This document shows positions 1-64,000 of a DNA stretch of 64,000 nt, in pieces. Every line of letters starts with the position of its first letter. The first letter of the stretch is position 1. Made by a program: the position numbers and the translations under genes. Source of the DNA: Indolivaga capnocytophagoides DSM 22835 (GTDB lineage: Bacteria; Bacteroidota; Bacteroidia; Bacteroidales; Dysgonomonadaceae); assembly GCF_000426485.1 (NCBI RefSeq), contig NZ_AUFL01000009.1, positions 124,001-188,000 on the forward strand, written 5' to 3'. The notes beneath the pieces were generated by a model. The model was not told the DNA's origin. It saw only the letters and a program-made list of their open reading frames with translations, and ran no database searches.

Positions 1-162
1 AGAAGGCTTGTTTTTGAAATGAGCAGATTTGAAGGAAAATCAAATAACGATATTGCTCAGAACTTAGACCTTTCAGTACGTACAGTAGAACGGCATATAT
101 ACCTTGCTTTGGGTGAATTAAAAGGTGTAATTCAAGGAGCCGGAAAGAATAGTAAAACCTAG
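1..162 (+). CDS. ECF-type RNA polymerase sigma factor, C-terminal fragment (5' end outside window)
   Basis: Reading frame 1 is open from the window edge to a TAG at 160-162, giving 53 residues. It is too short for the supplied ORF list but has the look of sigma region 4: a helix-turn-helix with NNDIAQNLDLSVRTVERHIY, in which the SVRTVERHI segment would be the -35 recognition helix, followed by a short basic tail. A FecR-type anti-sigma gene starts 95 bases downstream, then an STN-containing SusC, which is the usual order of a sigma/anti-sigma-controlled PUL. By family knowledge the sigma factor is freed when the SusC transporter binds its ligand and then transcribes the susCD genes. Regions 1-3 are outside the window. 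Confidence 0.85.
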   Translation, partial: RRLVFEMSRFEGKSNNDIAQNLDLSVRTVERHIYLALGELKGVIQGAGKNSKT

Positions 163-257
163 AGTACAGCAAAAAATAAGAATTTTGCATTTTTTTTCAG
201 TTTCCATTGAGTAGCACAAATGAGTTAATCGTATTATAATTAAACAAGCCAACCAGA

Positions 258-1256
258 ATGAAGTATTTTCAACATATAATAAACAAGTTTCGAAAAGAAA
301 AACAATCTTCGGAATCAATCGGAGAGTTTCAGCAATGGCTGATAACTCCCGAAAACGAGGATGAAAAAGAAAAGGCTTTGTGGTCTTTGTGGGAGTCTCT
401 GCCCGAAGCCGGTTTTTCTTCTGATGAAACTAAAGAAGCACTTCATTCTGTAGAGAAAAGGTTAGGCTTACATCAAGAGTCCTCTAAGCGATCTTTGTCT
501 ATGCATATTTGGCAGGCAGCCGCAGCTGTATTTTTCATCATAGCTGTAACATCTGTATTTCTCTTACTTTCGGAGCACAAAGATTCTCAGGATTTAGTAG
601 AGAGTTATGTTCCTAATTCGGAATTGCAAACTATCACCCTGCCTGATGGATCAACCGTTGAATTAAACTCAGAGACAGTTCTTCTGTATCCTCATGAATT
701 TACAGGAAATACCAGAAGTGTATTCTTAATCGGAGAAGCCAATTTTAAAGTAAAGAAAAATAAGAAGAAGCCTTTTATCGTTAAAACATCCAATTTTCAG
801 GTAACGGCATTGGGAACTGAGTTTAATGTGGAGTCGTATGCTTCCGATATGCAGACTTCGGTTACATTATTATCAGGAAGTGTTTTAGTTGAAAACGACA
901 ATCACAAGGCTGATAACGGATACATATTAGAACCCGGAAATCAATTTATCTATGATAAGGAAAACAACAGTATCAGTTTGCAAAAAGAAGTTGATATTGA
1001 AAATATCACAGCATGGCAGAGAAGCGAAATTGTAATACGGGATCTGACATTATCGCAAATCTTAAATCTTTTGGAACGTAAATATCCTATAACCTTTAAA
1101 TATCAAGAAGAAAACCTCTTTAACAAAGACACTTATAATTTCTCATTCAGAAAGAATGCATCTTTGGATGAAGTTATGACTGTCATAGAAAAAGTCGTCG
1201 GAAATATTAATTATAAACTAGAGAATAAATATTGTTATCTGGAGTTGAAAAGATAA
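258..1256 (+). CDS. FecR-family anti-sigma factor
   Basis: This 332-residue inner-membrane protein has a cytoplasmic N-terminus (about 1-80), one membrane span at about 82-105, a periplasmic FecR domain at about 110-215 (includes LPDGSTVELNSET and VTALGTEFNVESY) and a C-terminal DUF4974-like domain at about 250-332. Proteins of this kind hold the ECF sigma factor inactive through the cytoplasmic end and receive the signal from the SusC STN domain through the periplasmic end. It sits between the sigma factor fragment and susC, which fits that role. The ATG at 258 is the first start in a frame with no other good candidate. Family and role are secure; the inducing glycan is inferred from the genes that follow. 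Confidence 0.93.
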   Translation: MKYFQHIINKFRKEKQSSESIGEFQQWLITPENEDEKEKALWSLWESLPEAGFSSDETKEALHSVEKRLGLHQESSKRSLSMHIWQAAAAVFFIIAVTSVFLLLSEHKDSQDLVESYVPNSELQTITLPDGSTVELNSETVLLYPHEFTGNTRSVFLIGEANFKVKKNKKKPFIVKTSNFQVTALGTEFNVESYASDMQTSVTLLSGSVLVENDNHKADNGYILEPGNQFIYDKENNSISLQKEVDIENITAWQRSEIVIRDLTLSQILNLLERKYPITFKYQEENLFNKDTYNFSFRKNASLDEVMTVIEKVVGNINYKLENKYCYLELKR

Positions 1257-1504
1257 AAGTGCACTAACTATAAACTCTGGGTAATTAACACCTTAACTCG
1301 AAAGAAAACTTAATACAGTTATTATTATGAAAAAAAGTACTCTTAACCATTTCCGGTTAAGGATATGAAACCCTTGTCTTTTTTCATTCGGAAACACGAC
1401 AGCATAAATAAGTTATATCGAACTCAACTTTAAAGGCGTGCTGTTATAAGAAAACCTATTCTAAGCCATTTTTTAAGAAGAAACACATAAATTAAATCAA
1501 ATCT
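1257..1504 (+). other. Leader region upstream of the first susC
   Basis: This 248-base gap separates the anti-sigma gene from susC. It holds a hairpin at 1342-1361 (CTTAACC, six-base loop, GGTTAAG). A 13-codon reading frame (1327-1368) overlaps the hairpin, but nothing shows that it is translated. The region should carry the ECF-dependent promoter of the susCD operon; I cannot assign its -35 and -10 with confidence. Confidence 0.4.
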
Positions 1505-4500
1505 ATGAAGTATAATCATTCAAGAGCAAAAACATTGCTTGTTTTTATCTGTCTGTTTTTTATACAGGTAGGACTTTTTGCACAAAGCAATGCAAAAATC
1601 ACAATACAACATAGTCGACTATCCATTGCGCAAGCATTGCATGAAGTAGAAAAACAAGCTAACATGTCGATAGCCTATAACTCATCTAAATTAGAGTCGG
1701 GCAGAAACATAAATCTCGACCTGAAAAACGCCACATTGGATCAGGCTCTGAACCAAATACTCTCCGAAACAGGATTCACTTACCAGATAGACGGAAATTA
1801 CATTATGCTGGTTGCCGAGAAAAAATCATCACCGAAAAAAAATATCACAGGAACTGTAATAGACGAAAACAACGACCCTTTGATCGGGGTCAGTGTAACT
1901 GTTGCAGGCTTAAAAGGCGGTGTTATAACCGACATTGATGGCAAGTTCTTAATTCAGGCTTCGGAAGGCGAAACTTTAGTTTTATCCTATTTGGGCTATA
2001 CCACACAAAAGGTACAAGTGAAGAAAGAGAATCAATATTCTTTACAGATGCGTCCCGATGAACAGATGATCAAAGAAGTAGTAGTTACAGCTTTAGGTAT
2101 AAAAAGAGAACAAAAAGCCTTAAGCTATAATGTACAACAGCTAAATCAGGATCAACTGGTAAATAATAAAGACGCGAACTTTATTAACTCTCTATCCGGA
2201 AAAGTAGCAGGAGTTAACATAAATACAAGCTCATCGGGAGTCGGTGGAGCCAGTAAGGTAGTCATGAGGGGTAATAAAAGTATTGCACAATCAAGTAATG
2301 CCCTCTATGTAATAGACGGTGTTCCTATTTTTAACTTCTCCGGAGGAGGTGGAACTGAATTCCAGTCCACAGGATCGTCCGAATCGATAGCCGATTTAAA
2401 CCCCGAAGATATAGAATCCCTTTCGGTATTGACCGGAGCGGCTGCCGCTGCTTTATATGGCAGCAGCGGAGCAAACGGAGCCATAGTTATAACCACTAAA
2501 AAAGGAAAAGAAGGAAAAGTAAGTCTTACTGTTTCTCAGAATACCGAATTTCTGAGACCATTGGTTATGCCTAAATTCCAGAACAAATACGGAACAGGAG
2601 ATCTCCAATCTTCGGCGCCCGTTCTTGACAAAAGTTGGGGAGCTTTGACCGATAACAGATATTCACCTCAGGACGATTATCTGAATACAGGAGTAGTAGC
2701 TACGGAATCATTTACATTGAGCACAGGTACAAAAACCAATCAGACTTATCTCTCCGGAAGTGCAGTAAACTCAAAAGGTATGATTCCCAATAATAAATAC
2801 GAACGGTACAACTTCACATTCCGTAATACAGCATATTTTCTGAATGATAAAATGACACTCGATGTAGGTATGAGCTACATTAAACAGAAAGATCGGAATA
2901 TGATCAATCAGGGAATTTATTCCAATCCTCTTGTTACCGCTTATTTATTTCCTCGCGGAGACGACTGGAATGATATCAAGATGTACGAAAGATGGAATTC
3001 GTCACGAAATATAAGCACTCAATACTGGCCTCAGGGAATCAACGAATATACAGGACAGAATCCTTATTGGATCAATTACAGAAATCTGAGAGAGAATACC
3101 AAAGACCGTTATATGATGAATGCCAGCCTCAGCTACAAAGTATTGGATTGGCTGAGCCTCTCGGGACGTATCAGAGTTGATAATTCGAATAACGACTTTA
3201 CCGAAAAGCTCTATGCATCTTCCAACCTAACTCTTACCGAAGGATCAGCCAATGGTTTTTACGGAATTACCGGTACTAAAGAAAAACAAACCTACGGTGA
3301 TGCCATCGCCAATATAGATAAGTCATTCGATAACGGAATTTCGTTACATGCCAATATCGGGACATCTTTTTCGGTAATCAAACAAGACATTCTAAGGGTT
3401 AGAGGACCTATAAGTGAATCTCTTATACCAAACGTATTTAACGTTTATCAATTGGATAATGCCAAGACAAAGAGGGAACAGCCAAGCTGGGAAGAACAAA
3501 CCCAATCTGTTTTTGCAAGTGCCGAAATCGGATACAAGAGTGCTTATTACCTGACTCTTACCGGTCGTAACGACTGGCCATCGCAACTTGCAGGGCCTTA
3601 TTCTTCCAAGAGCTCTTTCTTTTATCCTTCTGTAGGAACATCTATTGTTCTTTCTGAAATATTCGAACTGCCCAAACAACTCGAATATGCCAAAGTAAGA
3701 GCATCATTTGCATCTGTCGGAATGCCATTTCCACGCTTTCTGTCTAATCCTACTTACGAATGGGACAGCAGCACTAATTCATGGGCAGGAGCATTGAGCA
3801 ACTATCCGATGTCTAATCTGAAACCGGAGAAAACAGATTCATGGGAAGTTGGTCTAAGTACTCGGTTCCTTCATGGATTCAGTCTCGACCTGAGTTTATA
3901 CTCCACAAAAACATACAATCAAACCTTTGATGCCCAAATGTCTGTTTCATCTGCATACAAAAGGCTATATGTACAATCCGGAAAAGTACAGAACAAAGGT
4001 ATCGAGCTATCTCTGGGCTATCAGAACACATGGAATGATATCAAGTGGTCTTCGACCTATACATTCAGTGCGAATAAAAACAAAATACTTGAAATCGTAA
4101 AAAATTATGTGCATCCGGAAACAGGAGCAACGATGAATATCGACCGTTTGGAAGTCGGACGTCTCGGATTGACCCGCTTTATTCTAAAAACAGGAGGAAG
4201 TCTGGGCGACTTATATTCAAGTGCCGAGTTAATGCGTGACCAAGACGGATATATCTATGTTACATCAGATGGTAATGTAGTTAAACAAAACGCAAAAGAA
4301 GACATCAAGCTGGGCAGCGTATTCCCTAAAGCGAACATGGCATGGAGAAATGACTTCTCTTGGAAAAATCTGAATTTCAGCTTCCTTATTTCCGCACGTT
4401 TGGGAGGTATTGTGTATTCTGCCACTCAGGCTACACTTGATCGTTACGGTGTTTCCGAAGCAAGTGCCAATGCCCGTGACAACGGTGGAGTATTGATCAA

Positions 4501-4819
4501 CGGAGGAGACGTTATTTCTGCACAAAACTGGTACACAGCAATAGGCGGAGAATTGGGAATCCCTCAGTATTACACATACAGCGCAACCAATGTCCGCCTG
4601 CAGGAAGCCCGCATCGCTTACACATTTCCACGCAATAAAGTGTGGAATGTTGCAGACGTAACAGTATCTCTGGTCGGACGTAATCTGTGGATGATATATA
4701 ATAAAGCACCTTTCGATCCCGAAGCGGTAGCTTCTACCGGAAACTATTATCAGGGAATCGACTACTTTATGATGCCCAGCACCCGTAATTTAGGCTTTAA
4801 CGTTCTCCTTAAATTCTAA
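1505..4819 (+). CDS. SusC-like TonB-dependent outer-membrane transporter with STN domain (N-glycan PUL)
   Basis: A 1104-residue outer-membrane glycan importer. After a signal peptide ending near LFAQ (residue 27) come an STN domain (about 33-105), a carboxypeptidase-regulatory-like domain (about 113-185, with IDGKFLIQASEG), a TonB-box-like stretch EVVVTALGIKR, a plug (about 205-330, ending NGAIVITTKKG) and the beta-barrel ending in F at the C-terminus, typical for barrel assembly. The STN domain is what lets this class signal to a FecR/ECF pair, and such a pair lies directly upstream. The SusD partner follows after 17 bases. The other two SusC proteins in the window have no STN domain, which agrees with their being controlled by other regulators. 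Confidence 0.96.
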   Translation: MKYNHSRAKTLLVFICLFFIQVGLFAQSNAKITIQHSRLSIAQALHEVEKQANMSIAYNSSKLESGRNINLDLKNATLDQALNQILSETGFTYQIDGNYIMLVAEKKSSPKKNITGTVIDENNDPLIGVSVTVAGLKGGVITDIDGKFLIQASEGETLVLSYLGYTTQKVQVKKENQYSLQMRPDEQMIKEVVVTALGIKREQKALSYNVQQLNQDQLVNNKDANFINSLSGKVAGVNINTSSSGVGGASKVVMRGNKSIAQSSNALYVIDGVPIFNFSGGGGTEFQSTGSSESIADLNPEDIESLSVLTGAAAAALYGSSGANGAIVITTKKGKEGKVSLTVSQNTEFLRPLVMPKFQNKYGTGDLQSSAPVLDKSWGALTDNRYSPQDDYLNTGVVATESFTLSTGTKTNQTYLSGSAVNSKGMIPNNKYERYNFTFRNTAYFLNDKMTLDVGMSYIKQKDRNMINQGIYSNPLVTAYLFPRGDDWNDIKMYERWNSSRNISTQYWPQGINEYTGQNPYWINYRNLRENTKDRYMMNASLSYKVLDWLSLSGRIRVDNSNNDFTEKLYASSNLTLTEGSANGFYGITGTKEKQTYGDAIANIDKSFDNGISLHANIGTSFSVIKQDILRVRGPISESLIPNVFNVYQLDNAKTKREQPSWEEQTQSVFASAEIGYKSAYYLTLTGRNDWPSQLAGPYSSKSSFFYPSVGTSIVLSEIFELPKQLEYAKVRASFASVGMPFPRFLSNPTYEWDSSTNSWAGALSNYPMSNLKPEKTDSWEVGLSTRFLHGFSLDLSLYSTKTYNQTFDAQMSVSSAYKRLYVQSGKVQNKGIELSLGYQNTWNDIKWSSTYTFSANKNKILEIVKNYVHPETGATMNIDRLEVGRLGLTRFILKTGGSLGDLYSSAELMRDQDGYIYVTSDGNVVKQNAKEDIKLGSVFPKANMAWRNDFSWKNLNFSFLISARLGGIVYSATQATLDRYGVSEASANARDNGGVLINGGDVISAQNWYTAIGGELGIPQYYTYSATNVRLQEARIAYTFPRNKVWNVADVTVSLVGRNLWMIYNKAPFDPEAVASTGNYYQGIDYFMMPSTRNLGFNVLLKF

Positions 4820-4836
4820 TCTTAACCTTATTTGTC

Positions 4837-6399
4837 ATGAATAAATTATTTAGCAAAATACTGTTACTGACAGCTCTGTCCTGCTTCATTGGCTGTACAG
4901 ATAATTATGAAAACGTAAACCGGAATCCCGGAGGAGTAACGGATGATGAAAAACAAAGAGACGACTATGCTTTACAAGCATCTATGCTCGAAATGCAGAA
5001 TTATACAATTCCTGTGGATGCCAATATGTTTCAGTTTATAGACTGTCTTTTTGCAGGATCATATGGCGGATATATAGGAGACTCTAACCCCGGATTTAAT
5101 TCCGGTAAATTTTCGAGTTACAATGCTCCCGAAAACTGGATGAAAGTCCCATTTGAAGATGTGATCCCCAAAATATTTCCAAATCACAGCCGAATCAAAA
5201 AAATGACCACAAAACCTGTACCGCTGGCTGTAGCTGACATTATCAAAGTTGTTGCTATGTCTCGTATTGTGGATACTTATGGACCAATGCCCTATTCGAA
5301 GATCGGAGCTGAAGGACAGCTGAATGCCCCTTACGATTCTCAACAGGCTATTTATAACAAAATGTTCAACGAATTGGACAGTGCCATACTGATTCTGAAA
5401 GAATACCGGACAGAAAATTTCAGTGCTAAAGCCGATAAAGTATATGGAGGAGACGCAATCGCATGGGTCAAACTGGCTAATTCGATAAAATTACGTCTGG
5501 CTATTCGTATTGCATATGCTGATGCCTCAACCGCACAGAAAAAGGCGGAAGAAGTTGCAGCCGATGAAATCGGAACCATGACTGGTAACAGTGATAATGC
5601 TTTTCTTGACCTTGATCAGAATCAAAATCCTTTTTATACAATTATGTATGAATACAATGGAGGAGATTCCCGTATATCTGCAGATATAACATCCTATATG
5701 AATGGGTTTAATGACCCTCGCAGAGAAAAATATTTCACAGTATCTACATTCGGAGGAAAAATCGAAGATGGATTTATCGGTATACGTTCAGGAATACAAA
5801 TTCCGCCGGCAGAAACCGCACACGCTTATTCGAATATGATCGTTACTCCTAAGAGTAAACTCATGTGGATGAATGCAGCGGAAGTGTCGTTCCTGAAAGC
5901 AGAAGGAGCTTTACGAGGATGGAATATGGGAGGTACAGCCCAAAGCTTTTATGAAGAAGGCATCAGATTATCTTTTTCACAATGGGGAGCTTCCGGTGCG
6001 GATAGTTACATGACAAACGAGACAAATAAGCCTTTAGCTTATGTAGATCCTGCAGGTATAAATTCATTTAAAGGAACAACCAGTACTATTACCATTAAGT
6101 GGAATGCAGGTGCATCTTTCGAAACTAATCTCGAACGTATTATCACTCAAAAATGGATAGCCAATTTCCCTCTCGGACTTGAAGCGTGGAGTGAATTCCG
6201 CAGAACAGGTTATCCTAAACTAATGCCTGCTCCCTCTAACAAGAGCGGCGGTATAGTATCCGACAATAAAATGGCTCGCCGCCTACCCTATCCTCAGAGC
6301 GAATATACTGATAACACTACTAACCTGAATGCAGGACTGAAATTTCTGAACGGTGCTGACAATATGGCAACAAATGTATGGTGGGACGCCAAGAAATAA
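4837..6399 (+). CDS. SusD-like surface glycan-binding lipoprotein
   Basis: A 520-residue lipoprotein with lipobox FIGC (Cys20) followed by TDNYE. It belongs to the more divergent SusD_2-like group judged from DADNF-like segments, the helical TPR-type middle (VPLAVADIIKVVAMSRIVDT, then YGPMPYS) and the C-terminal ITQKWIANFPLGLEAWSEFRR segment, which is a family signature. By family knowledge it forms the lid of the preceding SusC barrel and hands oligosaccharides to it. It is translated as part of the susCD unit (17-base gap). An inverted repeat (AAAGTCAT/ATGACTTT, about 6398-6422) begins at the stop codon and may stabilise or attenuate the upstream message. Confidence 0.95.
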   Translation: MNKLFSKILLLTALSCFIGCTDNYENVNRNPGGVTDDEKQRDDYALQASMLEMQNYTIPVDANMFQFIDCLFAGSYGGYIGDSNPGFNSGKFSSYNAPENWMKVPFEDVIPKIFPNHSRIKKMTTKPVPLAVADIIKVVAMSRIVDTYGPMPYSKIGAEGQLNAPYDSQQAIYNKMFNELDSAILILKEYRTENFSAKADKVYGGDAIAWVKLANSIKLRLAIRIAYADASTAQKKAEEVAADEIGTMTGNSDNAFLDLDQNQNPFYTIMYEYNGGDSRISADITSYMNGFNDPRREKYFTVSTFGGKIEDGFIGIRSGIQIPPAETAHAYSNMIVTPKSKLMWMNAAEVSFLKAEGALRGWNMGGTAQSFYEEGIRLSFSQWGASGADSYMTNETNKPLAYVDPAGINSFKGTTSTITIKWNAGASFETNLERIITQKWIANFPLGLEAWSEFRRTGYPKLMPAPSNKSGGIVSDNKMARRLPYPQSEYTDNTTNLNAGLKFLNGADNMATNVWWDAKK

Positions 6400-6457
6400 A
6401 GTCATCACAGATTAATGACTTTCAACGAATAACCAGTTTACATAAACAGATGTAATT

Positions 6458-7498
6458 ATGAAAAGCAGATTAAATAAAAATACAATTATAGCTCTCCTCT
6501 GCCTTATGTCGGGATTAGGGTTTACGGCATGCAGCGATTGGACAGAAAACGAGAGCCTAGATGTAAATGTTCCGAACATAGAAAATATTGATCCTGATGT
6601 ATATGCAAAATATTTGGAAAGCCTTCGAAATTATAAGCTTACAGATCATAAGTTAGTCTATGCTTGGTACGATAACAGCACAAAAGACGCTGTAAACCGC
6701 TCTCATCACTTGACAGCACTGCCCGACAGCATAGATGTAATAGCCTTGATGTATCCTGATAATCTGACTGACAGAGAACTACAGGAGATGCAATCGGTAA
6801 GGGAAAATAAAGGGATGAAGTTTATCTTCTCGATAGGATATGAAGCTATTAAGCTCGAATATGACAATGCTTTAGAAGAAGGAGCAGAGGTTAATGAAGA
6901 CGAGTTCGTCACCTTTCTGACAGGCAAAGTCAACGATTATTTAGCTTTAGCAGATAAATACAGCTATGATGGTATCTCTATAAAATACAATGGGAAATCT
7001 ACACTCCATATGACAGAGAAGGAACTGGCGACTTATACTAAATTTCAGAATGCATACATGTCACCCATAAAAAGCTGGTATGATGCTCATAATTCGAAAT
7101 CAATTATTTTTGAAGGAAAACCACAAAATCTTCTGGATAAAGCAATATTGAAATCATGCAAGAGTATTATTATCAATGCAATAGATGAAGTATCAACACA
7201 AGCTATGGATTTCAGTCTCGAAATGGCAGCCGTAGACGAAGTTCCGTCTGATCGTTTTATTGTACAGATATCAACAGCATCTCTCGATCCTTCGGATAAT
7301 AAAACCGGATACTTTAACTACGAAAAAGGTATCAGGGCTATCCCTCAGACTGCTATATGGCTGGCACAACCATCTGCCAGATACAAGAAATCGGGGATCG
7401 CAATATACAATGTTCAGAACGATTTCTTCAATCCTACTCTGACATATCCATATACGAGAGGAGCCATAAATACTCTTAACCCTTCACCTAATAACTAA
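6458..7498 (+). CDS. GH18-like surface glycan-binding lipoprotein with degenerate active site
   Basis: A 346-residue lipoprotein (lipobox FTAC, Cys25). The fold looks like GH18: KLVYAWYDN near residue 66 as strand 1, KGMKFIFSIGYE near 118 and a strand-4 segment KYSYDGISIKYNGK near 167-180. In active GH18 enzymes this strand carries DGxDxDxE; here the positions read D171-G-I-S174-I-K176-Y-N178, so two aspartates and the catalytic glutamate are gone. I read it as a binding protein derived from an endoglycosidase. Its place between SusD and a LamG protein, ahead of a true GH18, matches the BT3985-type protein of the B. thetaiotaomicron high-mannose N-glycan PUL. Glycan binding is an inference. 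Confidence 0.85.
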   Translation: MKSRLNKNTIIALLCLMSGLGFTACSDWTENESLDVNVPNIENIDPDVYAKYLESLRNYKLTDHKLVYAWYDNSTKDAVNRSHHLTALPDSIDVIALMYPDNLTDRELQEMQSVRENKGMKFIFSIGYEAIKLEYDNALEEGAEVNEDEFVTFLTGKVNDYLALADKYSYDGISIKYNGKSTLHMTEKELATYTKFQNAYMSPIKSWYDAHNSKSIIFEGKPQNLLDKAILKSCKSIIINAIDEVSTQAMDFSLEMAAVDEVPSDRFIVQISTASLDPSDNKTGYFNYEKGIRAIPQTAIWLAQPSARYKKSGIAIYNVQNDFFNPTLTYPYTRGAINTLNPSPNN

Positions 7499-7520
7499 GG
7501 TGTTACTTAAGTCAAAAAAA

Positions 7521-7600
7521 GTATTTAATGATACACTTTCAGTTTATAACACACTCTGGTTTTTTTATTTACCAAAGTAACAAATAGGTCTGAGACCTTA
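7521..7600 (+). repeat. Intercistronic repeat A, copy 1
   Basis: An about 80-base element filling most of the gap before the LamG gene. It begins GTATTTAATGATA, carries TTTCAG and ACCAAAGTAACAAAT, and ends in the odd palindrome AGGTCTGAGACCT (7586-7598), 13 bases before the ATG at 7612. Copies with about three quarters identity by eye lie at 31780-31860, 58960-59042 and 62569-62646 in the same orientation relative to the downstream gene. Confidence 0.8.
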
Positions 7601-7611
7601 ATTCAAACATT

Positions 7612-8763
7612 ATGAAAATATATAAATTATATATAACATCCATTATCGCCCTGTCAGCCTTATTTGCAGCATGCAATGACAGCGATTCGTTCGATAATAA
7701 AACTTTTATCAACTCATCGTCACTAAAAGAAGAAGTCTTGATAAAAAGGGGGATAGATGTAGTGGAAAAAACATTACAGGCTTCCGTAGCTCAACCCGAA
7801 GCTTCCGATATTAAGATTGTATATAAAGCAGATGCTTCGAAGGTCGACAAGTATAACTCATTGTATAAAGACCATGCTATGCTGCTGCCTTCGGATAATT
7901 ATACAATAACAGAACCTGAGGCTGTTATAAAAGCAGGGAGCGTGCTGTCTTCGGAAGTAAAAATAGTATTCAAAAACCTGAGTACTCTGAATGAAGACAG
8001 TGTATATGTATTGCCTGTTTCGATAGACAATGTATCCGTAGTAGGTATTCTGGAAAGTAAACAAACAACCTATTATGTAGTAAAAGGTGCTGCGCTGATC
8101 AATACTGTAGCAGACATCGAGAAAAACAATTTATCGATAAACTGGGCTAAGCCGGACGTCTGCAATAATTTGTCACAGGTGACAATGGAAGCCCTGTTCA
8201 GAGCAAGGGATTATGACCGTCTGATCAGTACAGTTATGGGAATCGAAGGACGCTTTCTTATCCGTCTCGGCGATGCTAATTTTCCGCCGAGCCAAGTACA
8301 AATAGCAACAAGCCGCGGCAACTATCCGGATGCAGACAGCAATAAAGCGTTACCCACTAATGAATGGATACACATGGCTATGACCTATGATTCGGGAACT
8401 AATACGATGAAAATATACATCAATGGAAAAGTACAATCAAGTGTAACAACCCAAAGTATCGGAACCATAAACTTAGGAGTCGGAGGTGCTGACGGGTTTT
8501 ATATCGGGCGCTCTTATGCCGATGATCGTTATCTGGCAGGAGAAATAGCCGAATGCCGTATATGGAATACTGTCCGCACACAAGAAGAAATTGCAAACAA
8601 TCCGTACTATATAGATCCAGAATCTCCCGGATTGGTGGCTTACTGGAAATTCGATGACGGCGACGGTAATATCGTAAAGGATCACACTTCGAATGGCAAC
8701 AACGCTGTAGCCAAGAATGCTCTGAAATGGAACTCGGTAAGCTTACCCGAAAAGTCTAAATAA
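7612..8763 (+). CDS. DUF1735-LamG surface lipoprotein (glycan-binding protein)
   Basis: A 383-residue lipoprotein with lipobox FAAC (Cys21). Residues about 35-150 form a DUF1735 domain, the N-terminal domain also found on Bacteroides endoglycosidases of the EndoBT-3987 type. Residues about 165-375 are a LamG/concanavalin-like jelly roll with EWIHMAMTYDSGTNTMKIYI and the closing AYWKFDDGDGNIVKDHTS. It has no recognisable catalytic centre, so a role in holding N-glycans or glycoproteins at the surface is most likely. It lies between the degenerate GH18 and the active GH18, the position of BT3986 in the high-mannose N-glycan PUL. The ATG is preceded by intercistronic repeat A rather than by a clear ribosome-binding site. 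Confidence 0.88.
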   Translation: MKIYKLYITSIIALSALFAACNDSDSFDNKTFINSSSLKEEVLIKRGIDVVEKTLQASVAQPEASDIKIVYKADASKVDKYNSLYKDHAMLLPSDNYTITEPEAVIKAGSVLSSEVKIVFKNLSTLNEDSVYVLPVSIDNVSVVGILESKQTTYYVVKGAALINTVADIEKNNLSINWAKPDVCNNLSQVTMEALFRARDYDRLISTVMGIEGRFLIRLGDANFPPSQVQIATSRGNYPDADSNKALPTNEWIHMAMTYDSGTNTMKIYINGKVQSSVTTQSIGTINLGVGGADGFYIGRSYADDRYLAGEIAECRIWNTVRTQEEIANNPYYIDPESPGLVAYWKFDDGDGNIVKDHTSNGNNAVAKNALKWNSVSLPEKSK

Positions 8764-8821
8764 AGGGTTGAACTCTTAAATATATTCATTTACGTAAGTA
8801 TAAATAATAATATAGAAGACT

Positions 8822-10264
8822 ATGATTAACAATATAAAAAAGAGACTGTCGTCTTTAGCTGTATTTTCGATACTGGCAGGAGCATTGTTTGTTTCTTGTT
8901 CGGATGATATAAACCTCAGCAATATAGACGACAATAATTACGATAAGGCAAAAGACTCCTATGTATCCTTAAAGAATTATAACGATGCACGAGACATGCA
9001 GACAGTCGAATTAAGAAGCGGTAGTACAGAAATTAAGGTATATCTGAAATTATCCAAGACTCAAGAAAATACATTCTCGGGTAAGCTCAAATTTGACGAA
9101 TCTGTTCTCAATGAATACAATAATGCGAACGGTACGGATTTTAAAATTTTCCCATTAAGTTCGGCTTCTATCGAGAATGGCGAAACTGTAACGATAGAAA
9201 AAGGGAAAACCGAATCTGAACCTGTAACCATTAAACTGAAGAAAGACAACAGCCTGGAAATCGGCAAAAGCTATATACTACCGGTAGCATTCGAATCGAA
9301 TGATTCGGGTATCAAAACCTCTTCAGGAGAAGGGGCTTATCTGTTCGTTGTAAAGTATATGGGTAATACTCCCGATGCTGCTAAAGAATCGGGTATTGTT
9401 ACTATCATGTACTTCGAGGTTAATAATACGAATATACTGAATGCAGGAGAATATATGCTGAAAAACAGCGGTAAACCATTTGTGGATATTGTCACCATAT
9501 TCGCCGCCAACATCAATTACAACAAGGAAACCGGACGTGTATTTGTTTCTATGAACGAAAATGTTTCTCATCTGCTGTCCAACAGGGACAAATACATTAA
9601 ACCTCTACAGGATAAAGGCATTCGTGTCAATTTATCAATACTCGGAAACCATGATGCAGCCGGAGTTGCTAATTTGTCTGAATCAACAGCTAAGGATTTT
9701 GCTAAAGAACTAAAAGCTATTGTTGATGCATACGGTCTTGACGGTATCGATTTCGATGACGAATATTCACAATACTCACAGTCTGTAGGAGTACCGGGAT
9801 TTGTCACTCCATCGAGCAATGCTTATGCCCGATTATGTTATGAAACAAAAAAGATTATGCCCGACAAAACGGTCATAGTTTACCATTATGGGTATGTCGG
9901 GTTTAGCCAGACTGTAGAGGGTGTGAATCCGGGTGATTTTGTTGATTATACATTAGAGCCTTATTACGGGTCTTTTAATAACAATATAACCAGACGGTAT
10001 CTGGGTATGACTAATAAGCAAGTATCGCCCTATTCCCGTAAAATTGTTGATGGCTTATACAAACTTCCCGACGGACAAGGTTATTATGTAGGTACATACG
10101 ACATGCAAACCCTCAAACGGGTAAGAGACAGTGAATATGGAGTGAATATGCTTTATGACTTCAATCCAGCGCAGAGCTATGTTTCAGCGTTTAATGATTT
10201 CGCCTCTGTTTTATATGACGATGAAATTGTATTCTCCGGAAACACGTTCGAAAAAGACTGGTAA
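8822..10264 (+). CDS. GH18 endo-beta-N-acetylglucosaminidase (EndoBT-3987-like, high-mannose N-glycan)
   Basis: A 480-residue lipoprotein (LFVSC, Cys26) with an N-terminal DUF1735 domain (about 45-180) and a C-terminal GH18 barrel (about 190-480). Strand 4 carries the complete motif D307-G-I-D310-F-D312-D-E314; E314 is the general acid and D312 assists the substrate N-acetyl group. From memory, D312 and E314 are also the numbers of the catalytic pair in EndoBT-3987, which supports a close relationship. The reaction is hydrolysis of the GlcNAc-beta1,4-GlcNAc core of Asn-linked glycans, releasing the glycan with one GlcNAc for SusC import. The lipid anchor puts it on the cell surface. Confidence 0.93.
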   Translation: MINNIKKRLSSLAVFSILAGALFVSCSDDINLSNIDDNNYDKAKDSYVSLKNYNDARDMQTVELRSGSTEIKVYLKLSKTQENTFSGKLKFDESVLNEYNNANGTDFKIFPLSSASIENGETVTIEKGKTESEPVTIKLKKDNSLEIGKSYILPVAFESNDSGIKTSSGEGAYLFVVKYMGNTPDAAKESGIVTIMYFEVNNTNILNAGEYMLKNSGKPFVDIVTIFAANINYNKETGRVFVSMNENVSHLLSNRDKYIKPLQDKGIRVNLSILGNHDAAGVANLSESTAKDFAKELKAIVDAYGLDGIDFDDEYSQYSQSVGVPGFVTPSSNAYARLCYETKKIMPDKTVIVYHYGYVGFSQTVEGVNPGDFVDYTLEPYYGSFNNNITRRYLGMTNKQVSPYSRKIVDGLYKLPDGQGYYVGTYDMQTLKRVRDSEYGVNMLYDFNPAQSYVSAFNDFASVLYDDEIVFSGNTFEKDW

Positions 10265-10276
10265 TATTCTTTAGAT

Positions 10277-10324
10277 AGATTTTAGCCATTACAATCATAA
10301 TTAATGGAGTAGTGGCTAAAATCT
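10277..10324 (+). terminator. Long hairpin between GH18 and GH92 genes
   Basis: A perfect 12-bp stem (AGATTTTAGCCA at 10277-10288, TGGCTAAAATCT at 10313-10324) encloses 24 bases; the alternative inner pairing CCATTA/TAATGG competes with the stem base. The following bases are T-rich but with no long T run, so it could be a weak terminator, an attenuator or an mRNA-protecting hairpin separating the surface genes from the enzyme genes. Confidence 0.55.
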
Positions 10325-10372
10325 TTATTATCTTGGATAAAGAATAGATATACACTACTTAATCTGTTTAAA

Positions 10373-12643
10373 ATGAAATTATCAACATTCATCTATCTGG
10401 CATTCATTGTCCCTATTGTCTCAACCGGCTGCGGAACAAGAGAGACTGTTTCAAACAGTTCTGAAAATCTGACTCAATATATTGATCCCTATATAGGAAC
10501 AGGAGATCACGGACATGTCTTTATGGGAGCAAACGTCCCCTTCGGATTAGTTCAGTTAGGACCCACAAACATTACCGAAGGATGGGACTGGACTTCAGGA
10601 TATCATATCTCGGACTCAACCATATTCGGATTCACACATACACATCTGAACGGAACCGGAATAGGCGATTTATGTGATATTGCTTTGATGCCTGTAATCG
10701 GCAATGTAAAACTAGGGAAAGGAGAAATATCCGACCCTCAATCAGGAATGTACTCTCTGTTCAGCCACCGCAACGAAACAGCTAAAGCAGGATTCTACTC
10801 GGTACATCTCGACAGATATAATATCGACGTTGCTTTAACTGCCACCAAACGGGTCGGCTTCCACAAATACACATTCCCCGAAAGCAAAGATGCAAAAGTT
10901 ATAATAGACCTCAAGAGTAAGATAAACTGGGATAAACCCGTTGATACTTATTTGATCCGTGAAAATGATTCGGTTGTATCGGGCTATCGGTTCTCTACAG
11001 GATGGGCAAAAGACCAACGCATCTTTTTTACGGCTGTATTTTCTAAACCGATGAAAGAGTTTTCGTTATCTCACGGAGACGATACAATAGAAAGCAATTC
11101 GCTCAAGGGAGAAGGAGTGTATGCCCAAATACTTTTCGATACAGCACCGAAAGAAGAAATCTATGTAAAAGTTGCCTTATCCCCGGTCAGTATAGAGAAT
11201 GCCAAATTGAATATGAAGGACGAATTACCCGGATGGAATTTCGATCAGACGGTAAAAAAAGCAGATGAAGCATGGAATAACGAGCTCAAAAAAATAAAAA
11301 TAACAACATCTGACGAGAAGATAAAACGCTGTTTTTATACAGCCATGTATCATACAATGATTGCTCCATCGGAATTTAACGACACGAACAAAGACTACTT
11401 GGGAACAGATAAAAAGATATACCGTAATGCCTCATTTATCAATTACACTACATTTTCGTTATGGGATACCTATAGAGCGGCACATCCGTTAATGACAATA
11501 ATACATCCCGACAGAGTAAATGATATCATCAATACAATGCTTGCGATATATCGGCAACAAGGCAAATTGCCTGTATGGCATCTGATGGGATGCGAGACCG
11601 ACTGCATGGTTGGCAATCCTGCAATCGCCGTAGTAGCAGATGCCATTCTGAAAGGATATAGCGGTTTTGACAAAGAACTCGCATACGAGGCCATGAAGAA
11701 ATCGGCAATGCTTGATGAAAGAGGGTTGAAATACCTCAAAGAATACGGCTATATACCATATGACAAAGAAGAAGAAGGTTTATCCAAATGTATGGAGTAC
11801 GCAATTGCCGACTGGTCTTTAGCTCAGGTTGCTCAAAAGATGGGAAAACAAGACGATTATAATTATTTTCTGAAAAGGAGTAAATCTTATTCCCATTATT
11901 TTGATAAAGAAACAGGCTTTATGAGAGGATTGTCTTCCGATGGAAAATTCAGAACACCTTTCAATCCTTTCGAATCCGTGCATCGCGATAATGATTATAC
12001 CGAAGGCAACGCATGGCAATACACATGGCTGGTTCCGCACGACATACAAGGATTAGTAAATCTATTCGGCAGTACCGACAGATTTATATCCAAGCTCGAT
12101 TCTCTATTCATTGTCGAAGGCTCCCTGGGTGAGCATGCGTCTCCTGATATAAGCGGACTTATAGGTCAATACGCACATGGCAATGAACCGAGCCATCAGG
12201 TATTGTACATGTATCCTTATGTAGGACAGCCATGGAAAACAGCAGAAAGAGTACGTCAGGTATTATCCGAGTTATACCACGATCAGCCTGCCGGACTATC
12301 GGGCAATGAAGATGTAGGACAGATGTCTGCATGGTATATCTTGTCTGCTCTGGGTTTCTATCAGGTAGAACCTGCAGGTGGAAAATATATATTCGGAAGT
12401 CCTCTTATCGATCAGGCGGTCATTAAAGTAAAAGACAACAAAGAATTCAAGATAATAGCTCACAACAACAGTTCTGAAAATAAGTACATCCAAAGTATCC
12501 GGCTGAATGGAAAAGAGTATATTAAATATTACATAGATTTCAAGGATATAGAATCGGGAGGTACCCTGGAATTTGAAATGGGAAATAAACCTTCAAAAAC
12601 ATGGGGCACAACAGAAGATGTCCTTAAAGCCGAAAACAAATAA
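10373..12643 (+). CDS. GH92 alpha-1,2-mannosidase, lipoprotein
   Basis: A 756-residue calcium-dependent exo-alpha-mannosidase. Features: lipobox VSTGC (Cys20), N-terminal beta-sandwich starting YIDPYIGTGDHGHVFMGA, and the (alpha/alpha)6 catalytic domain with EGNAWQYTW (E544, presumed acid), HGNEPSH (about 602-608) and GNEDVGQMSAWY (D647 as the conserved base-side acid). In family knowledge, the glutamate of HGNEP contacts the +1 mannose in alpha-1,2-specific members such as BT3990, so alpha-1,2 activity is favoured. It would trim the high-mannose glycans released by the adjacent GH18. The family is certain; the linkage is inferred. Confidence 0.93.
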   Translation: MKLSTFIYLAFIVPIVSTGCGTRETVSNSSENLTQYIDPYIGTGDHGHVFMGANVPFGLVQLGPTNITEGWDWTSGYHISDSTIFGFTHTHLNGTGIGDLCDIALMPVIGNVKLGKGEISDPQSGMYSLFSHRNETAKAGFYSVHLDRYNIDVALTATKRVGFHKYTFPESKDAKVIIDLKSKINWDKPVDTYLIRENDSVVSGYRFSTGWAKDQRIFFTAVFSKPMKEFSLSHGDDTIESNSLKGEGVYAQILFDTAPKEEIYVKVALSPVSIENAKLNMKDELPGWNFDQTVKKADEAWNNELKKIKITTSDEKIKRCFYTAMYHTMIAPSEFNDTNKDYLGTDKKIYRNASFINYTTFSLWDTYRAAHPLMTIIHPDRVNDIINTMLAIYRQQGKLPVWHLMGCETDCMVGNPAIAVVADAILKGYSGFDKELAYEAMKKSAMLDERGLKYLKEYGYIPYDKEEEGLSKCMEYAIADWSLAQVAQKMGKQDDYNYFLKRSKSYSHYFDKETGFMRGLSSDGKFRTPFNPFESVHRDNDYTEGNAWQYTWLVPHDIQGLVNLFGSTDRFISKLDSLFIVEGSLGEHASPDISGLIGQYAHGNEPSHQVLYMYPYVGQPWKTAERVRQVLSELYHDQPAGLSGNEDVGQMSAWYILSALGFYQVEPAGGKYIFGSPLIDQAVIKVKDNKEFKIIAHNNSSENKYIQSIRLNGKEYIKYYIDFKDIESGGTLEFEMGNKPSKTWGTTEDVLKAENK

Positions 12644-12700
12644 GATTCAGAATTTTTATCTATACTGAAAACAATGTCTGGATCTTTCAATATGAAAATT

Positions 12701-12758
12701 AAGAGGAAAAGGTTACGGATGAAAAAGAGCAATTTCAGTGTGACCTTTGTAACCTTTT
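12701..12758 (-). repeat. Repeat B, copy 1 (GTAACCTTTT element)
   Basis: A 58-base element upstream of the GH2 gene with perfect ends AAAAGGTTAC (12707-12716) and GTAACCTTTT (12749-12758). Its complement aligns with 17841-17898 at about 80% by eye, including the block TCACACTGAAATTG. Relative to the gene it precedes, it has the same orientation as that second copy. Confidence 0.65.
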
Positions 12759-12793
12759 GAGGTTAAAAAATTAAATAACAGCAATTAACGACA

Positions 12794-15445
12794 ATGAATA
12801 AAAGATATATATTAACAATACTAATTCTGTCTGTGATATTTGCTCTACAAGCGCAGAACCGTTACGAATTAGATTCGGGATGGAAATGCCTGCAAGCATC
12901 GCAAACTGAAGATAGCGGAGAAAAGATATCAGTAATATCATATCCTACAGACAAATGGAAAAAAGCAGTTGTTCCCGGCACAGTGCTAACAACCCAGCTT
13001 GAGAACAAGGAAATTCCCGACCCTTTTTACGGGATGAACAACGAGAAGATACCTGACATCTACGACACCGGACGAGAATATTATACTTACTGGTTTATCA
13101 AAAATTTCGAAGAAAAACAACCTAAGGGAGAAGAACAGGTCTGGCTTACATTCAGAGGTATAAATTACAGTTGTGAAATCTATCTGAATGGTCGAAAAGT
13201 AAATACAGAACTTTACGAAGGCATGTTTTTACGCAAAACTTTTAATATTACCAAATTGTTGGCTGCCGATGGAAAAAACAGGCTGGGTGTTATTGTATAT
13301 CCTCCCGATCCTGTAGGTAAACCGAATGGCGGGCAAGGCGGAGATGGACGGATTGCGAAGAATGTATCACATCAGTACGTTGCAGGCTGGGATTGGATAC
13401 AGCCTATCCGCGATCGTAATACCGGAATCTGGGATAAAGTATACATAGAAAAAACGGGACGAGTAAATCTGCTGAATCCACATATTATAACAGTAGTTCC
13501 GGAAAAGCGTATTCCATGTGAAGAACAGCAGCATGCAGTGCTAAAAGTGTCAACAGAACTTGAGAATACTTCGAACAAACAAATATCGGGTACATTACGC
13601 TATACATTGGGACAAGATATTATCTCACGAAATGTTACAATATCACCCAATGCGAGTGCCGAAATACAATTGCCCGATTTCACAATGGAAAATCCGAAAT
13701 TGTGGTGGCCTTCGGGGTATGGAGAGCAATCGTTATACAATCTGAACATCGAATTTATAGAGGATGGCAAAACCACTGCATCCGATTCTGAAAAGCTAAT
13801 ATTCGGAGTACGGGAAATTTCCCGTAAATGGAATACTGTAACCCGTAGTCAGGAAATATACGTCAACGGTCAGCGGATTTTTATAAAAGGAGGAAACTGG
13901 ATTATCTCGGATGCCATGCTCAGATTTACAGACGAACGCTATGATGCCGAAATCCGATACCACCGAGACATGAACCTCAATCTTATCCGTATTTGGGGTG
14001 GAGCATTAACCGAGCGCCCTGAATTTTATCAGGCCTGTGATAAATACGGTTTGTTAGTTATTCAGGATTTTTGGTTTTCAGGCGATTGCAACGGACGCTG
14101 GCTCGATCCGTTAAAGGCGGAAGACCAATGGACAAGACGAAAGTACCCTGATAATCATCCGTTGGTTTTAGAGTCTGCCAAAGATATGATAAAGATGATA
14201 CGCAACCATCCCTCTTTAGCCATGTGGTGTGGCGGCAATGAAATTATGCCTCCGGAGGATATTTTGATACCGTTAAGAGACAGCATTCTCCCTCAACTGG
14301 ATGGTACCCGCTGGTTTATAGACTATTCTAATTCTGACGAGTGGTCGTATAATTTCTTAGGAGGCAATGGTGACGGCCCATATACTATACAACCGATAGT
14401 GTCATTTTGGGAAAAGCAAACATGGCCATTTAATTCCGAGGTCGGCTCAGTCGGAGTCGGCGATTATGAATCATTGGGACGTTTTCTGCCTGAAGAGAAT
14501 AGAATTGCTCCTCAATATAATCCGAATGCTAAGTTTAGAGAAGATGTTGATCCGGTATGGACATATCATACTTATTCCGGAGTAGGTTATGAGAATTTTA
14601 TAGAACCTTACGGAAAACCTAAAGACATCAGAGACTTTGCGATGAAAGCTCAATTGGTCAACTACGATCAGTACCGGGCACTGATCGAGGGATTCAGTTC
14701 TCATATGTGGGAATGGTATACAGGAACTATTATCTGGAAAACTCAGAATCCATGGACTTCGATGCGTGGGCAGATGTACGATTATTATCTTGACCCAAAT
14801 GCTTCACTATTCGGCTTACGTAAGGGAAGCGAGCCGTTGCACATAATGTGTAACCCTGTTACGGGACGAGTAATGATCGTTAACAATAACTTTAAGGCGT
14901 ATAATGATTTGATGATCATAGCTAAAGCATATGATATAAACGGGAAAGAGACCTTACTGACTCAAGAGATTGCATACATCAATGCGTCTGATGCAAAAAA
15001 GACCATCATTTTAAAAGAGCCATTGGATAAGATCACTAAAGAAAAGGGAGGTTTTCTCTACCTTCAGTTGTTGGATAAGAATAAGCATACATTAAGTGAA
15101 AATTTCTACTGGTATCCGGATTCCCAAAAGAAATATACAGGACTAAACGAAATGAGGAAAGCTGATCTCGGTATTTCTACCAGATTCTTATCAGAATCAA
15201 AAATTGAAGTAAGTCTTTCTAATTCTATAAATAGCCCGGTTGCCTTTTTCAATAGGATTTCTCTAATAGACTCGAAAACAGGAAAACGTATACTTCCTGC
15301 TTTTTATAACGATAATTATGTATCTGTTATTCCGGGTGGAACTAAAACTATTATCATTGACTACAATCCGAGGAACAATGAGAAACCTCAAATAGAAGTA
15401 AGAGGATGGAATACTAATCTTAGCACAGTTAGCATAAGCAATTAA
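12794..15445 (+). CDS. GH2 beta-mannosidase, likely acting on the Man-beta1,4-GlcNAc N-glycan core
   Basis: An 883-residue secreted GH2 enzyme with a signal peptide ending ALQAQ (about 21). It has the sugar-binding domain (about 55-220, with QYVAGWDWIQPIRDRNTGIW), the Ig-like domain (about 225-340) and the barrel (about 345-700). The acid/base is E483 in CGGNEI and the nucleophile E549 in NSEVGS. The segment WKTQNPWTSMRGQMYD (about 645-660) and EPLHI resemble plant mannosylglycoprotein endo-beta-mannosidase and bacterial exo-beta-glucosaminidases of the same branch. At the end of an N-glycan operon, removal of the last beta-mannose is the best reading; exo-glucosaminidase is the main alternative. 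Confidence 0.8.
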   Translation: MNKRYILTILILSVIFALQAQNRYELDSGWKCLQASQTEDSGEKISVISYPTDKWKKAVVPGTVLTTQLENKEIPDPFYGMNNEKIPDIYDTGREYYTYWFIKNFEEKQPKGEEQVWLTFRGINYSCEIYLNGRKVNTELYEGMFLRKTFNITKLLAADGKNRLGVIVYPPDPVGKPNGGQGGDGRIAKNVSHQYVAGWDWIQPIRDRNTGIWDKVYIEKTGRVNLLNPHIITVVPEKRIPCEEQQHAVLKVSTELENTSNKQISGTLRYTLGQDIISRNVTISPNASAEIQLPDFTMENPKLWWPSGYGEQSLYNLNIEFIEDGKTTASDSEKLIFGVREISRKWNTVTRSQEIYVNGQRIFIKGGNWIISDAMLRFTDERYDAEIRYHRDMNLNLIRIWGGALTERPEFYQACDKYGLLVIQDFWFSGDCNGRWLDPLKAEDQWTRRKYPDNHPLVLESAKDMIKMIRNHPSLAMWCGGNEIMPPEDILIPLRDSILPQLDGTRWFIDYSNSDEWSYNFLGGNGDGPYTIQPIVSFWEKQTWPFNSEVGSVGVGDYESLGRFLPEENRIAPQYNPNAKFREDVDPVWTYHTYSGVGYENFIEPYGKPKDIRDFAMKAQLVNYDQYRALIEGFSSHMWEWYTGTIIWKTQNPWTSMRGQMYDYYLDPNASLFGLRKGSEPLHIMCNPVTGRVMIVNNNFKAYNDLMIIAKAYDINGKETLLTQEIAYINASDAKKTIILKEPLDKITKEKGGFLYLQLLDKNKHTLSENFYWYPDSQKKYTGLNEMRKADLGISTRFLSESKIEVSLSNSINSPVAFFNRISLIDSKTGKRILPAFYNDNYVSVIPGGTKTIIIDYNPRNNEKPQIEVRGWNTNLSTVSISN

Positions 15446-15458
15446 GTGAACAGTAGTT

Positions 15459-15529
15459 TAATTTCGTATAAGTGTCAGCCTTTCAATCGAATTTCGTACA
15501 AACTAAGAATTGACACTTATACGGAATTA
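15459..15529. terminator. Inverted repeat between convergent GH2 and GH164-like genes
   Basis: The left arm at 15459-15477 (TAATTTCGTATAAGTGTCA) pairs with the right arm at 15511-15529 (TGACACTTATACGGAATTA); only one of 19 pairs is a G-T wobble. The 33-base loop repeats part of the arm (AATTTCGTA). It lies exactly between two convergent stop codons, as expected for a bidirectional terminator, although it has no long T run. Confidence 0.55.
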
Positions 15530-15555
15530 TAATAAGGGTAATAGGATCAGATAAT

Positions 15556-17730
15556 TTACCATTTAATCAAAACAGAAACACCTTCGGGGTTGTTCTCAAA
15601 TTCAAGTAGATAGGTTTTCGTCTGGCTATCCCAATATCGAGTTTCGAAGACATTTGTTCCATTGACCAACACCGAACGCGGAATCCTCGGTAATAGCACC
15701 CGTGAAATATTGGTCGTATTTATAGGGCTTTTAGCAACAAAAGAGTATGAATCTTTCCGGACTTCTTCTTCATAAATCCTACTTGCCGAAGCAAGCACCT
15801 GAGGCTTATGTTTATCCTTAACCCGTGAAATATTAAAGAAGAACGCATGCTCTCCCGGCTGAATTTCTTTATGGGTATATATGGGTAGTTTCGGATCGAA
15901 CAAATCAATTAATACTCCATCTATCACATAAGACTTATCATTCACACTTTCATCTAAGACAGCAACCAGATCATAAGCTCCACGCTGTAAATAGAAGCTG
16001 TTCTTAAATTCAAGTTTCCCTGCTTTAGACTTGTTTTCATACATATCAGATACAATATCCAGCAACTTTTTGTCACTTCCTGTATTTAAGACAAACTCTT
16101 TAGGATCTGACCTCACAACATATACAAAGCCCTTTCCATAGTTATAAATACCTTCGTCTGGGGAAACTCCCATATTCATCCTTTCAAACAGATGTGCGGC
16201 TGGAGTCCTATAAGCATTTCCTTTTGTATTCCACCATTCCGAAACAGACTGAAACGGATCATTATCCTGCCCACAATACACCAATACACCGCCGGATTTA
16301 ACCCAATCAACCAGATGCGTATGAGCTTCGGGGCTTAATGGTTTCATGTTTGAATATGACATCAGCAAGACTTTTGTTTCCGCCAATGCTTCTTTGTATG
16401 ACAAGTTTTCAATATGTACAGTCTTAACTGGAACTCCTCTTTTCAGGAAGGGCAAAGCCAATCCATAAAAATTTGCAAGCTGCGGATCTTCATATCCTTC
16501 GTGAATGGGAAATCGCTGAAACATCAAAGAATTAGCCATCAAAACACTAATACCTTTAGAACCCGAAACTCTAGATTCTGTCAAAGGCATCTGATTCAAT
16601 GTATTTACCATTACCTGCATCTGAGTAGAATAATGTCTCGGTATTCTTTCTTTTTTATCGCTATCTGCACTCGTTTTATATAAACCTTCATATATACGTT
16701 CTGGCCAAGGCATTATCTCATAGTTAGCTATCTGAGGGTACAAAAGTTGAGCGACAAAAGTAGCCTGATAGTTTTTCTTGTAATCAACCCAATCCCGAGG
16801 CCAATCCTCTATCGGATCTGTAAGAAAAAACATCTTGCGACCGGTTGGAGCAGTCATAGACTCCATTGATCCATATTCAAGAAAAGCCGTTTCGAACACA
16901 CGTTCTTTGAGTTTTCCGTTGAAATAATTAGGTTCACGGGAAGTACCCGTCCAAACCTGAGCAATGTAACCATCAATACATGGAAGAGATGCCAAACTAG
17001 CCTCCGGACTCACAATCTGCCATTGCGAATAATTGACTAAAGAATGAGTCGGGACATAGCATTTAATATCCATACCCTTACTCTTTCCATACTCTTTCGC
17101 AAAAGTAAATACATCATTCAAAGCATTATAATAGAGATGGTACTTCAGCTTATTTGCCAGATATGTATTCTCGGGAGACTCATGCTGAGGTCTCCATTCC
17201 GATCCGTAAAATTTTTTCCATTCCCGTTTAAAAGCCTCACTGTACCCTGCCCTAGCCCAGAATTCAGGCTCTTCGAGAAAAATAGCATCAATACCGGCAT
17301 CAATTACCCGCTTTATATGTTTCTCTTTTATATATTTCAAATAATTAGCAGTAGGAACGATATAAGGAACCATATGGCCATGCCAGATAGTATCGCCATT
17401 TTGTTGTACCTGACCTTCATCCAAATGCATCTTTCCATCCCATTCGCCTGTAAAATAGTCTTGATATTCACCCCATGCTATTCCTGTCATAAAATGGACA
17501 GTATAACCTCTGTCTTTCCAAGATTGAACACGTTCTTCGAATGATATTTTTTCCGACTTATCGGAAGGATTTCCCCCTACCCCGTATACCATTACAGCAT
17601 CGGCACGGGTATCAATGGTAGGTCTCCATTCTCTTGATGTCTGAAATGTAGTCTTTACATTATCGACATTCTGAGATTTCAATTGAAGACCAACACCTAA
17701 TAAACATAAAACCAAAATTTTATTTCTCAT
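15556..17730 (-). CDS. GH164-like protein, candidate beta-mannosidase (GH42-type three-domain architecture)
   Basis: A 724-residue secreted protein, taking the ATG at 17730 because it opens a signal peptide (MRNKILVLCLLGVGLQLKSQ); the longer frame starts at a TTG. Residues about 30-400 look like a retaining-type barrel, with AIFLEEPEFWA placing E153/E154/E156 on a strand and FLEYGSM placing E285 on a later one. Residues about 430-560 resemble a Rossmann-like trimerisation domain (GISVLMANS, KVLLMSYS, SGGVLVYCGQ), and the rest is beta-rich. This layout fits GH164, whose characterised member is a Bacteroides salyersiae beta-mannosidase with catalytic glutamates at similar positions as I recall them. 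The assignment rests on architecture and memory, so the activity is tentative. Confidence 0.5.
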   Translation of the reverse strand: MRNKILVLCLLGVGLQLKSQNVDNVKTTFQTSREWRPTIDTRADAVMVYGVGGNPSDKSEKISFEERVQSWKDRGYTVHFMTGIAWGEYQDYFTGEWDGKMHLDEGQVQQNGDTIWHGHMVPYIVPTANYLKYIKEKHIKRVIDAGIDAIFLEEPEFWARAGYSEAFKREWKKFYGSEWRPQHESPENTYLANKLKYHLYYNALNDVFTFAKEYGKSKGMDIKCYVPTHSLVNYSQWQIVSPEASLASLPCIDGYIAQVWTGTSREPNYFNGKLKERVFETAFLEYGSMESMTAPTGRKMFFLTDPIEDWPRDWVDYKKNYQATFVAQLLYPQIANYEIMPWPERIYEGLYKTSADSDKKERIPRHYSTQMQVMVNTLNQMPLTESRVSGSKGISVLMANSLMFQRFPIHEGYEDPQLANFYGLALPFLKRGVPVKTVHIENLSYKEALAETKVLLMSYSNMKPLSPEAHTHLVDWVKSGGVLVYCGQDNDPFQSVSEWWNTKGNAYRTPAAHLFERMNMGVSPDEGIYNYGKGFVYVVRSDPKEFVLNTGSDKKLLDIVSDMYENKSKAGKLEFKNSFYLQRGAYDLVAVLDESVNDKSYVIDGVLIDLFDPKLPIYTHKEIQPGEHAFFFNISRVKDKHKPQVLASASRIYEEEVRKDSYSFVAKSPINTTNISRVLLPRIPRSVLVNGTNVFETRYWDSQTKTYLLEFENNPEGVSVLIKW

Positions 17731-18051
17731 AGAGTATTGCTTAGTTAAGGTCTCAGACCCTTTCATCAACTTCGTAAACATAAAAATAACAGGCAATTAG
17801 CATTTCGACACGCCATTAAAAACGTTCCGTTACTTATAATAAAAGGTTACAAAAGTCACACTGAAATTGTCCTTTTTCTGATGTTTCCTTTTTTCATTAA
17901 TAAAGGGTAGAGTAGAGCCCTACCCCTACAAAGTGTACCTGTCTCACATTAAAGAATATTTTTTAACAAGAGGGGTCTGCGGCCTAAAGACCGCTTTATC
18001 CTATAGATAAAATTTCAAATTTCTAAAATCAGGAACAGTCTTTACTTATTA
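17731..18051. other. 321-base gap upstream of the GH164-like gene
   Basis: It contains no convincing gene. Present are the dyad AGGTCTCAGACC (17748-17759), 17 bases before the GH164-like ATG, repeat B copy 2 (17841-17898), a hairpin GGGTAG/CTACCC (17905-17910 with 17920-17925) and a GGTCT/AGACC hairpin (17974-17978 with 17988-17992) just beyond the DUF3823 stop. The last two could end the upstream operon, so the GH164-like gene may have its own promoter; I see no good TAnnTTTG box. Confidence 0.5.
17841..17898 (+). repeat. Repeat B, copy 2
   Basis: Begins AAAAGGTTACAAAAG and continues with TCACACTGAAATTG. It matches the complement of 12701-12758, and both copies lie upstream of a beta-mannosidase candidate in the same gene-relative orientation. 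Unlike copy 1 it lacks the second perfect GTAACC end (GTTTCC instead). Confidence 0.65.
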
Positions 18052-18882
18052 TCACGGAATCATTACTTCCATCGGTGCGCTGTAATTCCATCTTCTGATA
18101 CCACTACCTTTTGGCGTATCGTAATTTATGCGGGCTGCAGCACGCACAAACACCTTACGACCCGAAGGTATAGTTCCGTTCGATTGTATAGTTATCTCGT
18201 CTCCCAGCAAAGAATTGAATGCCGAACCTGTATATTCGATTTTACTTGACCATCTTTCGTCCCTGGCTCTATATCCGACACTTGAAGAATAGCTTATAAA
18301 AAACTGAATATCTGTTATATTTAGGAAACTATCGCTATAATCGCCCATTACCTGAACTTTTTCTTTAAATATCTCCGGAGAAACAGCTCTGGTCACACGC
18401 ACTTTTGCCGTAACCTTCCCATTTGCAACGGTAGGATCTCCCAGTAATTCCACTTTCAAAAATGGATAAACTTCGAATTTCACATTGTTGACTCCGCTTA
18501 TTTTAGTGTCTATCGTTTCATCAGCATAAACTATACCCCGTTCATCTTCTCTGACAAGAGGTATAAACGGTCCGTCAATACGGATATTATAGTCCGCTTT
18601 AAATAACTTGGTATTCTGAAAAGTCCCATCCGACATGCAATAAAAATCAGGATTCGGAGTCACATTTTCGCCCCAACTCGTTTCAGTCAATCTCACACGA
18701 ATGCCTTCACTTCCCTGATCGGTCAGCACCCGTTCGCCAGTAGCTATATCTACCACTTCGCCCTGTAAAGTTTCGCCCGGTTCATCATAGTTATCCATTT
18801 CGAATAAACTACAAGACGTAAACAAAGCGAGTACACATATAAAAATATAAGGTTCTATTTTTTTCATATTCCGTATATTCAT
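18052..18882 (-). CDS. DUF3823 lipoprotein of the PUL 2 susCD operon
   Basis: A 276-residue lipoprotein (LFTSC, Cys24). The opening segment ETLQGEVVDIATGERVLTDQ and the IRVRLTETSWG and DGTFQNTKLFKADYNIRI stretches are typical of DUF3823 proteins, which have two beta-sandwich domains and follow SusD in many Bacteroidetes PULs. They are thought to act as SusE/F-like accessory glycan binders. It starts 45 bases after the SusD stop, with a GTC-TGC-GAC dyad (about 18892-18905) in that gap. A second in-frame ATG at 18867 is an equally possible start. Binding to mannan is inferred from context only. Confidence 0.85.
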   Translation of the reverse strand: MNIRNMKKIEPYIFICVLALFTSCSLFEMDNYDEPGETLQGEVVDIATGERVLTDQGSEGIRVRLTETSWGENVTPNPDFYCMSDGTFQNTKLFKADYNIRIDGPFIPLVREDERGIVYADETIDTKISGVNNVKFEVYPFLKVELLGDPTVANGKVTAKVRVTRAVSPEIFKEKVQVMGDYSDSFLNITDIQFFISYSSSVGYRARDERWSSKIEYTGSAFNSLLGDEITIQSNGTIPSGRKVFVRAAARINYDTPKGSGIRRWNYSAPMEVMIP

Positions 18883-18927
18883 TATTTATAAAAGTCTGCG
18901 ACCTTTATTATTATAGATATAATATCA

Positions 18928-21003
18928 TTATCTGTTAGGTTGTTGATCAATTACCCTGCTTTTAGCAACTTCACCCGAAGGTATTGCAAAATAATAATCG
19001 ATAGCATTAAACTCAAAAGTCTTAAGACTAACCCATTGGAAACGTGCGTCAAAGAAATACTTTCCGGTTTGAGTTGAAAAGAACGGATATAAACCGCGGA
19101 AACGATACCTCGCATTATTACTGTAAAGAGATTTATCCCTGCTTTCGCCCCAGAATTCATCACGACCTTCGTAATGCGAAACACGCCATCTGCGTAAATC
19201 CCAGATAGTTTTATGCTCGAAAGCCAGCTCTTTGCGTCGTTCTTTACGTACAATATCCAAACCTGTTCTGTTAGAAGTAATCTGACTGGTCAACTGAGTA
19301 GCTCCGGCACGTTCACGAATGGCATTAACAGCTTCTGTAGCCACCTGTATCAGATTAGAACCATCAGGAGAAGGAGCTCCTGCCAAAGATAGTTCCACAC
19401 CGGCTTCCGCTGCATTAAGCAATACTTCGGCGTAGCGCATCAAAATAAACGGCTGAGCCGATTTACCTTCTCCGGCTTCGAATGACGGATCCGGATTAAG
19501 CCATTTACGACCATAAAGACCTGTAAGACAACCTTCACCAAAATCATAGAACGGACCATTGGCTCCGGCAGCGGTCATATCTTTTCCATTATAAGAAACG
19601 ATTTCCTGACTATTTCCATCTCTTGGACTCAAAAACAAAGTCTTAGGTGTATTTTTATAAGCATCCAGATGCTGATAACGTGTATCAGCCGAATTATACG
19701 AATAATCATTAAACAATGGTTTTACAGGAGAAGACCCCGTATAAATACCTGCACGAATCTCAATTTCTTTTCCCTTAAACATATCTCCGGGGAAAATAAC
19801 ATAGGCACGCAAACGAGGTTCTGCGTTTTTAAAGAAATCCATCGGTTTATCGTACATTATATAATCGCCCGTAGTGTTAGACGAACCCGTTGTAACTTTT
19901 ACAGTACCATTCGGATAGCGATCGAATCCATCGAACAACTCCAGAAAATCCAAAGTAGGACAAGTTCCCGATGCTAATGGAGCACGGAATATAAATGGAG
20001 CACTGTAAGCATCATATCCGTGGGTTAATGTCGGGTATTGATACTGCTTCACATAAATATTTTCGGGACTGGACAAGTCGCTGAACATATCCACCATATT
20101 CTGATATTGAGCTTCTTTATCTGTTGCCGACCATTTCTTCTTATACAGAGAATAACCTCCGGTTTCCATTACTTCACGGGCAGCCTTATAAGCTTCTGTA
20201 AAATACCTTTTAGATGCAGCCTGCCACGTATCACTTGCAAAACCTATAACTCTTACACCTGTCTTTTCACCCAATCCGGTCATACGTCCGGGCAGTGTTT
20301 CGTTATATTTTGCTACAGATCCGGCATATAACATCGCCTCGGATTTGAAAGCAAGAGCAACGTATTTATTCGAATAACCTGTTCTCGGACTGGTTGTTTC
20401 CAGTAGCTCGGCAGCCTTATCAAAATCGGCTAATACCTGATCCCAAGTTTCTTCTTCGGTCGAGCGAGGCACTTCCAATTCACTTGATTCAGCAGGATAA
20501 GGAATAACTTTAGTAACCAGCGGAACTCCTCCGAAACGGCGAGCCATAGCATAAAATACAGTCGCACGTACAAAATATGCCTCACCCAAATAGTGATTGT
20601 AGCGTTTTTCCGTAAAAGCCTCCCTGTATTTAGGCAGGGTTTCCAACAAGTAATTTGCATCTCTCAATAGTTTGAAAGGTTGAGCTTTCTTTCCCTCATC
20701 ATTCCAGTATGGTGTATCCTCACCTGTAAAGGCTGAGCATATTCCATCTCTGTTCAAGGCTTCTCCGGTTCCCGATATCCCCATGGCTCCAAGCCAAGAG
20801 TCGAACCTCAGTCCCCATTGAGGCATGTATTTAAATTCCTCAAAAGGCATGTAGCTGTACATACGTGCCAGATAAATCTCCATCCCCGACTCATTGGTCA
20901 TCAGGTCTTCATCCGTTACAATATTCTTAGGCGATATATCCAGATCATTACACGATGTAATAAACAGCATACCGAGTAAGGCTAACATAAATATCTTTTT
21001 CAT
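18928..21003 (-). CDS. SusD/RagB-like lipoprotein (alpha-mannan PUL 2)
   Basis: A 691-residue glycan-binding lipoprotein. The ATG at 21003 is preferred because it starts MKKIFMLALLGMLFITSC with the lipobox Cys at 18; the longer frame begins at a GTG. It has the N-terminal SusD helical region (YLARMYSYMPFEEF), TPR-like helices (RYNHYLGEAYFVRATVFYAM) and the C-terminal RagB signature (ERRKELAFEHKTIWDLRRWR). It pairs with the SusC encoded upstream and should present mannan oligosaccharides to it. It is longer than most SusD proteins because of insertions in the middle part (about 300-480). Confidence 0.95.
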   Translation of the reverse strand: MKKIFMLALLGMLFITSCNDLDISPKNIVTDEDLMTNESGMEIYLARMYSYMPFEEFKYMPQWGLRFDSWLGAMGISGTGEALNRDGICSAFTGEDTPYWNDEGKKAQPFKLLRDANYLLETLPKYREAFTEKRYNHYLGEAYFVRATVFYAMARRFGGVPLVTKVIPYPAESSELEVPRSTEEETWDQVLADFDKAAELLETTSPRTGYSNKYVALAFKSEAMLYAGSVAKYNETLPGRMTGLGEKTGVRVIGFASDTWQAASKRYFTEAYKAAREVMETGGYSLYKKKWSATDKEAQYQNMVDMFSDLSSPENIYVKQYQYPTLTHGYDAYSAPFIFRAPLASGTCPTLDFLELFDGFDRYPNGTVKVTTGSSNTTGDYIMYDKPMDFFKNAEPRLRAYVIFPGDMFKGKEIEIRAGIYTGSSPVKPLFNDYSYNSADTRYQHLDAYKNTPKTLFLSPRDGNSQEIVSYNGKDMTAAGANGPFYDFGEGCLTGLYGRKWLNPDPSFEAGEGKSAQPFILMRYAEVLLNAAEAGVELSLAGAPSPDGSNLIQVATEAVNAIRERAGATQLTSQITSNRTGLDIVRKERRKELAFEHKTIWDLRRWRVSHYEGRDEFWGESRDKSLYSNNARYRFRGLYPFFSTQTGKYFFDARFQWVSLKTFEFNAIDYYFAIPSGEVAKSRVIDQQPNR

Positions 21004-21044
21004 ATCTGTATTTTTTAGATTCGTCACTTTTCACTAAGTAACAA

Positions 21045-21126
21045 TAAGTATTTAATGTTGCATTTTAAAGCAATAACTATCTATTGCTGTTATACTTAAA
21101 CAGTCATCAAATAGGTCTGAGACCTT
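21045..21126 (+). repeat. Intercistronic repeat A, inverted copy between susC and susD
   Basis: It contains AGTATTTAATG near its left end, TGTTATACTT in the middle and the palindrome AGGTCTGAGACCT at 21113-21125, which overlaps the susC TAA (21125-21127). Unlike the other copies it points against the direction of transcription. It also contains an internal hairpin AGCAATA/TATTGCT (21069-21075 with 21082-21088). Confidence 0.6.
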
Positions 21127-24100
21127 AAAAAGAAAGGGATAATCCTAGTGTATAAGTTTTATTCAGTGGATATAAACGCCCATTGTCATCATCAGGATGT
21201 TCAGGATCCACAAATTTTACTTGCGTAATAGTAAACAAATTGTAAGCATTGGCAAAAATTCTCAGATTCATTGTCGGCCAGGCTTTCCATTTGGGTAAGG
21301 TATATCCTAGTTCTACACTTTTAAGACGCAGATATGCCGTACTTACTCTATTGAATTCCGAATCGCTGCGTGGATAACGACCTGTATATCCATAATATCC
21401 GCTCACCCACTCGATAGATGGATCATAAGGGTCTGCTGTTGGATCAACCGGATGCCAACGATCCAGATATTGCTCCAATGTACCACCTCCGTTTGTACCC
21501 CATATAGCATACAACGGCTCTTTATATTCCATAGATCCTAAAGCCGATCCCTGAAACAGGGCACTCATATCGAGATTTTTATACTTAACATCAAAACTGA
21601 AACTATAATTCAGCCACGGTGTTTGGTCGAAAGCATAAGGATGGACATCCAATCCATCAATTTGTCCGTCTCCGTTCCAGTCCTGATATTTATAATCTCC
21701 GGGCAATATATCCCTGTCTTTATAACCGGGATAAGACCATATATCCTGCCAGCTTGTATAACGTCCTGCCGATTCGTATCCGAACTGCATACCCTGATAA
21801 CGGTTTGTAAGATTATCATTACGCCATCTGTCATAAGAGTTACCCCATGGGCCTTTTTCCGATGCGGTCATGTATTTCTGACGTGTAATAGTACCAATAG
21901 CCTTTACTTTATAGAACACATCCCCTATCTGATTGCGGTGCGAGAGTTCGAGGTCAATACCGAAGTGACGGTCGCTATCGAGGTTTTCTCTCGGAGCATC
22001 TGCACCCACCACAGTAGGCAGGTCTCCTTTACGACGGGCAAAACGTCCCTCACGGCGGCGGTCGAAATAGTCTACAACAAATCCGAATAAACCGTTCCAG
22101 CCTTCAAAATCGACTCCGACATTGAATGTTCGGGATTCAAACCAAGTAATATTTCTGTTTGGAAGTGCCTTTGTTGCAACTCCATTCACAAACTGATCTC
22201 CGAAAATATAGCCGGGAGCATACTGTGCATAATATCCTTTGTCCCCATTATCTCCGGTTGCAGGATAAGTATAACCGGTTGCCCAGTCGTAATCCAGATC
22301 GCCGTCATCACCCAGTATACCATAACTGGCTCGCACTTTCAACTGATCTACAAAAGAAAATAGAGGAACTGATTTAAAGAATGGCTCTTCCGACAATCTC
22401 CAACCCACAGAGGCAGAAGGGAAAAATCCCCATTGATGACCTTTTGCAAACTTCGAAGATCCATCGTATCTGAATTGAGCTTCTGCAATATAACGGTTAT
22501 CAAATGTATAGTTAACCCTACCGATAAGAGCAGAATTGGCCTGATCATAAAGATCATTATTACCGGTCAACATACCGCCTTTCTGATTTTCATCCACACC
22601 TGCGAACAAGTATTCCATGGCGAATGCCAAATCACGCATAGCGTAGAAATTATCTCCGTCACGCTTCTGAGTTTCCCATCCGACCACACCATTTACAGCA
22701 TGCTTCTTATCGAATGTACGATTATAATTAAGTGTGAACTGTGCTAATTTCTGCTGTTTCGAAAAGTTTTCACGTCTCAATTGATTCGGTGAACTTTCGT
22801 TATACAACTTTTGATCATATAGTCCTGAAACTTTATTGTAAGCATACTGGTAGTATTCTTTACGGAATATCGTATTATCGTCCATTCTGTAATCGTAACT
22901 GAATAGAGCTTTTGCTGACAACCCCTTCAATTCGGGCAATATTGTTTCCAGATCGAAATTCAATGAAGCGGAAGATTGAAAATATTTTTGCTTGTACTTA
23001 CGGTATCCCGATACATCGGATGTCATTTTGGCTACCGTATTTTCTTCCAGATCCAAGCCTTCGTAATTGAGCATTGTATTTTCAGGGTCGGCATAAGCAG
23101 GATTCAATACCCCTTGACGCCAATAGTTTCTGATTATATCCGAAGAACCTGAATAAGGAGTATTACGTTGATCCGCAACTCCACTCAAGCTAAGTTCGAA
23201 AGTCAGACCTCTTGTTATTTCGGTATTTATATTCGATCTAAGATTGAATTTATCGTAATTCAAATCTCCCGATTTAAATAATCCTTCCTGATAGAAGTAG
23301 CCTAATCCCACATAAAACTGAGTTTTTTCACTACCTCCCGTAATACTCACATCATGCTGAGTCTGAGGTGATGTTTCGGCGAATATAAGTTTGTTCCAAT
23401 CCGTAGAACGGCGTGTACCATTACGAAAAGCTTCGAAATCGGCTTCGGTATATATAAGATTTCCGCCATTGATATTATTCATCGACTTCTCATTATAGAT
23501 CGTCATCGTTTCGAAAGCATTCGCCAGTTTAGGCATTTTCGAAGGTTGCTGTATAGTATAAGAGGCGTTATACGAAACCGATGTCTTACCAGCTTTAGAC
23601 CCTTTTTTGGTCGTAACCAGAATAACGCCATTAGCGGCACGCACCCCGTATATTGCAGCAGAAGCATCTTTCAATACAGATATATCTTCGATATCATTGG
23701 CATTCAAACGCTGGAAATCGGCAGCTTCACGAGGGATCCCGTCTATTACAACCAACGGAGACCCTAATCCTCTGATGTCCAAATTATTATTATATGTTCC
23801 GGGTTCGGCACTTTTTTGCCATACACGGACACCTGCAATACGTCCGGTCAACATATTCTGCGGATTCTCATTCTTTGTCTGGAGCATTTCCGAACCCTTA
23901 ATTCCTGCCACAGCTCCTGTAAGAGTCGCTTTCTTTTGTGTACCATATCCCACAACTACCACATCGTCCAATGCAATGCTTTGGTCATCGGTGAGCGATA
24001 CATTAATTTCGGTACGTCCGTTTACCTTTTCTTCTTTAGTACTCAGCCCTAGAAATTTAAACTCAAGGGTCGCATCCTTAGCAGCTTCGATAGTATACTT

Positions 24101-24307
24101 ACCATCAATATCTGTAATTGTTCCATTTGTCGTGTTCTTCACCGCAACGGTCGCTCCGATAACAGGCTCCTGATTATTATCCAGTACTTTACCTGATATT
24201 TTGATATTTTGTGCCAATAACGATAAAGGCATAAAAACAACAAAGAGCATCACTAAAACCCTATAATGCAAGGATTTTATGTTTTTAGCATATTGTGCTT
24301 TTATCAT
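21125..24307 (-). CDS. SusC-like TonB-dependent outer-membrane transporter (PUL 2)
   Basis: A 1060-residue outer-membrane importer. The signal peptide ends near SLLAQ (33), followed directly by the carboxypeptidase-regulatory-like domain (about 34-110), the TonB-box region DVVVVGYGTQKKA (about 112-126), the plug (to about 235, ending NGVILVTTKKG) and a barrel finishing LGLSLSF. There is no STN domain, so it should not signal to an ECF/FecR pair; control more likely comes from the divergent regulator at 34537. It lies 20 bases downstream of the GH76 gene. Its cargo is inferred to be alpha-mannan oligosaccharide. Confidence 0.96.
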   Translation of the reverse strand: MIKAQYAKNIKSLHYRVLVMLFVVFMPLSLLAQNIKISGKVLDNNQEPVIGATVAVKNTTNGTITDIDGKYTIEAAKDATLEFKFLGLSTKEEKVNGRTEINVSLTDDQSIALDDVVVVGYGTQKKATLTGAVAGIKGSEMLQTKNENPQNMLTGRIAGVRVWQKSAEPGTYNNNLDIRGLGSPLVVIDGIPREAADFQRLNANDIEDISVLKDASAAIYGVRAANGVILVTTKKGSKAGKTSVSYNASYTIQQPSKMPKLANAFETMTIYNEKSMNNINGGNLIYTEADFEAFRNGTRRSTDWNKLIFAETSPQTQHDVSITGGSEKTQFYVGLGYFYQEGLFKSGDLNYDKFNLRSNINTEITRGLTFELSLSGVADQRNTPYSGSSDIIRNYWRQGVLNPAYADPENTMLNYEGLDLEENTVAKMTSDVSGYRKYKQKYFQSSASLNFDLETILPELKGLSAKALFSYDYRMDDNTIFRKEYYQYAYNKVSGLYDQKLYNESSPNQLRRENFSKQQKLAQFTLNYNRTFDKKHAVNGVVGWETQKRDGDNFYAMRDLAFAMEYLFAGVDENQKGGMLTGNNDLYDQANSALIGRVNYTFDNRYIAEAQFRYDGSSKFAKGHQWGFFPSASVGWRLSEEPFFKSVPLFSFVDQLKVRASYGILGDDGDLDYDWATGYTYPATGDNGDKGYYAQYAPGYIFGDQFVNGVATKALPNRNITWFESRTFNVGVDFEGWNGLFGFVVDYFDRRREGRFARRKGDLPTVVGADAPRENLDSDRHFGIDLELSHRNQIGDVFYKVKAIGTITRQKYMTASEKGPWGNSYDRWRNDNLTNRYQGMQFGYESAGRYTSWQDIWSYPGYKDRDILPGDYKYQDWNGDGQIDGLDVHPYAFDQTPWLNYSFSFDVKYKNLDMSALFQGSALGSMEYKEPLYAIWGTNGGGTLEQYLDRWHPVDPTADPYDPSIEWVSGYYGYTGRYPRSDSEFNRVSTAYLRLKSVELGYTLPKWKAWPTMNLRIFANAYNLFTITQVKFVDPEHPDDDNGRLYPLNKTYTLGLSLSF

Positions 24308-24326
24308 ACTGCTTATTTATTTAAGG

Positions 24327-25778
24327 TTAGTTTTTCTTTTCCAATTCGTATTTTGCCAGCACCGCATATTCGGCAGCAAAAGCAAACGTAAACATGCCTT
24401 CCATATTGTTCTTTCCCTTCTCACGATTCCATCCGACCAATAAGTTAGGAGGCAGAAATCCCTTATAGAAAAAGTTCTCATACGCATAATCCAGATTCTT
24501 CTGGAAACTTTCTATATTCTTTGCTACATCCGGATGAGAAGGATACAGATCCACATATCCACGCATCAATACTCCGTTAAACCAGTTATTAAATCCTGAA
24601 ATATCGTAAGTATAATGCTCTGCAACAGTAGCTCCGAGCTTAGCAAAATATTTGAAGCTATTGTCCGATAATTGTTTCGCATCATCCAGATATACCTGTT
24701 CCTTGGTCACCCGATACAGATCGGCAGCACCAGAAAGCATAGTTCCGCTATTGTATGAAATAGCCGGCCCTACTTTATCTCTAAGACCTGTGTTCTTGCG
24801 GTATTTTACATTGTCAATTATTTCGTAAGCGACATCACAATTAGGATCACATCCACCCATCATATCATCATATACACCATCCGAACGCATCAGGCTGTTT
24901 TTTTGCCAGTCGTATATCGCACGGGCAAACTTCAGATAATATTCACTCTTTTTCATCGATGCTGTTTTACGGTTTTGGTTCGCATCGATATATAAGTATG
25001 AAATTTCATCATTTTTGCCTTGATACAGTTCGCTTAACCAAACCAATGGACTTACCATAGGCCCGTTACTGCATGAATGTTTGGTTGTATAACCGGGACC
25101 CCATGTAATGCCTCCATTTTCTTTACCATTGTCATCCAAAGTACAATCCCAGCCATCCAATACATACTGAGACAAGTATTCAGCCTTTATCAGATAAGTT
25201 TGATCTGCGGTCAGCTTATAAGCCTCGATAAGTTCACGTATCAACCATTGCTGGTCATCATATACATTGTGAATCCCGTCTACACTCGCCGACCCTTTAT
25301 CTCCTCCCCGATCCACACCATATACAGACCATTCCTTGGTCTGAGTATAAGAAGTCAGAGTGAAGGTTCCCTGATAAAAAGCTGCATTCTCATACAGATC
25401 ATGTAATAACTGAGTATAACGGGCAAAATTCTTATCATATAATTCAGATTTACCGTGTTCTTTATTGGCTTTAAGTCCATGGAGAATAGCATTTACGGCT
25501 TCTATCGAACTTGTATACATCCATACACTACCCTTTTCGGCTGAACGGGTTCCTGTATAAGGATTATAATATCTTGCCATAGCCATACCCGATCCGGTAA
25601 AATGATTCACCACAGCACTGTCAACCATCTGCATAGCCCGAAGCAGATTCTGCTCCACCAGGTCAGAAGAAGTAATAGGCCCACCTCCGTTATCTCCGTT
25701 GTTATTCTCGGGATCATCACTGCAAGCAGCAGTTACAACGAGCAATAAAGAAAAAATAGTCACAAATAATTTTTTCAT
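24327..25778 (-). CDS. GH76 endo-alpha-1,6-mannanase, surface lipoprotein
   Basis: A 483-residue lipoprotein (VVTAAC, Cys19, followed by an acidic and glycine-rich stretch typical of surface export). The (alpha/alpha)6 fold shows the GH76 catalytic pair in HNVYDDQQW (D174, D175), with GDKGSASVDG before it and NGPMVSPLVWLSELY and ISYNSGTMLSGAADLY after it. GH76 enzymes cut alpha-1,6-linked mannan backbones such as those of fungal mannan or mycobacterial lipomannan. The lipobox and its position beside susC suggest surface action producing oligosaccharides for import. GH76 membership is strong; the exact polymer is not shown by the sequence. Confidence 0.9.
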   Translation of the reverse strand: MKKLFVTIFSLLLVVTAACSDDPENNNGDNGGGPITSSDLVEQNLLRAMQMVDSAVVNHFTGSGMAMARYYNPYTGTRSAEKGSVWMYTSSIEAVNAILHGLKANKEHGKSELYDKNFARYTQLLHDLYENAAFYQGTFTLTSYTQTKEWSVYGVDRGGDKGSASVDGIHNVYDDQQWLIRELIEAYKLTADQTYLIKAEYLSQYVLDGWDCTLDDNGKENGGITWGPGYTTKHSCSNGPMVSPLVWLSELYQGKNDEISYLYIDANQNRKTASMKKSEYYLKFARAIYDWQKNSLMRSDGVYDDMMGGCDPNCDVAYEIIDNVKYRKNTGLRDKVGPAISYNSGTMLSGAADLYRVTKEQVYLDDAKQLSDNSFKYFAKLGATVAEHYTYDISGFNNWFNGVLMRGYVDLYPSHPDVAKNIESFQKNLDYAYENFFYKGFLPPNLLVGWNREKGKNNMEGMFTFAFAAEYAVLAKYELEKKN

Positions 25779-25811
25779 CTTTCTTATTTTCTTTTAGCTA
25801 TCCGGCACTTC

Positions 25812-25835
25812 CTCCGTACACATAAGCATACGGAG
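25812..25835. other. Intercistronic hairpin upstream of GH76
   Basis: Inverted repeat CTCCGTA (25812-25818) and TACGGAG (25829-25835) with a 10-base loop, in the 105-base gap between the two-module lipoprotein stop and the GH76 start. There is no T run on either side, so an mRNA-stability or processing hairpin is likelier than a terminator. Confidence 0.45.
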
Positions 25836-25883
25836 AAAAGATATAGCCGAATTCTTTTTATTACTATATAAAGAACTAATACC

Positions 25884-27698
25884 TCAATTCAGAGCGATAT
25901 TATAGAGAACCAGTTTATTCTCATCACCGTTTAATTCGCCGTTGTACACCCCAAGAACCAGAGTTACATCACTTCCGTTAAACTGAGAAAGGTCATAAAC
26001 AAACGAAGCATATTTATCGGGATCTCCGGCTCCACCCTCTCCATGCTTAAATTTCCAGCAACCATCAGCAGCAGCCGATGCTTCTTTTGCTGTATTGGAT
26101 TTAGGAGATAAATGAGTTACCGTTCCATTATTTTCTATCGCAGTCATTTTGAAGAAGGTATAATTACTTCCAAAGTTCCGAGTCTTGAAGGTAAGCTTGT
26201 TCTGTCCTTCTGAGACACTGAATTTCGCATAGAAATAAGATTCCGGAACTTTTGTATCTATCGGTCCGTTACCTGTTGTTTTGATCAGATATCCTTCCGA
26301 AGGGAACACTTCCGGATCCTTCCTTAACGGAACAAATGACCATGTAGCACCGATATGACCGACATCTCTCCAAGCACGGTAAGCGTCAACATAATTATCT
26401 CTATTTCCAGACTTAGGACTGATACCTGTAAAAGATTTCCGAGTATGAGGCATTGTCGAACGCACCATTTCCTGTGTCAATTTCCATCCCGATACAACTT
26501 CTGTTCCGGGTATCCAATTCCAATCGGTTACATTTTCCTGAGCAAAAGATATACGGCGAAGCACTAATTGCTTATAATAATTACCGGTTTCTTTCCGATA
26601 AATCCCCACTGCTACAATCACTTCTTTTCCGATATACTTACTCAAATCGAAATGAAAATCGGTATAGTCGCCCGAACCATAGGTCTTAGTATCCCCAACC
26701 TTCTCTGTCACAGGTTCTGCAGCAGACAGATCAATAACCTGCACCCCAAAATAAGCGAGTGAAGAAGCGTCTGCACTATGCGTACGGACTCTCAATGACA
26801 ATATCTTATTATCAGCGGTGATTGACTTACTGCCATATACATACGAATCGAACACATCCATATCTGCAGGATTTTCCTGTTCTTTTCCTGTATTTCTGAT
26901 TTGTAGTGTAGTACCTTCATTCTGCTCCTGCCATGCTCCCCAGAAGTCAAGCGTACACATATAGTCGCATGCCCAATCCCAATGAGGATAAGCATCGGCA
27001 TTACGTCCGCCACGATATTCACTGAAGAACCATTTATCGGCATTTTGTAAATCCACTGCTGTTTTTCCCCGAAGCAACTCAACTCCGCCCATCTGAACAT
27101 CAAGCACAACCATACCATCAACAAAATCGCTTTTCGCAATCTTCCGGGTTATAGTCAAAAAGCCGGCTTTAGTAAAAGTGACATCATAGTCATTAATACC
27201 CAAACCATCCAGAACATATTTACCATCTGCACCTGTTGTCACAGAATTAGATGTCGACACACTAACGACCACATCAGCCAGAGGAGTACGGTCTTTATCC
27301 GCCTGAGTTATCACCCCTTGAATCTTCACCGATTTCAACAACGACATATTAGCTGTCGCTATCTTATCTTCAGTAAACTTAGCAGGGGTAATAGTGGTAC
27401 TGATCGTTTGATAACCCTCAGCCGAAAATGTCACAGCATGCGAATCAATCGTTACATTATTGAATGTATACTTTCCATCACTGCCGGTAGTCACAGATCC
27501 ATCAGAACCTCCGATGCTAGATATCGTGACAGTCGCTCCGGCAATTGGCTCACCAACGTCATCAGTGACCAAACCCACGACCGTTCCCGTACCTAAAGCA
27601 ACCGATTTATCGTCGTCGCTACACGCACCCAATGCCATAACGAAGGCACATAAGAGTCCTGTAAAGACAAAAGCCTTTAAAAAATTAGTCAGTTTCAT
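25884..27698 (-). CDS. Surface lipoprotein: two carboxypeptidase-regulatory-like domains plus two related C-terminal modules
   Basis: A 604-residue lipoprotein (ALGAC, Cys26, then SDDD). Residues about 36-108 and 121-200 are two Ig-like carboxypeptidase-regulatory domains, both with TTGxDGKY. They form a stalk. The C-terminal part has two modules of about 190 residues (about 205-395 and 405-604). Each ends in the same pattern, FDLSKYIGKEVIVAVGIY with KQLVLRRISF in the first and YDLSQFNGSDVTLVLGVY with NKLVLYNIAL in the second, so they look like an internal duplication. No catalytic motif is visible. Between the GH76 and DUF4965 genes, a surface mannan-binding protein is the natural reading. 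I do not recognise the module family. Confidence 0.75.
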   Translation of the reverse strand: MKLTNFLKAFVFTGLLCAFVMALGACSDDDKSVALGTGTVVGLVTDDVGEPIAGATVTISSIGGSDGSVTTGSDGKYTFNNVTIDSHAVTFSAEGYQTISTTITPAKFTEDKIATANMSLLKSVKIQGVITQADKDRTPLADVVVSVSTSNSVTTGADGKYVLDGLGINDYDVTFTKAGFLTITRKIAKSDFVDGMVVLDVQMGGVELLRGKTAVDLQNADKWFFSEYRGGRNADAYPHWDWACDYMCTLDFWGAWQEQNEGTTLQIRNTGKEQENPADMDVFDSYVYGSKSITADNKILSLRVRTHSADASSLAYFGVQVIDLSAAEPVTEKVGDTKTYGSGDYTDFHFDLSKYIGKEVIVAVGIYRKETGNYYKQLVLRRISFAQENVTDWNWIPGTEVVSGWKLTQEMVRSTMPHTRKSFTGISPKSGNRDNYVDAYRAWRDVGHIGATWSFVPLRKDPEVFPSEGYLIKTTGNGPIDTKVPESYFYAKFSVSEGQNKLTFKTRNFGSNYTFFKMTAIENNGTVTHLSPKSNTAKEASAAADGCWKFKHGEGGAGDPDKYASFVYDLSQFNGSDVTLVLGVYNGELNGDENKLVLYNIALN

Positions 27699-27773
27699 TT
27701 GTTTATTAGATTTATATTGAACTGTGTGTATATGTAGTTAAGGCATCAAGCCTCCGCTTTATAAATCGTCAGG

Positions 27774-30269
27774 TCATTTTTTGTTATATTTATCATCCAA
27801 CATTTTGATAAAATAGCCGCCGACAACAGAACGAGCCTGAAATCCTCTTTGATTAGGAGCATCTGTAAACACCCAATCCGACATAGGTACACGGTCTTTT
27901 GTTTCGTTCATAAATAAATGGATGGGAGCAATGAACTTTTCGAATGTAGCCTTATCATCAGCTAGTGTGGCAGTCCAGATAATCCAGTCTGTTTTTGTAT
28001 ATAACTCACGATTATCCAGAGGAAGACCATATTTGTTTTGTTTGGTTAGATAATATGCAATTTCGGTAGATGCAATCTTCGGATCGAAAATTCCCATTTT
28101 TAGGATCTTATCCCATACAAGGTTATATTTCTGACTCCATGTTCCGGATTTATCAAATGTAAGTTTGTAATGATCGCCGTCATTTGCCATTTTTTCCCAT
28201 TCTCCGGCCATTTGTTTTGCTGCAGTAATGTATTTTTCACCAGTGGCATTATCTCCTAACATTTTAGCCAGTTCACCGTAAGATGCGATTCCAAGAATTG
28301 CTTTCACCGACAAATTGGCATTGTGGGCAAAGTGTCCGGCAAAATCATCTGTACATAATTGGTTCTCGGGATCAAGTCCATTCTCTACCAGGTAATCAGC
28401 CCAAACGGTTAATACTTTCCAGTGTTTTTTCGCATATTCGGCATTACCTTCTACTTCAGCGATTGCCCTTGTCAGGATCAGCATGTTACCCGATTCTTCC
28501 ACAGGCATATCACCACCGTAAGTTTGCCCGTTGGCCAAAGGATATGTACCAACATCGTGTGCTGCGAATGGTTTTGTCCATTTGCCGCTTTCGCTGTAAT
28601 ATAAGATATGGTTCATCAACCCTTTAACCAAGTCTACATTATAAAGAAGGAACATAGGGGCAGAAGGATAGGTTATATCTACCGTACCGATAGACCCGTT
28701 GCTGAAGTTTTCTTTCGATAAGAATAACAGGTCTCCATTAGGAGCTTCAACCAATTTATGAGCTGCTATCGCCTGACGATAAGCCAAGGCGCATAATTCG
28801 GCATAATCTTTTCCGCCCGAAACTGAAGCAGTCTCCATCAACTCTTTATCAAATTTATAAGCTTTATCAATCAGGCTGTCGTATTCTTTATTCGCTTTTA
28901 CAAACTGAGAAACAATTGTCTGGTCATTTTTACGATTCCAGTAAGGGCGTAGGTTCTCATTAAAGTATTGGATAGAGTAAATATCATCGTAACCAAGCAT
29001 TATCTTACCGCTTTCCGACCCTACTTTTCCTAGTTTTCTTACTAGAGCCAAATAGTCGTATACCTTAGTAGATTGGGTTTTCTCTCCAAATTTATTATTC
29101 ACGAATTTATCTCTCAAAGCCGAATTCTCTCCTATATTAACCAATGAGTTCTTCTCGTCTGCAACCATATAAAAATATCCCCAGTCTATTCTAACATCGT
29201 CTCCCGATTTTGCTAATATATTCTGACTTTTTGTTCCCGTTTTCAAGAATACAAGATTATCGGAATTTCCAATTTCACTTTGTGTTTCCTGATGGGGTTT
29301 ATCCACCGCCCACAATGGAGATGCTTCGAAATAAAGTTCGATATCGTGTTTCTTTCCGTCATTCGAAACGATGTCGTATGTGATGTAGTTTACAGGACGC
29401 GAAAGAAGATCTAGATCATCCGTAAATAAAGGAGCAGTAAATGTCAGGCGGAGATCAACATTTCCACAGGCAAATACATAATGAGTCTGTGTTGCCTGCA
29501 CATCAGCCGATTTCTGAACTGCTGTCTTTTCAAAATACTTTTTAGTATCTTTTTCTGTTTGCAGTCCAAAATCAAGCAGCCCGTTTCCTACTCTGTTATG
29601 ACAGAATGCTGCAATCGTAACGGTTTTTCCGGCAGTAAACCCCTTAGTCAACGTTTCAGGCAGCTGAAGTATAGCGTTTTTCTTGCAAGTATTGCCGCTA
29701 TTAATAACCTCCTGTCCATCCACATATATAATTACATCATCATCATGCGAATATTCCAGGAATACATTTTTGCTCGAAAAATCTTTATCCAACTTAATAG
29801 TTCTGCGTACCCAAATAAATTCGGTATCCCAGTTAGTCTTAGCCGTGGGCTCATTTACAGTAGTTCCGAATGCCGCAGCTCCGGTCTGCCATTTTGTATG
29901 ATCAAAATCTGGTTTCATCCAGTTATCGGCAGGTTTCTGAGTTGTATATGCACCCGTCCAGGTTCCTTGCTCACCCGTAACGGCTATCGGCTCATACTGA
30001 ACATCTTCTATACCCATAAAACGATATAGTTCCCCATCGACTTTAGCAACCCCTATCAGTGGAAAATCTTTCCCTGTCCAGTGCTTTACATTACTATCAT
30101 ATAGGTTATCAGTCGTAGACCAAGCACTTGTATAAGGATCTATTGTAATCAGAGGATACGCCGGAGGACGCATTCCGCTCGATACAATATCGTGTTCTAT
30201 TGTTTTATTGGTATTGCATCCAAACAATAGTAAACACCCCGAAAGCATAAATAATAAATGTTTTTTCAT
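27774..30269 (-). CDS. DUF4965/DUF1793 glutaminase-A-like protein with inserted jelly-roll domain
   Basis: An 831-residue lipoprotein (LLFGC, Cys18). The opening RPPAYPLITIDPYTSAWS is typical of the DUF4964/DUF4965 family, often named glutaminase A after fungal GtaA. A galactose-binding-like insert (about 85-245, with FIWVRRTIKLDKDF and YVDGQEVINSG) follows, then a DUF5127-type beta domain (about 260-400) and a C-terminal six-hairpin, (alpha/alpha)-barrel-like domain (DUF1793, about 480-830, with MPVEESGNMLILTRAIAEVE and KYNLVWDKILKM). The barrel resembles those of glycosidases. In an operon with GH125 and GH76, a glycan-directed activity is plausible, but the reaction is unknown. Confidence 0.8.
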   Translation of the reverse strand: MKKHLLFMLSGCLLLFGCNTNKTIEHDIVSSGMRPPAYPLITIDPYTSAWSTTDNLYDSNVKHWTGKDFPLIGVAKVDGELYRFMGIEDVQYEPIAVTGEQGTWTGAYTTQKPADNWMKPDFDHTKWQTGAAAFGTTVNEPTAKTNWDTEFIWVRRTIKLDKDFSSKNVFLEYSHDDDVIIYVDGQEVINSGNTCKKNAILQLPETLTKGFTAGKTVTIAAFCHNRVGNGLLDFGLQTEKDTKKYFEKTAVQKSADVQATQTHYVFACGNVDLRLTFTAPLFTDDLDLLSRPVNYITYDIVSNDGKKHDIELYFEASPLWAVDKPHQETQSEIGNSDNLVFLKTGTKSQNILAKSGDDVRIDWGYFYMVADEKNSLVNIGENSALRDKFVNNKFGEKTQSTKVYDYLALVRKLGKVGSESGKIMLGYDDIYSIQYFNENLRPYWNRKNDQTIVSQFVKANKEYDSLIDKAYKFDKELMETASVSGGKDYAELCALAYRQAIAAHKLVEAPNGDLLFLSKENFSNGSIGTVDITYPSAPMFLLYNVDLVKGLMNHILYYSESGKWTKPFAAHDVGTYPLANGQTYGGDMPVEESGNMLILTRAIAEVEGNAEYAKKHWKVLTVWADYLVENGLDPENQLCTDDFAGHFAHNANLSVKAILGIASYGELAKMLGDNATGEKYITAAKQMAGEWEKMANDGDHYKLTFDKSGTWSQKYNLVWDKILKMGIFDPKIASTEIAYYLTKQNKYGLPLDNRELYTKTDWIIWTATLADDKATFEKFIAPIHLFMNETKDRVPMSDWVFTDAPNQRGFQARSVVGGYFIKMLDDKYNKK

Positions 30270-30288
30270 TTTGTAATAGTTATTTAGG

Positions 30289-31746
30289 TTATTGAATACT
30301 GTTTAAGATATCCAGTTTATTATCATTGACCAGTTTTACAATTAATTCGCCAAATAAAGTGTTCTGCCAGGCAAACCACGCCCGTGTAAAATCGTACTGA
30401 TCATTCACATTAAAAGATTCGTGCATAAATCCGGTTCCGGCATCGGTATTCATCAGAAGTTCTACACACCATTTTATCTCTGCATCATCGGTACTTGTAA
30501 AAGCTTTCATCATTATACTCATAGGCCATGCCATATCATAACCGACATGAGGTCCACCGATACCTTCACCAGCCGTACCTTTAAAAAAGTAAGGATTATC
30601 TTCGCTCCAGACAAAACGGCGTGTATTCTGATAAACAGGGTCATTTACAGCTATATCCCCCAAATATGGCATTGCCAGCAAACTGGGGACATTAGCATCA
30701 TCCATCAACAAGTGATTACCGAAACCATCCACTTCAAAAGCATAGATCGTTCCGTATTTAGGATGCTCATAGGTCGCATGTTCTTTTAAGGCTGATTCTA
30801 CTTCATTTGCAAGATCAGTACATTCCTGAGCTAACTTTGTATCTTTATTTACCTTAGTCAGTATTTCGGCTGCTTTCCTCAACGAACTGACTGCAAAAAA
30901 GTTAGAAGGAACAAGAAATTGCAGGGTAGTAGCATCATCCGAAGGGCGGAACGACGATACTATAAGTCCGACCGGTTTTATGGGAGCACCTTTTCCATCG
31001 TTGCTCAATGTATCCAACTGACGTTCGCTCTTTCTTTGAAATGTATAAGGCCCTACTCCATCTTTACGCTGCTGTTCTTTCAGAGTAGTAATGATGCAAG
31101 TGATTGCCTGTAGCCATTCTTCCTGAAAAACTCCGGAATCACCCGTTACTTTCCAATACTGATATGCCAAACGTATAGGATAACAATGAGAGTCGATTTC
31201 CCATTTGCGCTCATGTACACCGGGCTTCATATCTGTGATATCATCTTTCCAATGACCTACCTCATTTGTATCGGTATAAAAGGCATTCGCATAAGGATCT
31301 AAAATAATACTGTTGAACTGACGAAGAATAGTACCTTCCAACATTTTTTTCAGTTCCTTATCTTTATTCGCCAGATGCACGTAAGGCCATACCTGAGCTC
31401 CCGAATCGCGCAGCCACATAGCATGAATATCACCTGTGTAGACACTTGTATCGGGCTTTCCGTTCTTCATCTCGAAACGGACAGTTGTATCCAGCGTATT
31501 CGGATAACAATTTTCGAACATCCACGCCAATTTCGGATTTTTCAGAAGTTTCTTTATCCGCTGTAATTCATTTTCAATCGCTTTCGATTTAAATAATCTT
31601 TCGGATTCCTGCGGACGCCGACTGATATACTGATCGGCTTTCACTACGGTATTATCCAATGGTAAACTGAAATCAATCGTTTCCCATGCTTTTATCTCCA
31701 TCTGCGAAAGAAACAATGCCGTGCCAAGTATTATTATTTTTTTCAT
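30289..31746 (-). CDS. GH125 exo-alpha-1,6-mannosidase
   Basis: A 485-residue (alpha/alpha)6 inverting enzyme with a signal peptide (MKKIIILGTALFLSQMEIKA). GH125 signatures: YTGDIHAMWLRDSGAQVWPY (about 103-122), ERKWEIDSHCYP (about 179-190), KGTAGEGIGGPHVGYDMAWP (about 395-414) and the near C-terminal GTGFMHESFN. By family knowledge it removes non-reducing terminal alpha-1,6-mannose once side chains are cleared, so it works behind the GH76 endo-enzyme and the GH92s. The start codon is followed by a clear signal sequence and preceded by intercistronic repeat A. Confidence 0.94.
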   Translation of the reverse strand: MKKIIILGTALFLSQMEIKAWETIDFSLPLDNTVVKADQYISRRPQESERLFKSKAIENELQRIKKLLKNPKLAWMFENCYPNTLDTTVRFEMKNGKPDTSVYTGDIHAMWLRDSGAQVWPYVHLANKDKELKKMLEGTILRQFNSIILDPYANAFYTDTNEVGHWKDDITDMKPGVHERKWEIDSHCYPIRLAYQYWKVTGDSGVFQEEWLQAITCIITTLKEQQRKDGVGPYTFQRKSERQLDTLSNDGKGAPIKPVGLIVSSFRPSDDATTLQFLVPSNFFAVSSLRKAAEILTKVNKDTKLAQECTDLANEVESALKEHATYEHPKYGTIYAFEVDGFGNHLLMDDANVPSLLAMPYLGDIAVNDPVYQNTRRFVWSEDNPYFFKGTAGEGIGGPHVGYDMAWPMSIMMKAFTSTDDAEIKWCVELLMNTDAGTGFMHESFNVNDQYDFTRAWFAWQNTLFGELIVKLVNDNKLDILNSIQ

Positions 31747-31779
31747 GGATTTTAAGTATTGGTTAGTTACTTCTTATTC

Positions 31780-31860
31780 AAGGTCACAGACCTGCTTGTT
31801 ACTTTGGATGAATAACAATCTGAGCCTGTTATAACTTAAAATAGATCATTAAAGACCTTC
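31780..31860 (-). repeat. Intercistronic repeat A, copy 3
   Basis: It fills the gap between the GH92 stop and the GH125 start. In gene direction it reads from GTCTTTAATGAT through GTTATAACAGGCTCAGATT and CCAAAGTAACAAG to the palindrome AGGTCTGTGACCT (31781-31793), 34 bases before the GH125 ATG. Confidence 0.75.
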
Positions 31861-34177
31861 ATTTACGTATCTTATTCCAAAGTTTAGGGTTATTTTGTTT
31901 CAATTCAGTAGAGAAAGAATAAGGCAAATCCGCCTCTTTTGTCCCTCTTGTTTTGTTCGGTTTATCAGACATTCTGAAACGGATATCAGCACCATCCATC
32001 AACTGTTTATGTGTCAAGTAATTTTTAGTGTAATCCATCCCATTTACCGACATAGCATCGACATATCTGTTATTCGAACCGTTTCCCTCTGAAGTTATAA
32101 CGACTTGTTTTCCATTCTCAAGGCTGATAGTCGCCTTCTTAAATAACGGAGAGCCTAAGATATACTGATCCGTTCCCGGAGCTACCGTATACATACCCAA
32201 TGCTGAGAACACATACCAAGCCGATGTTTGACCATTATCTTCATCACCGCAATAACCATCGGGAGTCGGAGTATATAATTTACGCATTACCTCACGAGTC
32301 CAGTATTGAGATTTCCATGGTTCACCCGAATAATTATATAAATAGATCATATGCTGTATAGGCTGATTACCATGTGCATAATTACCCATATTCATGATTT
32401 GCATTTCACGGATTTCATGGATAACACCACCGTAATAACTGTCATCGAACAATGGCGGTACATTAAAAACAGAATCCATCATGATATTAAACCCTTCTTT
32501 TCCACCCATCAAATCTATCAGTCCCTGCGGATCATGAAAAACAGACCATGTATAATGCCAGCTGTTTCCTTCAGTAAAGGCATCTCCCCATTTCAAAGGA
32601 TTGAATGGCGATTGAAAAGTTCCATCCTGATTCTTCCCTCTCATTAATTTGTGAGACGGATCGAAAAGATTGCGGTAGTTCATCGCACGCTTTGCGAATA
32701 TTTCTATATCCTTTGCAGGTTTACCTAATGCTAAGCCTAATTTATATATTGTCCAGTCGTCATATGCATATTCCAATGTACGAGCAGCATTTTCGTTTAT
32801 CTTCACATCGTAAGGAACATACCCTAACTTATTGTAATACTCATATCCTAAACGCCCGGTAGACTTTATCTGAGGATGTACACTATTAGCACCGCTTACA
32901 ATAGCAGCCCATAAAGTTTCAATATCATATCCTCTTAACCCTTTCAGGTAAGCATCCGCAACAACCGAGGCCGAATTATTACCAACCATACAATCTCGAT
33001 GACCGGGACTTGCCCATTCCGGTAAAAATCCGCTTTCTTTATAAGTATTAACCAATCCGGCCTGCATTTTTTCGTTCATTGAAGGGTACATCAGATTCAG
33101 GAACGGGAATAAGCAACGGAATGTATCCCAAAAGCCGGTATCTGTAAACATATATCCGGGTAAAACCTGTCCGTTGTAAGGACTGTAATGTACTATCTCT
33201 CCGGCTGCATTATGTTCAAAAAAGCTACGGGGAAACAGGACTGAACGATATAGGCAAGAATAAAATGTGCGGATGTTATCTACGTTCTCATCTTCTATTT
33301 TGATCTTTCCTAATACTTCATTCCATACTTTCCGTCCGTTTGCAGCAACGTCATCAAAGCTTTGTCCCTGTACTTCTTTAAGATTAAGTTCGGCTTGATC
33401 GTAACTGATGAATGACGATGCTACTTTCGCATGTACGATTTCTCCTTTTTCTGTCGAAAAGCCGATAATTCCACCGGCATGATCACTTTGTGATTCGGTT
33501 TTATTCTGGCTGATATTTCCATCCGCAACAGAAGCCGTATAAGTAAACGGTTTATCAAATACTATAACAAAGTAATTTTTGAAATTATCGGGTACACCGC
33601 CACTGTTTTTTGTGGTATAACCAATGATCTTATTTTCTGATGGAACAATCTTTATATATGAACCTTTATCAAAGGCATCTACTATTACATATGAGTTTTC
33701 GCTTTTAGGGAACGTAAAGCGGAATACGGCAGCACGTTCGGTCGGAGTTATTTCGGTCACAACATCATGATCCGCCAAGTACACCTGATAATAATACGGT
33801 TTTACGATTTCAGCTTTATGAGAAAACCAACTGCTTCGCTGGTCCTGATCAAATACAACCTTACCCGTTATCGGCATAATAGCAAATTGACCATAATCGT
33901 TGATCCATGGACTGGGCTGATGGGTTTGTTTAAATCCTCTGATCTTATCGGAATCATAAGTATAAGCCCATCCGTCTCCCATCTTTCCGGTTTGAGGCAT
34001 CCAGAAATTCATCCCCCAAGGCAAAGCGATGGCTGGATAAGTATTTCCTGTCGAAAGCGCATGCTTCGACTGAGTACCCATCAATGGATTTACATAATCA
34101 ACAGGAGGCAGATTAGTCTGAGCATTCAGATAAAAAGTCAGAAATGCCGTGAATAGAAAAATGAATTGTTTCTTCAT
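31859..34177 (-). CDS. GH92 alpha-mannosidase, GNQP variant (PUL 2)
   Basis: A 772-residue secreted GH92 (signal peptide ending YLNAQ, 20). N-terminal domain VDYVNPLMGTQSKHALSTGN; catalytic domain with EGNSWHYTW (E536), HGNQPIQHM (about 602-610) and GDEDNGQTSAWY (D645, D647). The glutamate of the usual HGNEP is glutamine here (Q605). I recall that this exchange accompanies tolerance of phosphate at the +1 sugar in a described mannose-phosphate-active GH92, so the substrate may differ from that of the GNEP enzymes. First gene of PUL 2, divergent from the regulator at 34537. A close paralogue is at 48043-50343. Confidence 0.93.
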   Translation of the reverse strand: MKKQFIFLFTAFLTFYLNAQTNLPPVDYVNPLMGTQSKHALSTGNTYPAIALPWGMNFWMPQTGKMGDGWAYTYDSDKIRGFKQTHQPSPWINDYGQFAIMPITGKVVFDQDQRSSWFSHKAEIVKPYYYQVYLADHDVVTEITPTERAAVFRFTFPKSENSYVIVDAFDKGSYIKIVPSENKIIGYTTKNSGGVPDNFKNYFVIVFDKPFTYTASVADGNISQNKTESQSDHAGGIIGFSTEKGEIVHAKVASSFISYDQAELNLKEVQGQSFDDVAANGRKVWNEVLGKIKIEDENVDNIRTFYSCLYRSVLFPRSFFEHNAAGEIVHYSPYNGQVLPGYMFTDTGFWDTFRCLFPFLNLMYPSMNEKMQAGLVNTYKESGFLPEWASPGHRDCMVGNNSASVVADAYLKGLRGYDIETLWAAIVSGANSVHPQIKSTGRLGYEYYNKLGYVPYDVKINENAARTLEYAYDDWTIYKLGLALGKPAKDIEIFAKRAMNYRNLFDPSHKLMRGKNQDGTFQSPFNPLKWGDAFTEGNSWHYTWSVFHDPQGLIDLMGGKEGFNIMMDSVFNVPPLFDDSYYGGVIHEIREMQIMNMGNYAHGNQPIQHMIYLYNYSGEPWKSQYWTREVMRKLYTPTPDGYCGDEDNGQTSAWYVFSALGMYTVAPGTDQYILGSPLFKKATISLENGKQVVITSEGNGSNNRYVDAMSVNGMDYTKNYLTHKQLMDGADIRFRMSDKPNKTRGTKEADLPYSFSTELKQNNPKLWNKIRK

Positions 34178-34336
34178 TATGTGTTTTATTTATAATATAA
34201 ATGATATTCAGTATTCAGGGTTACTACAAAAATGCGCAATTATAAGGTCAACAGGCTTCTTATCTTGTCAGAAATAATATATGTCCTCGGTCAAGATATT
34301 AGATCGCAATATATTAAGGCCGGACTTTTATATATG

Positions 34337-34344
34337 CAAAAATA
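34337..34344 (-). promoter_or_regulatory. Candidate -7 box for the PUL 2 operon
   Basis: CAAAAATA on the plus strand is TATTTTTG on the minus strand, matching the Bacteroidetes -7 consensus TAnnTTTG. No TTTG is seen at the -33 distance; instead the heptamer array covers that region, as expected for an activator-dependent promoter. This would give a leader of about 150 bases before the GH92 ATG. Confidence 0.4.
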
Positions 34345-34353
34345 GTTCCATAT

Positions 34354-34395
34354 GATTAATCGAAGGGTTAATATAGGGGTTAATGACCAGTTAAT
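34354..34395 (-). promoter_or_regulatory. Phased four-copy heptamer array, candidate operator
   Basis: GATTAAT (34354), GGTTAAT (34366), GGTTAAT (34378) and AGTTAAT (34389) repeat every 12, 12 and 11 bases, about one helical turn. It lies between the PUL 2 promoter candidate and the regulator gene. Direct repeats at this spacing suit winged-helix activators of the OmpR/SARP type, which the neighbouring gene appears to encode. Confidence 0.55.
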
Positions 34396-34503
34396 ATTTA
34401 ATCTTAAACCGAATTATTTCATTAACCTTGACACTTTTTCACATTTATAAAGATTACAATAAGCTTATCGAGTTCTTTATTGATTTTTCTTTTTATAATT
34501 TAT

Positions 34504-34511
34504 TATATTTG
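34504..34511 (+). promoter_or_regulatory. Candidate -7 box for the regulator gene
   Basis: TATATTTG is a full match to TAnnTTTG and lies 25 bases before the ATG at 34537. The -33 region has only a weak TTTATTG. Confidence 0.5.
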
Positions 34512-34536
34512 TTGTATCTACATTTACCATGACCTT

Positions 34537-37050
34537 ATGAGAAGACAATATATATTATTCCTTCTAGTTTTTTTAGCAATCACACACTACAATGCTAGAT
34601 CTCAAGGATTAAAATTTAAAGGAAACAGCTATCTTATTCAAGAGCGGACATCTTACAATGTTTTTAATAATTCGTCTCCTGTTTTTAAAGATTTCCTGAC
34701 CATAGATTTCGATATTTTATGTGATACACTACCGCAAGTGGGTTATTTATTCAGGATCAAAACACAGAATCCTGATCTTACATTCAATCTGGCTTATGAT
34801 TCACAGGGAAATAATATAGCTTACCATCTCAACCTGGAAGGAAAAAGCAGATTGATAACTATGTCGATCCCAAAGAAAGATTACACTTTCAGCCAATGGT
34901 CTAAATTACAACTGCACCTCGATCTGATTAACGGTCTGATCAGTTTTTCGATAGGAGACCATTCCCAAACTGAAAAATTAAACTTTCCGAAATACCTCGA
35001 AACTAAAGTTCTGTTCGGGTGCAGTGACTATTTTATAGACATACCTTCATTCTCTATCAGAAACCTGAAAATATCGGGTAAAAACGTGGCTTTCGAATAT
35101 CCTCTGAGCGAACATACCGGATCGGTTGTGTACCCATCTAAAGGAGATATTAACGGACACATCAATAATCCGATATGGCTGATAAATGATGCCTACTATT
35201 GGAAATACACCGGACAGCAAACGTCCAAAAAGGTTGCCGGATTTAATTTCAACCAAGATAAACAGGAAATATATTACTTCAATCAGGATTCGCTAATCCT
35301 GTATAATATGATAAATGGAAAAATCAGTACGATAAAATACAAAAACGAATGTCCTATTGATTTTAGGCTTGGAGATAATTTTCTGAATCCGTCGAATAAT
35401 AGTATGATTGTTTACGAAACTTACAAAACCCTTAGTAAGGATGTGATGATGGCCGAATATAATTTCGACAACAAAACATGGTCTGTTTTAAGTAAAGATA
35501 AATTGCCCACCGAAAGACATCATCACGGACGTTTCTTCGATCAGAAAAACAGCAGGTTCATTATTTTTGGCGGCTTCGGAAATCTTTTATATACAAATGA
35601 CTTCTATAGTTTCGATCTGAACACCAAAACATGGAGCAAGCTCAATTTCAAAGGAGATATCATACATCCCCGCTACTTCTTATCGATGGGCTACCTCGAA
35701 AAAACAAACAGTCTGTACATTTTCGGAGGAATGGGCAATGAGTCTGGAGAATACAATGTAGGGCGCAAATATTTTTACGATCTGTATAAGGTCGATCTCA
35801 ATAATTATACAATTAAGAAGTTATGGGAAATAGACTGGAAGAAAGAGGATATGGTTCCCATAAAATCAATGATTATCAATGAAGAGAAACAGACATTTAT
35901 TACATTCTGTTATCCCGAACATTATTCCAATACCTTTCTGAAACTTTATGAATTTTCTTTGGAAAACGGACATTACAGTAAATTGGGAGATTCTATCCCA
36001 ATCCGTTCAGAAAAGATAGGAACTAACGCCCAACTGTTTCTTGATAAAAAATTCAGCAAACTTTATGCTGTGGTTCAAGAGTTCGACAATGACGATATAG
36101 GCTCTAAGTTTAAGTTATATACATTATCCTATCCGCCCGTGTCATTCGATTCGCTTCAGATGCCCCCCCCTTCAGGTAAATCCGGCAGGACCCTTATTTA
36201 CATCATCCCTGTTTTTATTCTGATCGTAATATTAACTTCTATAATCTACTGGAGATTCCGGAGAAGACAAGATTCAAGTGATTTACATGCATTGAGTACA
36301 TCAGACGAAAATCAGAGTTTACCGGAACAGGAAATAAAGAAAACGCCTAATACAATATTTCTATTCGGTAAATTTTCCGTTATCAATAGATCAGGTAAAG
36401 AAATAGAATACATGCTCAGCGCAAGACTAAAGCATGCCTTCTTACTGATTTTACAGCATAGTGCCAATGGTGGAATAACATCTAAAGACCTGACTGATAC
36501 GCTATGGGACGACAGAAACAACAAGAAAGCAAAGAACATCAGAGGTGTAACAATTAACGGTCTTCGAAAAGTTCTGGAAGAATTGGACGGTATTAGCCTG
36601 ATTTATGAAAAATCGACTTACCGAATTGAGATCAGCAGCAAGTGCTATTGTGATTATTTATCTTTCTTAACGATCATCAATGCAAAACAGAACCAAGATA
36701 ATTCAGTTGAGTTTATCCGCATTCTATCCAATGGCGAATTCCTGAAAAACAACGACGAACCTCTGTTCGACACGTGGAAAGCCCTCGTTGAAGATAAACT
36801 GGAATCGGAACTAAAACAGTCGCTCAGAAATTGTTATGAGAGAAAAAATTACCAGACAGTATCCGTTTTATCTAAAATAATATTGGATATATCCCCTTTA
36901 AGTGATTTTGCTTTATCATATTACATCAGGTCTTCGATCAAATTAAACAAAGAAAATCTGGCAGAAGAAAGATATCAGAAATTTACCAATACATACAAGC
37001 AAATGATGGGCGAAGACTACAAAACGCCATACGAAAAATTCATACGGTAG
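34537..37050 (+). CDS. Membrane-spanning one-component regulator: LamG-like and Kelch sensor, TM, winged helix, BTAD-like tail
   Basis: 837 residues from the ATG at 34537, which opens a signal peptide (MRRQYILFLLVFLAITHYNA); the longer frame uses a TTG inside the promoter region. Residues about 25-225 look like a jelly roll. Residues about 230-520 are a Kelch-type propeller (FIIFGGFGN, LYIFGGMGN). A single membrane span lies at about 552-574 (IYIIPVFILIVILTSIIYW). Residues about 605-710 form a winged-helix domain (LFGKFSVINRSGKEI, LTDTLWDDRNNKKAKNIRG, VTINGLRKVLEEL), followed by a helical BTAD-like end (about 715-837). This implies sensing glycan in the periplasm and binding DNA while still in the membrane. 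It is divergent from PUL 2, its likely target. A run of eight C (36163-36170) lies just before the membrane span. Confidence 0.75.
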   Translation: MRRQYILFLLVFLAITHYNARSQGLKFKGNSYLIQERTSYNVFNNSSPVFKDFLTIDFDILCDTLPQVGYLFRIKTQNPDLTFNLAYDSQGNNIAYHLNLEGKSRLITMSIPKKDYTFSQWSKLQLHLDLINGLISFSIGDHSQTEKLNFPKYLETKVLFGCSDYFIDIPSFSIRNLKISGKNVAFEYPLSEHTGSVVYPSKGDINGHINNPIWLINDAYYWKYTGQQTSKKVAGFNFNQDKQEIYYFNQDSLILYNMINGKISTIKYKNECPIDFRLGDNFLNPSNNSMIVYETYKTLSKDVMMAEYNFDNKTWSVLSKDKLPTERHHHGRFFDQKNSRFIIFGGFGNLLYTNDFYSFDLNTKTWSKLNFKGDIIHPRYFLSMGYLEKTNSLYIFGGMGNESGEYNVGRKYFYDLYKVDLNNYTIKKLWEIDWKKEDMVPIKSMIINEEKQTFITFCYPEHYSNTFLKLYEFSLENGHYSKLGDSIPIRSEKIGTNAQLFLDKKFSKLYAVVQEFDNDDIGSKFKLYTLSYPPVSFDSLQMPPPSGKSGRTLIYIIPVFILIVILTSIIYWRFRRRQDSSDLHALSTSDENQSLPEQEIKKTPNTIFLFGKFSVINRSGKEIEYMLSARLKHAFLLILQHSANGGITSKDLTDTLWDDRNNKKAKNIRGVTINGLRKVLEELDGISLIYEKSTYRIEISSKCYCDYLSFLTIINAKQNQDNSVEFIRILSNGEFLKNNDEPLFDTWKALVEDKLESELKQSLRNCYERKNYQTVSVLSKIILDISPLSDFALSYYIRSSIKLNKENLAEERYQKFTNTYKQMMGEDYKTPYEKFIR

Positions 37051-37075
37051 TCGGAGACCTTATTTCATCTAAGAC

Positions 37076-37107
37076 CGGGCATTTGAAAAGATATAATCAA
37101 ATGCCCG
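37076..37107 (+). terminator. Rho-independent-like terminator after the regulator gene
   Basis: A perfect 10-bp stem CGGGCATTTG (37076-37085) and CAAATGCCCG (37098-37107), a 12-base loop and then TTTTCT. It lies 26 bases after the stop codon and between convergent genes, so it may serve both. Confidence 0.75.
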
Positions 37108-37124
37108 TTTTCTATTTTCACTCC

Positions 37125-37883
37125 TTATTTTTTCAAAAACACCTGATACTCATCCCATAGGCTGTCAGTTGTCACCTGATCACCAAAAACATGCTTCATT
37201 GCTTTATCAAAACTCCACGGTATGACTTCCAATGTAGATTTATTGAATTTCCTCAAAAAGTCAGGATCCTTGCAAGTCAACCATTCAAGGAAGAATCCGG
37301 TTGTGCGGTAGCCATCCATCCAGTGTCCACCAGCTTTTCGGCTGCTAACAGGAAAAAAACCGTTATGATAACGTACTGCATCAGCCATACCTTCTATAAA
37401 AACCCAGAATTCCGTTCCCTGCTTATAAGTACCTGCCCCCTGAGGCTCAAGCTGAAAAGCATGAGAAAGTTCATGATACAAAACTCCACGAGTTTCGTAA
37501 AGTACTTTATCATCCCCTTCCGATGTTTCGGACTTCTCAACCCATCGGGAACTATAGAATATATTCACGACAGGAGGCTGACCTCCTTTAGCCGATATAC
37601 CATCTACATCTTCAAGTGTATATTCTATCTTTTCGACATTAGGTATAGAATCAGATGCTGACCAGTAAAGAGTTTGTGCAACCCATAGCGCATGCTGCTG
37701 TATAAACGTTTCGGGATCAGGAACTATACGCTTATAGATTTTCCAGCCTTCGGTATTTTCCGCTTTATTCTGGAAATTTATTTCGGGGTACTTAAAAGTT
37801 TCCCATTTCGGACTCTCCCATTTTTGGGCATATACTAAATGATAGAAATTCAATAAAAGAATTAATATACTGATGTTTTTCAT
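37125..37883 (-). CDS. Secreted basic-secretory-protein (BSP) family metallopeptidase candidate
   Basis: 252 residues with a signal peptide (ILILLLNFYHLVYAQ, cut near 20). The zinc motif HELSH (H137, H141) is followed by AFQLEPQGAG and, 20 residues on, EGMADAVRYHNG, which suit the third ligand and helix of the plant BSP/PF04450-like gluzincin-type fold. Its ATG overlaps the stop of the upstream GH92 by four bases (ATGA), so the two are translationally coupled. A peptidase linked to a mannosidase suggests attack on mannosylated glycoproteins. The family call is from motif and length; proteolytic activity is not proven. Confidence 0.75.
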   Translation of the reverse strand: MKNISILILLLNFYHLVYAQKWESPKWETFKYPEINFQNKAENTEGWKIYKRIVPDPETFIQQHALWVAQTLYWSASDSIPNVEKIEYTLEDVDGISAKGGQPPVVNIFYSSRWVEKSETSEGDDKVLYETRGVLYHELSHAFQLEPQGAGTYKQGTEFWVFIEGMADAVRYHNGFFPVSSRKAGGHWMDGYRTTGFFLEWLTCKDPDFLRKFNKSTLEVIPWSFDKAMKHVFGDQVTTDSLWDEYQVFLKK

Positions 37884-40228
37884 TGTAAGGTTTGGGTTAA
37901 TGAATATGGTTTCTCTGCAGCCGAGAATACTCTTTTTTTATTCGGCTTGGATGACATCTCGAAACGAAGTTCTCCACCCTTCATTATATCTGCATGTGTT
38001 ATGTAAGCCTTATTATAAGGTTTACCATCCAGCCAAACCGATTGTATATATACATTCTTATCGTCCATTTTAGGAGCTGATATTTTAAAGGTATTGCCAT
38101 TTTCAAGATTCAGGGTAATACTTTTCGCATTAGGAGATCCTAAGATATACTGATCAGACCCAGGGCATACGGGATAGAAGCCCATTGAGGAGAATACATA
38201 CCAAGCCGACATCTGTCCGCAGTCGTCATTTCCGCAAAGTCCGTCGACTTTGTTCCGATACATTTTATTCATAATTTCATGTAAACGGGATTGAGCTTTC
38301 CACGGCTGAGAAGTCCATGCATATAAATAAGCGACATGATGGCTCGGTTCATTTCCATGTACATAATTACCCATCAAACCCTCTTCGTTAATATCCTCAT
38401 TGTCCTTATAATATTTCTCGGGAAGATGCATTGTAAACAAAGAATCGAGCCGTTGAACAAAACGCTTGTCACCACCCATTTCGTTTATCAAACCATTTAC
38501 ATCATGCGGCACATAAAACGAATAATTCCACGAATTACCTTCTATAAAGCCCTGATTATGGGTATCCAACAAATCGAAAGGAGATTGAAACACTCCCTCT
38601 TTATCCTTTGGGCGGGCAAAACCTATAGACGGATCAAACACATTTCGGTAACTATGTGCCCGCTTTGTATATTGGTCAGTCACATCCTGTTTTCCGATAT
38701 GCTTTGCCAGCTCGGCAATAGTCCAGTCATCATAGGAATACTCCATAGTTACAGATGCCGATACACCACTAAAATCCGAAGGGACATACCCGTATTTCTT
38801 ATAAGCACCTATTCCATCATAATAATCTACATTGGAGCTGCTTATACAAGCTTTCAATGCCAGATCTTTGTCTATATCAATTCCTTTGGCAATAGCATCT
38901 GATACAACCGATACCGAATGATAACCAATCATACACCAATTTTCATTTCCCATCAGCGACCAAATAGGCAGTGCACCATGTACACTCTGCTTATAATGAT
39001 TGAGCATCGAATTGACAATCTGTTTACTGTAACTACGTTTAATCAGGTTCAATAAAGGATGTTCTGCCCGATAAGTATCCCACACCGAAAATACGGTATA
39101 GTTGGTAGCTCCGTCTTCCGATTGATGTATATTATGGTCAACTCCCCGATAACGTCCATCAACATCCTGATATACCGACGGATTTATCATTGTTCGGTAA
39201 AGAGCCGTGTAAAAAATCCTCTTACGGTTATCATCCGCATCGACTTTCAATCCCCCCAGTTCTTTTTCCCATTTACTCTGTACTCCAGCTTTAATCTCAT
39301 CAAAAGACCTGCCAGCAGTTTCTGTCTCCAGATTATTCAGAGCTCCTGAACAATCGACAGGAGAAAGAGCAACCTTTATCTCCAAAGGTTTGTTATCCGT
39401 AAAATCAAAATCAAAAAACGCAGTTAACTTTTGTCCGAACATTTCCGGAAAATTATCTTCCATCTTGAACTTACGCCACCAACCAACATACTTTGGCTTT
39501 TCGGCATTGCGGCATCCATAATTCTTTATGGGTTTAGAGAATTTCACTGCAAAATATGTATAGTTCATTCTCGACCATCCCCGTGTAATACGGTAGCCGG
39601 TTAGTGTATATTCATCCTCTACTCTCAAATTAGACATGAGTACCTTACCATCATAGTTATAAATACCATAAGTAAGGTCTAATATAATATGTCCCGTATC
39701 TGTTCCCTTAGGAAATGTATACCGATGAACTCCGGTACGTTCGGTCGCCGTTAATTCAGCATTGACCTGATAATCGTCCAACAATACTGAATAATAACCC
39801 GCTTCGGCATGTTCATTCTGATGACTATAGTGAGACCTGTATCCTTTCGAACTATCATCGGATGATCCCATATCGAGATTTACGTCTCCTGTAGTAGGCA
39901 TAATAAGTATATCTCCCAGATCGGAATGCCCTGTTCCATTCAGGTGAGTATGACTGAATCCGATAATAGTAGGATCGTCATACTGATATCCCGCACAATA
40001 TTTATAGGCATCGGGCTGATACTTGCCGTCTATATTGTGAGGGATCATTTCGGTATCAGGGCTCAGCTGCACCAATCCAAATGGAGAACATGCTCCGGGG
40101 AAAGTATGCCCCATGCTTTTCGTCCCAACCATCGGGTTTACATAGTCAATTAACCTCTGTTGAGCAGTTACCGTACAAACCGACAATATTATGGTATATA
40201 AAAACACTATTATCTTTTTCCTCATCAT
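37880..40228 (-). CDS. GH92 alpha-mannosidase, GNEP/GNDD type (PUL 3)
   Basis: 782 residues with a signal peptide ending CTVTAQ (22). N-terminal YVNPMVGTKSMGHTFPGACS and FGLVQLSPDTE; catalytic domain with EGNSWNYSF, HGNEPSHHV and GNDDCGQMSAWY, all standard GH92 elements. The retained glutamate in HGNEP and the GNDD form set it apart from the GNQP/GDED enzymes nearby, so a different linkage or an unphosphorylated substrate is likely. It precedes the BSP peptidase with a four-base overlap and has a long, structured upstream region (40229-40511). Confidence 0.93.
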   Translation of the reverse strand: MMRKKIIVFLYTIILSVCTVTAQQRLIDYVNPMVGTKSMGHTFPGACSPFGLVQLSPDTEMIPHNIDGKYQPDAYKYCAGYQYDDPTIIGFSHTHLNGTGHSDLGDILIMPTTGDVNLDMGSSDDSSKGYRSHYSHQNEHAEAGYYSVLLDDYQVNAELTATERTGVHRYTFPKGTDTGHIILDLTYGIYNYDGKVLMSNLRVEDEYTLTGYRITRGWSRMNYTYFAVKFSKPIKNYGCRNAEKPKYVGWWRKFKMEDNFPEMFGQKLTAFFDFDFTDNKPLEIKVALSPVDCSGALNNLETETAGRSFDEIKAGVQSKWEKELGGLKVDADDNRKRIFYTALYRTMINPSVYQDVDGRYRGVDHNIHQSEDGATNYTVFSVWDTYRAEHPLLNLIKRSYSKQIVNSMLNHYKQSVHGALPIWSLMGNENWCMIGYHSVSVVSDAIAKGIDIDKDLALKACISSSNVDYYDGIGAYKKYGYVPSDFSGVSASVTMEYSYDDWTIAELAKHIGKQDVTDQYTKRAHSYRNVFDPSIGFARPKDKEGVFQSPFDLLDTHNQGFIEGNSWNYSFYVPHDVNGLINEMGGDKRFVQRLDSLFTMHLPEKYYKDNEDINEEGLMGNYVHGNEPSHHVAYLYAWTSQPWKAQSRLHEIMNKMYRNKVDGLCGNDDCGQMSAWYVFSSMGFYPVCPGSDQYILGSPNAKSITLNLENGNTFKISAPKMDDKNVYIQSVWLDGKPYNKAYITHADIMKGGELRFEMSSKPNKKRVFSAAEKPYSLTQTLQ

Positions 40229-40511
40229 AAATTCTCACTATTTGACTTCAACATCTTTCAACTACTATTCAATACATTACATAAAAAAGGTTACAAAGGT
40301 TCCACGAAAAGGGTACACTTTATATTGTGACACTTTATCCCTGATGGGGCTTGGGGTTATTAAGTCAGTTAACACTGACCAATCTTCATTTCCCCAAAAG
40401 GTTACAAAAGTTACAACCTTCCTGTGTTTTTCCATAAGTTACCTTTTTCTGACTAACTGACTGGCTCATGACTTTCTATATAGATAAAAAAACAATCAGA
40501 GCTCATATAAC
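40229..40511. other. Structured 283-base region upstream of the PUL 3 GH92
   Basis: There is no gene here. It holds two AAAAGGTTACAAA motifs (40285-40299, 40396-40410), a TCAGT-TAAC-ACTGA palindrome (about 40364-40377) and a CTTGGGG/CCCCAA pairing (about 40350 with 40395). It could be an internal promoter with its own control or a structured leader. Confidence 0.5.
40285..40410 (+). repeat. Repeat B core motifs, two copies
   Basis: AAAAGGTTACAAAGG at 40285-40299 and AAAAGGTTACAAAAG at 40396-40410 match the core of repeat B at 12744-12758 (complement) and 17841-17855. All four read CTTTTGTAACCTTTT or CCTTTGTAACCTTTT in the direction of the gene downstream. Confidence 0.6.
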
Positions 40512-41441
40512 TTATTTCTTTTTCTTATCAAAAGTAAGCTCTACCCGAACCGGGAAATGATCAGATAACAAACGGACATCGTATTCTTTCAGAGATACTT
40601 CTTTCGGAAAATTTCCGGATTGAACTGTTTTTGAATCGACACGAGGTGAACGGTAAGTATCGGTCAATACCCCATATTTATTTACAACAAATGAATTTGT
40701 CACAAATACATGATCAATACGGCTATCCGTCTTCAGATCAGGATCCCATGCATTAAACGTACCATTGAGAGCATAGCGTATTTGAGCTTTCTCGAATGAA
40801 TCATTTAAAACTCCCGATTCATTCAAAAGTCTGTAACTCTCATGAGTCTGATCAACATTAAAATCACCTGTTAGTATAACAGGATCATTTCCGCACATTT
40901 CTTTTATTTTGGATAAAACTAATTTTGCACTTTCCTGACGAGCTATAACACCGACATGATCCATATGCAGATTAAAAAACCAAAAACGGAATTTTCCATC
41001 TTTATCCTTAAATTCTCCCCATGTACAAATACGGGGCAAAACGGCATCCCATCCCTTATTCGGAAATTCGGTTTGCTGCGATAACCAAAAGTTACCTGTT
41101 TTGATCAGCTCAACCTTCTCTTTTTTATAAAATATGGGAGCATACTCTCCGGCTGTTTTACCGTCATCACGCCCCACCCCGATATAATCATATCCGGGTA
41201 AACTGCCAAGCAGATCATTTAACTGATGATGCAAAACCTCCTGCGCTCCGAATACATCAAATCCATTAAAAAGGATCATTTGAGCGATGTACGGATAACG
41301 TTGCGACCAACCATTACCGTTCTTTGCATCTTCCGTATTGCTATCATTTCGAACATTAAACGTTGCAACAGTGAGATTCTGTGCATTCAAACAGAATACA
41401 CAGAAAACGACTGCTACAAATGAAAAAAAACTCTTCCTCAT
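40512..41441 (-). CDS. Endonuclease/exonuclease/phosphatase-family secreted protein, candidate glycan phosphatase
   Basis: 309 residues with a signal peptide ending CLNAQ (21). EEP-fold motifs in order: VATFNVRND (metal site), AQEV (metal glutamate), NLHMDH, LTGDFNVDQTH (catalytic Asp and Asn), DSRIDHVFV and LLSDHFPV (catalytic His). Secretion argues against DNA repair. A comparable gene is found in B. thetaiotaomicron yeast-mannan PULs beside GH125, GH76 and GH92 genes (BT3783 as I recall), so removal of phosphate from mannose or phosphomannan is the likely role. It is 19 bases downstream of the GH130 gene. Confidence 0.83.
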   Translation of the reverse strand: MRKSFFSFVAVVFCVFCLNAQNLTVATFNVRNDSNTEDAKNGNGWSQRYPYIAQMILFNGFDVFGAQEVLHHQLNDLLGSLPGYDYIGVGRDDGKTAGEYAPIFYKKEKVELIKTGNFWLSQQTEFPNKGWDAVLPRICTWGEFKDKDGKFRFWFFNLHMDHVGVIARQESAKLVLSKIKEMCGNDPVILTGDFNVDQTHESYRLLNESGVLNDSFEKAQIRYALNGTFNAWDPDLKTDSRIDHVFVTNSFVVNKYGVLTDTYRSPRVDSKTVQSGNFPKEVSLKEYDVRLLSDHFPVRVELTFDKKKK

Positions 41442-41460
41442 CGTATTTTATTTATAAAGA

Positions 41461-42636
41461 TTATTCTATCGGATCTCCTGCTGTTTTTTTTGCAGGATCA
41501 TATATTGCAACTCCGACCTTGGAGTCTGCACATCCATAGTATAAAAACCATTTATTATTCAAATAAGCCAAACCTTCGATAAACACTGTTCCATCAGCAT
41601 ACTGACCGCTCTTCTCGAAATCGGCTATAGGACGGAAAAAAGGCACATCCAGACGAGCAAGCACTTTATCCGGATTATTCAGATCAAAAAGAACCTGACC
41701 TGCACTATAAGTTCCGGCATTAAACCGATAGTCACGCCTGTCATCTATCCTGTTTTTACCATTATACAACAACAATATGCCATGATCGGTTATAATTGCC
41801 GGAGGGCCACATTCGGTAAGGTCACTGTCAAAATATTTATATCTGGGATAAATCAACCCTTTCAGTTCATTTTTTTCATTCAGTTGGGGAGTCCAGTTGA
41901 CCAGATCATCCGATGTAGCTAAATTAACCATTTTTTCGCCCCAATACATCATATATTTACCATTAATTTTGGCTACAATCTGTTTACCATCGACAATCTT
42001 CGTTACAATAGATGCCGACTTACTTTCAAGATCTTTAAACCTGCCTTCGTATGCCTGAGCAAAAACAGGTCCGTGTTTAGTCCACTCCAACAAATCTTTT
42101 GATGTTGCCACACACAATCTGGGAACCTGTCTGTTCCACGCAGTATACATCATCACATATGTACCGTCTTCGGTTACAACCACCCTGGGATCTTCACAAC
42201 CTCCTTCCCATTCAAACTCCTTGGCATTGTCTTCTGCAGGATATAATACGGGAGTTTTACCTCTCGTCATTTTCAGGCCATTGGTACTTTCAGCCAACCC
42301 TATACGGGAAGTCCTCTTACCTATACCTGTCGCCGAATTATCTTCGGCACGGTATAATACATATATTTTCCCGTCTTTGACTACTGCTGCAGGATTAAAT
42401 GTATCACTTTCCTCCCAGCCTACTGAATCTTTTCTCATTGGACAGAAGAACTTCACTGTAGAATCGGGTTCTATAATGGGATTCACCCCCTCGGGACGGA
42501 CAAAACCTCCGAAAGCCCATTCGGGCAACATATTATCTTTATTCGAGTCTGTTTCTTTCCCTGAAAGAGAAGAATTTACACACGACACTAGGGTCAATGA
42601 TATGAAAAATAATTTTATCAGATTCATCTTTCTCAT
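41461..42636 (-). CDS. GH130 beta-mannoside hydrolase or phosphorylase, lipoprotein
   Basis: 391 residues from the ATG at 42636 (MRKMNLIKLFFISLTLVSC, lipobox Cys19); the longer frame begins at a TTG and 42627 is also possible. Five-bladed propeller motifs of GH130: TFNPAAVVKDGKIYVLYRAE, GGCEDPRVV (catalytic-side Asp), MYWGEKMVNLATSDDL and ECGPPAIIT followed by GILLLYNG. Phosphorylases in this family normally show a histidine in a YHG turn near the last motif for phosphate; here it is YNG. Together with export as a lipoprotein, this favours hydrolysis, as in BT3780-type beta-1,2-mannosidases of mannan PULs. The linkage is inferred. Confidence 0.85.
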   Translation of the reverse strand: MRKMNLIKLFFISLTLVSCVNSSLSGKETDSNKDNMLPEWAFGGFVRPEGVNPIIEPDSTVKFFCPMRKDSVGWEESDTFNPAAVVKDGKIYVLYRAEDNSATGIGKRTSRIGLAESTNGLKMTRGKTPVLYPAEDNAKEFEWEGGCEDPRVVVTEDGTYVMMYTAWNRQVPRLCVATSKDLLEWTKHGPVFAQAYEGRFKDLESKSASIVTKIVDGKQIVAKINGKYMMYWGEKMVNLATSDDLVNWTPQLNEKNELKGLIYPRYKYFDSDLTECGPPAIITDHGILLLYNGKNRIDDRRDYRFNAGTYSAGQVLFDLNNPDKVLARLDVPFFRPIADFEKSGQYADGTVFIEGLAYLNNKWFLYYGCADSKVGVAIYDPAKKTAGDPIE

Positions 42637-42769
42637 AAACAACACTTTACTTTTATTATTATTCAAGAATAGAGATAAAGCAGGATAGAATAATAACCTC
42701 TACCCCGCTTCGTTTCAAATATTTAATAATACTCTAATTTAATCAATACCTGTGTTTGGATATACAGGG

Positions 42770-44710
42770 TTACCATCCTGGATTTTGTACTAATGTCGGA
42801 CACTTTTGTAATTCGGCCTGCATTATCGGGAACAAATAATGTTTGGGCGTTTCGAATACACGGGTTTCCTTACAGAAGCGTTCCATGCGATATTTAACAC
42901 CGTTAATCTCAATCTTTCCATTCGGATCCTCCACTGCTCTCATCCCATTTATCATATGCTGAGTTCTGGGATACGGTTTGTGATAAACAGCCCAATATTT
43001 CTGAGAACGAGTCGTATTATCCGTGCCTGAAGCCAACCATTCTTTCTCTCTTGTAACTTCGGTTTCATTATTCGGTTCAAGATATAAACGGGTTTCAAAC
43101 ATTCTCTTATTTTCATAGAAAAACTCAACTCGGCGTTCACGCTTGATATACTCTTTCATCAGTTCTTTATTTGTTTTACAGGCGGCAGGCATCGGAGCCA
43201 TAAAAGAACGTGCCCTCACTTTATTTACCAAATCGTAAATTTCCTGATTAGGTCCTGATATTTCATTTACCGCTTCGGCATACATATACATAAACTCGGG
43301 TAATCTCCATATTGCGCCCGTCAATTTATAACTACCCGAGAAGTTATATGATTCTATAAGCCATTTTCTTAAATAATAACCGGTAGTCGTAGCATTGGAT
43401 GCTCCTATACGATCCGAACCTGTAGAGGTATTAATAATCTCTTTGTTATTACTTCCATCTCTGAACGGAGCTCCATGAAATACAATATCCCGATAGAAAC
43501 GAGGGTCTCTTTTTACTGACATATAAGGATTTCCATCATCATAACCATCCTTTATTGCCTGATCAGAATAAATTGGATAACCATATCCATCAGGACTGAT
43601 ATACTCATATTCATCTACTTGCTCCTGTACAGGCTGCAGACGAGAGCTTCCTCTCTTACTTGGCGGAAATATATCTCCAAACCAGCCCTGATCTTTTTCA
43701 TTCGGTCTGAAAAAGACGTATTCATCAGCATAAGCTTCCGGATCGAAAAACATTTTCCACAAACGTGTATACACTGTAGAGTTGTTCATATCATTACCTG
43801 AATCATCTTTAAAATCCTGATTCGTATAACTTGTATAAAGTTTGTAACGAGGTTCTCCATTAAACTTAAAGTCCAGTAGAGCTTTTGCGGCATCGCGAAC
43901 AGCAACCCAACGATTTGCATCATATGTACTATACTCGCTTTCGAATATACGGGTCCCCTTATATCCATAAGATGCAGCTCCATTATATAAAGGAGTAGCT
44001 ACAATCCACCGAGCCGAAGCAATAAGCCCAAGGCAGGCACCCTGATCCACCCGTCCAAAATCAGCTGACGATTTATTCCATGATGCAGGAACTCTCTTAT
44101 AGGATTCCTGAGCATCAGTTATAATTTTCTCAACCATCTCATGTGCCGAGATTTGTTTAAAATCCATCGCCTGATTAGGGTCTACTACATAATCGATATA
44201 CGGAGCTTCTCCATACATACGAAGTAGCAAATAGTGAAAATAGGCACGAAGAAAATATGTTTCACCAATTCGTTTTTCCAGATCTCCTGCTCCTAGAGGA
44301 TTATCAGGTGTATTATATTTCGCTACACCTGATAATATCACATTTGTCTTTCTGATTCCCTCGTACAAATCCCACCAATACTGCCCGGCACTTCCCGGAA
44401 GATCTGTTATACTCCAGTCTCCGTTATTGAAACGGTTAGTAATATTTCCTTCCACAGTAGAGCCTTCGGCTTCGTCTGTAACAGCAGCCGATGAAAAGTG
44501 ATTGAAAAATGTCAGTATCCTGTTTGCTCCATTGGTTTTATCATAAGCATTCGCAACCAGCTCATTTACCGAGCTGTACTGACTAAACACCTCTTGCTCG
44601 GTTTTCTGGTCATCGGGCAGCATATCCAGATAATCACTGCATGAAGATAACAGCAGTGAACATGCCAGCAGAGAGCTTCTTAATATATATTTAATGTTTT
44701 TCATCTTCAT
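42770..44710 (-). CDS. SusD/RagB-like lipoprotein (PUL 3)
   Basis: 646 residues; lipobox LLSSC (Cys24) followed by SDYLDMLPDD. RagB/SusD features: EQEVFSQYSSVNELVANAYD near the N-terminus, GETYFLRAYFHYLLLRMYGE (about 148-167) in the TPR region, IWRLPEFMYMYAEAVNEI and the C-terminal IKRERRVEFFYENKRMFE. Its ATG is seven bases after the susC stop, so the pair is tightly coupled. A second in-frame ATG at 44704 is equally possible. The ligand is presumed to be mannan or phosphomannan oligosaccharide from context. Confidence 0.95.
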   Translation of the reverse strand: MKMKNIKYILRSSLLACSLLLSSCSDYLDMLPDDQKTEQEVFSQYSSVNELVANAYDKTNGANRILTFFNHFSSAAVTDEAEGSTVEGNITNRFNNGDWSITDLPGSAGQYWWDLYEGIRKTNVILSGVAKYNTPDNPLGAGDLEKRIGETYFLRAYFHYLLLRMYGEAPYIDYVVDPNQAMDFKQISAHEMVEKIITDAQESYKRVPASWNKSSADFGRVDQGACLGLIASARWIVATPLYNGAASYGYKGTRIFESEYSTYDANRWVAVRDAAKALLDFKFNGEPRYKLYTSYTNQDFKDDSGNDMNNSTVYTRLWKMFFDPEAYADEYVFFRPNEKDQGWFGDIFPPSKRGSSRLQPVQEQVDEYEYISPDGYGYPIYSDQAIKDGYDDGNPYMSVKRDPRFYRDIVFHGAPFRDGSNNKEIINTSTGSDRIGASNATTTGYYLRKWLIESYNFSGSYKLTGAIWRLPEFMYMYAEAVNEISGPNQEIYDLVNKVRARSFMAPMPAACKTNKELMKEYIKRERRVEFFYENKRMFETRLYLEPNNETEVTREKEWLASGTDNTTRSQKYWAVYHKPYPRTQHMINGMRAVEDPNGKIEINGVKYRMERFCKETRVFETPKHYLFPIMQAELQKCPTLVQNPGW

Positions 44711-44717
44711 TCAGTTG

Positions 44718-47700
44718 TTAAAATGTTACGTCAATTCCAAAATTAAACACCTTCAATACCGGATACCAATATCCACTGGTATTACCAACTTCGGGGTCGA
44801 GGTTCGAATCTCCTAATTTGTCAAAAGTCAATAAATTTTGTCCCTGAGCATATACCCTTACATTACTCAATCCGGCAAACTTTATTACACGACGCGGCAA
44901 AGTGTACCCAACTTCTATGTTTTTCAGTCTCAGATATTTACCATCATACAAGAATAAACTGCTGTTCGAATTCTTATTATTAGTATGAGTTCCTATATGA
45001 AGAGCCGGGTACTTAGCAGTTTCAGCAGTTTCGGGCGTCCATCTGTTCTTTAGGTGATAAGGAGTTACAGACCCTGTTTTATCCTGATCGAAATTAGGGA
45101 AATCCCAAATAGCTGCATCTTTCAGCATGATAGAAGAATTTAAAGCACCTTGAAATAACACACTAAAATCAAAATCTTTATATTGAAGAGTTATCGGCAA
45201 TCCGAATTGAATCTCGGGACTACGAGGATGCCCCATAGCTTTACGGTCTCCTATATCTGTTATTTTACCGTCTCCGTCCAGATCTTTGTAAACTGCATCT
45301 CCCGGAATTAGTTTGTTTGTAAACACACCTTGATATCCGGAAGCATTAAGAGCGTCGGCTTCCGCCTGATCTTTCACAAAATGGTCAAAATCATACACAT
45401 AATTCAAATATAAAGACTTGCCTGTTTCGCCTCTCCACGAATTAGGATATTGTATTTCGCCATTATAGATCAACTTGTTACGTGCAAAAGAAAAATTCGG
45501 CTTTATGAAATACCTGAAGTCTTTTCCAATCTTATCTGACCATGTAACTTCAAACTCTATACCATGATTCTTTACTTTGCCCACATTCAATGGAGGTGCA
45601 TCTTTGCCGACAATAGACGGAAATCCCATTTTATCATCATCCAGCGTTGTCAATATATCATACCGATCTTCATGGAAATAATCAAATGAAATTTTCAATC
45701 GCTGATCCAAAAACATGGCATCCAGCCCCAAGTTGAGTTTTTTCGCTTTTTCCCATGTCAAAGCAGTGTTTGCCAGTGTTCCTTCATTTAAACCATTCAC
45801 ACCCGATCCAAAGCTTGGATATCCGAAATTTGTTCCGCTAGAGCCCCCGTAAAATTGGAGATATCCAAAACGATTGTCTCCCGGTAATTTATCACTTCCA
45901 ACCAAACCATAAGAACCTCTCAGTTTAAACTGATCGAGCCATCCTCTGGTTCCTTCCATAAATTTTTCATTGGATATCATCCATCCGATAGAACCGGCAG
46001 GAAAGAATCCATAGCGTTTTTCTTTCGCGAAATTTTCGGAACCATTATATCCGAAATTAAATTCTGTAAAATAGCGATCTTCGAAATTATAAGTGAACTG
46101 CCCGGTCAATCCCTGATAGCGACGGTTTGGTTTTGCATTTCTCGATCCTTCACTTCCGCTGTACACATTTTCATTCGATCGGTTGAGTAAGAGCAAGCCC
46201 GCGACCGAATGCTTATCCGCAAATTTATTATTATAGGTCAAGCGCAATTGATAGTAAGTTCGATGAGCCGGATTTTTGATATCCACACCATTACCTATAG
46301 TCTGATCTATTTCATATTTATTTCCGGTTTTATAAGCTCCTGCATAATTTCCCGGAGTCATATACACATCTCTGCCACCTTCACTGTCAACAGGCATAAA
46401 TGTGGCATATTTAGGGTATTTACGATATCCATCGTCATAAGTTCCCAGATTACGGTTGATCCACTCGTCATTCTTATCATCATACGAAAAAGTTCCGGCG
46501 ACCTTCAATCCTTTTGTTATAAAGTCCAGATCGTATCCCATAGAAAAGCTGCTTTCTATCTGGGTTACTTTTTGTTGGGTATATCCTGTACGGGTAAGCT
46601 CTCCATTGATATTATACCGATAAATCTGATCACCATAAAGCATACCTTTAGGGTTATTTACATAATATTTGCTGTTAGATTCATTATCATTCTGCTCTAC
46701 AAATATCGGAAGATAGGGAGGCTGGGTCATGGCAATGGTTACCAAACGTTCGGCTGATGTACCGGGCGAACCTCTGTCTGTCATACGAGCCCCCAGATCT
46801 AATTTAATCCAAAATTTGTCTGTTATATTAATATCAATATTAGATCTGAAATTGTATTTTTTAAAAGATGCAGAAGCATCAAAAGCTGATAAATCGACAT
46901 GCTTTAAATTGGTTCCCTGATCTGTATACCCTGCCATTACATAATAACGTGCAACTTTCGACCCTCCTCTTACCGACAGGTTATATTCTTGCTGAATACC
47001 TGTTTTAAAAAGGTAATCAAAATAATCATTATTATATCCCAACCCATTTCTGAAATCAGCAATAGCCTGATCAGTAAACAAATTGGTAGGCGTACCTCCT
47101 TCCATCAAAGCATCATTGCGTTTTGCCTCATTATACAACATGGCATAGTCTGCAGAGCCCAACAACTCGGGGAGCTTGGTCGGTCTGTTAAAACCTAACG
47201 ACGCCTTAAAATTAACAGTAGCCTTTTCGGTAGCTTCACCACGCTTGGTTGTAATAACGATAACTCCGTTAGCTCCACGAATACCGTATGGTGCTGTCGA
47301 TGCAGCATCTTTAAGTATAGTAAAACTTTCTATCTCGTTTGCCGATAAATACGACATATCCCGTTCTATACCGTCCACGATAACGATGGGAGACTGATCT
47401 CCATAAGTAGATTTACCCCGAATAAATAATTCCGACTTATCCACTCCTGGTTCACCTCCACTAAACTGATTGACAATCATACCGGGTAAACGCCCAGCCA
47501 ATGCATTGTTTATATTAGCGGTCGGGCTTTGAACCAAATCTTTTGTAGTAATAGTAGATACCGCTCCAGTAATATTCTCTCTCTTTTGAGTGGTATATCC
47601 TACAACTACAACCTCATCCAAGGCTCTGGAATCTTCCGTAAGTTCAACATCTATTTGCCTGCGTCCATTTAATTGAACTTCGGTCGGACGATATCCAAGG

Positions 47701-48008
47701 TACGAAAATACCAGTGTTGCGTTCGCATACGGAACATTTACACTAAATTCTCCATTTATGTCTGTAATAACACCCGATTTTTCAACACCTTTTACAATTA
47801 TAGCGACTCCTATAAGTGTCTCTTTAGTCTTACTATCGAGTACTTTCCCTTTCACTGTAACATTAGATTGCTTGACCTCCTGCACAGTTACTTCATTACC
47901 CTTGTATGCATACAATTGGGAGACATTTACCGAAAGGAAAAATACTGCCAATAATATACATCCCCGAATAGAGGAAAGAACACCTTGTTTTACTTTCTTT
48001 CTTTTCAT
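44718..48008 (-). CDS. SusC-like TonB-dependent outer-membrane transporter (PUL 3)
   Basis: 1096 residues. The signal peptide ends around QLYAYK (35), a short linker follows, then the carboxypeptidase-regulatory-like domain (about 50-127, with ITDINGEFSVNV), the TonB-box region DEVVVVGYTTQKRE (about 133-146), the plug (ending NGVIVITTKRG) and the barrel closing with FNFGIDVTF. There is no STN domain, consistent with control by the hybrid two-component protein at 53019. It is 34 bases downstream of a GH92 gene and seven bases before susD. Confidence 0.96.
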   Translation of the reverse strand: MKRKKVKQGVLSSIRGCILLAVFFLSVNVSQLYAYKGNEVTVQEVKQSNVTVKGKVLDSKTKETLIGVAIIVKGVEKSGVITDINGEFSVNVPYANATLVFSYLGYRPTEVQLNGRRQIDVELTEDSRALDEVVVVGYTTQKRENITGAVSTITTKDLVQSPTANINNALAGRLPGMIVNQFSGGEPGVDKSELFIRGKSTYGDQSPIVIVDGIERDMSYLSANEIESFTILKDAASTAPYGIRGANGVIVITTKRGEATEKATVNFKASLGFNRPTKLPELLGSADYAMLYNEAKRNDALMEGGTPTNLFTDQAIADFRNGLGYNNDYFDYLFKTGIQQEYNLSVRGGSKVARYYVMAGYTDQGTNLKHVDLSAFDASASFKKYNFRSNIDINITDKFWIKLDLGARMTDRGSPGTSAERLVTIAMTQPPYLPIFVEQNDNESNSKYYVNNPKGMLYGDQIYRYNINGELTRTGYTQQKVTQIESSFSMGYDLDFITKGLKVAGTFSYDDKNDEWINRNLGTYDDGYRKYPKYATFMPVDSEGGRDVYMTPGNYAGAYKTGNKYEIDQTIGNGVDIKNPAHRTYYQLRLTYNNKFADKHSVAGLLLLNRSNENVYSGSEGSRNAKPNRRYQGLTGQFTYNFEDRYFTEFNFGYNGSENFAKEKRYGFFPAGSIGWMISNEKFMEGTRGWLDQFKLRGSYGLVGSDKLPGDNRFGYLQFYGGSSGTNFGYPSFGSGVNGLNEGTLANTALTWEKAKKLNLGLDAMFLDQRLKISFDYFHEDRYDILTTLDDDKMGFPSIVGKDAPPLNVGKVKNHGIEFEVTWSDKIGKDFRYFIKPNFSFARNKLIYNGEIQYPNSWRGETGKSLYLNYVYDFDHFVKDQAEADALNASGYQGVFTNKLIPGDAVYKDLDGDGKITDIGDRKAMGHPRSPEIQFGLPITLQYKDFDFSVLFQGALNSSIMLKDAAIWDFPNFDQDKTGSVTPYHLKNRWTPETAETAKYPALHIGTHTNNKNSNSSLFLYDGKYLRLKNIEVGYTLPRRVIKFAGLSNVRVYAQGQNLLTFDKLGDSNLDPEVGNTSGYWYPVLKVFNFGIDVTF

Positions 48009-48042
48009 AGATTCATATTAAATTAAATTAGGTTTATAATGC

Positions 48043-50343
48043 CTACCTTTTCAGTTCATCCGAAAACGAATAGGGCGCATCTGACTGAGATATACCTCTT
48101 TGCTTATTTGGCACAGAAGACATATCGAAAACAATGCTGGCTCCATCTAATAAATCTTTGTGTGTCAGATAGTTTTTGGTATATACCTTTCCATTGAGCT
48201 TCATAGAAGCTATATAGCGGTTATTTGAGCTTGTATTATTTGATTTTATGATAACCTTTTTTCCATTTTCCAGATTCAATGTTGCAGATTTGAATATCGG
48301 AGATCCTATCACATACTGATCGGTACCCGGGCATACAGTATAAAATCCCAATGCCGAAAATACATACCATGCCGAGGTCTGTCCGTTATCTTCATCACCA
48401 CAATACCCGTCAGGAGTATAAGAATACAGTTTGTCCATAACCTCACGTACCAAGTATTGACCTTTCCAAGGTTCAGCTGCATAATTATATAAGTAAATCA
48501 TGTGCTGTATAGGCTGATTACCATGAGCATATTGCCCCATATTCATCACCTGCATTTCACGCATTTCATGGATTATACCCCGACTTTCCATCCCTTTATT
48601 TCCGGGAACAATAAATACAGAATCCATCATTGTGATAAATTCTTTTCTTCCCCCCATCAGGTCTATTAAACCTTGAGGATCGTGAAAAACACAGAAACTC
48701 CAATGCCAGCTGTTACCTTCACAAAAAGCTCCACTCCAATCTTCAGCGACAAAGTTCTTATCGAACTCACCATTGTCACTTCGTCCTGTCATTAATTTGT
48801 ATTGAGGATTATACAGGTTTTTATAATTCATGGCACGCTTGGCATAAATTTCTATTTCGGACTGGGGTTTATTCAGTTTTTTTCCTAGCTGGTAAATAGT
48901 CCAGTCATCATAGGCATACTCAAGAGTACGTGCAGCAGACTGTCCCCAGCCTACGTTATCAGGTACATATCCCAATTTATTATAATACTCATAACCCGCA
49001 CGCCCCGATGCCGATACTTTCGGATGCATATTATTTGCCCCATGTTTCAAAGCCTCCCAGAGAGTTTCGATATCATATCCTCTTAAACCTTTGATATATG
49101 CATCCGATACAATTGAAGCAGAATTATTTCCGACCATAATGTTTCTATGACCCGGACTAGCCCATTCAGGCAAAAATCCACTCTCTTTATAAGCATTGAC
49201 AAGACCTTCCTGCATTTTTTCGTTCATCGAAGGATACATCAGGTTCAGAAAAGGAAACAAACAACGGAACGTATCCCAGAAACCGGTGTCGGTAAACATG
49301 TATCCGGGTAATACCTGCCCGTTGTAAGGACTATAATGCACAGTCTCACCCTTCTCATTTATTTCATAAAAACTTCGGGGAAACAGAACCGAACGGTACA
49401 GACAAGAATAAAATGTACGCAAACGATCGGTATTATCATCTTCGATAGAAATACGTCCTAATACATCGTTCCATACTTTACGACCTTTCTCTGCCACTTG
49501 ATTAAATGAATCCGCACCCAATTCTTTTAAGTTCAATTCGGCCTGCTCGGGACTGATAAATGAAGACGCAACACGGGCATGTACAATTTCGCCTCGTTTT
49601 GTAGCAAAGCCGATTACACCTCCAGCATGGCTATCTTTACTCTCTAGCGATTTAGAATTTATCATACCTCCGGCAACAGATGCTGTGTATGTGAAAGGTT
49701 TATCAAATTCCACTACAAAATAATTTTTAAAATTTTCGGGGACACCTCCACTGTTACGGGTAGTATAACCAACTATTTTCTTTTCCTCAGGAATTATTTT
49801 CACATATGATCCCCTGTCAAAAGCATCAACAATAACATAAGCCTTATCGGTTTCAGGAAAAGTAAAACGAAATATGGCTGCACGTTCTGTCGGGGTTATT
49901 TCGGTTGTTATATCATAGTCGGCCAAATAAACTTTATAATAATTAGGTTTTGCTACTTCTGATTTATGAGAAAACCAACTTGCTCGCCTGTCCTGATCGA
50001 AAGTTAAGTTACCGGTGACAGGCATAATCGAAAATTGTCCGTAATCATTCATCCATGGGCTGGGCTGATGGGTTTGTTTAAAACCTCTGATCTTATCAGC
50101 TGTATAAGTATATGTCCATCCGTCCCCCATATTCCCTGTTTGAGGTACCCAAAAGTTCATTCCCCATGGTAACGCTATTGCAGGATATGTATTTCCCGTG
50201 GATAACTCGAACTTCGACAATGTACCTGTAAGTGTACTCACATAATCTATTGGTTCCGTTGTCTTTTGAGCAGATACAGAAGACAAAGCAATCGTACAAA
50301 GAAGGACTGTAAAAGCTTTTTTTAAGTTGTTTTTCAATGCCAT
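48043..50343 (-). CDS. GH92 alpha-mannosidase, GNQP variant (PUL 3)
   Basis: 766 residues, signal peptide ending SSVSAQ (26). It is a near-paralogue of the GH92 at 31859-34177 with long identical stretches (IRGFKQTHQPSPW, VLPGYMFTDTGFWDTFRCL, GDEDNGQTSAWYVFSALG) and about three quarters identity by eye in the N-terminal domain. It shares the HGNQPIQHM variant, so both may accept substrates excluded by the usual glutamate, possibly phosphorylated mannose. The catalytic acid is in EGNSWHWSF. The two copies head or sit near the start of different operons under different regulators. Confidence 0.93.
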   Translation of the reverse strand: MALKNNLKKAFTVLLCTIALSSVSAQKTTEPIDYVSTLTGTLSKFELSTGNTYPAIALPWGMNFWVPQTGNMGDGWTYTYTADKIRGFKQTHQPSPWMNDYGQFSIMPVTGNLTFDQDRRASWFSHKSEVAKPNYYKVYLADYDITTEITPTERAAIFRFTFPETDKAYVIVDAFDRGSYVKIIPEEKKIVGYTTRNSGGVPENFKNYFVVEFDKPFTYTASVAGGMINSKSLESKDSHAGGVIGFATKRGEIVHARVASSFISPEQAELNLKELGADSFNQVAEKGRKVWNDVLGRISIEDDNTDRLRTFYSCLYRSVLFPRSFYEINEKGETVHYSPYNGQVLPGYMFTDTGFWDTFRCLFPFLNLMYPSMNEKMQEGLVNAYKESGFLPEWASPGHRNIMVGNNSASIVSDAYIKGLRGYDIETLWEALKHGANNMHPKVSASGRAGYEYYNKLGYVPDNVGWGQSAARTLEYAYDDWTIYQLGKKLNKPQSEIEIYAKRAMNYKNLYNPQYKLMTGRSDNGEFDKNFVAEDWSGAFCEGNSWHWSFCVFHDPQGLIDLMGGRKEFITMMDSVFIVPGNKGMESRGIIHEMREMQVMNMGQYAHGNQPIQHMIYLYNYAAEPWKGQYLVREVMDKLYSYTPDGYCGDEDNGQTSAWYVFSALGFYTVCPGTDQYVIGSPIFKSATLNLENGKKVIIKSNNTSSNNRYIASMKLNGKVYTKNYLTHKDLLDGASIVFDMSSVPNKQRGISQSDAPYSFSDELKR

Positions 50344-50510
50344 TTTAACTATTCTATTATTGTTATTTACCTTAATATCTAATACATAAACCGATTCGAC
50401 AATACACAGGAATGGCCTGCAGAGGAAGTTATCCCTGCTCTATTCCCTTATAATCAATAAGATTAGATTAATTAATTGTATTTAATAAGTTTGTTTGTAA
50501 AGTTTACCCA

Positions 50511-52781
50511 TCACCTGCTTCCCGGCATACTAAAAGATGGAGGAAGAGCATCATCAGAAGCAGCCCAATCTTTATCAGGATGTTTACCCATAATAAACAC
50601 CAATTTTCCGCCCTTCATCAAATCATCGTGACTGAACCACGATTTATTCCAAATTTTACCATTCAGTGATGCTGACTGAATATATTTATTATCAGGTGAA
50701 TAATTTACACATTCAACCTCAAAGGTTTTTCCATTACCGATATCCAGCTTTACCGATCTGAAGACCGGACTTCCTATTACATACATCGGTAAACCGGGTG
50801 TTACAGGATAAAAACCTATCTGCGAAAACACAACAAAAGCCGTTAACCCTCCACCATCTTCATCACCAGGAATACCCATCAGATCATTTCTGAACCATTG
50901 CTTCAATAAAGATCTGACACGTTTTTGGGTACGCCACGGTTGTCCGGCATAATTATATAAATATGGCACATGCATACTGGGTTCGTTGCCCATTGAAAAT
51001 TGTCCGACATTACCCGTATGATCTGCATAAATATGATAAAAATCGGGGCGACCTTTACCCAACGGAGTATCATACATTTTTTCGAGTTCATCTACAAAAG
51101 CTTTTTTGCCGCCCATCATTGCTACAAGATCTCCTATATTATGCTGTACATCCCATTTATAAACAAAACCTGTATTCTCGTCATAAGCGTCACGTCCTCC
51201 AATTCCGGGAGGAAAACGATAATCCAGATCGGGCATGAAGTTGCCAAATGTATCTTTTGGATGAAAAAACTTCGTTTCTGTATTAAATATTTTGTGATAG
51301 TTGAGACTTCTGCCTGAAAAGTATTTATATTCATCATTCTTTTTGAGAGATTTAGCAATCTGAGCTAAGCACCACTCGTCATACACCGTTCCTAGTGTTA
51401 CGGCTACAGGCTGACGACGCTCCCATCCATGTACTTCGGAAACAGTTTCACTTTCACCCGGAGCCAATGACGGAAAATAACCATGATCCTTGAAAAACCT
51501 ATCTAAAACACCCGCAGGTTTAGACGACCATGGAGCTAACGTCTTTTCGGTAATAGCTGCCTTACATGCCTGATATGCTTCAGCTAAATCGAAACCTCTC
51601 AACCCTTTCACATAAGCATCGGCAACCATAGCCACACCATGGTTCGAATTCATTCGGCGGCTATCTCCGGTTACCTCGGGAAAGTTAGGCATCCATGGAC
51701 GGGGCATCTGCTGAGTCATTGCCACATACGAATTAATCATTGCACTTTCCATCTGAGGCTCTATTATTATCCGTAACGGATGAGTAGCCCGGTAAGTATC
51801 CCAAATCCAATCATCTGTATAAAAAGGAATACCATTATCGTTGTGCACTTTTCCATCATATGCACTAAAATAATTTCCATCCTCCGAAATACAGATCATC
51901 CGTTCATAAGTTCTGTATAAAGATGTATAGAAAATCGTTTTCTGATCTTCATCATCTCCATTAACCTGTATTTTCCCTAATGTTTCATTCCACAACCGAC
52001 GTCCTTTAGATTCAACACTTTTCAAATCATAATCCTTTATTTCTCGATGCAGATTTTTCGCAGCCTGTTCTGAACTGATAAAAGATACTCCATATCTCAC
52101 TTTCAGTTTGGTTACTCCTTTGGAAAATTTCAACGCCACACAGGCATTCTCACCATCCGATGCTTTCTTGGAATTATCAAACTTATTATCTGATATTACA
52201 CCTGTATCCTCGGGGTTCCTGTCTATTTCAAGATAAAGGTATACAATCGTATTATTCTGTAATTTCTGGTATCCTTTAACAATATTACCATCAACACTCA
52301 TTTCCCCGTTTCCTGAATTTAACATCAAATACGGGGGAAGGGTGCTATTCGTAAAAGACAACTCATAAATAGCCGACTGATGAGACACTGCATAATCTGC
52401 ATTTATACCATAATCATCCAGATCAACACTATAAAAATATGGTTTGACAATCTCATTGTCATATCCAAACGGAATTACTTTTTTCAGGTTGGAAACATCT
52501 CCTTGAAAGGGGCTCAAGTTAAAAGCCGAACTACCTCTATGGCTTGTAACAATAATAGGCAGCCCGTTTATTTTATTGCCTGTATAATTTTCTCTTTCGG
52601 GATACACACGTAACATGCTATTCGGCAAATGTATTGTAGGATAAGTTGGAACCAAAAGGTGGCTAATATTCCCTATATAAGGGTTAACATAATCGACAGG
52701 CATTTTCGAATCCACATCTGCTTTTACAGACATAGACATAAGGCTTATCAGAAAAAAAAGAATTGTATGTTTCATAGTCAT
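50511..52781 (-). CDS. Divergent GH92 alpha-mannosidase (PUL 3 first gene)
   Basis: 756 residues with a signal peptide ending SVKA (about 21). GH92 landmarks are present but altered: PVDYVNPYIGNISHLLVPTYP at the N-terminus, DDWIWDTYRATHPL, DENTGFVYKWDVQHN in place of EGNAWxYTWxxPHD, MGNEPSMHVPYLYN and GDEDGGGLTAFVVFS in place of GDEDNGQTSAWYVFS. The acid glutamate, the GNEP glutamate and the two aspartates of GDED remain, so it is probably active on a distinct substrate. It is first in the operon and divergent from the HTCS gene. A start at 52775 is also possible. Confidence 0.85.
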   Translation of the reverse strand: MTMKHTILFFLISLMSMSVKADVDSKMPVDYVNPYIGNISHLLVPTYPTIHLPNSMLRVYPERENYTGNKINGLPIIVTSHRGSSAFNLSPFQGDVSNLKKVIPFGYDNEIVKPYFYSVDLDDYGINADYAVSHQSAIYELSFTNSTLPPYLMLNSGNGEMSVDGNIVKGYQKLQNNTIVYLYLEIDRNPEDTGVISDNKFDNSKKASDGENACVALKFSKGVTKLKVRYGVSFISSEQAAKNLHREIKDYDLKSVESKGRRLWNETLGKIQVNGDDEDQKTIFYTSLYRTYERMICISEDGNYFSAYDGKVHNDNGIPFYTDDWIWDTYRATHPLRIIIEPQMESAMINSYVAMTQQMPRPWMPNFPEVTGDSRRMNSNHGVAMVADAYVKGLRGFDLAEAYQACKAAITEKTLAPWSSKPAGVLDRFFKDHGYFPSLAPGESETVSEVHGWERRQPVAVTLGTVYDEWCLAQIAKSLKKNDEYKYFSGRSLNYHKIFNTETKFFHPKDTFGNFMPDLDYRFPPGIGGRDAYDENTGFVYKWDVQHNIGDLVAMMGGKKAFVDELEKMYDTPLGKGRPDFYHIYADHTGNVGQFSMGNEPSMHVPYLYNYAGQPWRTQKRVRSLLKQWFRNDLMGIPGDEDGGGLTAFVVFSQIGFYPVTPGLPMYVIGSPVFRSVKLDIGNGKTFEVECVNYSPDNKYIQSASLNGKIWNKSWFSHDDLMKGGKLVFIMGKHPDKDWAASDDALPPSFSMPGSR

Positions 52782-52805
52782 CCATCAAATAGTTTAGATT
52801 TTTTT

Positions 52806-52813
52806 CAAATGTA
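52806..52813 (-). promoter_or_regulatory. Candidate -7 box for the PUL 3 operon
   Basis: CAAATGTA on the plus strand is TACATTTG on the minus strand, a full TAnnTTTG match 25 bases before the GH92 ATG. No clear -33 TTTG accompanies it. The tandem repeat at 52860-52901 lies about 50-90 bases upstream. Confidence 0.5.
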
Positions 52814-52859
52814 GTTTTTTATATTTTTTAGGAATAATATGTCTTCTGTTTTTACATAA

Positions 52860-52901
52860 AATGTCGCATATATTAACTACAATGTCGCATATATTAACTA
52901 C
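52860..52901. promoter_or_regulatory. Perfect 21-bp tandem repeat, candidate HTCS operator
   Basis: Two exact head-to-tail copies of a 21-bp unit (A followed by ATGTCGCATATATTAACTAC) at 52860-52880 and 52881-52901. The period equals two helical turns, which suits a dimer of AraC-type domains binding one face of the DNA. It is in the 237-base divergent region between the first PUL 3 gene and the HTCS gene. Confidence 0.75.
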
Positions 52902-53018
52902 CTAAACCGTTTATTTCAGGCACTAATATAGGAATAACTGCTTTTTACTTATTTCTTTGTAATACTAAAAGAGCAAGTTCTTGTTTTAGATATTTTCACA
53001 TTTACATAGAACAAAAAG

Positions 53019-56000
53019 ATGAAAAAGGTATATCATAAAAAATATTCCATATTATTATTTATTATAGTTTGTTTATACAACCATCATATATACGGATACA
53101 ATCTGAGGCAGATTAATAATAAGGACAACTTATCAAATAGTTCTATTACATCTCTGTTCCAATCAAAAAAAGGATTGATGTGGATCGGAACCTGTGACGG
53201 ACTCAATACATACGACGGCAGATATGTGCAAACATTCGGCAACAAGGAAAAACAAGTAGTCCTATCGGGAAACCTTATCGATAAAATAAGTGAAACAACT
53301 GAAAATATATTATGGGTACAGACATATTACGGATTTGATAAGGTTAACCTGACTCTGATGGAACTAGAACACTTCAATATGCAGAATCAAGTTTTGTTTA
53401 CCGATACAGACTGCTACAATAGACTATTCGTAATACAGTCCGACAATGCTGTTTATTTTTATTCAGAATCAACTAAACAGTTCGAAATGATTGCCTTGAA
53501 AGGCATAAAATTTAATGACATCCAGAATATGTTTATCGACAACAACAATAAGATGTGGATAATCAATAAAAACGGAACAGTCTTATGCTATAATATATCC
53601 CCTTTTGAAAACAATGGTAAGATATCTATCATTAAAGAAAAAGAGATGAAACATAAATTCCCGATAAATCAATGTTTTCAGGAAGGGAATGACGCATATA
53701 TTATCGATTCAAATTCTGATTTATATGTTTTCTCAGCTCAAAGCCAATCATTCAGATTTGTCTATAGTTTGAGTAAAGAGATAAAACAAAACGGAGAGAT
53801 ATCAACTATAACTCAATATCATAAGGACTACTTCATAGGATTTAAAACAAACGGACTACTCGTTCTGCGAGCAAAAGGCAATGAGTTTTATAAAGAGAAA
53901 CTTCCTATAAATTGCGGAGTCTTCAGCATTATAAAAGACCGATATCAGGATATTGTCTGGATCGGTACAGACGGGCAAGGTGTTTATACTTATATCAATG
54001 ACCTGTACTCTATACGCTCGGTAAAATTACATGATTCCTCTTTAAACATGGGACATCCTATCAGAACCGTGTATTTGGACAGAAACAGCACTCTATGGAT
54101 AGGCAGTAAAGGCGACGGGGTAAGAAAAATATATAATTATGATATCAATGCCAATCTGGCCAATTGCAAAACGGAAGCATATACAACAAGTAACAGTGCT
54201 TTAGCTGATAATTCCATTTACACTATCAGCAAGAGTAAACATGGGGGCATTTGGATCGGAAGTGAAGGAGGCATTAATTATTATTCGGAGAATGAAAACA
54301 AGATCAAATCTATCAAACTCGAATACAATAAGAACCAAATAAAATATGTACATGATATACATGAGCAAGATTCTGTATTATGGATCGCTACTGCCGGAAT
54401 GGGTATAATACGAGCTCATCTCAAATGGCATGGAAATAATCCGATACTGACACCCGATAAACATATCATATTGAATAACGGAGCTATATCTTCCAATTAT
54501 TTTTTCTCGATATTTGTTGATACACCTACAGACTTGTGGTTCGCAAACAGGGGCTCGGGAATTTATACAGTAAACACCTCAAAGTTCAAAATTGACACTA
54601 TTGTCTTTGTAAGTAAATTAAAGAACAGATCTTTAAATGAAATCTATTCTGTAGCAAGAGGAAAGAAAGATCAATATCTTATCGGAACCAGTTTTGGATT
54701 GATAGAATACAATAAAGGTAACAACTCGTATAAAAAGAAAGAAACCCCGGGATTTCCACAAACAGTTATCCACAGCATATTAAAAGATTCTGACGAAACA
54801 TTTTGGCTGAGCACAAATCAAGGTCTTGTAAATTATGACCTCAATACCTTCTCCTTCACTGTATTCGATAATCTCAGTGGATTAGACGTTATTGAGTTTA
54901 GTGACGGTGCAGCATTTAAAGATGATAAAACAGGTTTGCTTTTGTTCGGAGGTATTAATGGTTTTGTAGCTATCAGTAAAGACAGTGCAGTCAAGCATGA
55001 TTATATGCCGCCTGTATATTTCAACGACCTGACAATATTAGGAAAGGAACATAATATTAATGATTTTATAACCCGAAGCGATGATGAAGATAAACTGATA
55101 TTGTCTTTCGATCAGAATTTTTTCTCTCTGTCCTTCATTGCGATCGATTACATAGACGGCAATAACTACAGCTACCAGTACCAACTGGACAGTTCGAATA
55201 ATCAGTGGATAGAAAATGGCTCTTCAAACAAGATCTTTTTTACCAACTTCAGTCCGGGGGAATATGTATTATCGGTAAAATACCATAATCGGATATTAGG
55301 CAAAGACAGCCCGATATATAAAATCAAAATAAAAGTGCTACCTCCATGGTATCTGTCTGTGTGGGCATATATTTTCTATTGTATCGCAGCCTTCGGTTTT
55401 ATATTTATTATAATCCGCTCGTTTAGAATCAGAGCCAAGAAGAAAAAAAATAACATGCTCCAACAATTGGAGCAAAAGCATAAAGAAGATGTATACGAGT
55501 CTAAGCTTCGGTTCTTCACAAATATTGCCCACGAGTTTTGTACACCTCTCACATTAATATACGGACCATGCAACCGCATATTAAGTATCAAAAATGTAGA
55601 TAAACAAATAACAAAATACACACATATAATCCAGCAAAATGCAGAGAGGCTCAACTCTTTAATCCAAGACCTTATTGAGTTCCGAAGAATCGAAACCGGG
55701 TATAAAGAACCTCAAATCGAGAAATTAGAGTTGACATCGGTTCTTAATCAAATAATTAATGCTTTTCAAGATATTACAGAATCCAAATCGATAGTAATAA
55801 ATAAACTTATACCTGAGACATTAAACTGGAATACCGATAAAAACCTATTTATAACAATCTCAACCAACCTCATATCCAATGCCTTCAAATACACACCCAA
55901 CAACGGATCGATAGAGGTTACATTATTCCAGCAGGAAGATACTATCCACCTAAGTATATCAAATACAGGAAAAGGAATCAAGCATGAAGACATATCCAAA

Positions 56001-57056
56001 ATATTTGACAGATACAGCATTCTCGACAATTTTGAGAATCAAAATGATTCGAATAATTGGTCTAGAAATGGATTGGGACTGGTTATATCCAACAATATGG
56101 CAAAACTGCTACAAGGTGAGATAAAAATAAAAAGCGAACCAAATGCAAGAACCTCTTTCGAAGTGATTCTCCCTGATTTACCGGAAAACAGTCCGAAGTT
56201 CCAGCAAATAACAAATCTCCCGGATATAAAAAGGATTAATGAACCAAGTGTTATCAAGTCCTTACCCAAATACACCTTTCATGAGTCTTTACCTACCATA
56301 CTGATAATTGATGACGAAATAGAAATGCTATGGCTGATAAGTGACATCTTTGCTGATTCTTTCAATATTATCACACTGGACAGAGCAGATGATATTGATT
56401 CAATTCTACAGAAAGTCTATCCCGATATTATATTATGTGATGTAATGATGCCTCAAACTGATGGTATATCCCTGACATACAAATTAAAATCGAATTCAAA
56501 GACGGCACATATCCCGCTAATATTATTATCAGCACAACACGAAGTAGAAGGTCAGATAGAGGCTATAAATGCTGGAGCGGAAGTGTATATAACGAAACCA
56601 TTCAATACAGAATATTTAAAAACCACTGTAAAACAGCTGATCAATCGAAAAAAAGCATTGAAGGACTATTTCTTATCGCCGTTGAGTGCTTATGATTTCA
56701 CTTATGGAAAACTGACACATAAAGATCACAAGAAACTGATAAACGATATACTTGAAATTATAAATAAACATATTACCGATAAAGAGCTTTCGGCTCAGTT
56801 TATTGCTACGGAAATGAATATGAGCTCACGTAATCTATATCGTAAACTCAAAGAGATAGGAGATATAAGCATTAGCGATATGATAAGAGATTCACGTTTG
56901 TACATAGCAGAAAATCTACTCATCAAAACTATGATGACAATCGATGAGATTATCTTCAAATCAGGATTCGCCAATAGAGTCAGCTTTTTCAAAAACTTCT
57001 CGAAAAAACACGGATGCACGCCAAAAGAATACAGAGACAAAAACAGTACTTTGTAA
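53019..57056 (+). CDS. Hybrid two-component system regulator (HTCS)
   Basis: 1345 residues: signal or anchor helix (about 7-27), two periplasmic propellers of Reg_prop repeats (about 30-680, e.g. GLMWIGTCDGLNTYD, DIVWIGTDGQGVYTY), a Y_Y_Y domain (about 690-770), a membrane span (about 777-798), a HisKA domain with H838 in FFTNIAHEFCTPLTL, an ATPase domain (NLISNAFKY, NTGKGI, GLGLVISNNMAK), a receiver with D1141 in CDVMMPQTDG and a C-terminal AraC helix-turn-helix pair (about 1240-1343). By family knowledge an oligosaccharide binds between the propellers and activates the neighbouring PUL. The divergent GH92-susCD operon with its tandem 21-bp repeat is the likely target. Confidence 0.95.
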   Translation: MKKVYHKKYSILLFIIVCLYNHHIYGYNLRQINNKDNLSNSSITSLFQSKKGLMWIGTCDGLNTYDGRYVQTFGNKEKQVVLSGNLIDKISETTENILWVQTYYGFDKVNLTLMELEHFNMQNQVLFTDTDCYNRLFVIQSDNAVYFYSESTKQFEMIALKGIKFNDIQNMFIDNNNKMWIINKNGTVLCYNISPFENNGKISIIKEKEMKHKFPINQCFQEGNDAYIIDSNSDLYVFSAQSQSFRFVYSLSKEIKQNGEISTITQYHKDYFIGFKTNGLLVLRAKGNEFYKEKLPINCGVFSIIKDRYQDIVWIGTDGQGVYTYINDLYSIRSVKLHDSSLNMGHPIRTVYLDRNSTLWIGSKGDGVRKIYNYDINANLANCKTEAYTTSNSALADNSIYTISKSKHGGIWIGSEGGINYYSENENKIKSIKLEYNKNQIKYVHDIHEQDSVLWIATAGMGIIRAHLKWHGNNPILTPDKHIILNNGAISSNYFFSIFVDTPTDLWFANRGSGIYTVNTSKFKIDTIVFVSKLKNRSLNEIYSVARGKKDQYLIGTSFGLIEYNKGNNSYKKKETPGFPQTVIHSILKDSDETFWLSTNQGLVNYDLNTFSFTVFDNLSGLDVIEFSDGAAFKDDKTGLLLFGGINGFVAISKDSAVKHDYMPPVYFNDLTILGKEHNINDFITRSDDEDKLILSFDQNFFSLSFIAIDYIDGNNYSYQYQLDSSNNQWIENGSSNKIFFTNFSPGEYVLSVKYHNRILGKDSPIYKIKIKVLPPWYLSVWAYIFYCIAAFGFIFIIIRSFRIRAKKKKNNMLQQLEQKHKEDVYESKLRFFTNIAHEFCTPLTLIYGPCNRILSIKNVDKQITKYTHIIQQNAERLNSLIQDLIEFRRIETGYKEPQIEKLELTSVLNQIINAFQDITESKSIVINKLIPETLNWNTDKNLFITISTNLISNAFKYTPNNGSIEVTLFQQEDTIHLSISNTGKGIKHEDISKIFDRYSILDNFENQNDSNNWSRNGLGLVISNNMAKLLQGEIKIKSEPNARTSFEVILPDLPENSPKFQQITNLPDIKRINEPSVIKSLPKYTFHESLPTILIIDDEIEMLWLISDIFADSFNIITLDRADDIDSILQKVYPDIILCDVMMPQTDGISLTYKLKSNSKTAHIPLILLSAQHEVEGQIEAINAGAEVYITKPFNTEYLKTTVKQLINRKKALKDYFLSPLSAYDFTYGKLTHKDHKKLINDILEIINKHITDKELSAQFIATEMNMSSRNLYRKLKEIGDISISDMIRDSRLYIAENLLIKTMMTIDEIIFKSGFANRVSFFKNFSKKHGCTPKEYRDKNSTL

Positions 57057-57066
57057 TTAGATGCTA

Positions 57067-57111
57067 AAAAATGTATCCCCTGAAAAACGATTTTTCAGGG
57101 GATACATTTTT
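57067..57111. terminator. Bidirectional terminator between HTCS and GH2
   Basis: A perfect 21-bp stem (57067-57087 with 57091-57111) around a three-base loop CGA. It has an A run on the left and a T run on the right, so it works as an intrinsic terminator from either side. The core is ATGTATCCCCTG/CAGGGGATACAT. Confidence 0.92.
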
Positions 57112-57132
57112 CATCAAATCAGAATATTTGAT

Positions 57133-58944
57133 CTATTTATTCAAACTGTTGCAAATCTCCAGATTGATCTTTCTGATACGATCTTCATCTACCTTAACAA
57201 CCTTTCTGTCATAAGTTATCAAGCCGTTTACTTCTATCTCAACATCAGTCGTTTGGGTATATACTGCAGCGGAAAATCCGGCTTTGATCATTTTCTTCAA
57301 TTGTTCTGCATATTTAATATACTCATCAGTGACCTCTTTAGCATTCTTAAACTGAACATATCCCCAGTTTCGGTCAGGCTGCCACAAATGCCCATCCAAA
57401 GGAAGACCTATACCTCCATACTCACCTAGCGCATTCGCTCTCTGGGCATCATACAAATACATATCAGGACCGGGATAATTGTGTAAGTCCAAAATATCGC
57501 CTGTATAATAGAAATTGCCTCCACTCGAAGGATTCACTAATCTCGAAGGATCGTAAGCTTTTGTCCATTCAGCAGTTTCGACAGTATTAAATTGTCCCCA
57601 AGCTTCATTGAAAGGAACCCAGGTAACGATAGAAGGATAGGATACCAAACAGTCTATGATCTCTTTCCATTCTTTATAATAGTTTGCAATCGATTCGGGA
57701 GAACGTTTCAATTCGGTACCATTAAAGTAATTGTGATTCTGCCATACGGGAGATTTATCGCCGTTGGGCATATCCTGCCACACAAGAATCCCGATACGGT
57801 CGCAATGGGTATACCAACGCGCCGGCTCTACCTTCACATGCTTACGAATCATATTAAACCCGAAATCTTTAGTCTTCTTAATATCATATACTAATGCCTC
57901 ATCGGTTGGAGCAGTATACAAGCCATCGGGCCACCATCCCTGATCCAAAGGTCCGAACTGGAAATAATCCTTGTTGTTTAACTGCATGCGTACAATTCCA
58001 TTTTCATCTTTCTTGGTTGATATTTTACGCATCGCTGAATAGCTTTTCACTTTATCCACAAGCTTTCCGTTCGAAAACAAAGCAATCTCCAGATCATAAA
58101 TAAAAGGAGACTCGGGAGACCATAGCTTCACATTATTTATACTGACATCCAGCGATTGTCCGACTACCCCTTTTGCTTTAGATACAACATTGCTTCCGTC
58201 CTTTACGGTAACCTCCCAAGTATCTGCGGATTTTACATTTTCGGCATCAATGGCTACTGATAACCGATTCTTATCAATATCGGGTATCGCTTTAATATGT
58301 GAAATATATTGAGGGCTTACCGGTTCGAGCCATACAGTCTGCCAAATACCCGTTACAGGTGTATACCAGATGCCATGAGGATTGGTATGCTGTTTACCTA
58401 CCGGCTGAAAACCGTCTGTTGTAGGATCCCAAACTTTTACTACCAACTTTTGTCTGCCTGTAGTCAAATAAGGAGTCACATCAAAACTGAACGGAGTATA
58501 ACCGCCCGTATGGCTTCCTATTTTTACGTCGTTTACAAAAACCTCTGTTTTCCAATCAACAGCCCCGAAATGCAAAAGGATACTTTTCCCTTTCCAATCC
58601 GATGGTATTGTAAAGGTCTGATGATACCATAATTCATTATCTTTTCCTACATTTTTCTGAACTCCGGATAAACTGGATTCGACAGCAAAAGGAACTAATA
58701 TCTTCCCATCGAATGTCTGAGGTTCAGCTTTTCCTGCGGGTAAAATTGCATAGTCCCATAGCCCATTCAGATTTTTCCAATCGGAGCGTTCCATGATTGG
58801 TCTCGGATATTCAGGCAAAACATTGGTTACATCAATCTTTGCCGCCCAATCGGTTTTTATCTTATCTCCTACGGGCTTCCATTGTGCAAATAAGCACCCT
58901 AAAGATCCGAATACTAAAATAGTTGTTGCTAATAATTTATTCAT
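57133..58944 (-). CDS. GH2 family glycoside hydrolase, substrate unknown
   Basis: 603 residues with a signal peptide ending GCLFAQ (21). It has the sugar-binding domain (about 45-210, with PHGIWYTPVTGIWQTVWLEP), the Ig-like domain (about 212-310) and the barrel (about 315-603). The acid/base is E447 in VPFNEAWGQ and the nucleophile E508 in ALGEYGG. It is shorter than beta-galactosidases of the family and lacks C-terminal domains. In operon with GH43, GH172 and an aldose epimerase, it may act on arabinose- or galactose-containing side chains; the sequence does not decide. It is preceded by intercistronic repeat A. Confidence 0.87.
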   Translation of the reverse strand: MNKLLATTILVFGSLGCLFAQWKPVGDKIKTDWAAKIDVTNVLPEYPRPIMERSDWKNLNGLWDYAILPAGKAEPQTFDGKILVPFAVESSLSGVQKNVGKDNELWYHQTFTIPSDWKGKSILLHFGAVDWKTEVFVNDVKIGSHTGGYTPFSFDVTPYLTTGRQKLVVKVWDPTTDGFQPVGKQHTNPHGIWYTPVTGIWQTVWLEPVSPQYISHIKAIPDIDKNRLSVAIDAENVKSADTWEVTVKDGSNVVSKAKGVVGQSLDVSINNVKLWSPESPFIYDLEIALFSNGKLVDKVKSYSAMRKISTKKDENGIVRMQLNNKDYFQFGPLDQGWWPDGLYTAPTDEALVYDIKKTKDFGFNMIRKHVKVEPARWYTHCDRIGILVWQDMPNGDKSPVWQNHNYFNGTELKRSPESIANYYKEWKEIIDCLVSYPSIVTWVPFNEAWGQFNTVETAEWTKAYDPSRLVNPSSGGNFYYTGDILDLHNYPGPDMYLYDAQRANALGEYGGIGLPLDGHLWQPDRNWGYVQFKNAKEVTDEYIKYAEQLKKMIKAGFSAAVYTQTTDVEIEVNGLITYDRKVVKVDEDRIRKINLEICNSLNK

Positions 58945-59159
58945 AATATATTCTATTTTAAGGTCACAGACCTATTTGTTGCTTTGGCAAGTATAATAAT
59001 CTGAGCCTCTTATGACCTGAAAATGTATCATTAAATACTTTCATTTGCTTATAAAAAGAGACATAAAAGACCCTGAAGGTAAAATAGAGATTCTCTTTTA
59101 CATTCTTCCAAAATATAATCAACACATTAACTGAGATCGCTGAAGCGAAGTCTAAATCC
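58945..59159. other. Intercistronic region between epimerase and GH2
   Basis: 215 bases holding repeat A copy 2 (58960-59042) and a near-palindrome around 59080-59100 (TAAAATAGAGATTCTCTTTTA). No gene was seen. Confidence 0.5.
58960..59042 (-). repeat. Intercistronic repeat A, copy 2
   Basis: In gene direction: GTATTTAATGATACATTTTC, then CTCAGATTATTATACTT and CCAAAGCAACAAAT, ending in the palindrome AGGTCTGTGACCT (58961-58973), 16 bases before the GH2 ATG. It aligns closely with 7521-7600. Confidence 0.8.
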
Positions 59160-60296
59160 TTATTTTTTTACCGAAAATTTATATATACAAGTCTGAGTAT
59201 AAATCTCACCCGGATTTAAACGGGTTGACGGAAAGTTTGCATGATTGGGACTATCAGGAAAATGCTGGGTTTCCAAGGCAAAAGCTTCACGATAGTTCAG
59301 AGCTTTACCTGATTTACCATTAACCTTTCCATTAAAGAAATTACCACTGTAAAACTGTAATCCGGGCTGATCGGAATATACCTCCATCTGGCGTCCGCTC
59401 ACAGGTTCATAAATGCGGGCAATAAATTCTACATCTTTGTCGCTCTTGCGATCTATCACCCAGTTATGATCATATCCCGAACCGTTTTTCAGCTGTTGAT
59501 TATCTTCATTAATCCGTTCTCCGACAGCTTTTGGCTGACGAAAATCGAAAGGTGTATTTTCTACCGAAGCAATTTCACCCGAAGGAATAAGAACGCTGTC
59601 AACAGGAGTTGTATTACTGGCATTGATAGTCAATACATGATCCAATATAGTACCGTTACCCTCTCCTTTAAGGTTAAATAATCCATGATGAGACAGATTA
59701 ATAATAGTCGGTTTATCAGTATCTGCTTTATATTCTATCTTAAATTCGTTATCGGAAGTCAGGGCATAAGTCATATGCAGAGACAGCTGCCCCGGAAAAC
59801 CTTCATCTCCGTCAGGAGAAATATAAGACAATTCAATCTGATTATCCGTCACTTTATCTACATTCCAAACAACCATATCGAGTCCATGCAGACCACCATG
59901 TAAAGTTTGTCCATTGTTGTTTATCGGTAGCTGGTAAGGTATGTCATCCAGTACAAATTGCCCCTTTGCTATACGATTTGCATATCGCCCGACTACAGGT
60001 CCCAGAAACCGCTCACCTTCCGTTGCTATATATTTGTTTATATCGGGATGCCCCAGTACAATATCCTCGCATTTGCCATCTTTATCGGGAACCCATAGCG
60101 AAACCACACGTCCCCCGAAGTTTGTCACCTGCATGGTTATATCACCTGCGTGTAATGTATATAGCGAAATTTGTTTACCGTTGTACTCCTGCTCAAAAGC
60201 AGCCTTGTCAAGTAAAGCAAGGCTCTCTTTCTGTTCCTTGCAGGATGTTGACAACATAAGTGCTGTTATGCCTAATGCAAATAATCCTTTTTTCAT
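59160..60296 (-). CDS. galM: Aldose 1-epimerase (mutarotase), lipoprotein
   Basis: 378 residues with lipobox LSTSC (Cys19). GalM motifs: VTNFGGRVVSLWVPD, the active-site NGQTLHGGLHGLD and NLSHHGLFNLKGEG histidines, QPGLQFYSGNFF, and the catalytic glutamate in FALETQHFPDSPNH near the C-terminus. It interconverts alpha and beta anomers of free sugars. Export to the periplasm or surface is usual for PUL-encoded copies, where it speeds use of sugars released by retaining or inverting hydrolases. It lies 27 bases downstream of the GH43 gene. Confidence 0.93.
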   Translation of the reverse strand: MKKGLFALGITALMLSTSCKEQKESLALLDKAAFEQEYNGKQISLYTLHAGDITMQVTNFGGRVVSLWVPDKDGKCEDIVLGHPDINKYIATEGERFLGPVVGRYANRIAKGQFVLDDIPYQLPINNNGQTLHGGLHGLDMVVWNVDKVTDNQIELSYISPDGDEGFPGQLSLHMTYALTSDNEFKIEYKADTDKPTIINLSHHGLFNLKGEGNGTILDHVLTINASNTTPVDSVLIPSGEIASVENTPFDFRQPKAVGERINEDNQQLKNGSGYDHNWVIDRKSDKDVEFIARIYEPVSGRQMEVYSDQPGLQFYSGNFFNGKVNGKSGKALNYREAFALETQHFPDSPNHANFPSTRLNPGEIYTQTCIYKFSVKK

Positions 60297-60323
60297 AATT
60301 TATTGATTTATTGTTGAATGTCA

Positions 60324-61337
60324 TTATTTATTAAATATCGGTTTAGGAGATTCCAACGAAGGAGAACCGTTATTTATTACAGGCCATCCGTCTACCCATT
60401 TTACCTGATCCATCAAGAGGACACGACCTTCTGGACGTTTTTTATCTACACCATGATAAAATATCCAGTCGTTACCGGCATCATCATGTACTATCTCCGA
60501 ACAATGACCGTTACCTACAAAGCTGTCATTCGGTCCGATCACAAGTTCATAGTTATTATCGAGCATGCTTTTACCTGACTTGTCGGTATAAGAACCGAAC
60601 AGAGACTGAGATCGTCCGACAACCAAGCGGTATGTACTATTGACTCCCTCGCAACACGAACCAATAGAAGCAAATAAATAATAATATCCGTCTTTCTTGT
60701 AGATATATGTTCCTTCGAAAGCCGTACCTGCAATTTTTTGTTTTTCAGCATCCTGCTTAACAGACAAGCCATCGTCCGATAATTCAATCGCATATATTCC
60801 TCTAAAACTACCCCAGAACAGGTATTTCTTACCTGCATCTTCAATATAAAAGGGATCGATTGAATTTTGCACACCGATACCGTTACTTCTGAATAACATA
60901 CCCTGATCGGTGAAAGATCCTTCGGGCTTATCGGCAACAGCTGCTCCTATACCGCATGTCCATTCGCCGCCCCATACCGACATCGAATAATAAAGAACAT
61001 ATCTACCGTTTATTTGATTTATATCCGGGGCCCAGATTCCACCTTTAGGTTCAAATGTAGGACGTGTTGATTCCGTAAAAGCCGTACCGACATTGACCCA
61101 ATCTATCAAATTCTTCGATTTATATATCGGCACATTTCTGACATCTTCTGTTGCATACAAATAAAAATAGCCATTATCCGCCTTCATTATTGTCGGGTCG
61201 GGCATACTGAAGTTCAATATAGGATTAGAATATGTTTCCTTGATCGGAGGATTATCTATCTCTGTTTCATTTTTCTTATCCGAACAATTAAAGAATGTTA
61301 GGAGCGAAAGGAGCAAAAATATATTCATCTTTTTCAT
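60324..61337 (-). CDS. GH43 glycoside hydrolase (arabinanase/arabinofuranosidase type)
   Basis: 337 residues, lipobox FFNC (Cys18). Five-bladed propeller with the three GH43 carboxylates visible: base D47 in SMPDPTIM, pKa modulator D161 in NSIDPFYI and acid E208 in AFEGTYIY. WAPDINQINGRYVLYYS and NGHCSEIVHDDAGNDWIFYH resemble arabinan-active subfamilies. Lipidation suggests surface or periplasmic action. Together with GH172 it points to an arabinose-containing substrate; xylan-type activity cannot be excluded. Confidence 0.88.
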   Translation of the reverse strand: MKKMNIFLLLSLLTFFNCSDKKNETEIDNPPIKETYSNPILNFSMPDPTIMKADNGYFYLYATEDVRNVPIYKSKNLIDWVNVGTAFTESTRPTFEPKGGIWAPDINQINGRYVLYYSMSVWGGEWTCGIGAAVADKPEGSFTDQGMLFRSNGIGVQNSIDPFYIEDAGKKYLFWGSFRGIYAIELSDDGLSVKQDAEKQKIAGTAFEGTYIYKKDGYYYLFASIGSCCEGVNSTYRLVVGRSQSLFGSYTDKSGKSMLDNNYELVIGPNDSFVGNGHCSEIVHDDAGNDWIFYHGVDKKRPEGRVLLMDQVKWVDGWPVINNGSPSLESPKPIFNK

Positions 61338-61379
61338 TTTATGTAAATATTCAAGTCGTTTTTATATTTAAAGGTCTGT

Positions 61380-62546
61380 TTAATTTGTTTCCAGTTCAGA
61401 CCAATCAGGAAATTTAGGAAACGGATTATGCGGTTCGGTCTGATACCAAAAGACAACTGAGGCTATATCTGATTTCTGCGGCAGATACCTCCCTCCGCTT
61501 TTCCATCCTAAATCCTGAATAGTTATACGCAACTCTTTTTCAAAGCGGATAGGATCGGCTATATGCCAACGATAAAGTCCAAAACGCTGTTGCGACGTAT
61601 ACAAACCATCGGGACGAATCACCTGATGAAGTCCGGCATACGGCGTACAAAATTCATTGTATTTCCCATTCCGGTCAAAATTATATGAACCGCAGAAATA
61701 ATCTTCGGTTCCGGTTCCGCATATAGTAGGAAATTTACTGTCTCCATCCATGAAGAATTTGATTTCGCCTTCGCCCCACCATCCGTTATTATTTACACCC
61801 CAAGCCATATAAGTACCCACATAATGACCTTTTCCTTTAATACCGTCTATCATTGTATAATCAGAAGTCAGATTTGGATTCGTACGGCGGAATTGTGCAT
61901 GAAAATAGGCGGCATCTTCAGGTACATCTGTCAATGCATAATCAATTTGATAATACAAGGTCATTTCCTCATCCAGAATATTTTCCATTGTAATTTTACA
62001 ACTCTTTCGGAAAGGCATTGTCCAATAACAATTAAAGGCACTACCAGGATTTACACATACTGCCAACGATGACAAGGGAGCATACTGCCCCCATCCCATA
62101 CAAAAGAAATCTCCGACAGGAGCTTCTACCGAAGGAGTTGTCTCTCCATCCCAATAAATACGGATAATTGTTGAACGCCAGTTGCCGGTCGGTGTCATCC
62201 AAATATGCTGTATAGCCCCCGGTCCGTCCATCTCCGCTATAGTAAAAACTTCTCCTCCTGCTATTTTTATATATGGATTTACCTTCCAGGTTTGTCCTAA
62301 ATCCCGTGCAGGATAAGCTGCATTTGCTATATTTCGTTTGTCTTTATCTTTTACAGGATCAGCCATTCCTCCTTTACCTTTTTCTCCGGTAAAATTTTCG
62401 GGACTGATAGACCGTGTTTTTGCATTTGACAATCTATATAGATTTCCCATATTAGAATCTAAACCATTGTAGGGATATGTTTTTTGGGCAAACACACAAC
62501 CTACGGCAAAGAATAGTAATGAAAAGGTTAAAAATATTTTATTCAT
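61380..62546 (-). CDS. GH172 (DUF2961) furanosidase candidate
   Basis: 388 residues with a signal peptide ending GCVFAQ (21). DUF2961/GH172 signatures: GPGAIQHIWMT, FCMGWGQYAPLSSLAV, MPFRKSCKITMEN, WWGEGEIKFFMDGD (E259/E261) and CGTGTEDYFCGSYNF (E281). The two glutamate-bearing strands are about 20 residues apart, as in the characterised GH172 members, which include difructose-dianhydride-processing and alpha-D-arabinofuranosidase enzymes. The jelly-roll proteins of this family form trimers. Its presence with GH43 and a mannan-degrading neighbourhood makes D-arabinan or another furanoside a reasonable target. Confidence 0.87.
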   Translation of the reverse strand: MNKIFLTFSLLFFAVGCVFAQKTYPYNGLDSNMGNLYRLSNAKTRSISPENFTGEKGKGGMADPVKDKDKRNIANAAYPARDLGQTWKVNPYIKIAGGEVFTIAEMDGPGAIQHIWMTPTGNWRSTIIRIYWDGETTPSVEAPVGDFFCMGWGQYAPLSSLAVCVNPGSAFNCYWTMPFRKSCKITMENILDEEMTLYYQIDYALTDVPEDAAYFHAQFRRTNPNLTSDYTMIDGIKGKGHYVGTYMAWGVNNNGWWGEGEIKFFMDGDSKFPTICGTGTEDYFCGSYNFDRNGKYNEFCTPYAGLHQVIRPDGLYTSQQRFGLYRWHIADPIRFEKELRITIQDLGWKSGGRYLPQKSDIASVVFWYQTEPHNPFPKFPDWSELETN

Positions 62547-62568
62547 GGCATGTCAGTCTTAGATATTC

Positions 62569-62646
62569 AAGGTCTCAGACCTTTTTATTGCTTTGATAAG
62601 TAAAACAACTAAAGGCTGTTTCCCCCCCAATATATGATTAAATACT
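62569..62646 (-). repeat. Intercistronic repeat A, copy 4
   Basis: In gene direction it begins AGTATTTAATCATATATTGG, contains a run of seven G, then CAAAGCAATAAAA and ends AGGTCTGAGACCT (62570-62582), 23 bases before the GH172 ATG. The middle is the most diverged of the four copies. Confidence 0.7.
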
Positions 62647-62760
62647 TGCTGTTACTTAAAATCTTTTAGGCTCCCATTTGAAAGAAAATCTGAATTCAAG
62701 GAAAATAGGCAGCAGGACAAATATCAGCCTACTGCCTGATCATATATTTTATACTTATTT

Positions 62761-64000
62761 TTATTTAAAATACTTTTCAACTCTATCCGGACTCAGCATC
62801 TGCCAAAGAGAAGCGACAGTCCATCCCGGAGCAAAGATATCATTATAAAAACCTTTTCCGTTTTTACCATAATCCCAATTAGTATGCTGTACCACTTCGG
62901 GATAATATCCGACTTTGCCTATATTGAACATATGTCCTTTTACCGGCATCAATTGTAACATAGAACTCTTGATAACAGCCGAAAACTGTGCAAATCGGGG
63001 TTCTTTCCGTTCTTTCGAAAGCCAATCGAGTACAGTGGCAAACTCGAAGATAAACACATCAATGTGATTATTTTCGACAGAAACATTCCCCCATCCTCTC
63101 GATTTGAAACCGACATCACCCAGCATCTGCCCCTGAGCAAAAGGAACATCCCACATATAATACCACGAAAGACTAAAGTATGCCGCTTTTTGCGATAAAT
63201 CAATATAATGTTCTTTCTCCTTCCCTTTACTCACCATCGCAAGATAATACATGGCGGTAGATGCGTACAAAGATGCTTCTTTGTCCTCGCAATTGGCATC
63301 AAGAGTAGATGAAAAGTAATCGGCTTTCGATATCAGTTCCTTTTCGAGATATACAGCCGTACGACGTGCGCTCTCCAGGTATTTTTTATTTTTGAAATAT
63401 TTATATGCCATTGTCAACGGTAATGTAGCAGAAGGTGTACTGCCTCCTGTTTCATCGATAATAGCAAAGTTATCATCAAATTTACGGGGAAAACTTCCGT
63501 TTTCTTGCTGCAATTTCAGCAAGTTATCTAATAAATGAACCATTTTAGAATCCCATTCTTTATGGCTGATCCCTTTGCGCCTTTCATATTCAAGGTAATT
63601 AAGGATAGCGAATGCCCCTTCGGATTGACGGCGGATGCTGTATACTTTAGTTTCATCGTTATGTGAATAATCAACAAATTCACGAAAAAAACCATTCGGT
63701 GTGAATCCATATTTCAGATAACTGTCAAATACATTCTTCGCATTTTGCACCAGATCAGGACGATTCATTGTTTCGCCATATTCCAGAGCATTAAAGGCAT
63801 TAAGCAGCACCCTGCCTACGAATCCGACCTCTACCGAACCTGTACTTTCGCAATCATCGGTTCTCATATGTACTCCCGAATAATACTTCAGATCGTACTT
63901 ATCCATATAGCTCTCTTTGAAAAAATTAGACAATACGTTTTTCGCCTCAGCAGCAGACATTGCATTCTGAAATGCAGCAGGCTTATATGTATCATACGAA
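62761..64000 (-). CDS. Uncharacterised alpha-toroid (six-hairpin-like) protein, 5' end outside window
   Basis: The frame is open to the window edge; codons before the internal ATG at 63960 read SYDTYKPAAFQNA, so that ATG is probably not the start. At least 413 residues remain. Repeated helix pairs, such as GRVLLNAFNALEYGET, YLESARRTAVYLEKEL and SLYASTAMYYLAMVSKG, and aromatic-rich loops (FTPNGFFREFVDYSHN, SWYYMWDVPFAQGQM, FAPGWTVASLWQML) fit an (alpha/alpha) barrel glycosidase or lyase. I do not recognise the family. The context is the upstream member of the GH172-GH43-epimerase-GH2 operon. Confidence 0.7.
   Translation of the reverse strand, partial: SYDTYKPAAFQNAMSAAEAKNVLSNFFKESYMDKYDLKYYSGVHMRTDDCESTGSVEVGFVGRVLLNAFNALEYGETMNRPDLVQNAKNVFDSYLKYGFTPNGFFREFVDYSHNDETKVYSIRRQSEGAFAILNYLEYERRKGISHKEWDSKMVHLLDNLLKLQQENGSFPRKFDDNFAIIDETGGSTPSATLPLTMAYKYFKNKKYLESARRTAVYLEKELISKADYFSSTLDANCEDKEASLYASTAMYYLAMVSKGKEKEHYIDLSQKAAYFSLSWYYMWDVPFAQGQMLGDVGFKSRGWGNVSVENNHIDVFIFEFATVLDWLSKERKEPRFAQFSAVIKSSMLQLMPVKGHMFNIGKVGYYPEVVQHTNWDYGKNGKGFYNDIFAPGWTVASLWQMLSPDRVEKYFK

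Follow-up and report, generated by a model that had tools for sequence, protein, structure and literature searches.

The 837-residue protein encoded divergently from a GH76/GH125/GH92 operon is best explained as a one-component, membrane-tethered activator of the SARP type, which would sense its signal in the periplasm, act on an operator of tandem repeats and work without a phosphorelay; we give this reading a probability of about 80%. The predicted fold, the conserved gene neighbourhood and the tandem repeats agree with each other, and they support, as far as sequence comparison goes, a SARP-type membrane regulator of the divergent operon. No kinase or receiver domain is found among the 8 Pfam families of the regulator or among the first 25 of the 32 families listed for 31 members of its family, so that no phosphorelay would be needed, as a first-pass annotation of this DNA had also proposed. 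The window is the whole stretch of 64 kb that was analysed, and all coordinates are positions within it (Table 1).

Table 1. Features of the regulator, its operon and the region between them, as positions within the 64-kb window
Feature	Position	Strand	Basis or remark
Regulator gene, 837 aa	34537-37050	+	ATG at 34537, stop at 37050; order: signal peptide, beta domain, Kelch propeller, membrane helix, winged helix, BTAD
Predicted signal peptide, about residues 1-23	34537-34605	+	N-terminal hydrophobicity; same in 69 of 73 long regulators
All-beta N-terminal domain, residues 25-214, possibly LamG/ConA-like	34609-35178	+	model; weak neurexin LamG profile match
Kelch propeller, residues 216-536, predicted periplasmic	35182-36144	+	Pfam, fold search
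Membrane helix, model helix 551-582	36187-36282	+	hydrophobic stretch starts near 552 and is followed by WRFRRR
Winged helix DNA-binding domain, residues 606-700	36352-36636	+	recognition-helix region at 662-680
Helical BTAD-like domain, residues 706-837	36652-37047	+	fold search; profile bridge to BTAD proteins
Repeat 1, GATTAA (TTAATC on operon strand)	34354-34359	+	
Repeat 2, GGTTAA	34366-34371	+	at -33 position of operon promoter
Repeat 3, GGTTAA	34378-34383	+	
Repeat 4, AGTTAA	34389-34394	+	
Predicted -7 box TATTTTTG of operon promoter (TAnnTTTG)	34337-34344	-	9 bp from repeats
Inverted copy GGTTAATG	34420-34427	-	similar letters recur in aligned gaps of relatives
Predicted own promoter of regulator	34480-34511	+	TTG (34480) N21 TATATTTG (34504-34511)
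Predicted target operon	18052-34177	-	GH92, GH125, DUF4964/DUF5127/GtaA protein, CarboxypepD_reg protein, GH76, SusC, SusD, DUF3823
BSP-type peptidase gene	37125-37883		adjoins regulator
HTCS gene	53019-57056		adjoins a different SusC/SusD/GH92 cluster in the window

Domain layout and fold of the output unit

The structural model of the whole regulator, made from 31 family members, has a mean pLDDT of 86.6 and a pTM of 0.61. An alternative TTG start at 34480 would lengthen the protein by 19 residues, and the same TTG is the predicted -33 TTG of the regulator's own promoter. In its genome of 4.38 Mb the regulator has no second match at E values up to 10, only its own gene being found. A hydrophobic stretch stands ahead of the output domain in 72 of the 73 long regulators, and the charge that follows it is more positive than the charge before it in 71 of them by a crude count, in which the regulator of the window itself comes out as a tie of 2 against 2. 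Between the membrane helix and the winged helix the model has a linker of 22 low-confidence residues (578-599). One-component transmembrane regulators are characterised by a membrane helix that links a sensor outside the cytoplasm to a DNA-binding domain, and this is the predicted arrangement here. The earlier view of a real gene with one membrane helix is thus upheld by the reading frame, the modelled helix and the conservation of the hydrophobic stretch, and the predictions support a one-piece membrane protein with a cytoplasmic C-terminal DNA-binding unit.

When the output unit (winged helix and BTAD-like domain) was modelled alone the pLDDT was 93. The best PDB rows were two transcription initiation complexes with AfsR (8k60, Z 15.8, and 8hvr, Z 15.7), in which AfsR aligned to 224 of the 232 residues with an rmsd of 5.2-5.3, and EmbR came next (2fez, Z 14.2, and 2ff4, Z 14.1, with 227 residues aligned). 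The rows after these begin at Z 10.1 and are mostly TPR proteins. SARPs have a winged helix and then a BTAD domain in one unit, and it is the whole unit, in this same order, that AfsR and EmbR match over 224-227 residues. In the fold prediction the output unit is a SARP. The C-terminal part is also predicted to have the helix-turn-helix fold, which had been set beforehand as the point on which the proposed output should be checked.

The likeness to AfsR and EmbR can be seen by fold search only. A sequence profile of the output unit, run against the PDB at E values up to 10, found neither of them and matched PhoB-type winged helices, TPR and unrelated proteins. Pfam recognised neither BTAD nor a winged helix in the regulator of the window, and Pfam and NCBIfam models for SARP (BagI/FevR, 8e-4) and VanR-O matched the whole protein weakly, below the cut-offs. 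When the 31 members were scanned singly, BTAD appeared in 2 and Trans_reg_C in 2, with weak E-values. The profile of the output unit matched open reading frames in 25 of 296 genomes of the phylum at 1e-5, and eight of its weaker matches were scanned with Pfam; BTAD was present in seven, the exception being locus L104. The winged helix and BTAD-like output of the first-pass annotation is in this way borne out both by fold and by profile-linked proteins. As Pfam recognises the Kelch part only and misses the output domain, annotation that is based on Pfam would overlook these regulators.

The operator and its conservation beside close relatives

The region from 34337 to 34430 had been pointed out as a candidate binding site, and it does contain a putative operator, tandem repeats of the GGTTAA type at 34354-34394 with a spacing of 11-12 bp that cover the -33 region of the operon promoter. 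No other array in the window scores 15 or more, and the strict pattern of three GTTAA at 11-12 bp has a single match in the whole genome of 4.38 Mb (34367-34394), its reversed control having none. The repeats were found by eye, and the automated repeat search did not report them as a family. The TAnnTTTG type of -7 box and the -33 consensus box have been described before (PMC7366714); according to the same paper, Flavobacterium johnsoniae did not show the -33 motif. The regulator itself would be transcribed from an ordinary TTG/TAnnTTTG promoter.

The best array of three GGTTAA units at 11-12 bp scores 14-18 of 18 in all 23 gaps of close relatives, the window included, and at least 14 in 18 of 309 controls. 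Scores of at least 16 are reached in 19 of the 23 gaps against 2 of the 309 controls and none of 460 mononucleotide shuffles. The unit was derived from the letters of three loci, the window, L059 and L023, with the regions of L060, L061, L048 and L062 also in view, and the result of a looser regular expression on these loci was known before the scored gaps were picked; leaving out the window, L059, L060, L061 and L023, at least 14 is found in 18 of 18 gaps and at least 16 in 15 of 18. The loci are not independent of each other, L193 and L194 having identical letters over the aligned 120 columns and L180 and L183 being nearly alike. L184 was outside the scored gaps, as its regulator has no PUL gene across an adjoining gap, and the gap scored for L196 has as neighbour a 578-aa open reading frame without assignment. 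L197, which scores 17, and L198 were outside the set of 23.

In the 23 gaps the arrays have a single orientation relative to the neighbouring operon, and the period is usually 12 and then 11 bp, not a strict 11. When the gaps are aligned on the repeats, ten columns carry 11.2-13.4 bits of information within the repeats, 8.7 around the -7 box and 7.5 in the distal stretch that includes the inverted copy, compared with 2.2-5.8 in the rest. In 22 of the 23 operon promoters a box that departs from TAnnTTTG at no more than one letter, taken as the best over 15 allowed offsets, stands at a fixed distance, mostly 9-10 bp from the first repeat; in L059, L179 and L187 it is one repeat further away. None of the 23 has a TTG at -33, where the second repeat sits, and the absence is in part due to the repeat filling that place. 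For lack of this TTG the operon promoters look dependent on an activator.

Gene neighbourhood

The divergent GH76/GH125/GH92 operon that had been described beside the regulator is confirmed, and it also codes for SusC, SusD, DUF3823, DUF4964/DUF5127/GtaA and CarboxypepD_reg proteins, the last one of 604 aa. A relative of the regulator with 37-45% identity was found at 23 loci (L023, L059-L061 and L178-L196), and near 20 of them, all except L181, L184 and L196, there is a protein that is 56-80% identical to a protein of the window operon. HMMs for SusC, SusD and GH92 were used as PUL markers in flanks of roughly 20 kb, shorter at contig ends, with genes called by a greedy ORF script and not by a gene finder. 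A marker lies near 21 of the 22 loci of the first search (same class, order or family, plus L023), with L072 as exception, and near 37 of 40 family loci, the exceptions being L198, L207 and L217, whereas windows drawn at random from the same contigs have one in 12 of 40 cases (Fisher 3e-7 for the first-search loci and 4e-9 for the family loci).

None of 9 loci from other classes and none of 4 loci with other sensors have a PUL marker, and the wider family is therefore not made solely of PUL regulators. One of the other-class loci, L050, has an OPT transporter and a subtilase as neighbours. Distant relatives adjoin PULs with other or unassigned substrates, and in other classes the adjoining genes are without PUL markers. 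The idea of a regulator class for mannan use may fit the close relatives, which mostly stand at PULs of alpha-mannan type, but is too narrow for the family, whose distant members stand elsewhere.

The operator in the wider family

After deduplication, an array of at least 14 is present in 20 of 22 gaps of clade I, in 23 of 51 gaps of other members and in 19 of 634 controls (Fisher 9e-18 for the others against the controls), the control gaps being shorter, with a mean of 248 bp against 421 and 376. Among gaps from other classes 5 of 8 reach this score, and repeats stand beside L050, L051, L054, L056 and L057, which belong to other classes and have no SusC, SusD or GH92 near. The remaining 28 of the 51 wider-family gaps score below 14 in the expected orientation; in the opposite orientation 9 of 51 have at least 14 against 11 of 634 controls. 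Random windows supplied about half of the control gaps (331 of 654, counted before deduplication), and all five controls of at least 15 lie in flanks of regulators (L063, L070, L078, L189 and L208), so that some high-scoring controls may be true sites.

In a test that assumes no letters, three repeats anchored on the -7 box score at least 17 of 21 in 31 of the 78 gaps and in 4 of 654 controls. With the same anchoring, 76 gaps next to long regulators from across the family were scored for three TTAA cores; 46 have them and 30 do not, and among the controls 18 of 654 have them. A looser pattern gave 42 matches in 101 family genomes against 60 for its reversed control, so that in number it does not exceed background. 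Of these matches 14, lying at 13 places, are within about 0.7 kb of a family regulator gene, and it is only by this position that the pattern stands out.

The two letters before TTAA vary between groups of regulators. Close relatives have GG there and a lysine before a nearly invariant asparagine in the recognition region, and the group of L206, L208 and L210 has TA and a threonine before the same asparagine. The mean G count, out of 6, is 4.3 with lysine (29 gaps) and 1.3 with other residues (17 gaps), with a p of 1e-5 for a comparison that was formed after looking, ignores kinship and is contradicted by L214-L216. That these letters may follow the residue in the recognition region is a lead and not a proof.

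The sensor part

Pfam recognises the Kelch propeller strongly (PF24681, 1.1e-22, and others), and in the PDB fold search it aligns with the Kelch domains of LZTR1 and KLHDC3 at Z 23. The propeller thus belongs with the Kelch propellers, and the Kelch sensor of the first-pass annotation stands. The N-terminal domain had been called LamG-like. What remains of this is an all-beta domain in the model, for which a profile of residues 25-214 matched neurexin LamG at 2e-4 over some 42 positions, and Pfam Laminin_G_2 matched weakly, at 0.02, in 1 of the 31 members. The LamG assignment itself fared less well, as hhalign gave a probability of 1% against the Pfam-confirmed LamG sensors of L078 and L079; in the fold searches with the whole model the rows were filled by Kelch proteins. 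The domain may still be a LamG domain.

The output unit is also joined to other sensors. L078 and L079 have Pfam Laminin_G_3 and no Kelch match, and in L025 and L039 the unit stands behind short sensors without a clear Pfam family.

Proposed mechanism and alternatives

We hypothesize that the beta domain and the Kelch propeller sense a signal in the periplasm, most likely alpha-mannan oligosaccharides that are released by the neighbouring enzymes, and that the signal passes by the single membrane helix to a cytoplasmic unit predicted to be a winged helix with BTAD. The simplest mechanism would be that the signal changes the arrangement of SARP units held at the membrane. Two to four units might then bind side by side on the tandem repeats over -33, the site suggested by the comparison of gaps, and recruit RNA polymerase to the divergent operon as AfsR does. 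Activation by way of sigma region 4 and the polymerase has been described for AfsR (PMC10936776).

The oligosaccharide ligand is a tentative proposal. A sugar-binding propeller is possible, because the Kelch model of NANM (N-acetylneuraminate epimerase) matched weakly in 11 of the 31 members, at best with 1e-4, and the fold search also lists YjhT, a sugar epimerase (2uvk, Z 19.3). The sensor may accordingly bind mannan fragments, and the way in which close relatives mostly track one operon of alpha-mannan type argues for a sugar. The propeller might instead bind a partner protein, for example SusC/SusD, a PUL enzyme or an envelope protein, and leave the DNA output as it is; the top fold rows, which are largely protein-binding Kelch domains (KLHDC3 and LZTR1), and the members of other classes beside genes without PUL markers, as in L050, are in line with this, and we regard it as a tentative but serious possibility. 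That the signal leads to a cleavage near the membrane, with activation by a freed SARP unit, seems rather unlikely. The low-confidence linker and the BSP-type peptidase gene that adjoins the regulator speak for it, but blastp found no relative of this peptidase among the called neighbours of the relatives.

We find it improbable that the repeats serve another regulator of the operon, such as the HTCS encoded in the window, and that the SARP-like protein controls something else. HTCS and SusR-like regulators have direct-repeat sites of their own (PMC3878776), but these are predicted to have long spacers, compared with the period of 11-12 bp here, and the HTCS gene adjoins a different SusC/SusD/GH92 cluster. 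The repeats moreover recur beside SARP-like genes even at loci without SusC/SusD/GH92, and the letters before TTAA vary with the recognition region, an exploratory result that has exceptions. A membrane-held protein that sits on the core promoter could on the other hand block the polymerase, and the regulator would then be a repressor. This we consider very improbable, because the 23 operon promoters lack the TTG at -33, if partly through the repeat that fills its place, and the SARPs treated in PMC10936776 are activators.

Relation to known regulators

The operators agree with what PMC10936776 gives as the rule for SARPs, direct repeats with a period of 11 or 22 bp near the -10 box, in their period (11-12 bp, by comparison of sequences), in the placement at -33/-35 and in the gap of 9-10 bp to the -7/-10 box. 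The same paper describes the unit of AfsR as N-terminal, with NOD and TPR behind it, and that of EmbR as followed by an FHA domain, whereas in the regulator of the window a periplasmic Kelch sensor and a membrane helix precede the unit; and while the afs box has two repeats (PMC10936776), the operators here have three or more. By its domain and site plan the regulator is a SARP in a new topology.

According to PMC3878776, PULs of Bacteroides are controlled by three systems, SusR-like regulators, HTCS and ECF/anti-sigma. SusR-like regulators, too, are single membrane proteins that sense in the periplasm and bind DNA in the cytoplasm, and they often lie next to a PUL, but their predicted sites have two conserved parts and a long spacer (PMC3878776) where the operators here have a period of 11-12 bp, a comparison that is made from site plan and description. 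Like an HTCS, the regulator combines a periplasmic propeller sensor with a DNA-binding part in a single chain and is encoded next to a PUL, but HisKA, HATPase, receiver and AraC-type HTH are absent among the families listed for it and for the 31 members. One-component control from the membrane is a feature of ToxR-like transmembrane transcription regulators as well. In ToxR and CadC the DNA-binding part is N-terminal, and in the regulator of the window it is C-terminal instead. A survey that covers transmembrane regulators mentions neither BTAD nor SARP in its main text (PMC10269533), and among open-licence papers in PMC, judged from titles, term counts and the starts of abstracts, we found no description of a membrane-tethered Kelch-SARP combination.

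Membrane-tethered SARPs are probably an overlooked further class of PUL regulators in Bacteroidota, with up to seven copies per genome and a readable TTAA code, in which a core with a period of 11-12 bp lies over -33 and the pair of letters in front of it tends to go with the residue that stands before the asparagine. If this is true their regulons could be predicted from sequence, and a further control system would explain how PULs beside such genes are switched on. It would also show SARP-type activation, which is familiar from antibiotic regulators of Streptomyces, with the unusual sigma factor and the -7/-33 promoters of Bacteroidota, and the operator sequence is exact enough for direct testing.

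Distribution of the family

Searches with the regulator protein, in which its own genome was included, gave matches at 1e-5 in 17 of the 395 genomes searched in the phylum, some of them Kelch-only or partial, and at 1e-15 in 4 of 395 genomes of the class and 16 of 295 of the order. In the family 38 of 101 genomes have a match at 1e-40, and a single genome can have as many as seven. A relative in a MAG of Saccharicrinis (Marinilabiliales) is 43% identical to the regulator of the window.

A Pfam BTAD match elsewhere in the genome

In the genome of Indolivaga capnocytophagoides DSM 22835, the Pfam BTAD profile (E up to 0.01) has a sole match, in a 993-aa ORF away from the regulator.

Coordinates of the features
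Feature	Position	Remark
Inverted GGTTAATG copy	window 34420-34427	~25 bp past the tandem repeats
604-aa protein with CarboxypepD_reg domain	window 25884-27698	
DUF4964/DUF5127/GtaA six-hairpin protein	window 27774-30269	within the alpha-mannan type operon; Pfam name glutaminase A
SARP-output protein with Laminin_G_3 sensor	L078:9092-11635	Pfam
SARP-output protein with Laminin_G_3 sensor	L079:8638-11232	Pfam
NapC/NirT cytochrome-FGE-sulfatase-like fusion	L078:13847-15388	
BTAD match	G000:C1:615076-615249	locus L229

The gap and the operon among relatives

The inverted GGTTAATG copy may be used by the regulator's own promoter. In the aligned gaps of relatives, letters similar to it are present in many orthologous gaps. 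Relatives of the 604-aa protein (42-65% identity) occur in many orthologous loci, where they adjoin the regulator or lie inside its operon, and the six-hairpin protein also adjoins regulator relatives in four loci (L059, L179, L187 and L189).

Regulators with other sensors and from other classes

In the two Laminin_G_3 proteins the sensor adjoins the membrane and the SARP output is as in the window regulator, and neither has a Pfam match to Kelch. Three GTTAA repeats lie upstream of the cytochrome-sulfatase-like fusion gene in L078. Short-sensor versions of the regulator, 479-500 aa in length, were found in L025 (genome G699) and L039 (genome G843), each adjoined by a similar row of ORFs, roughly six in number and 370-510 aa long; no SusC, SusD or GH92 was found beside them in their flanks (L081 and L080, respectively).

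GGGTTAA-type repeats stand in the gap adjoining regulators from other classes in five loci (L050, L051, L054, L056 and L057), and despite these repeats no SusC, SusD or GH92 was found nearby. The few neighbours of other-class regulators that were scanned with Pfam included an OPT transporter, a subtilase, a GLUG protein and an AAA_14 ATPase.
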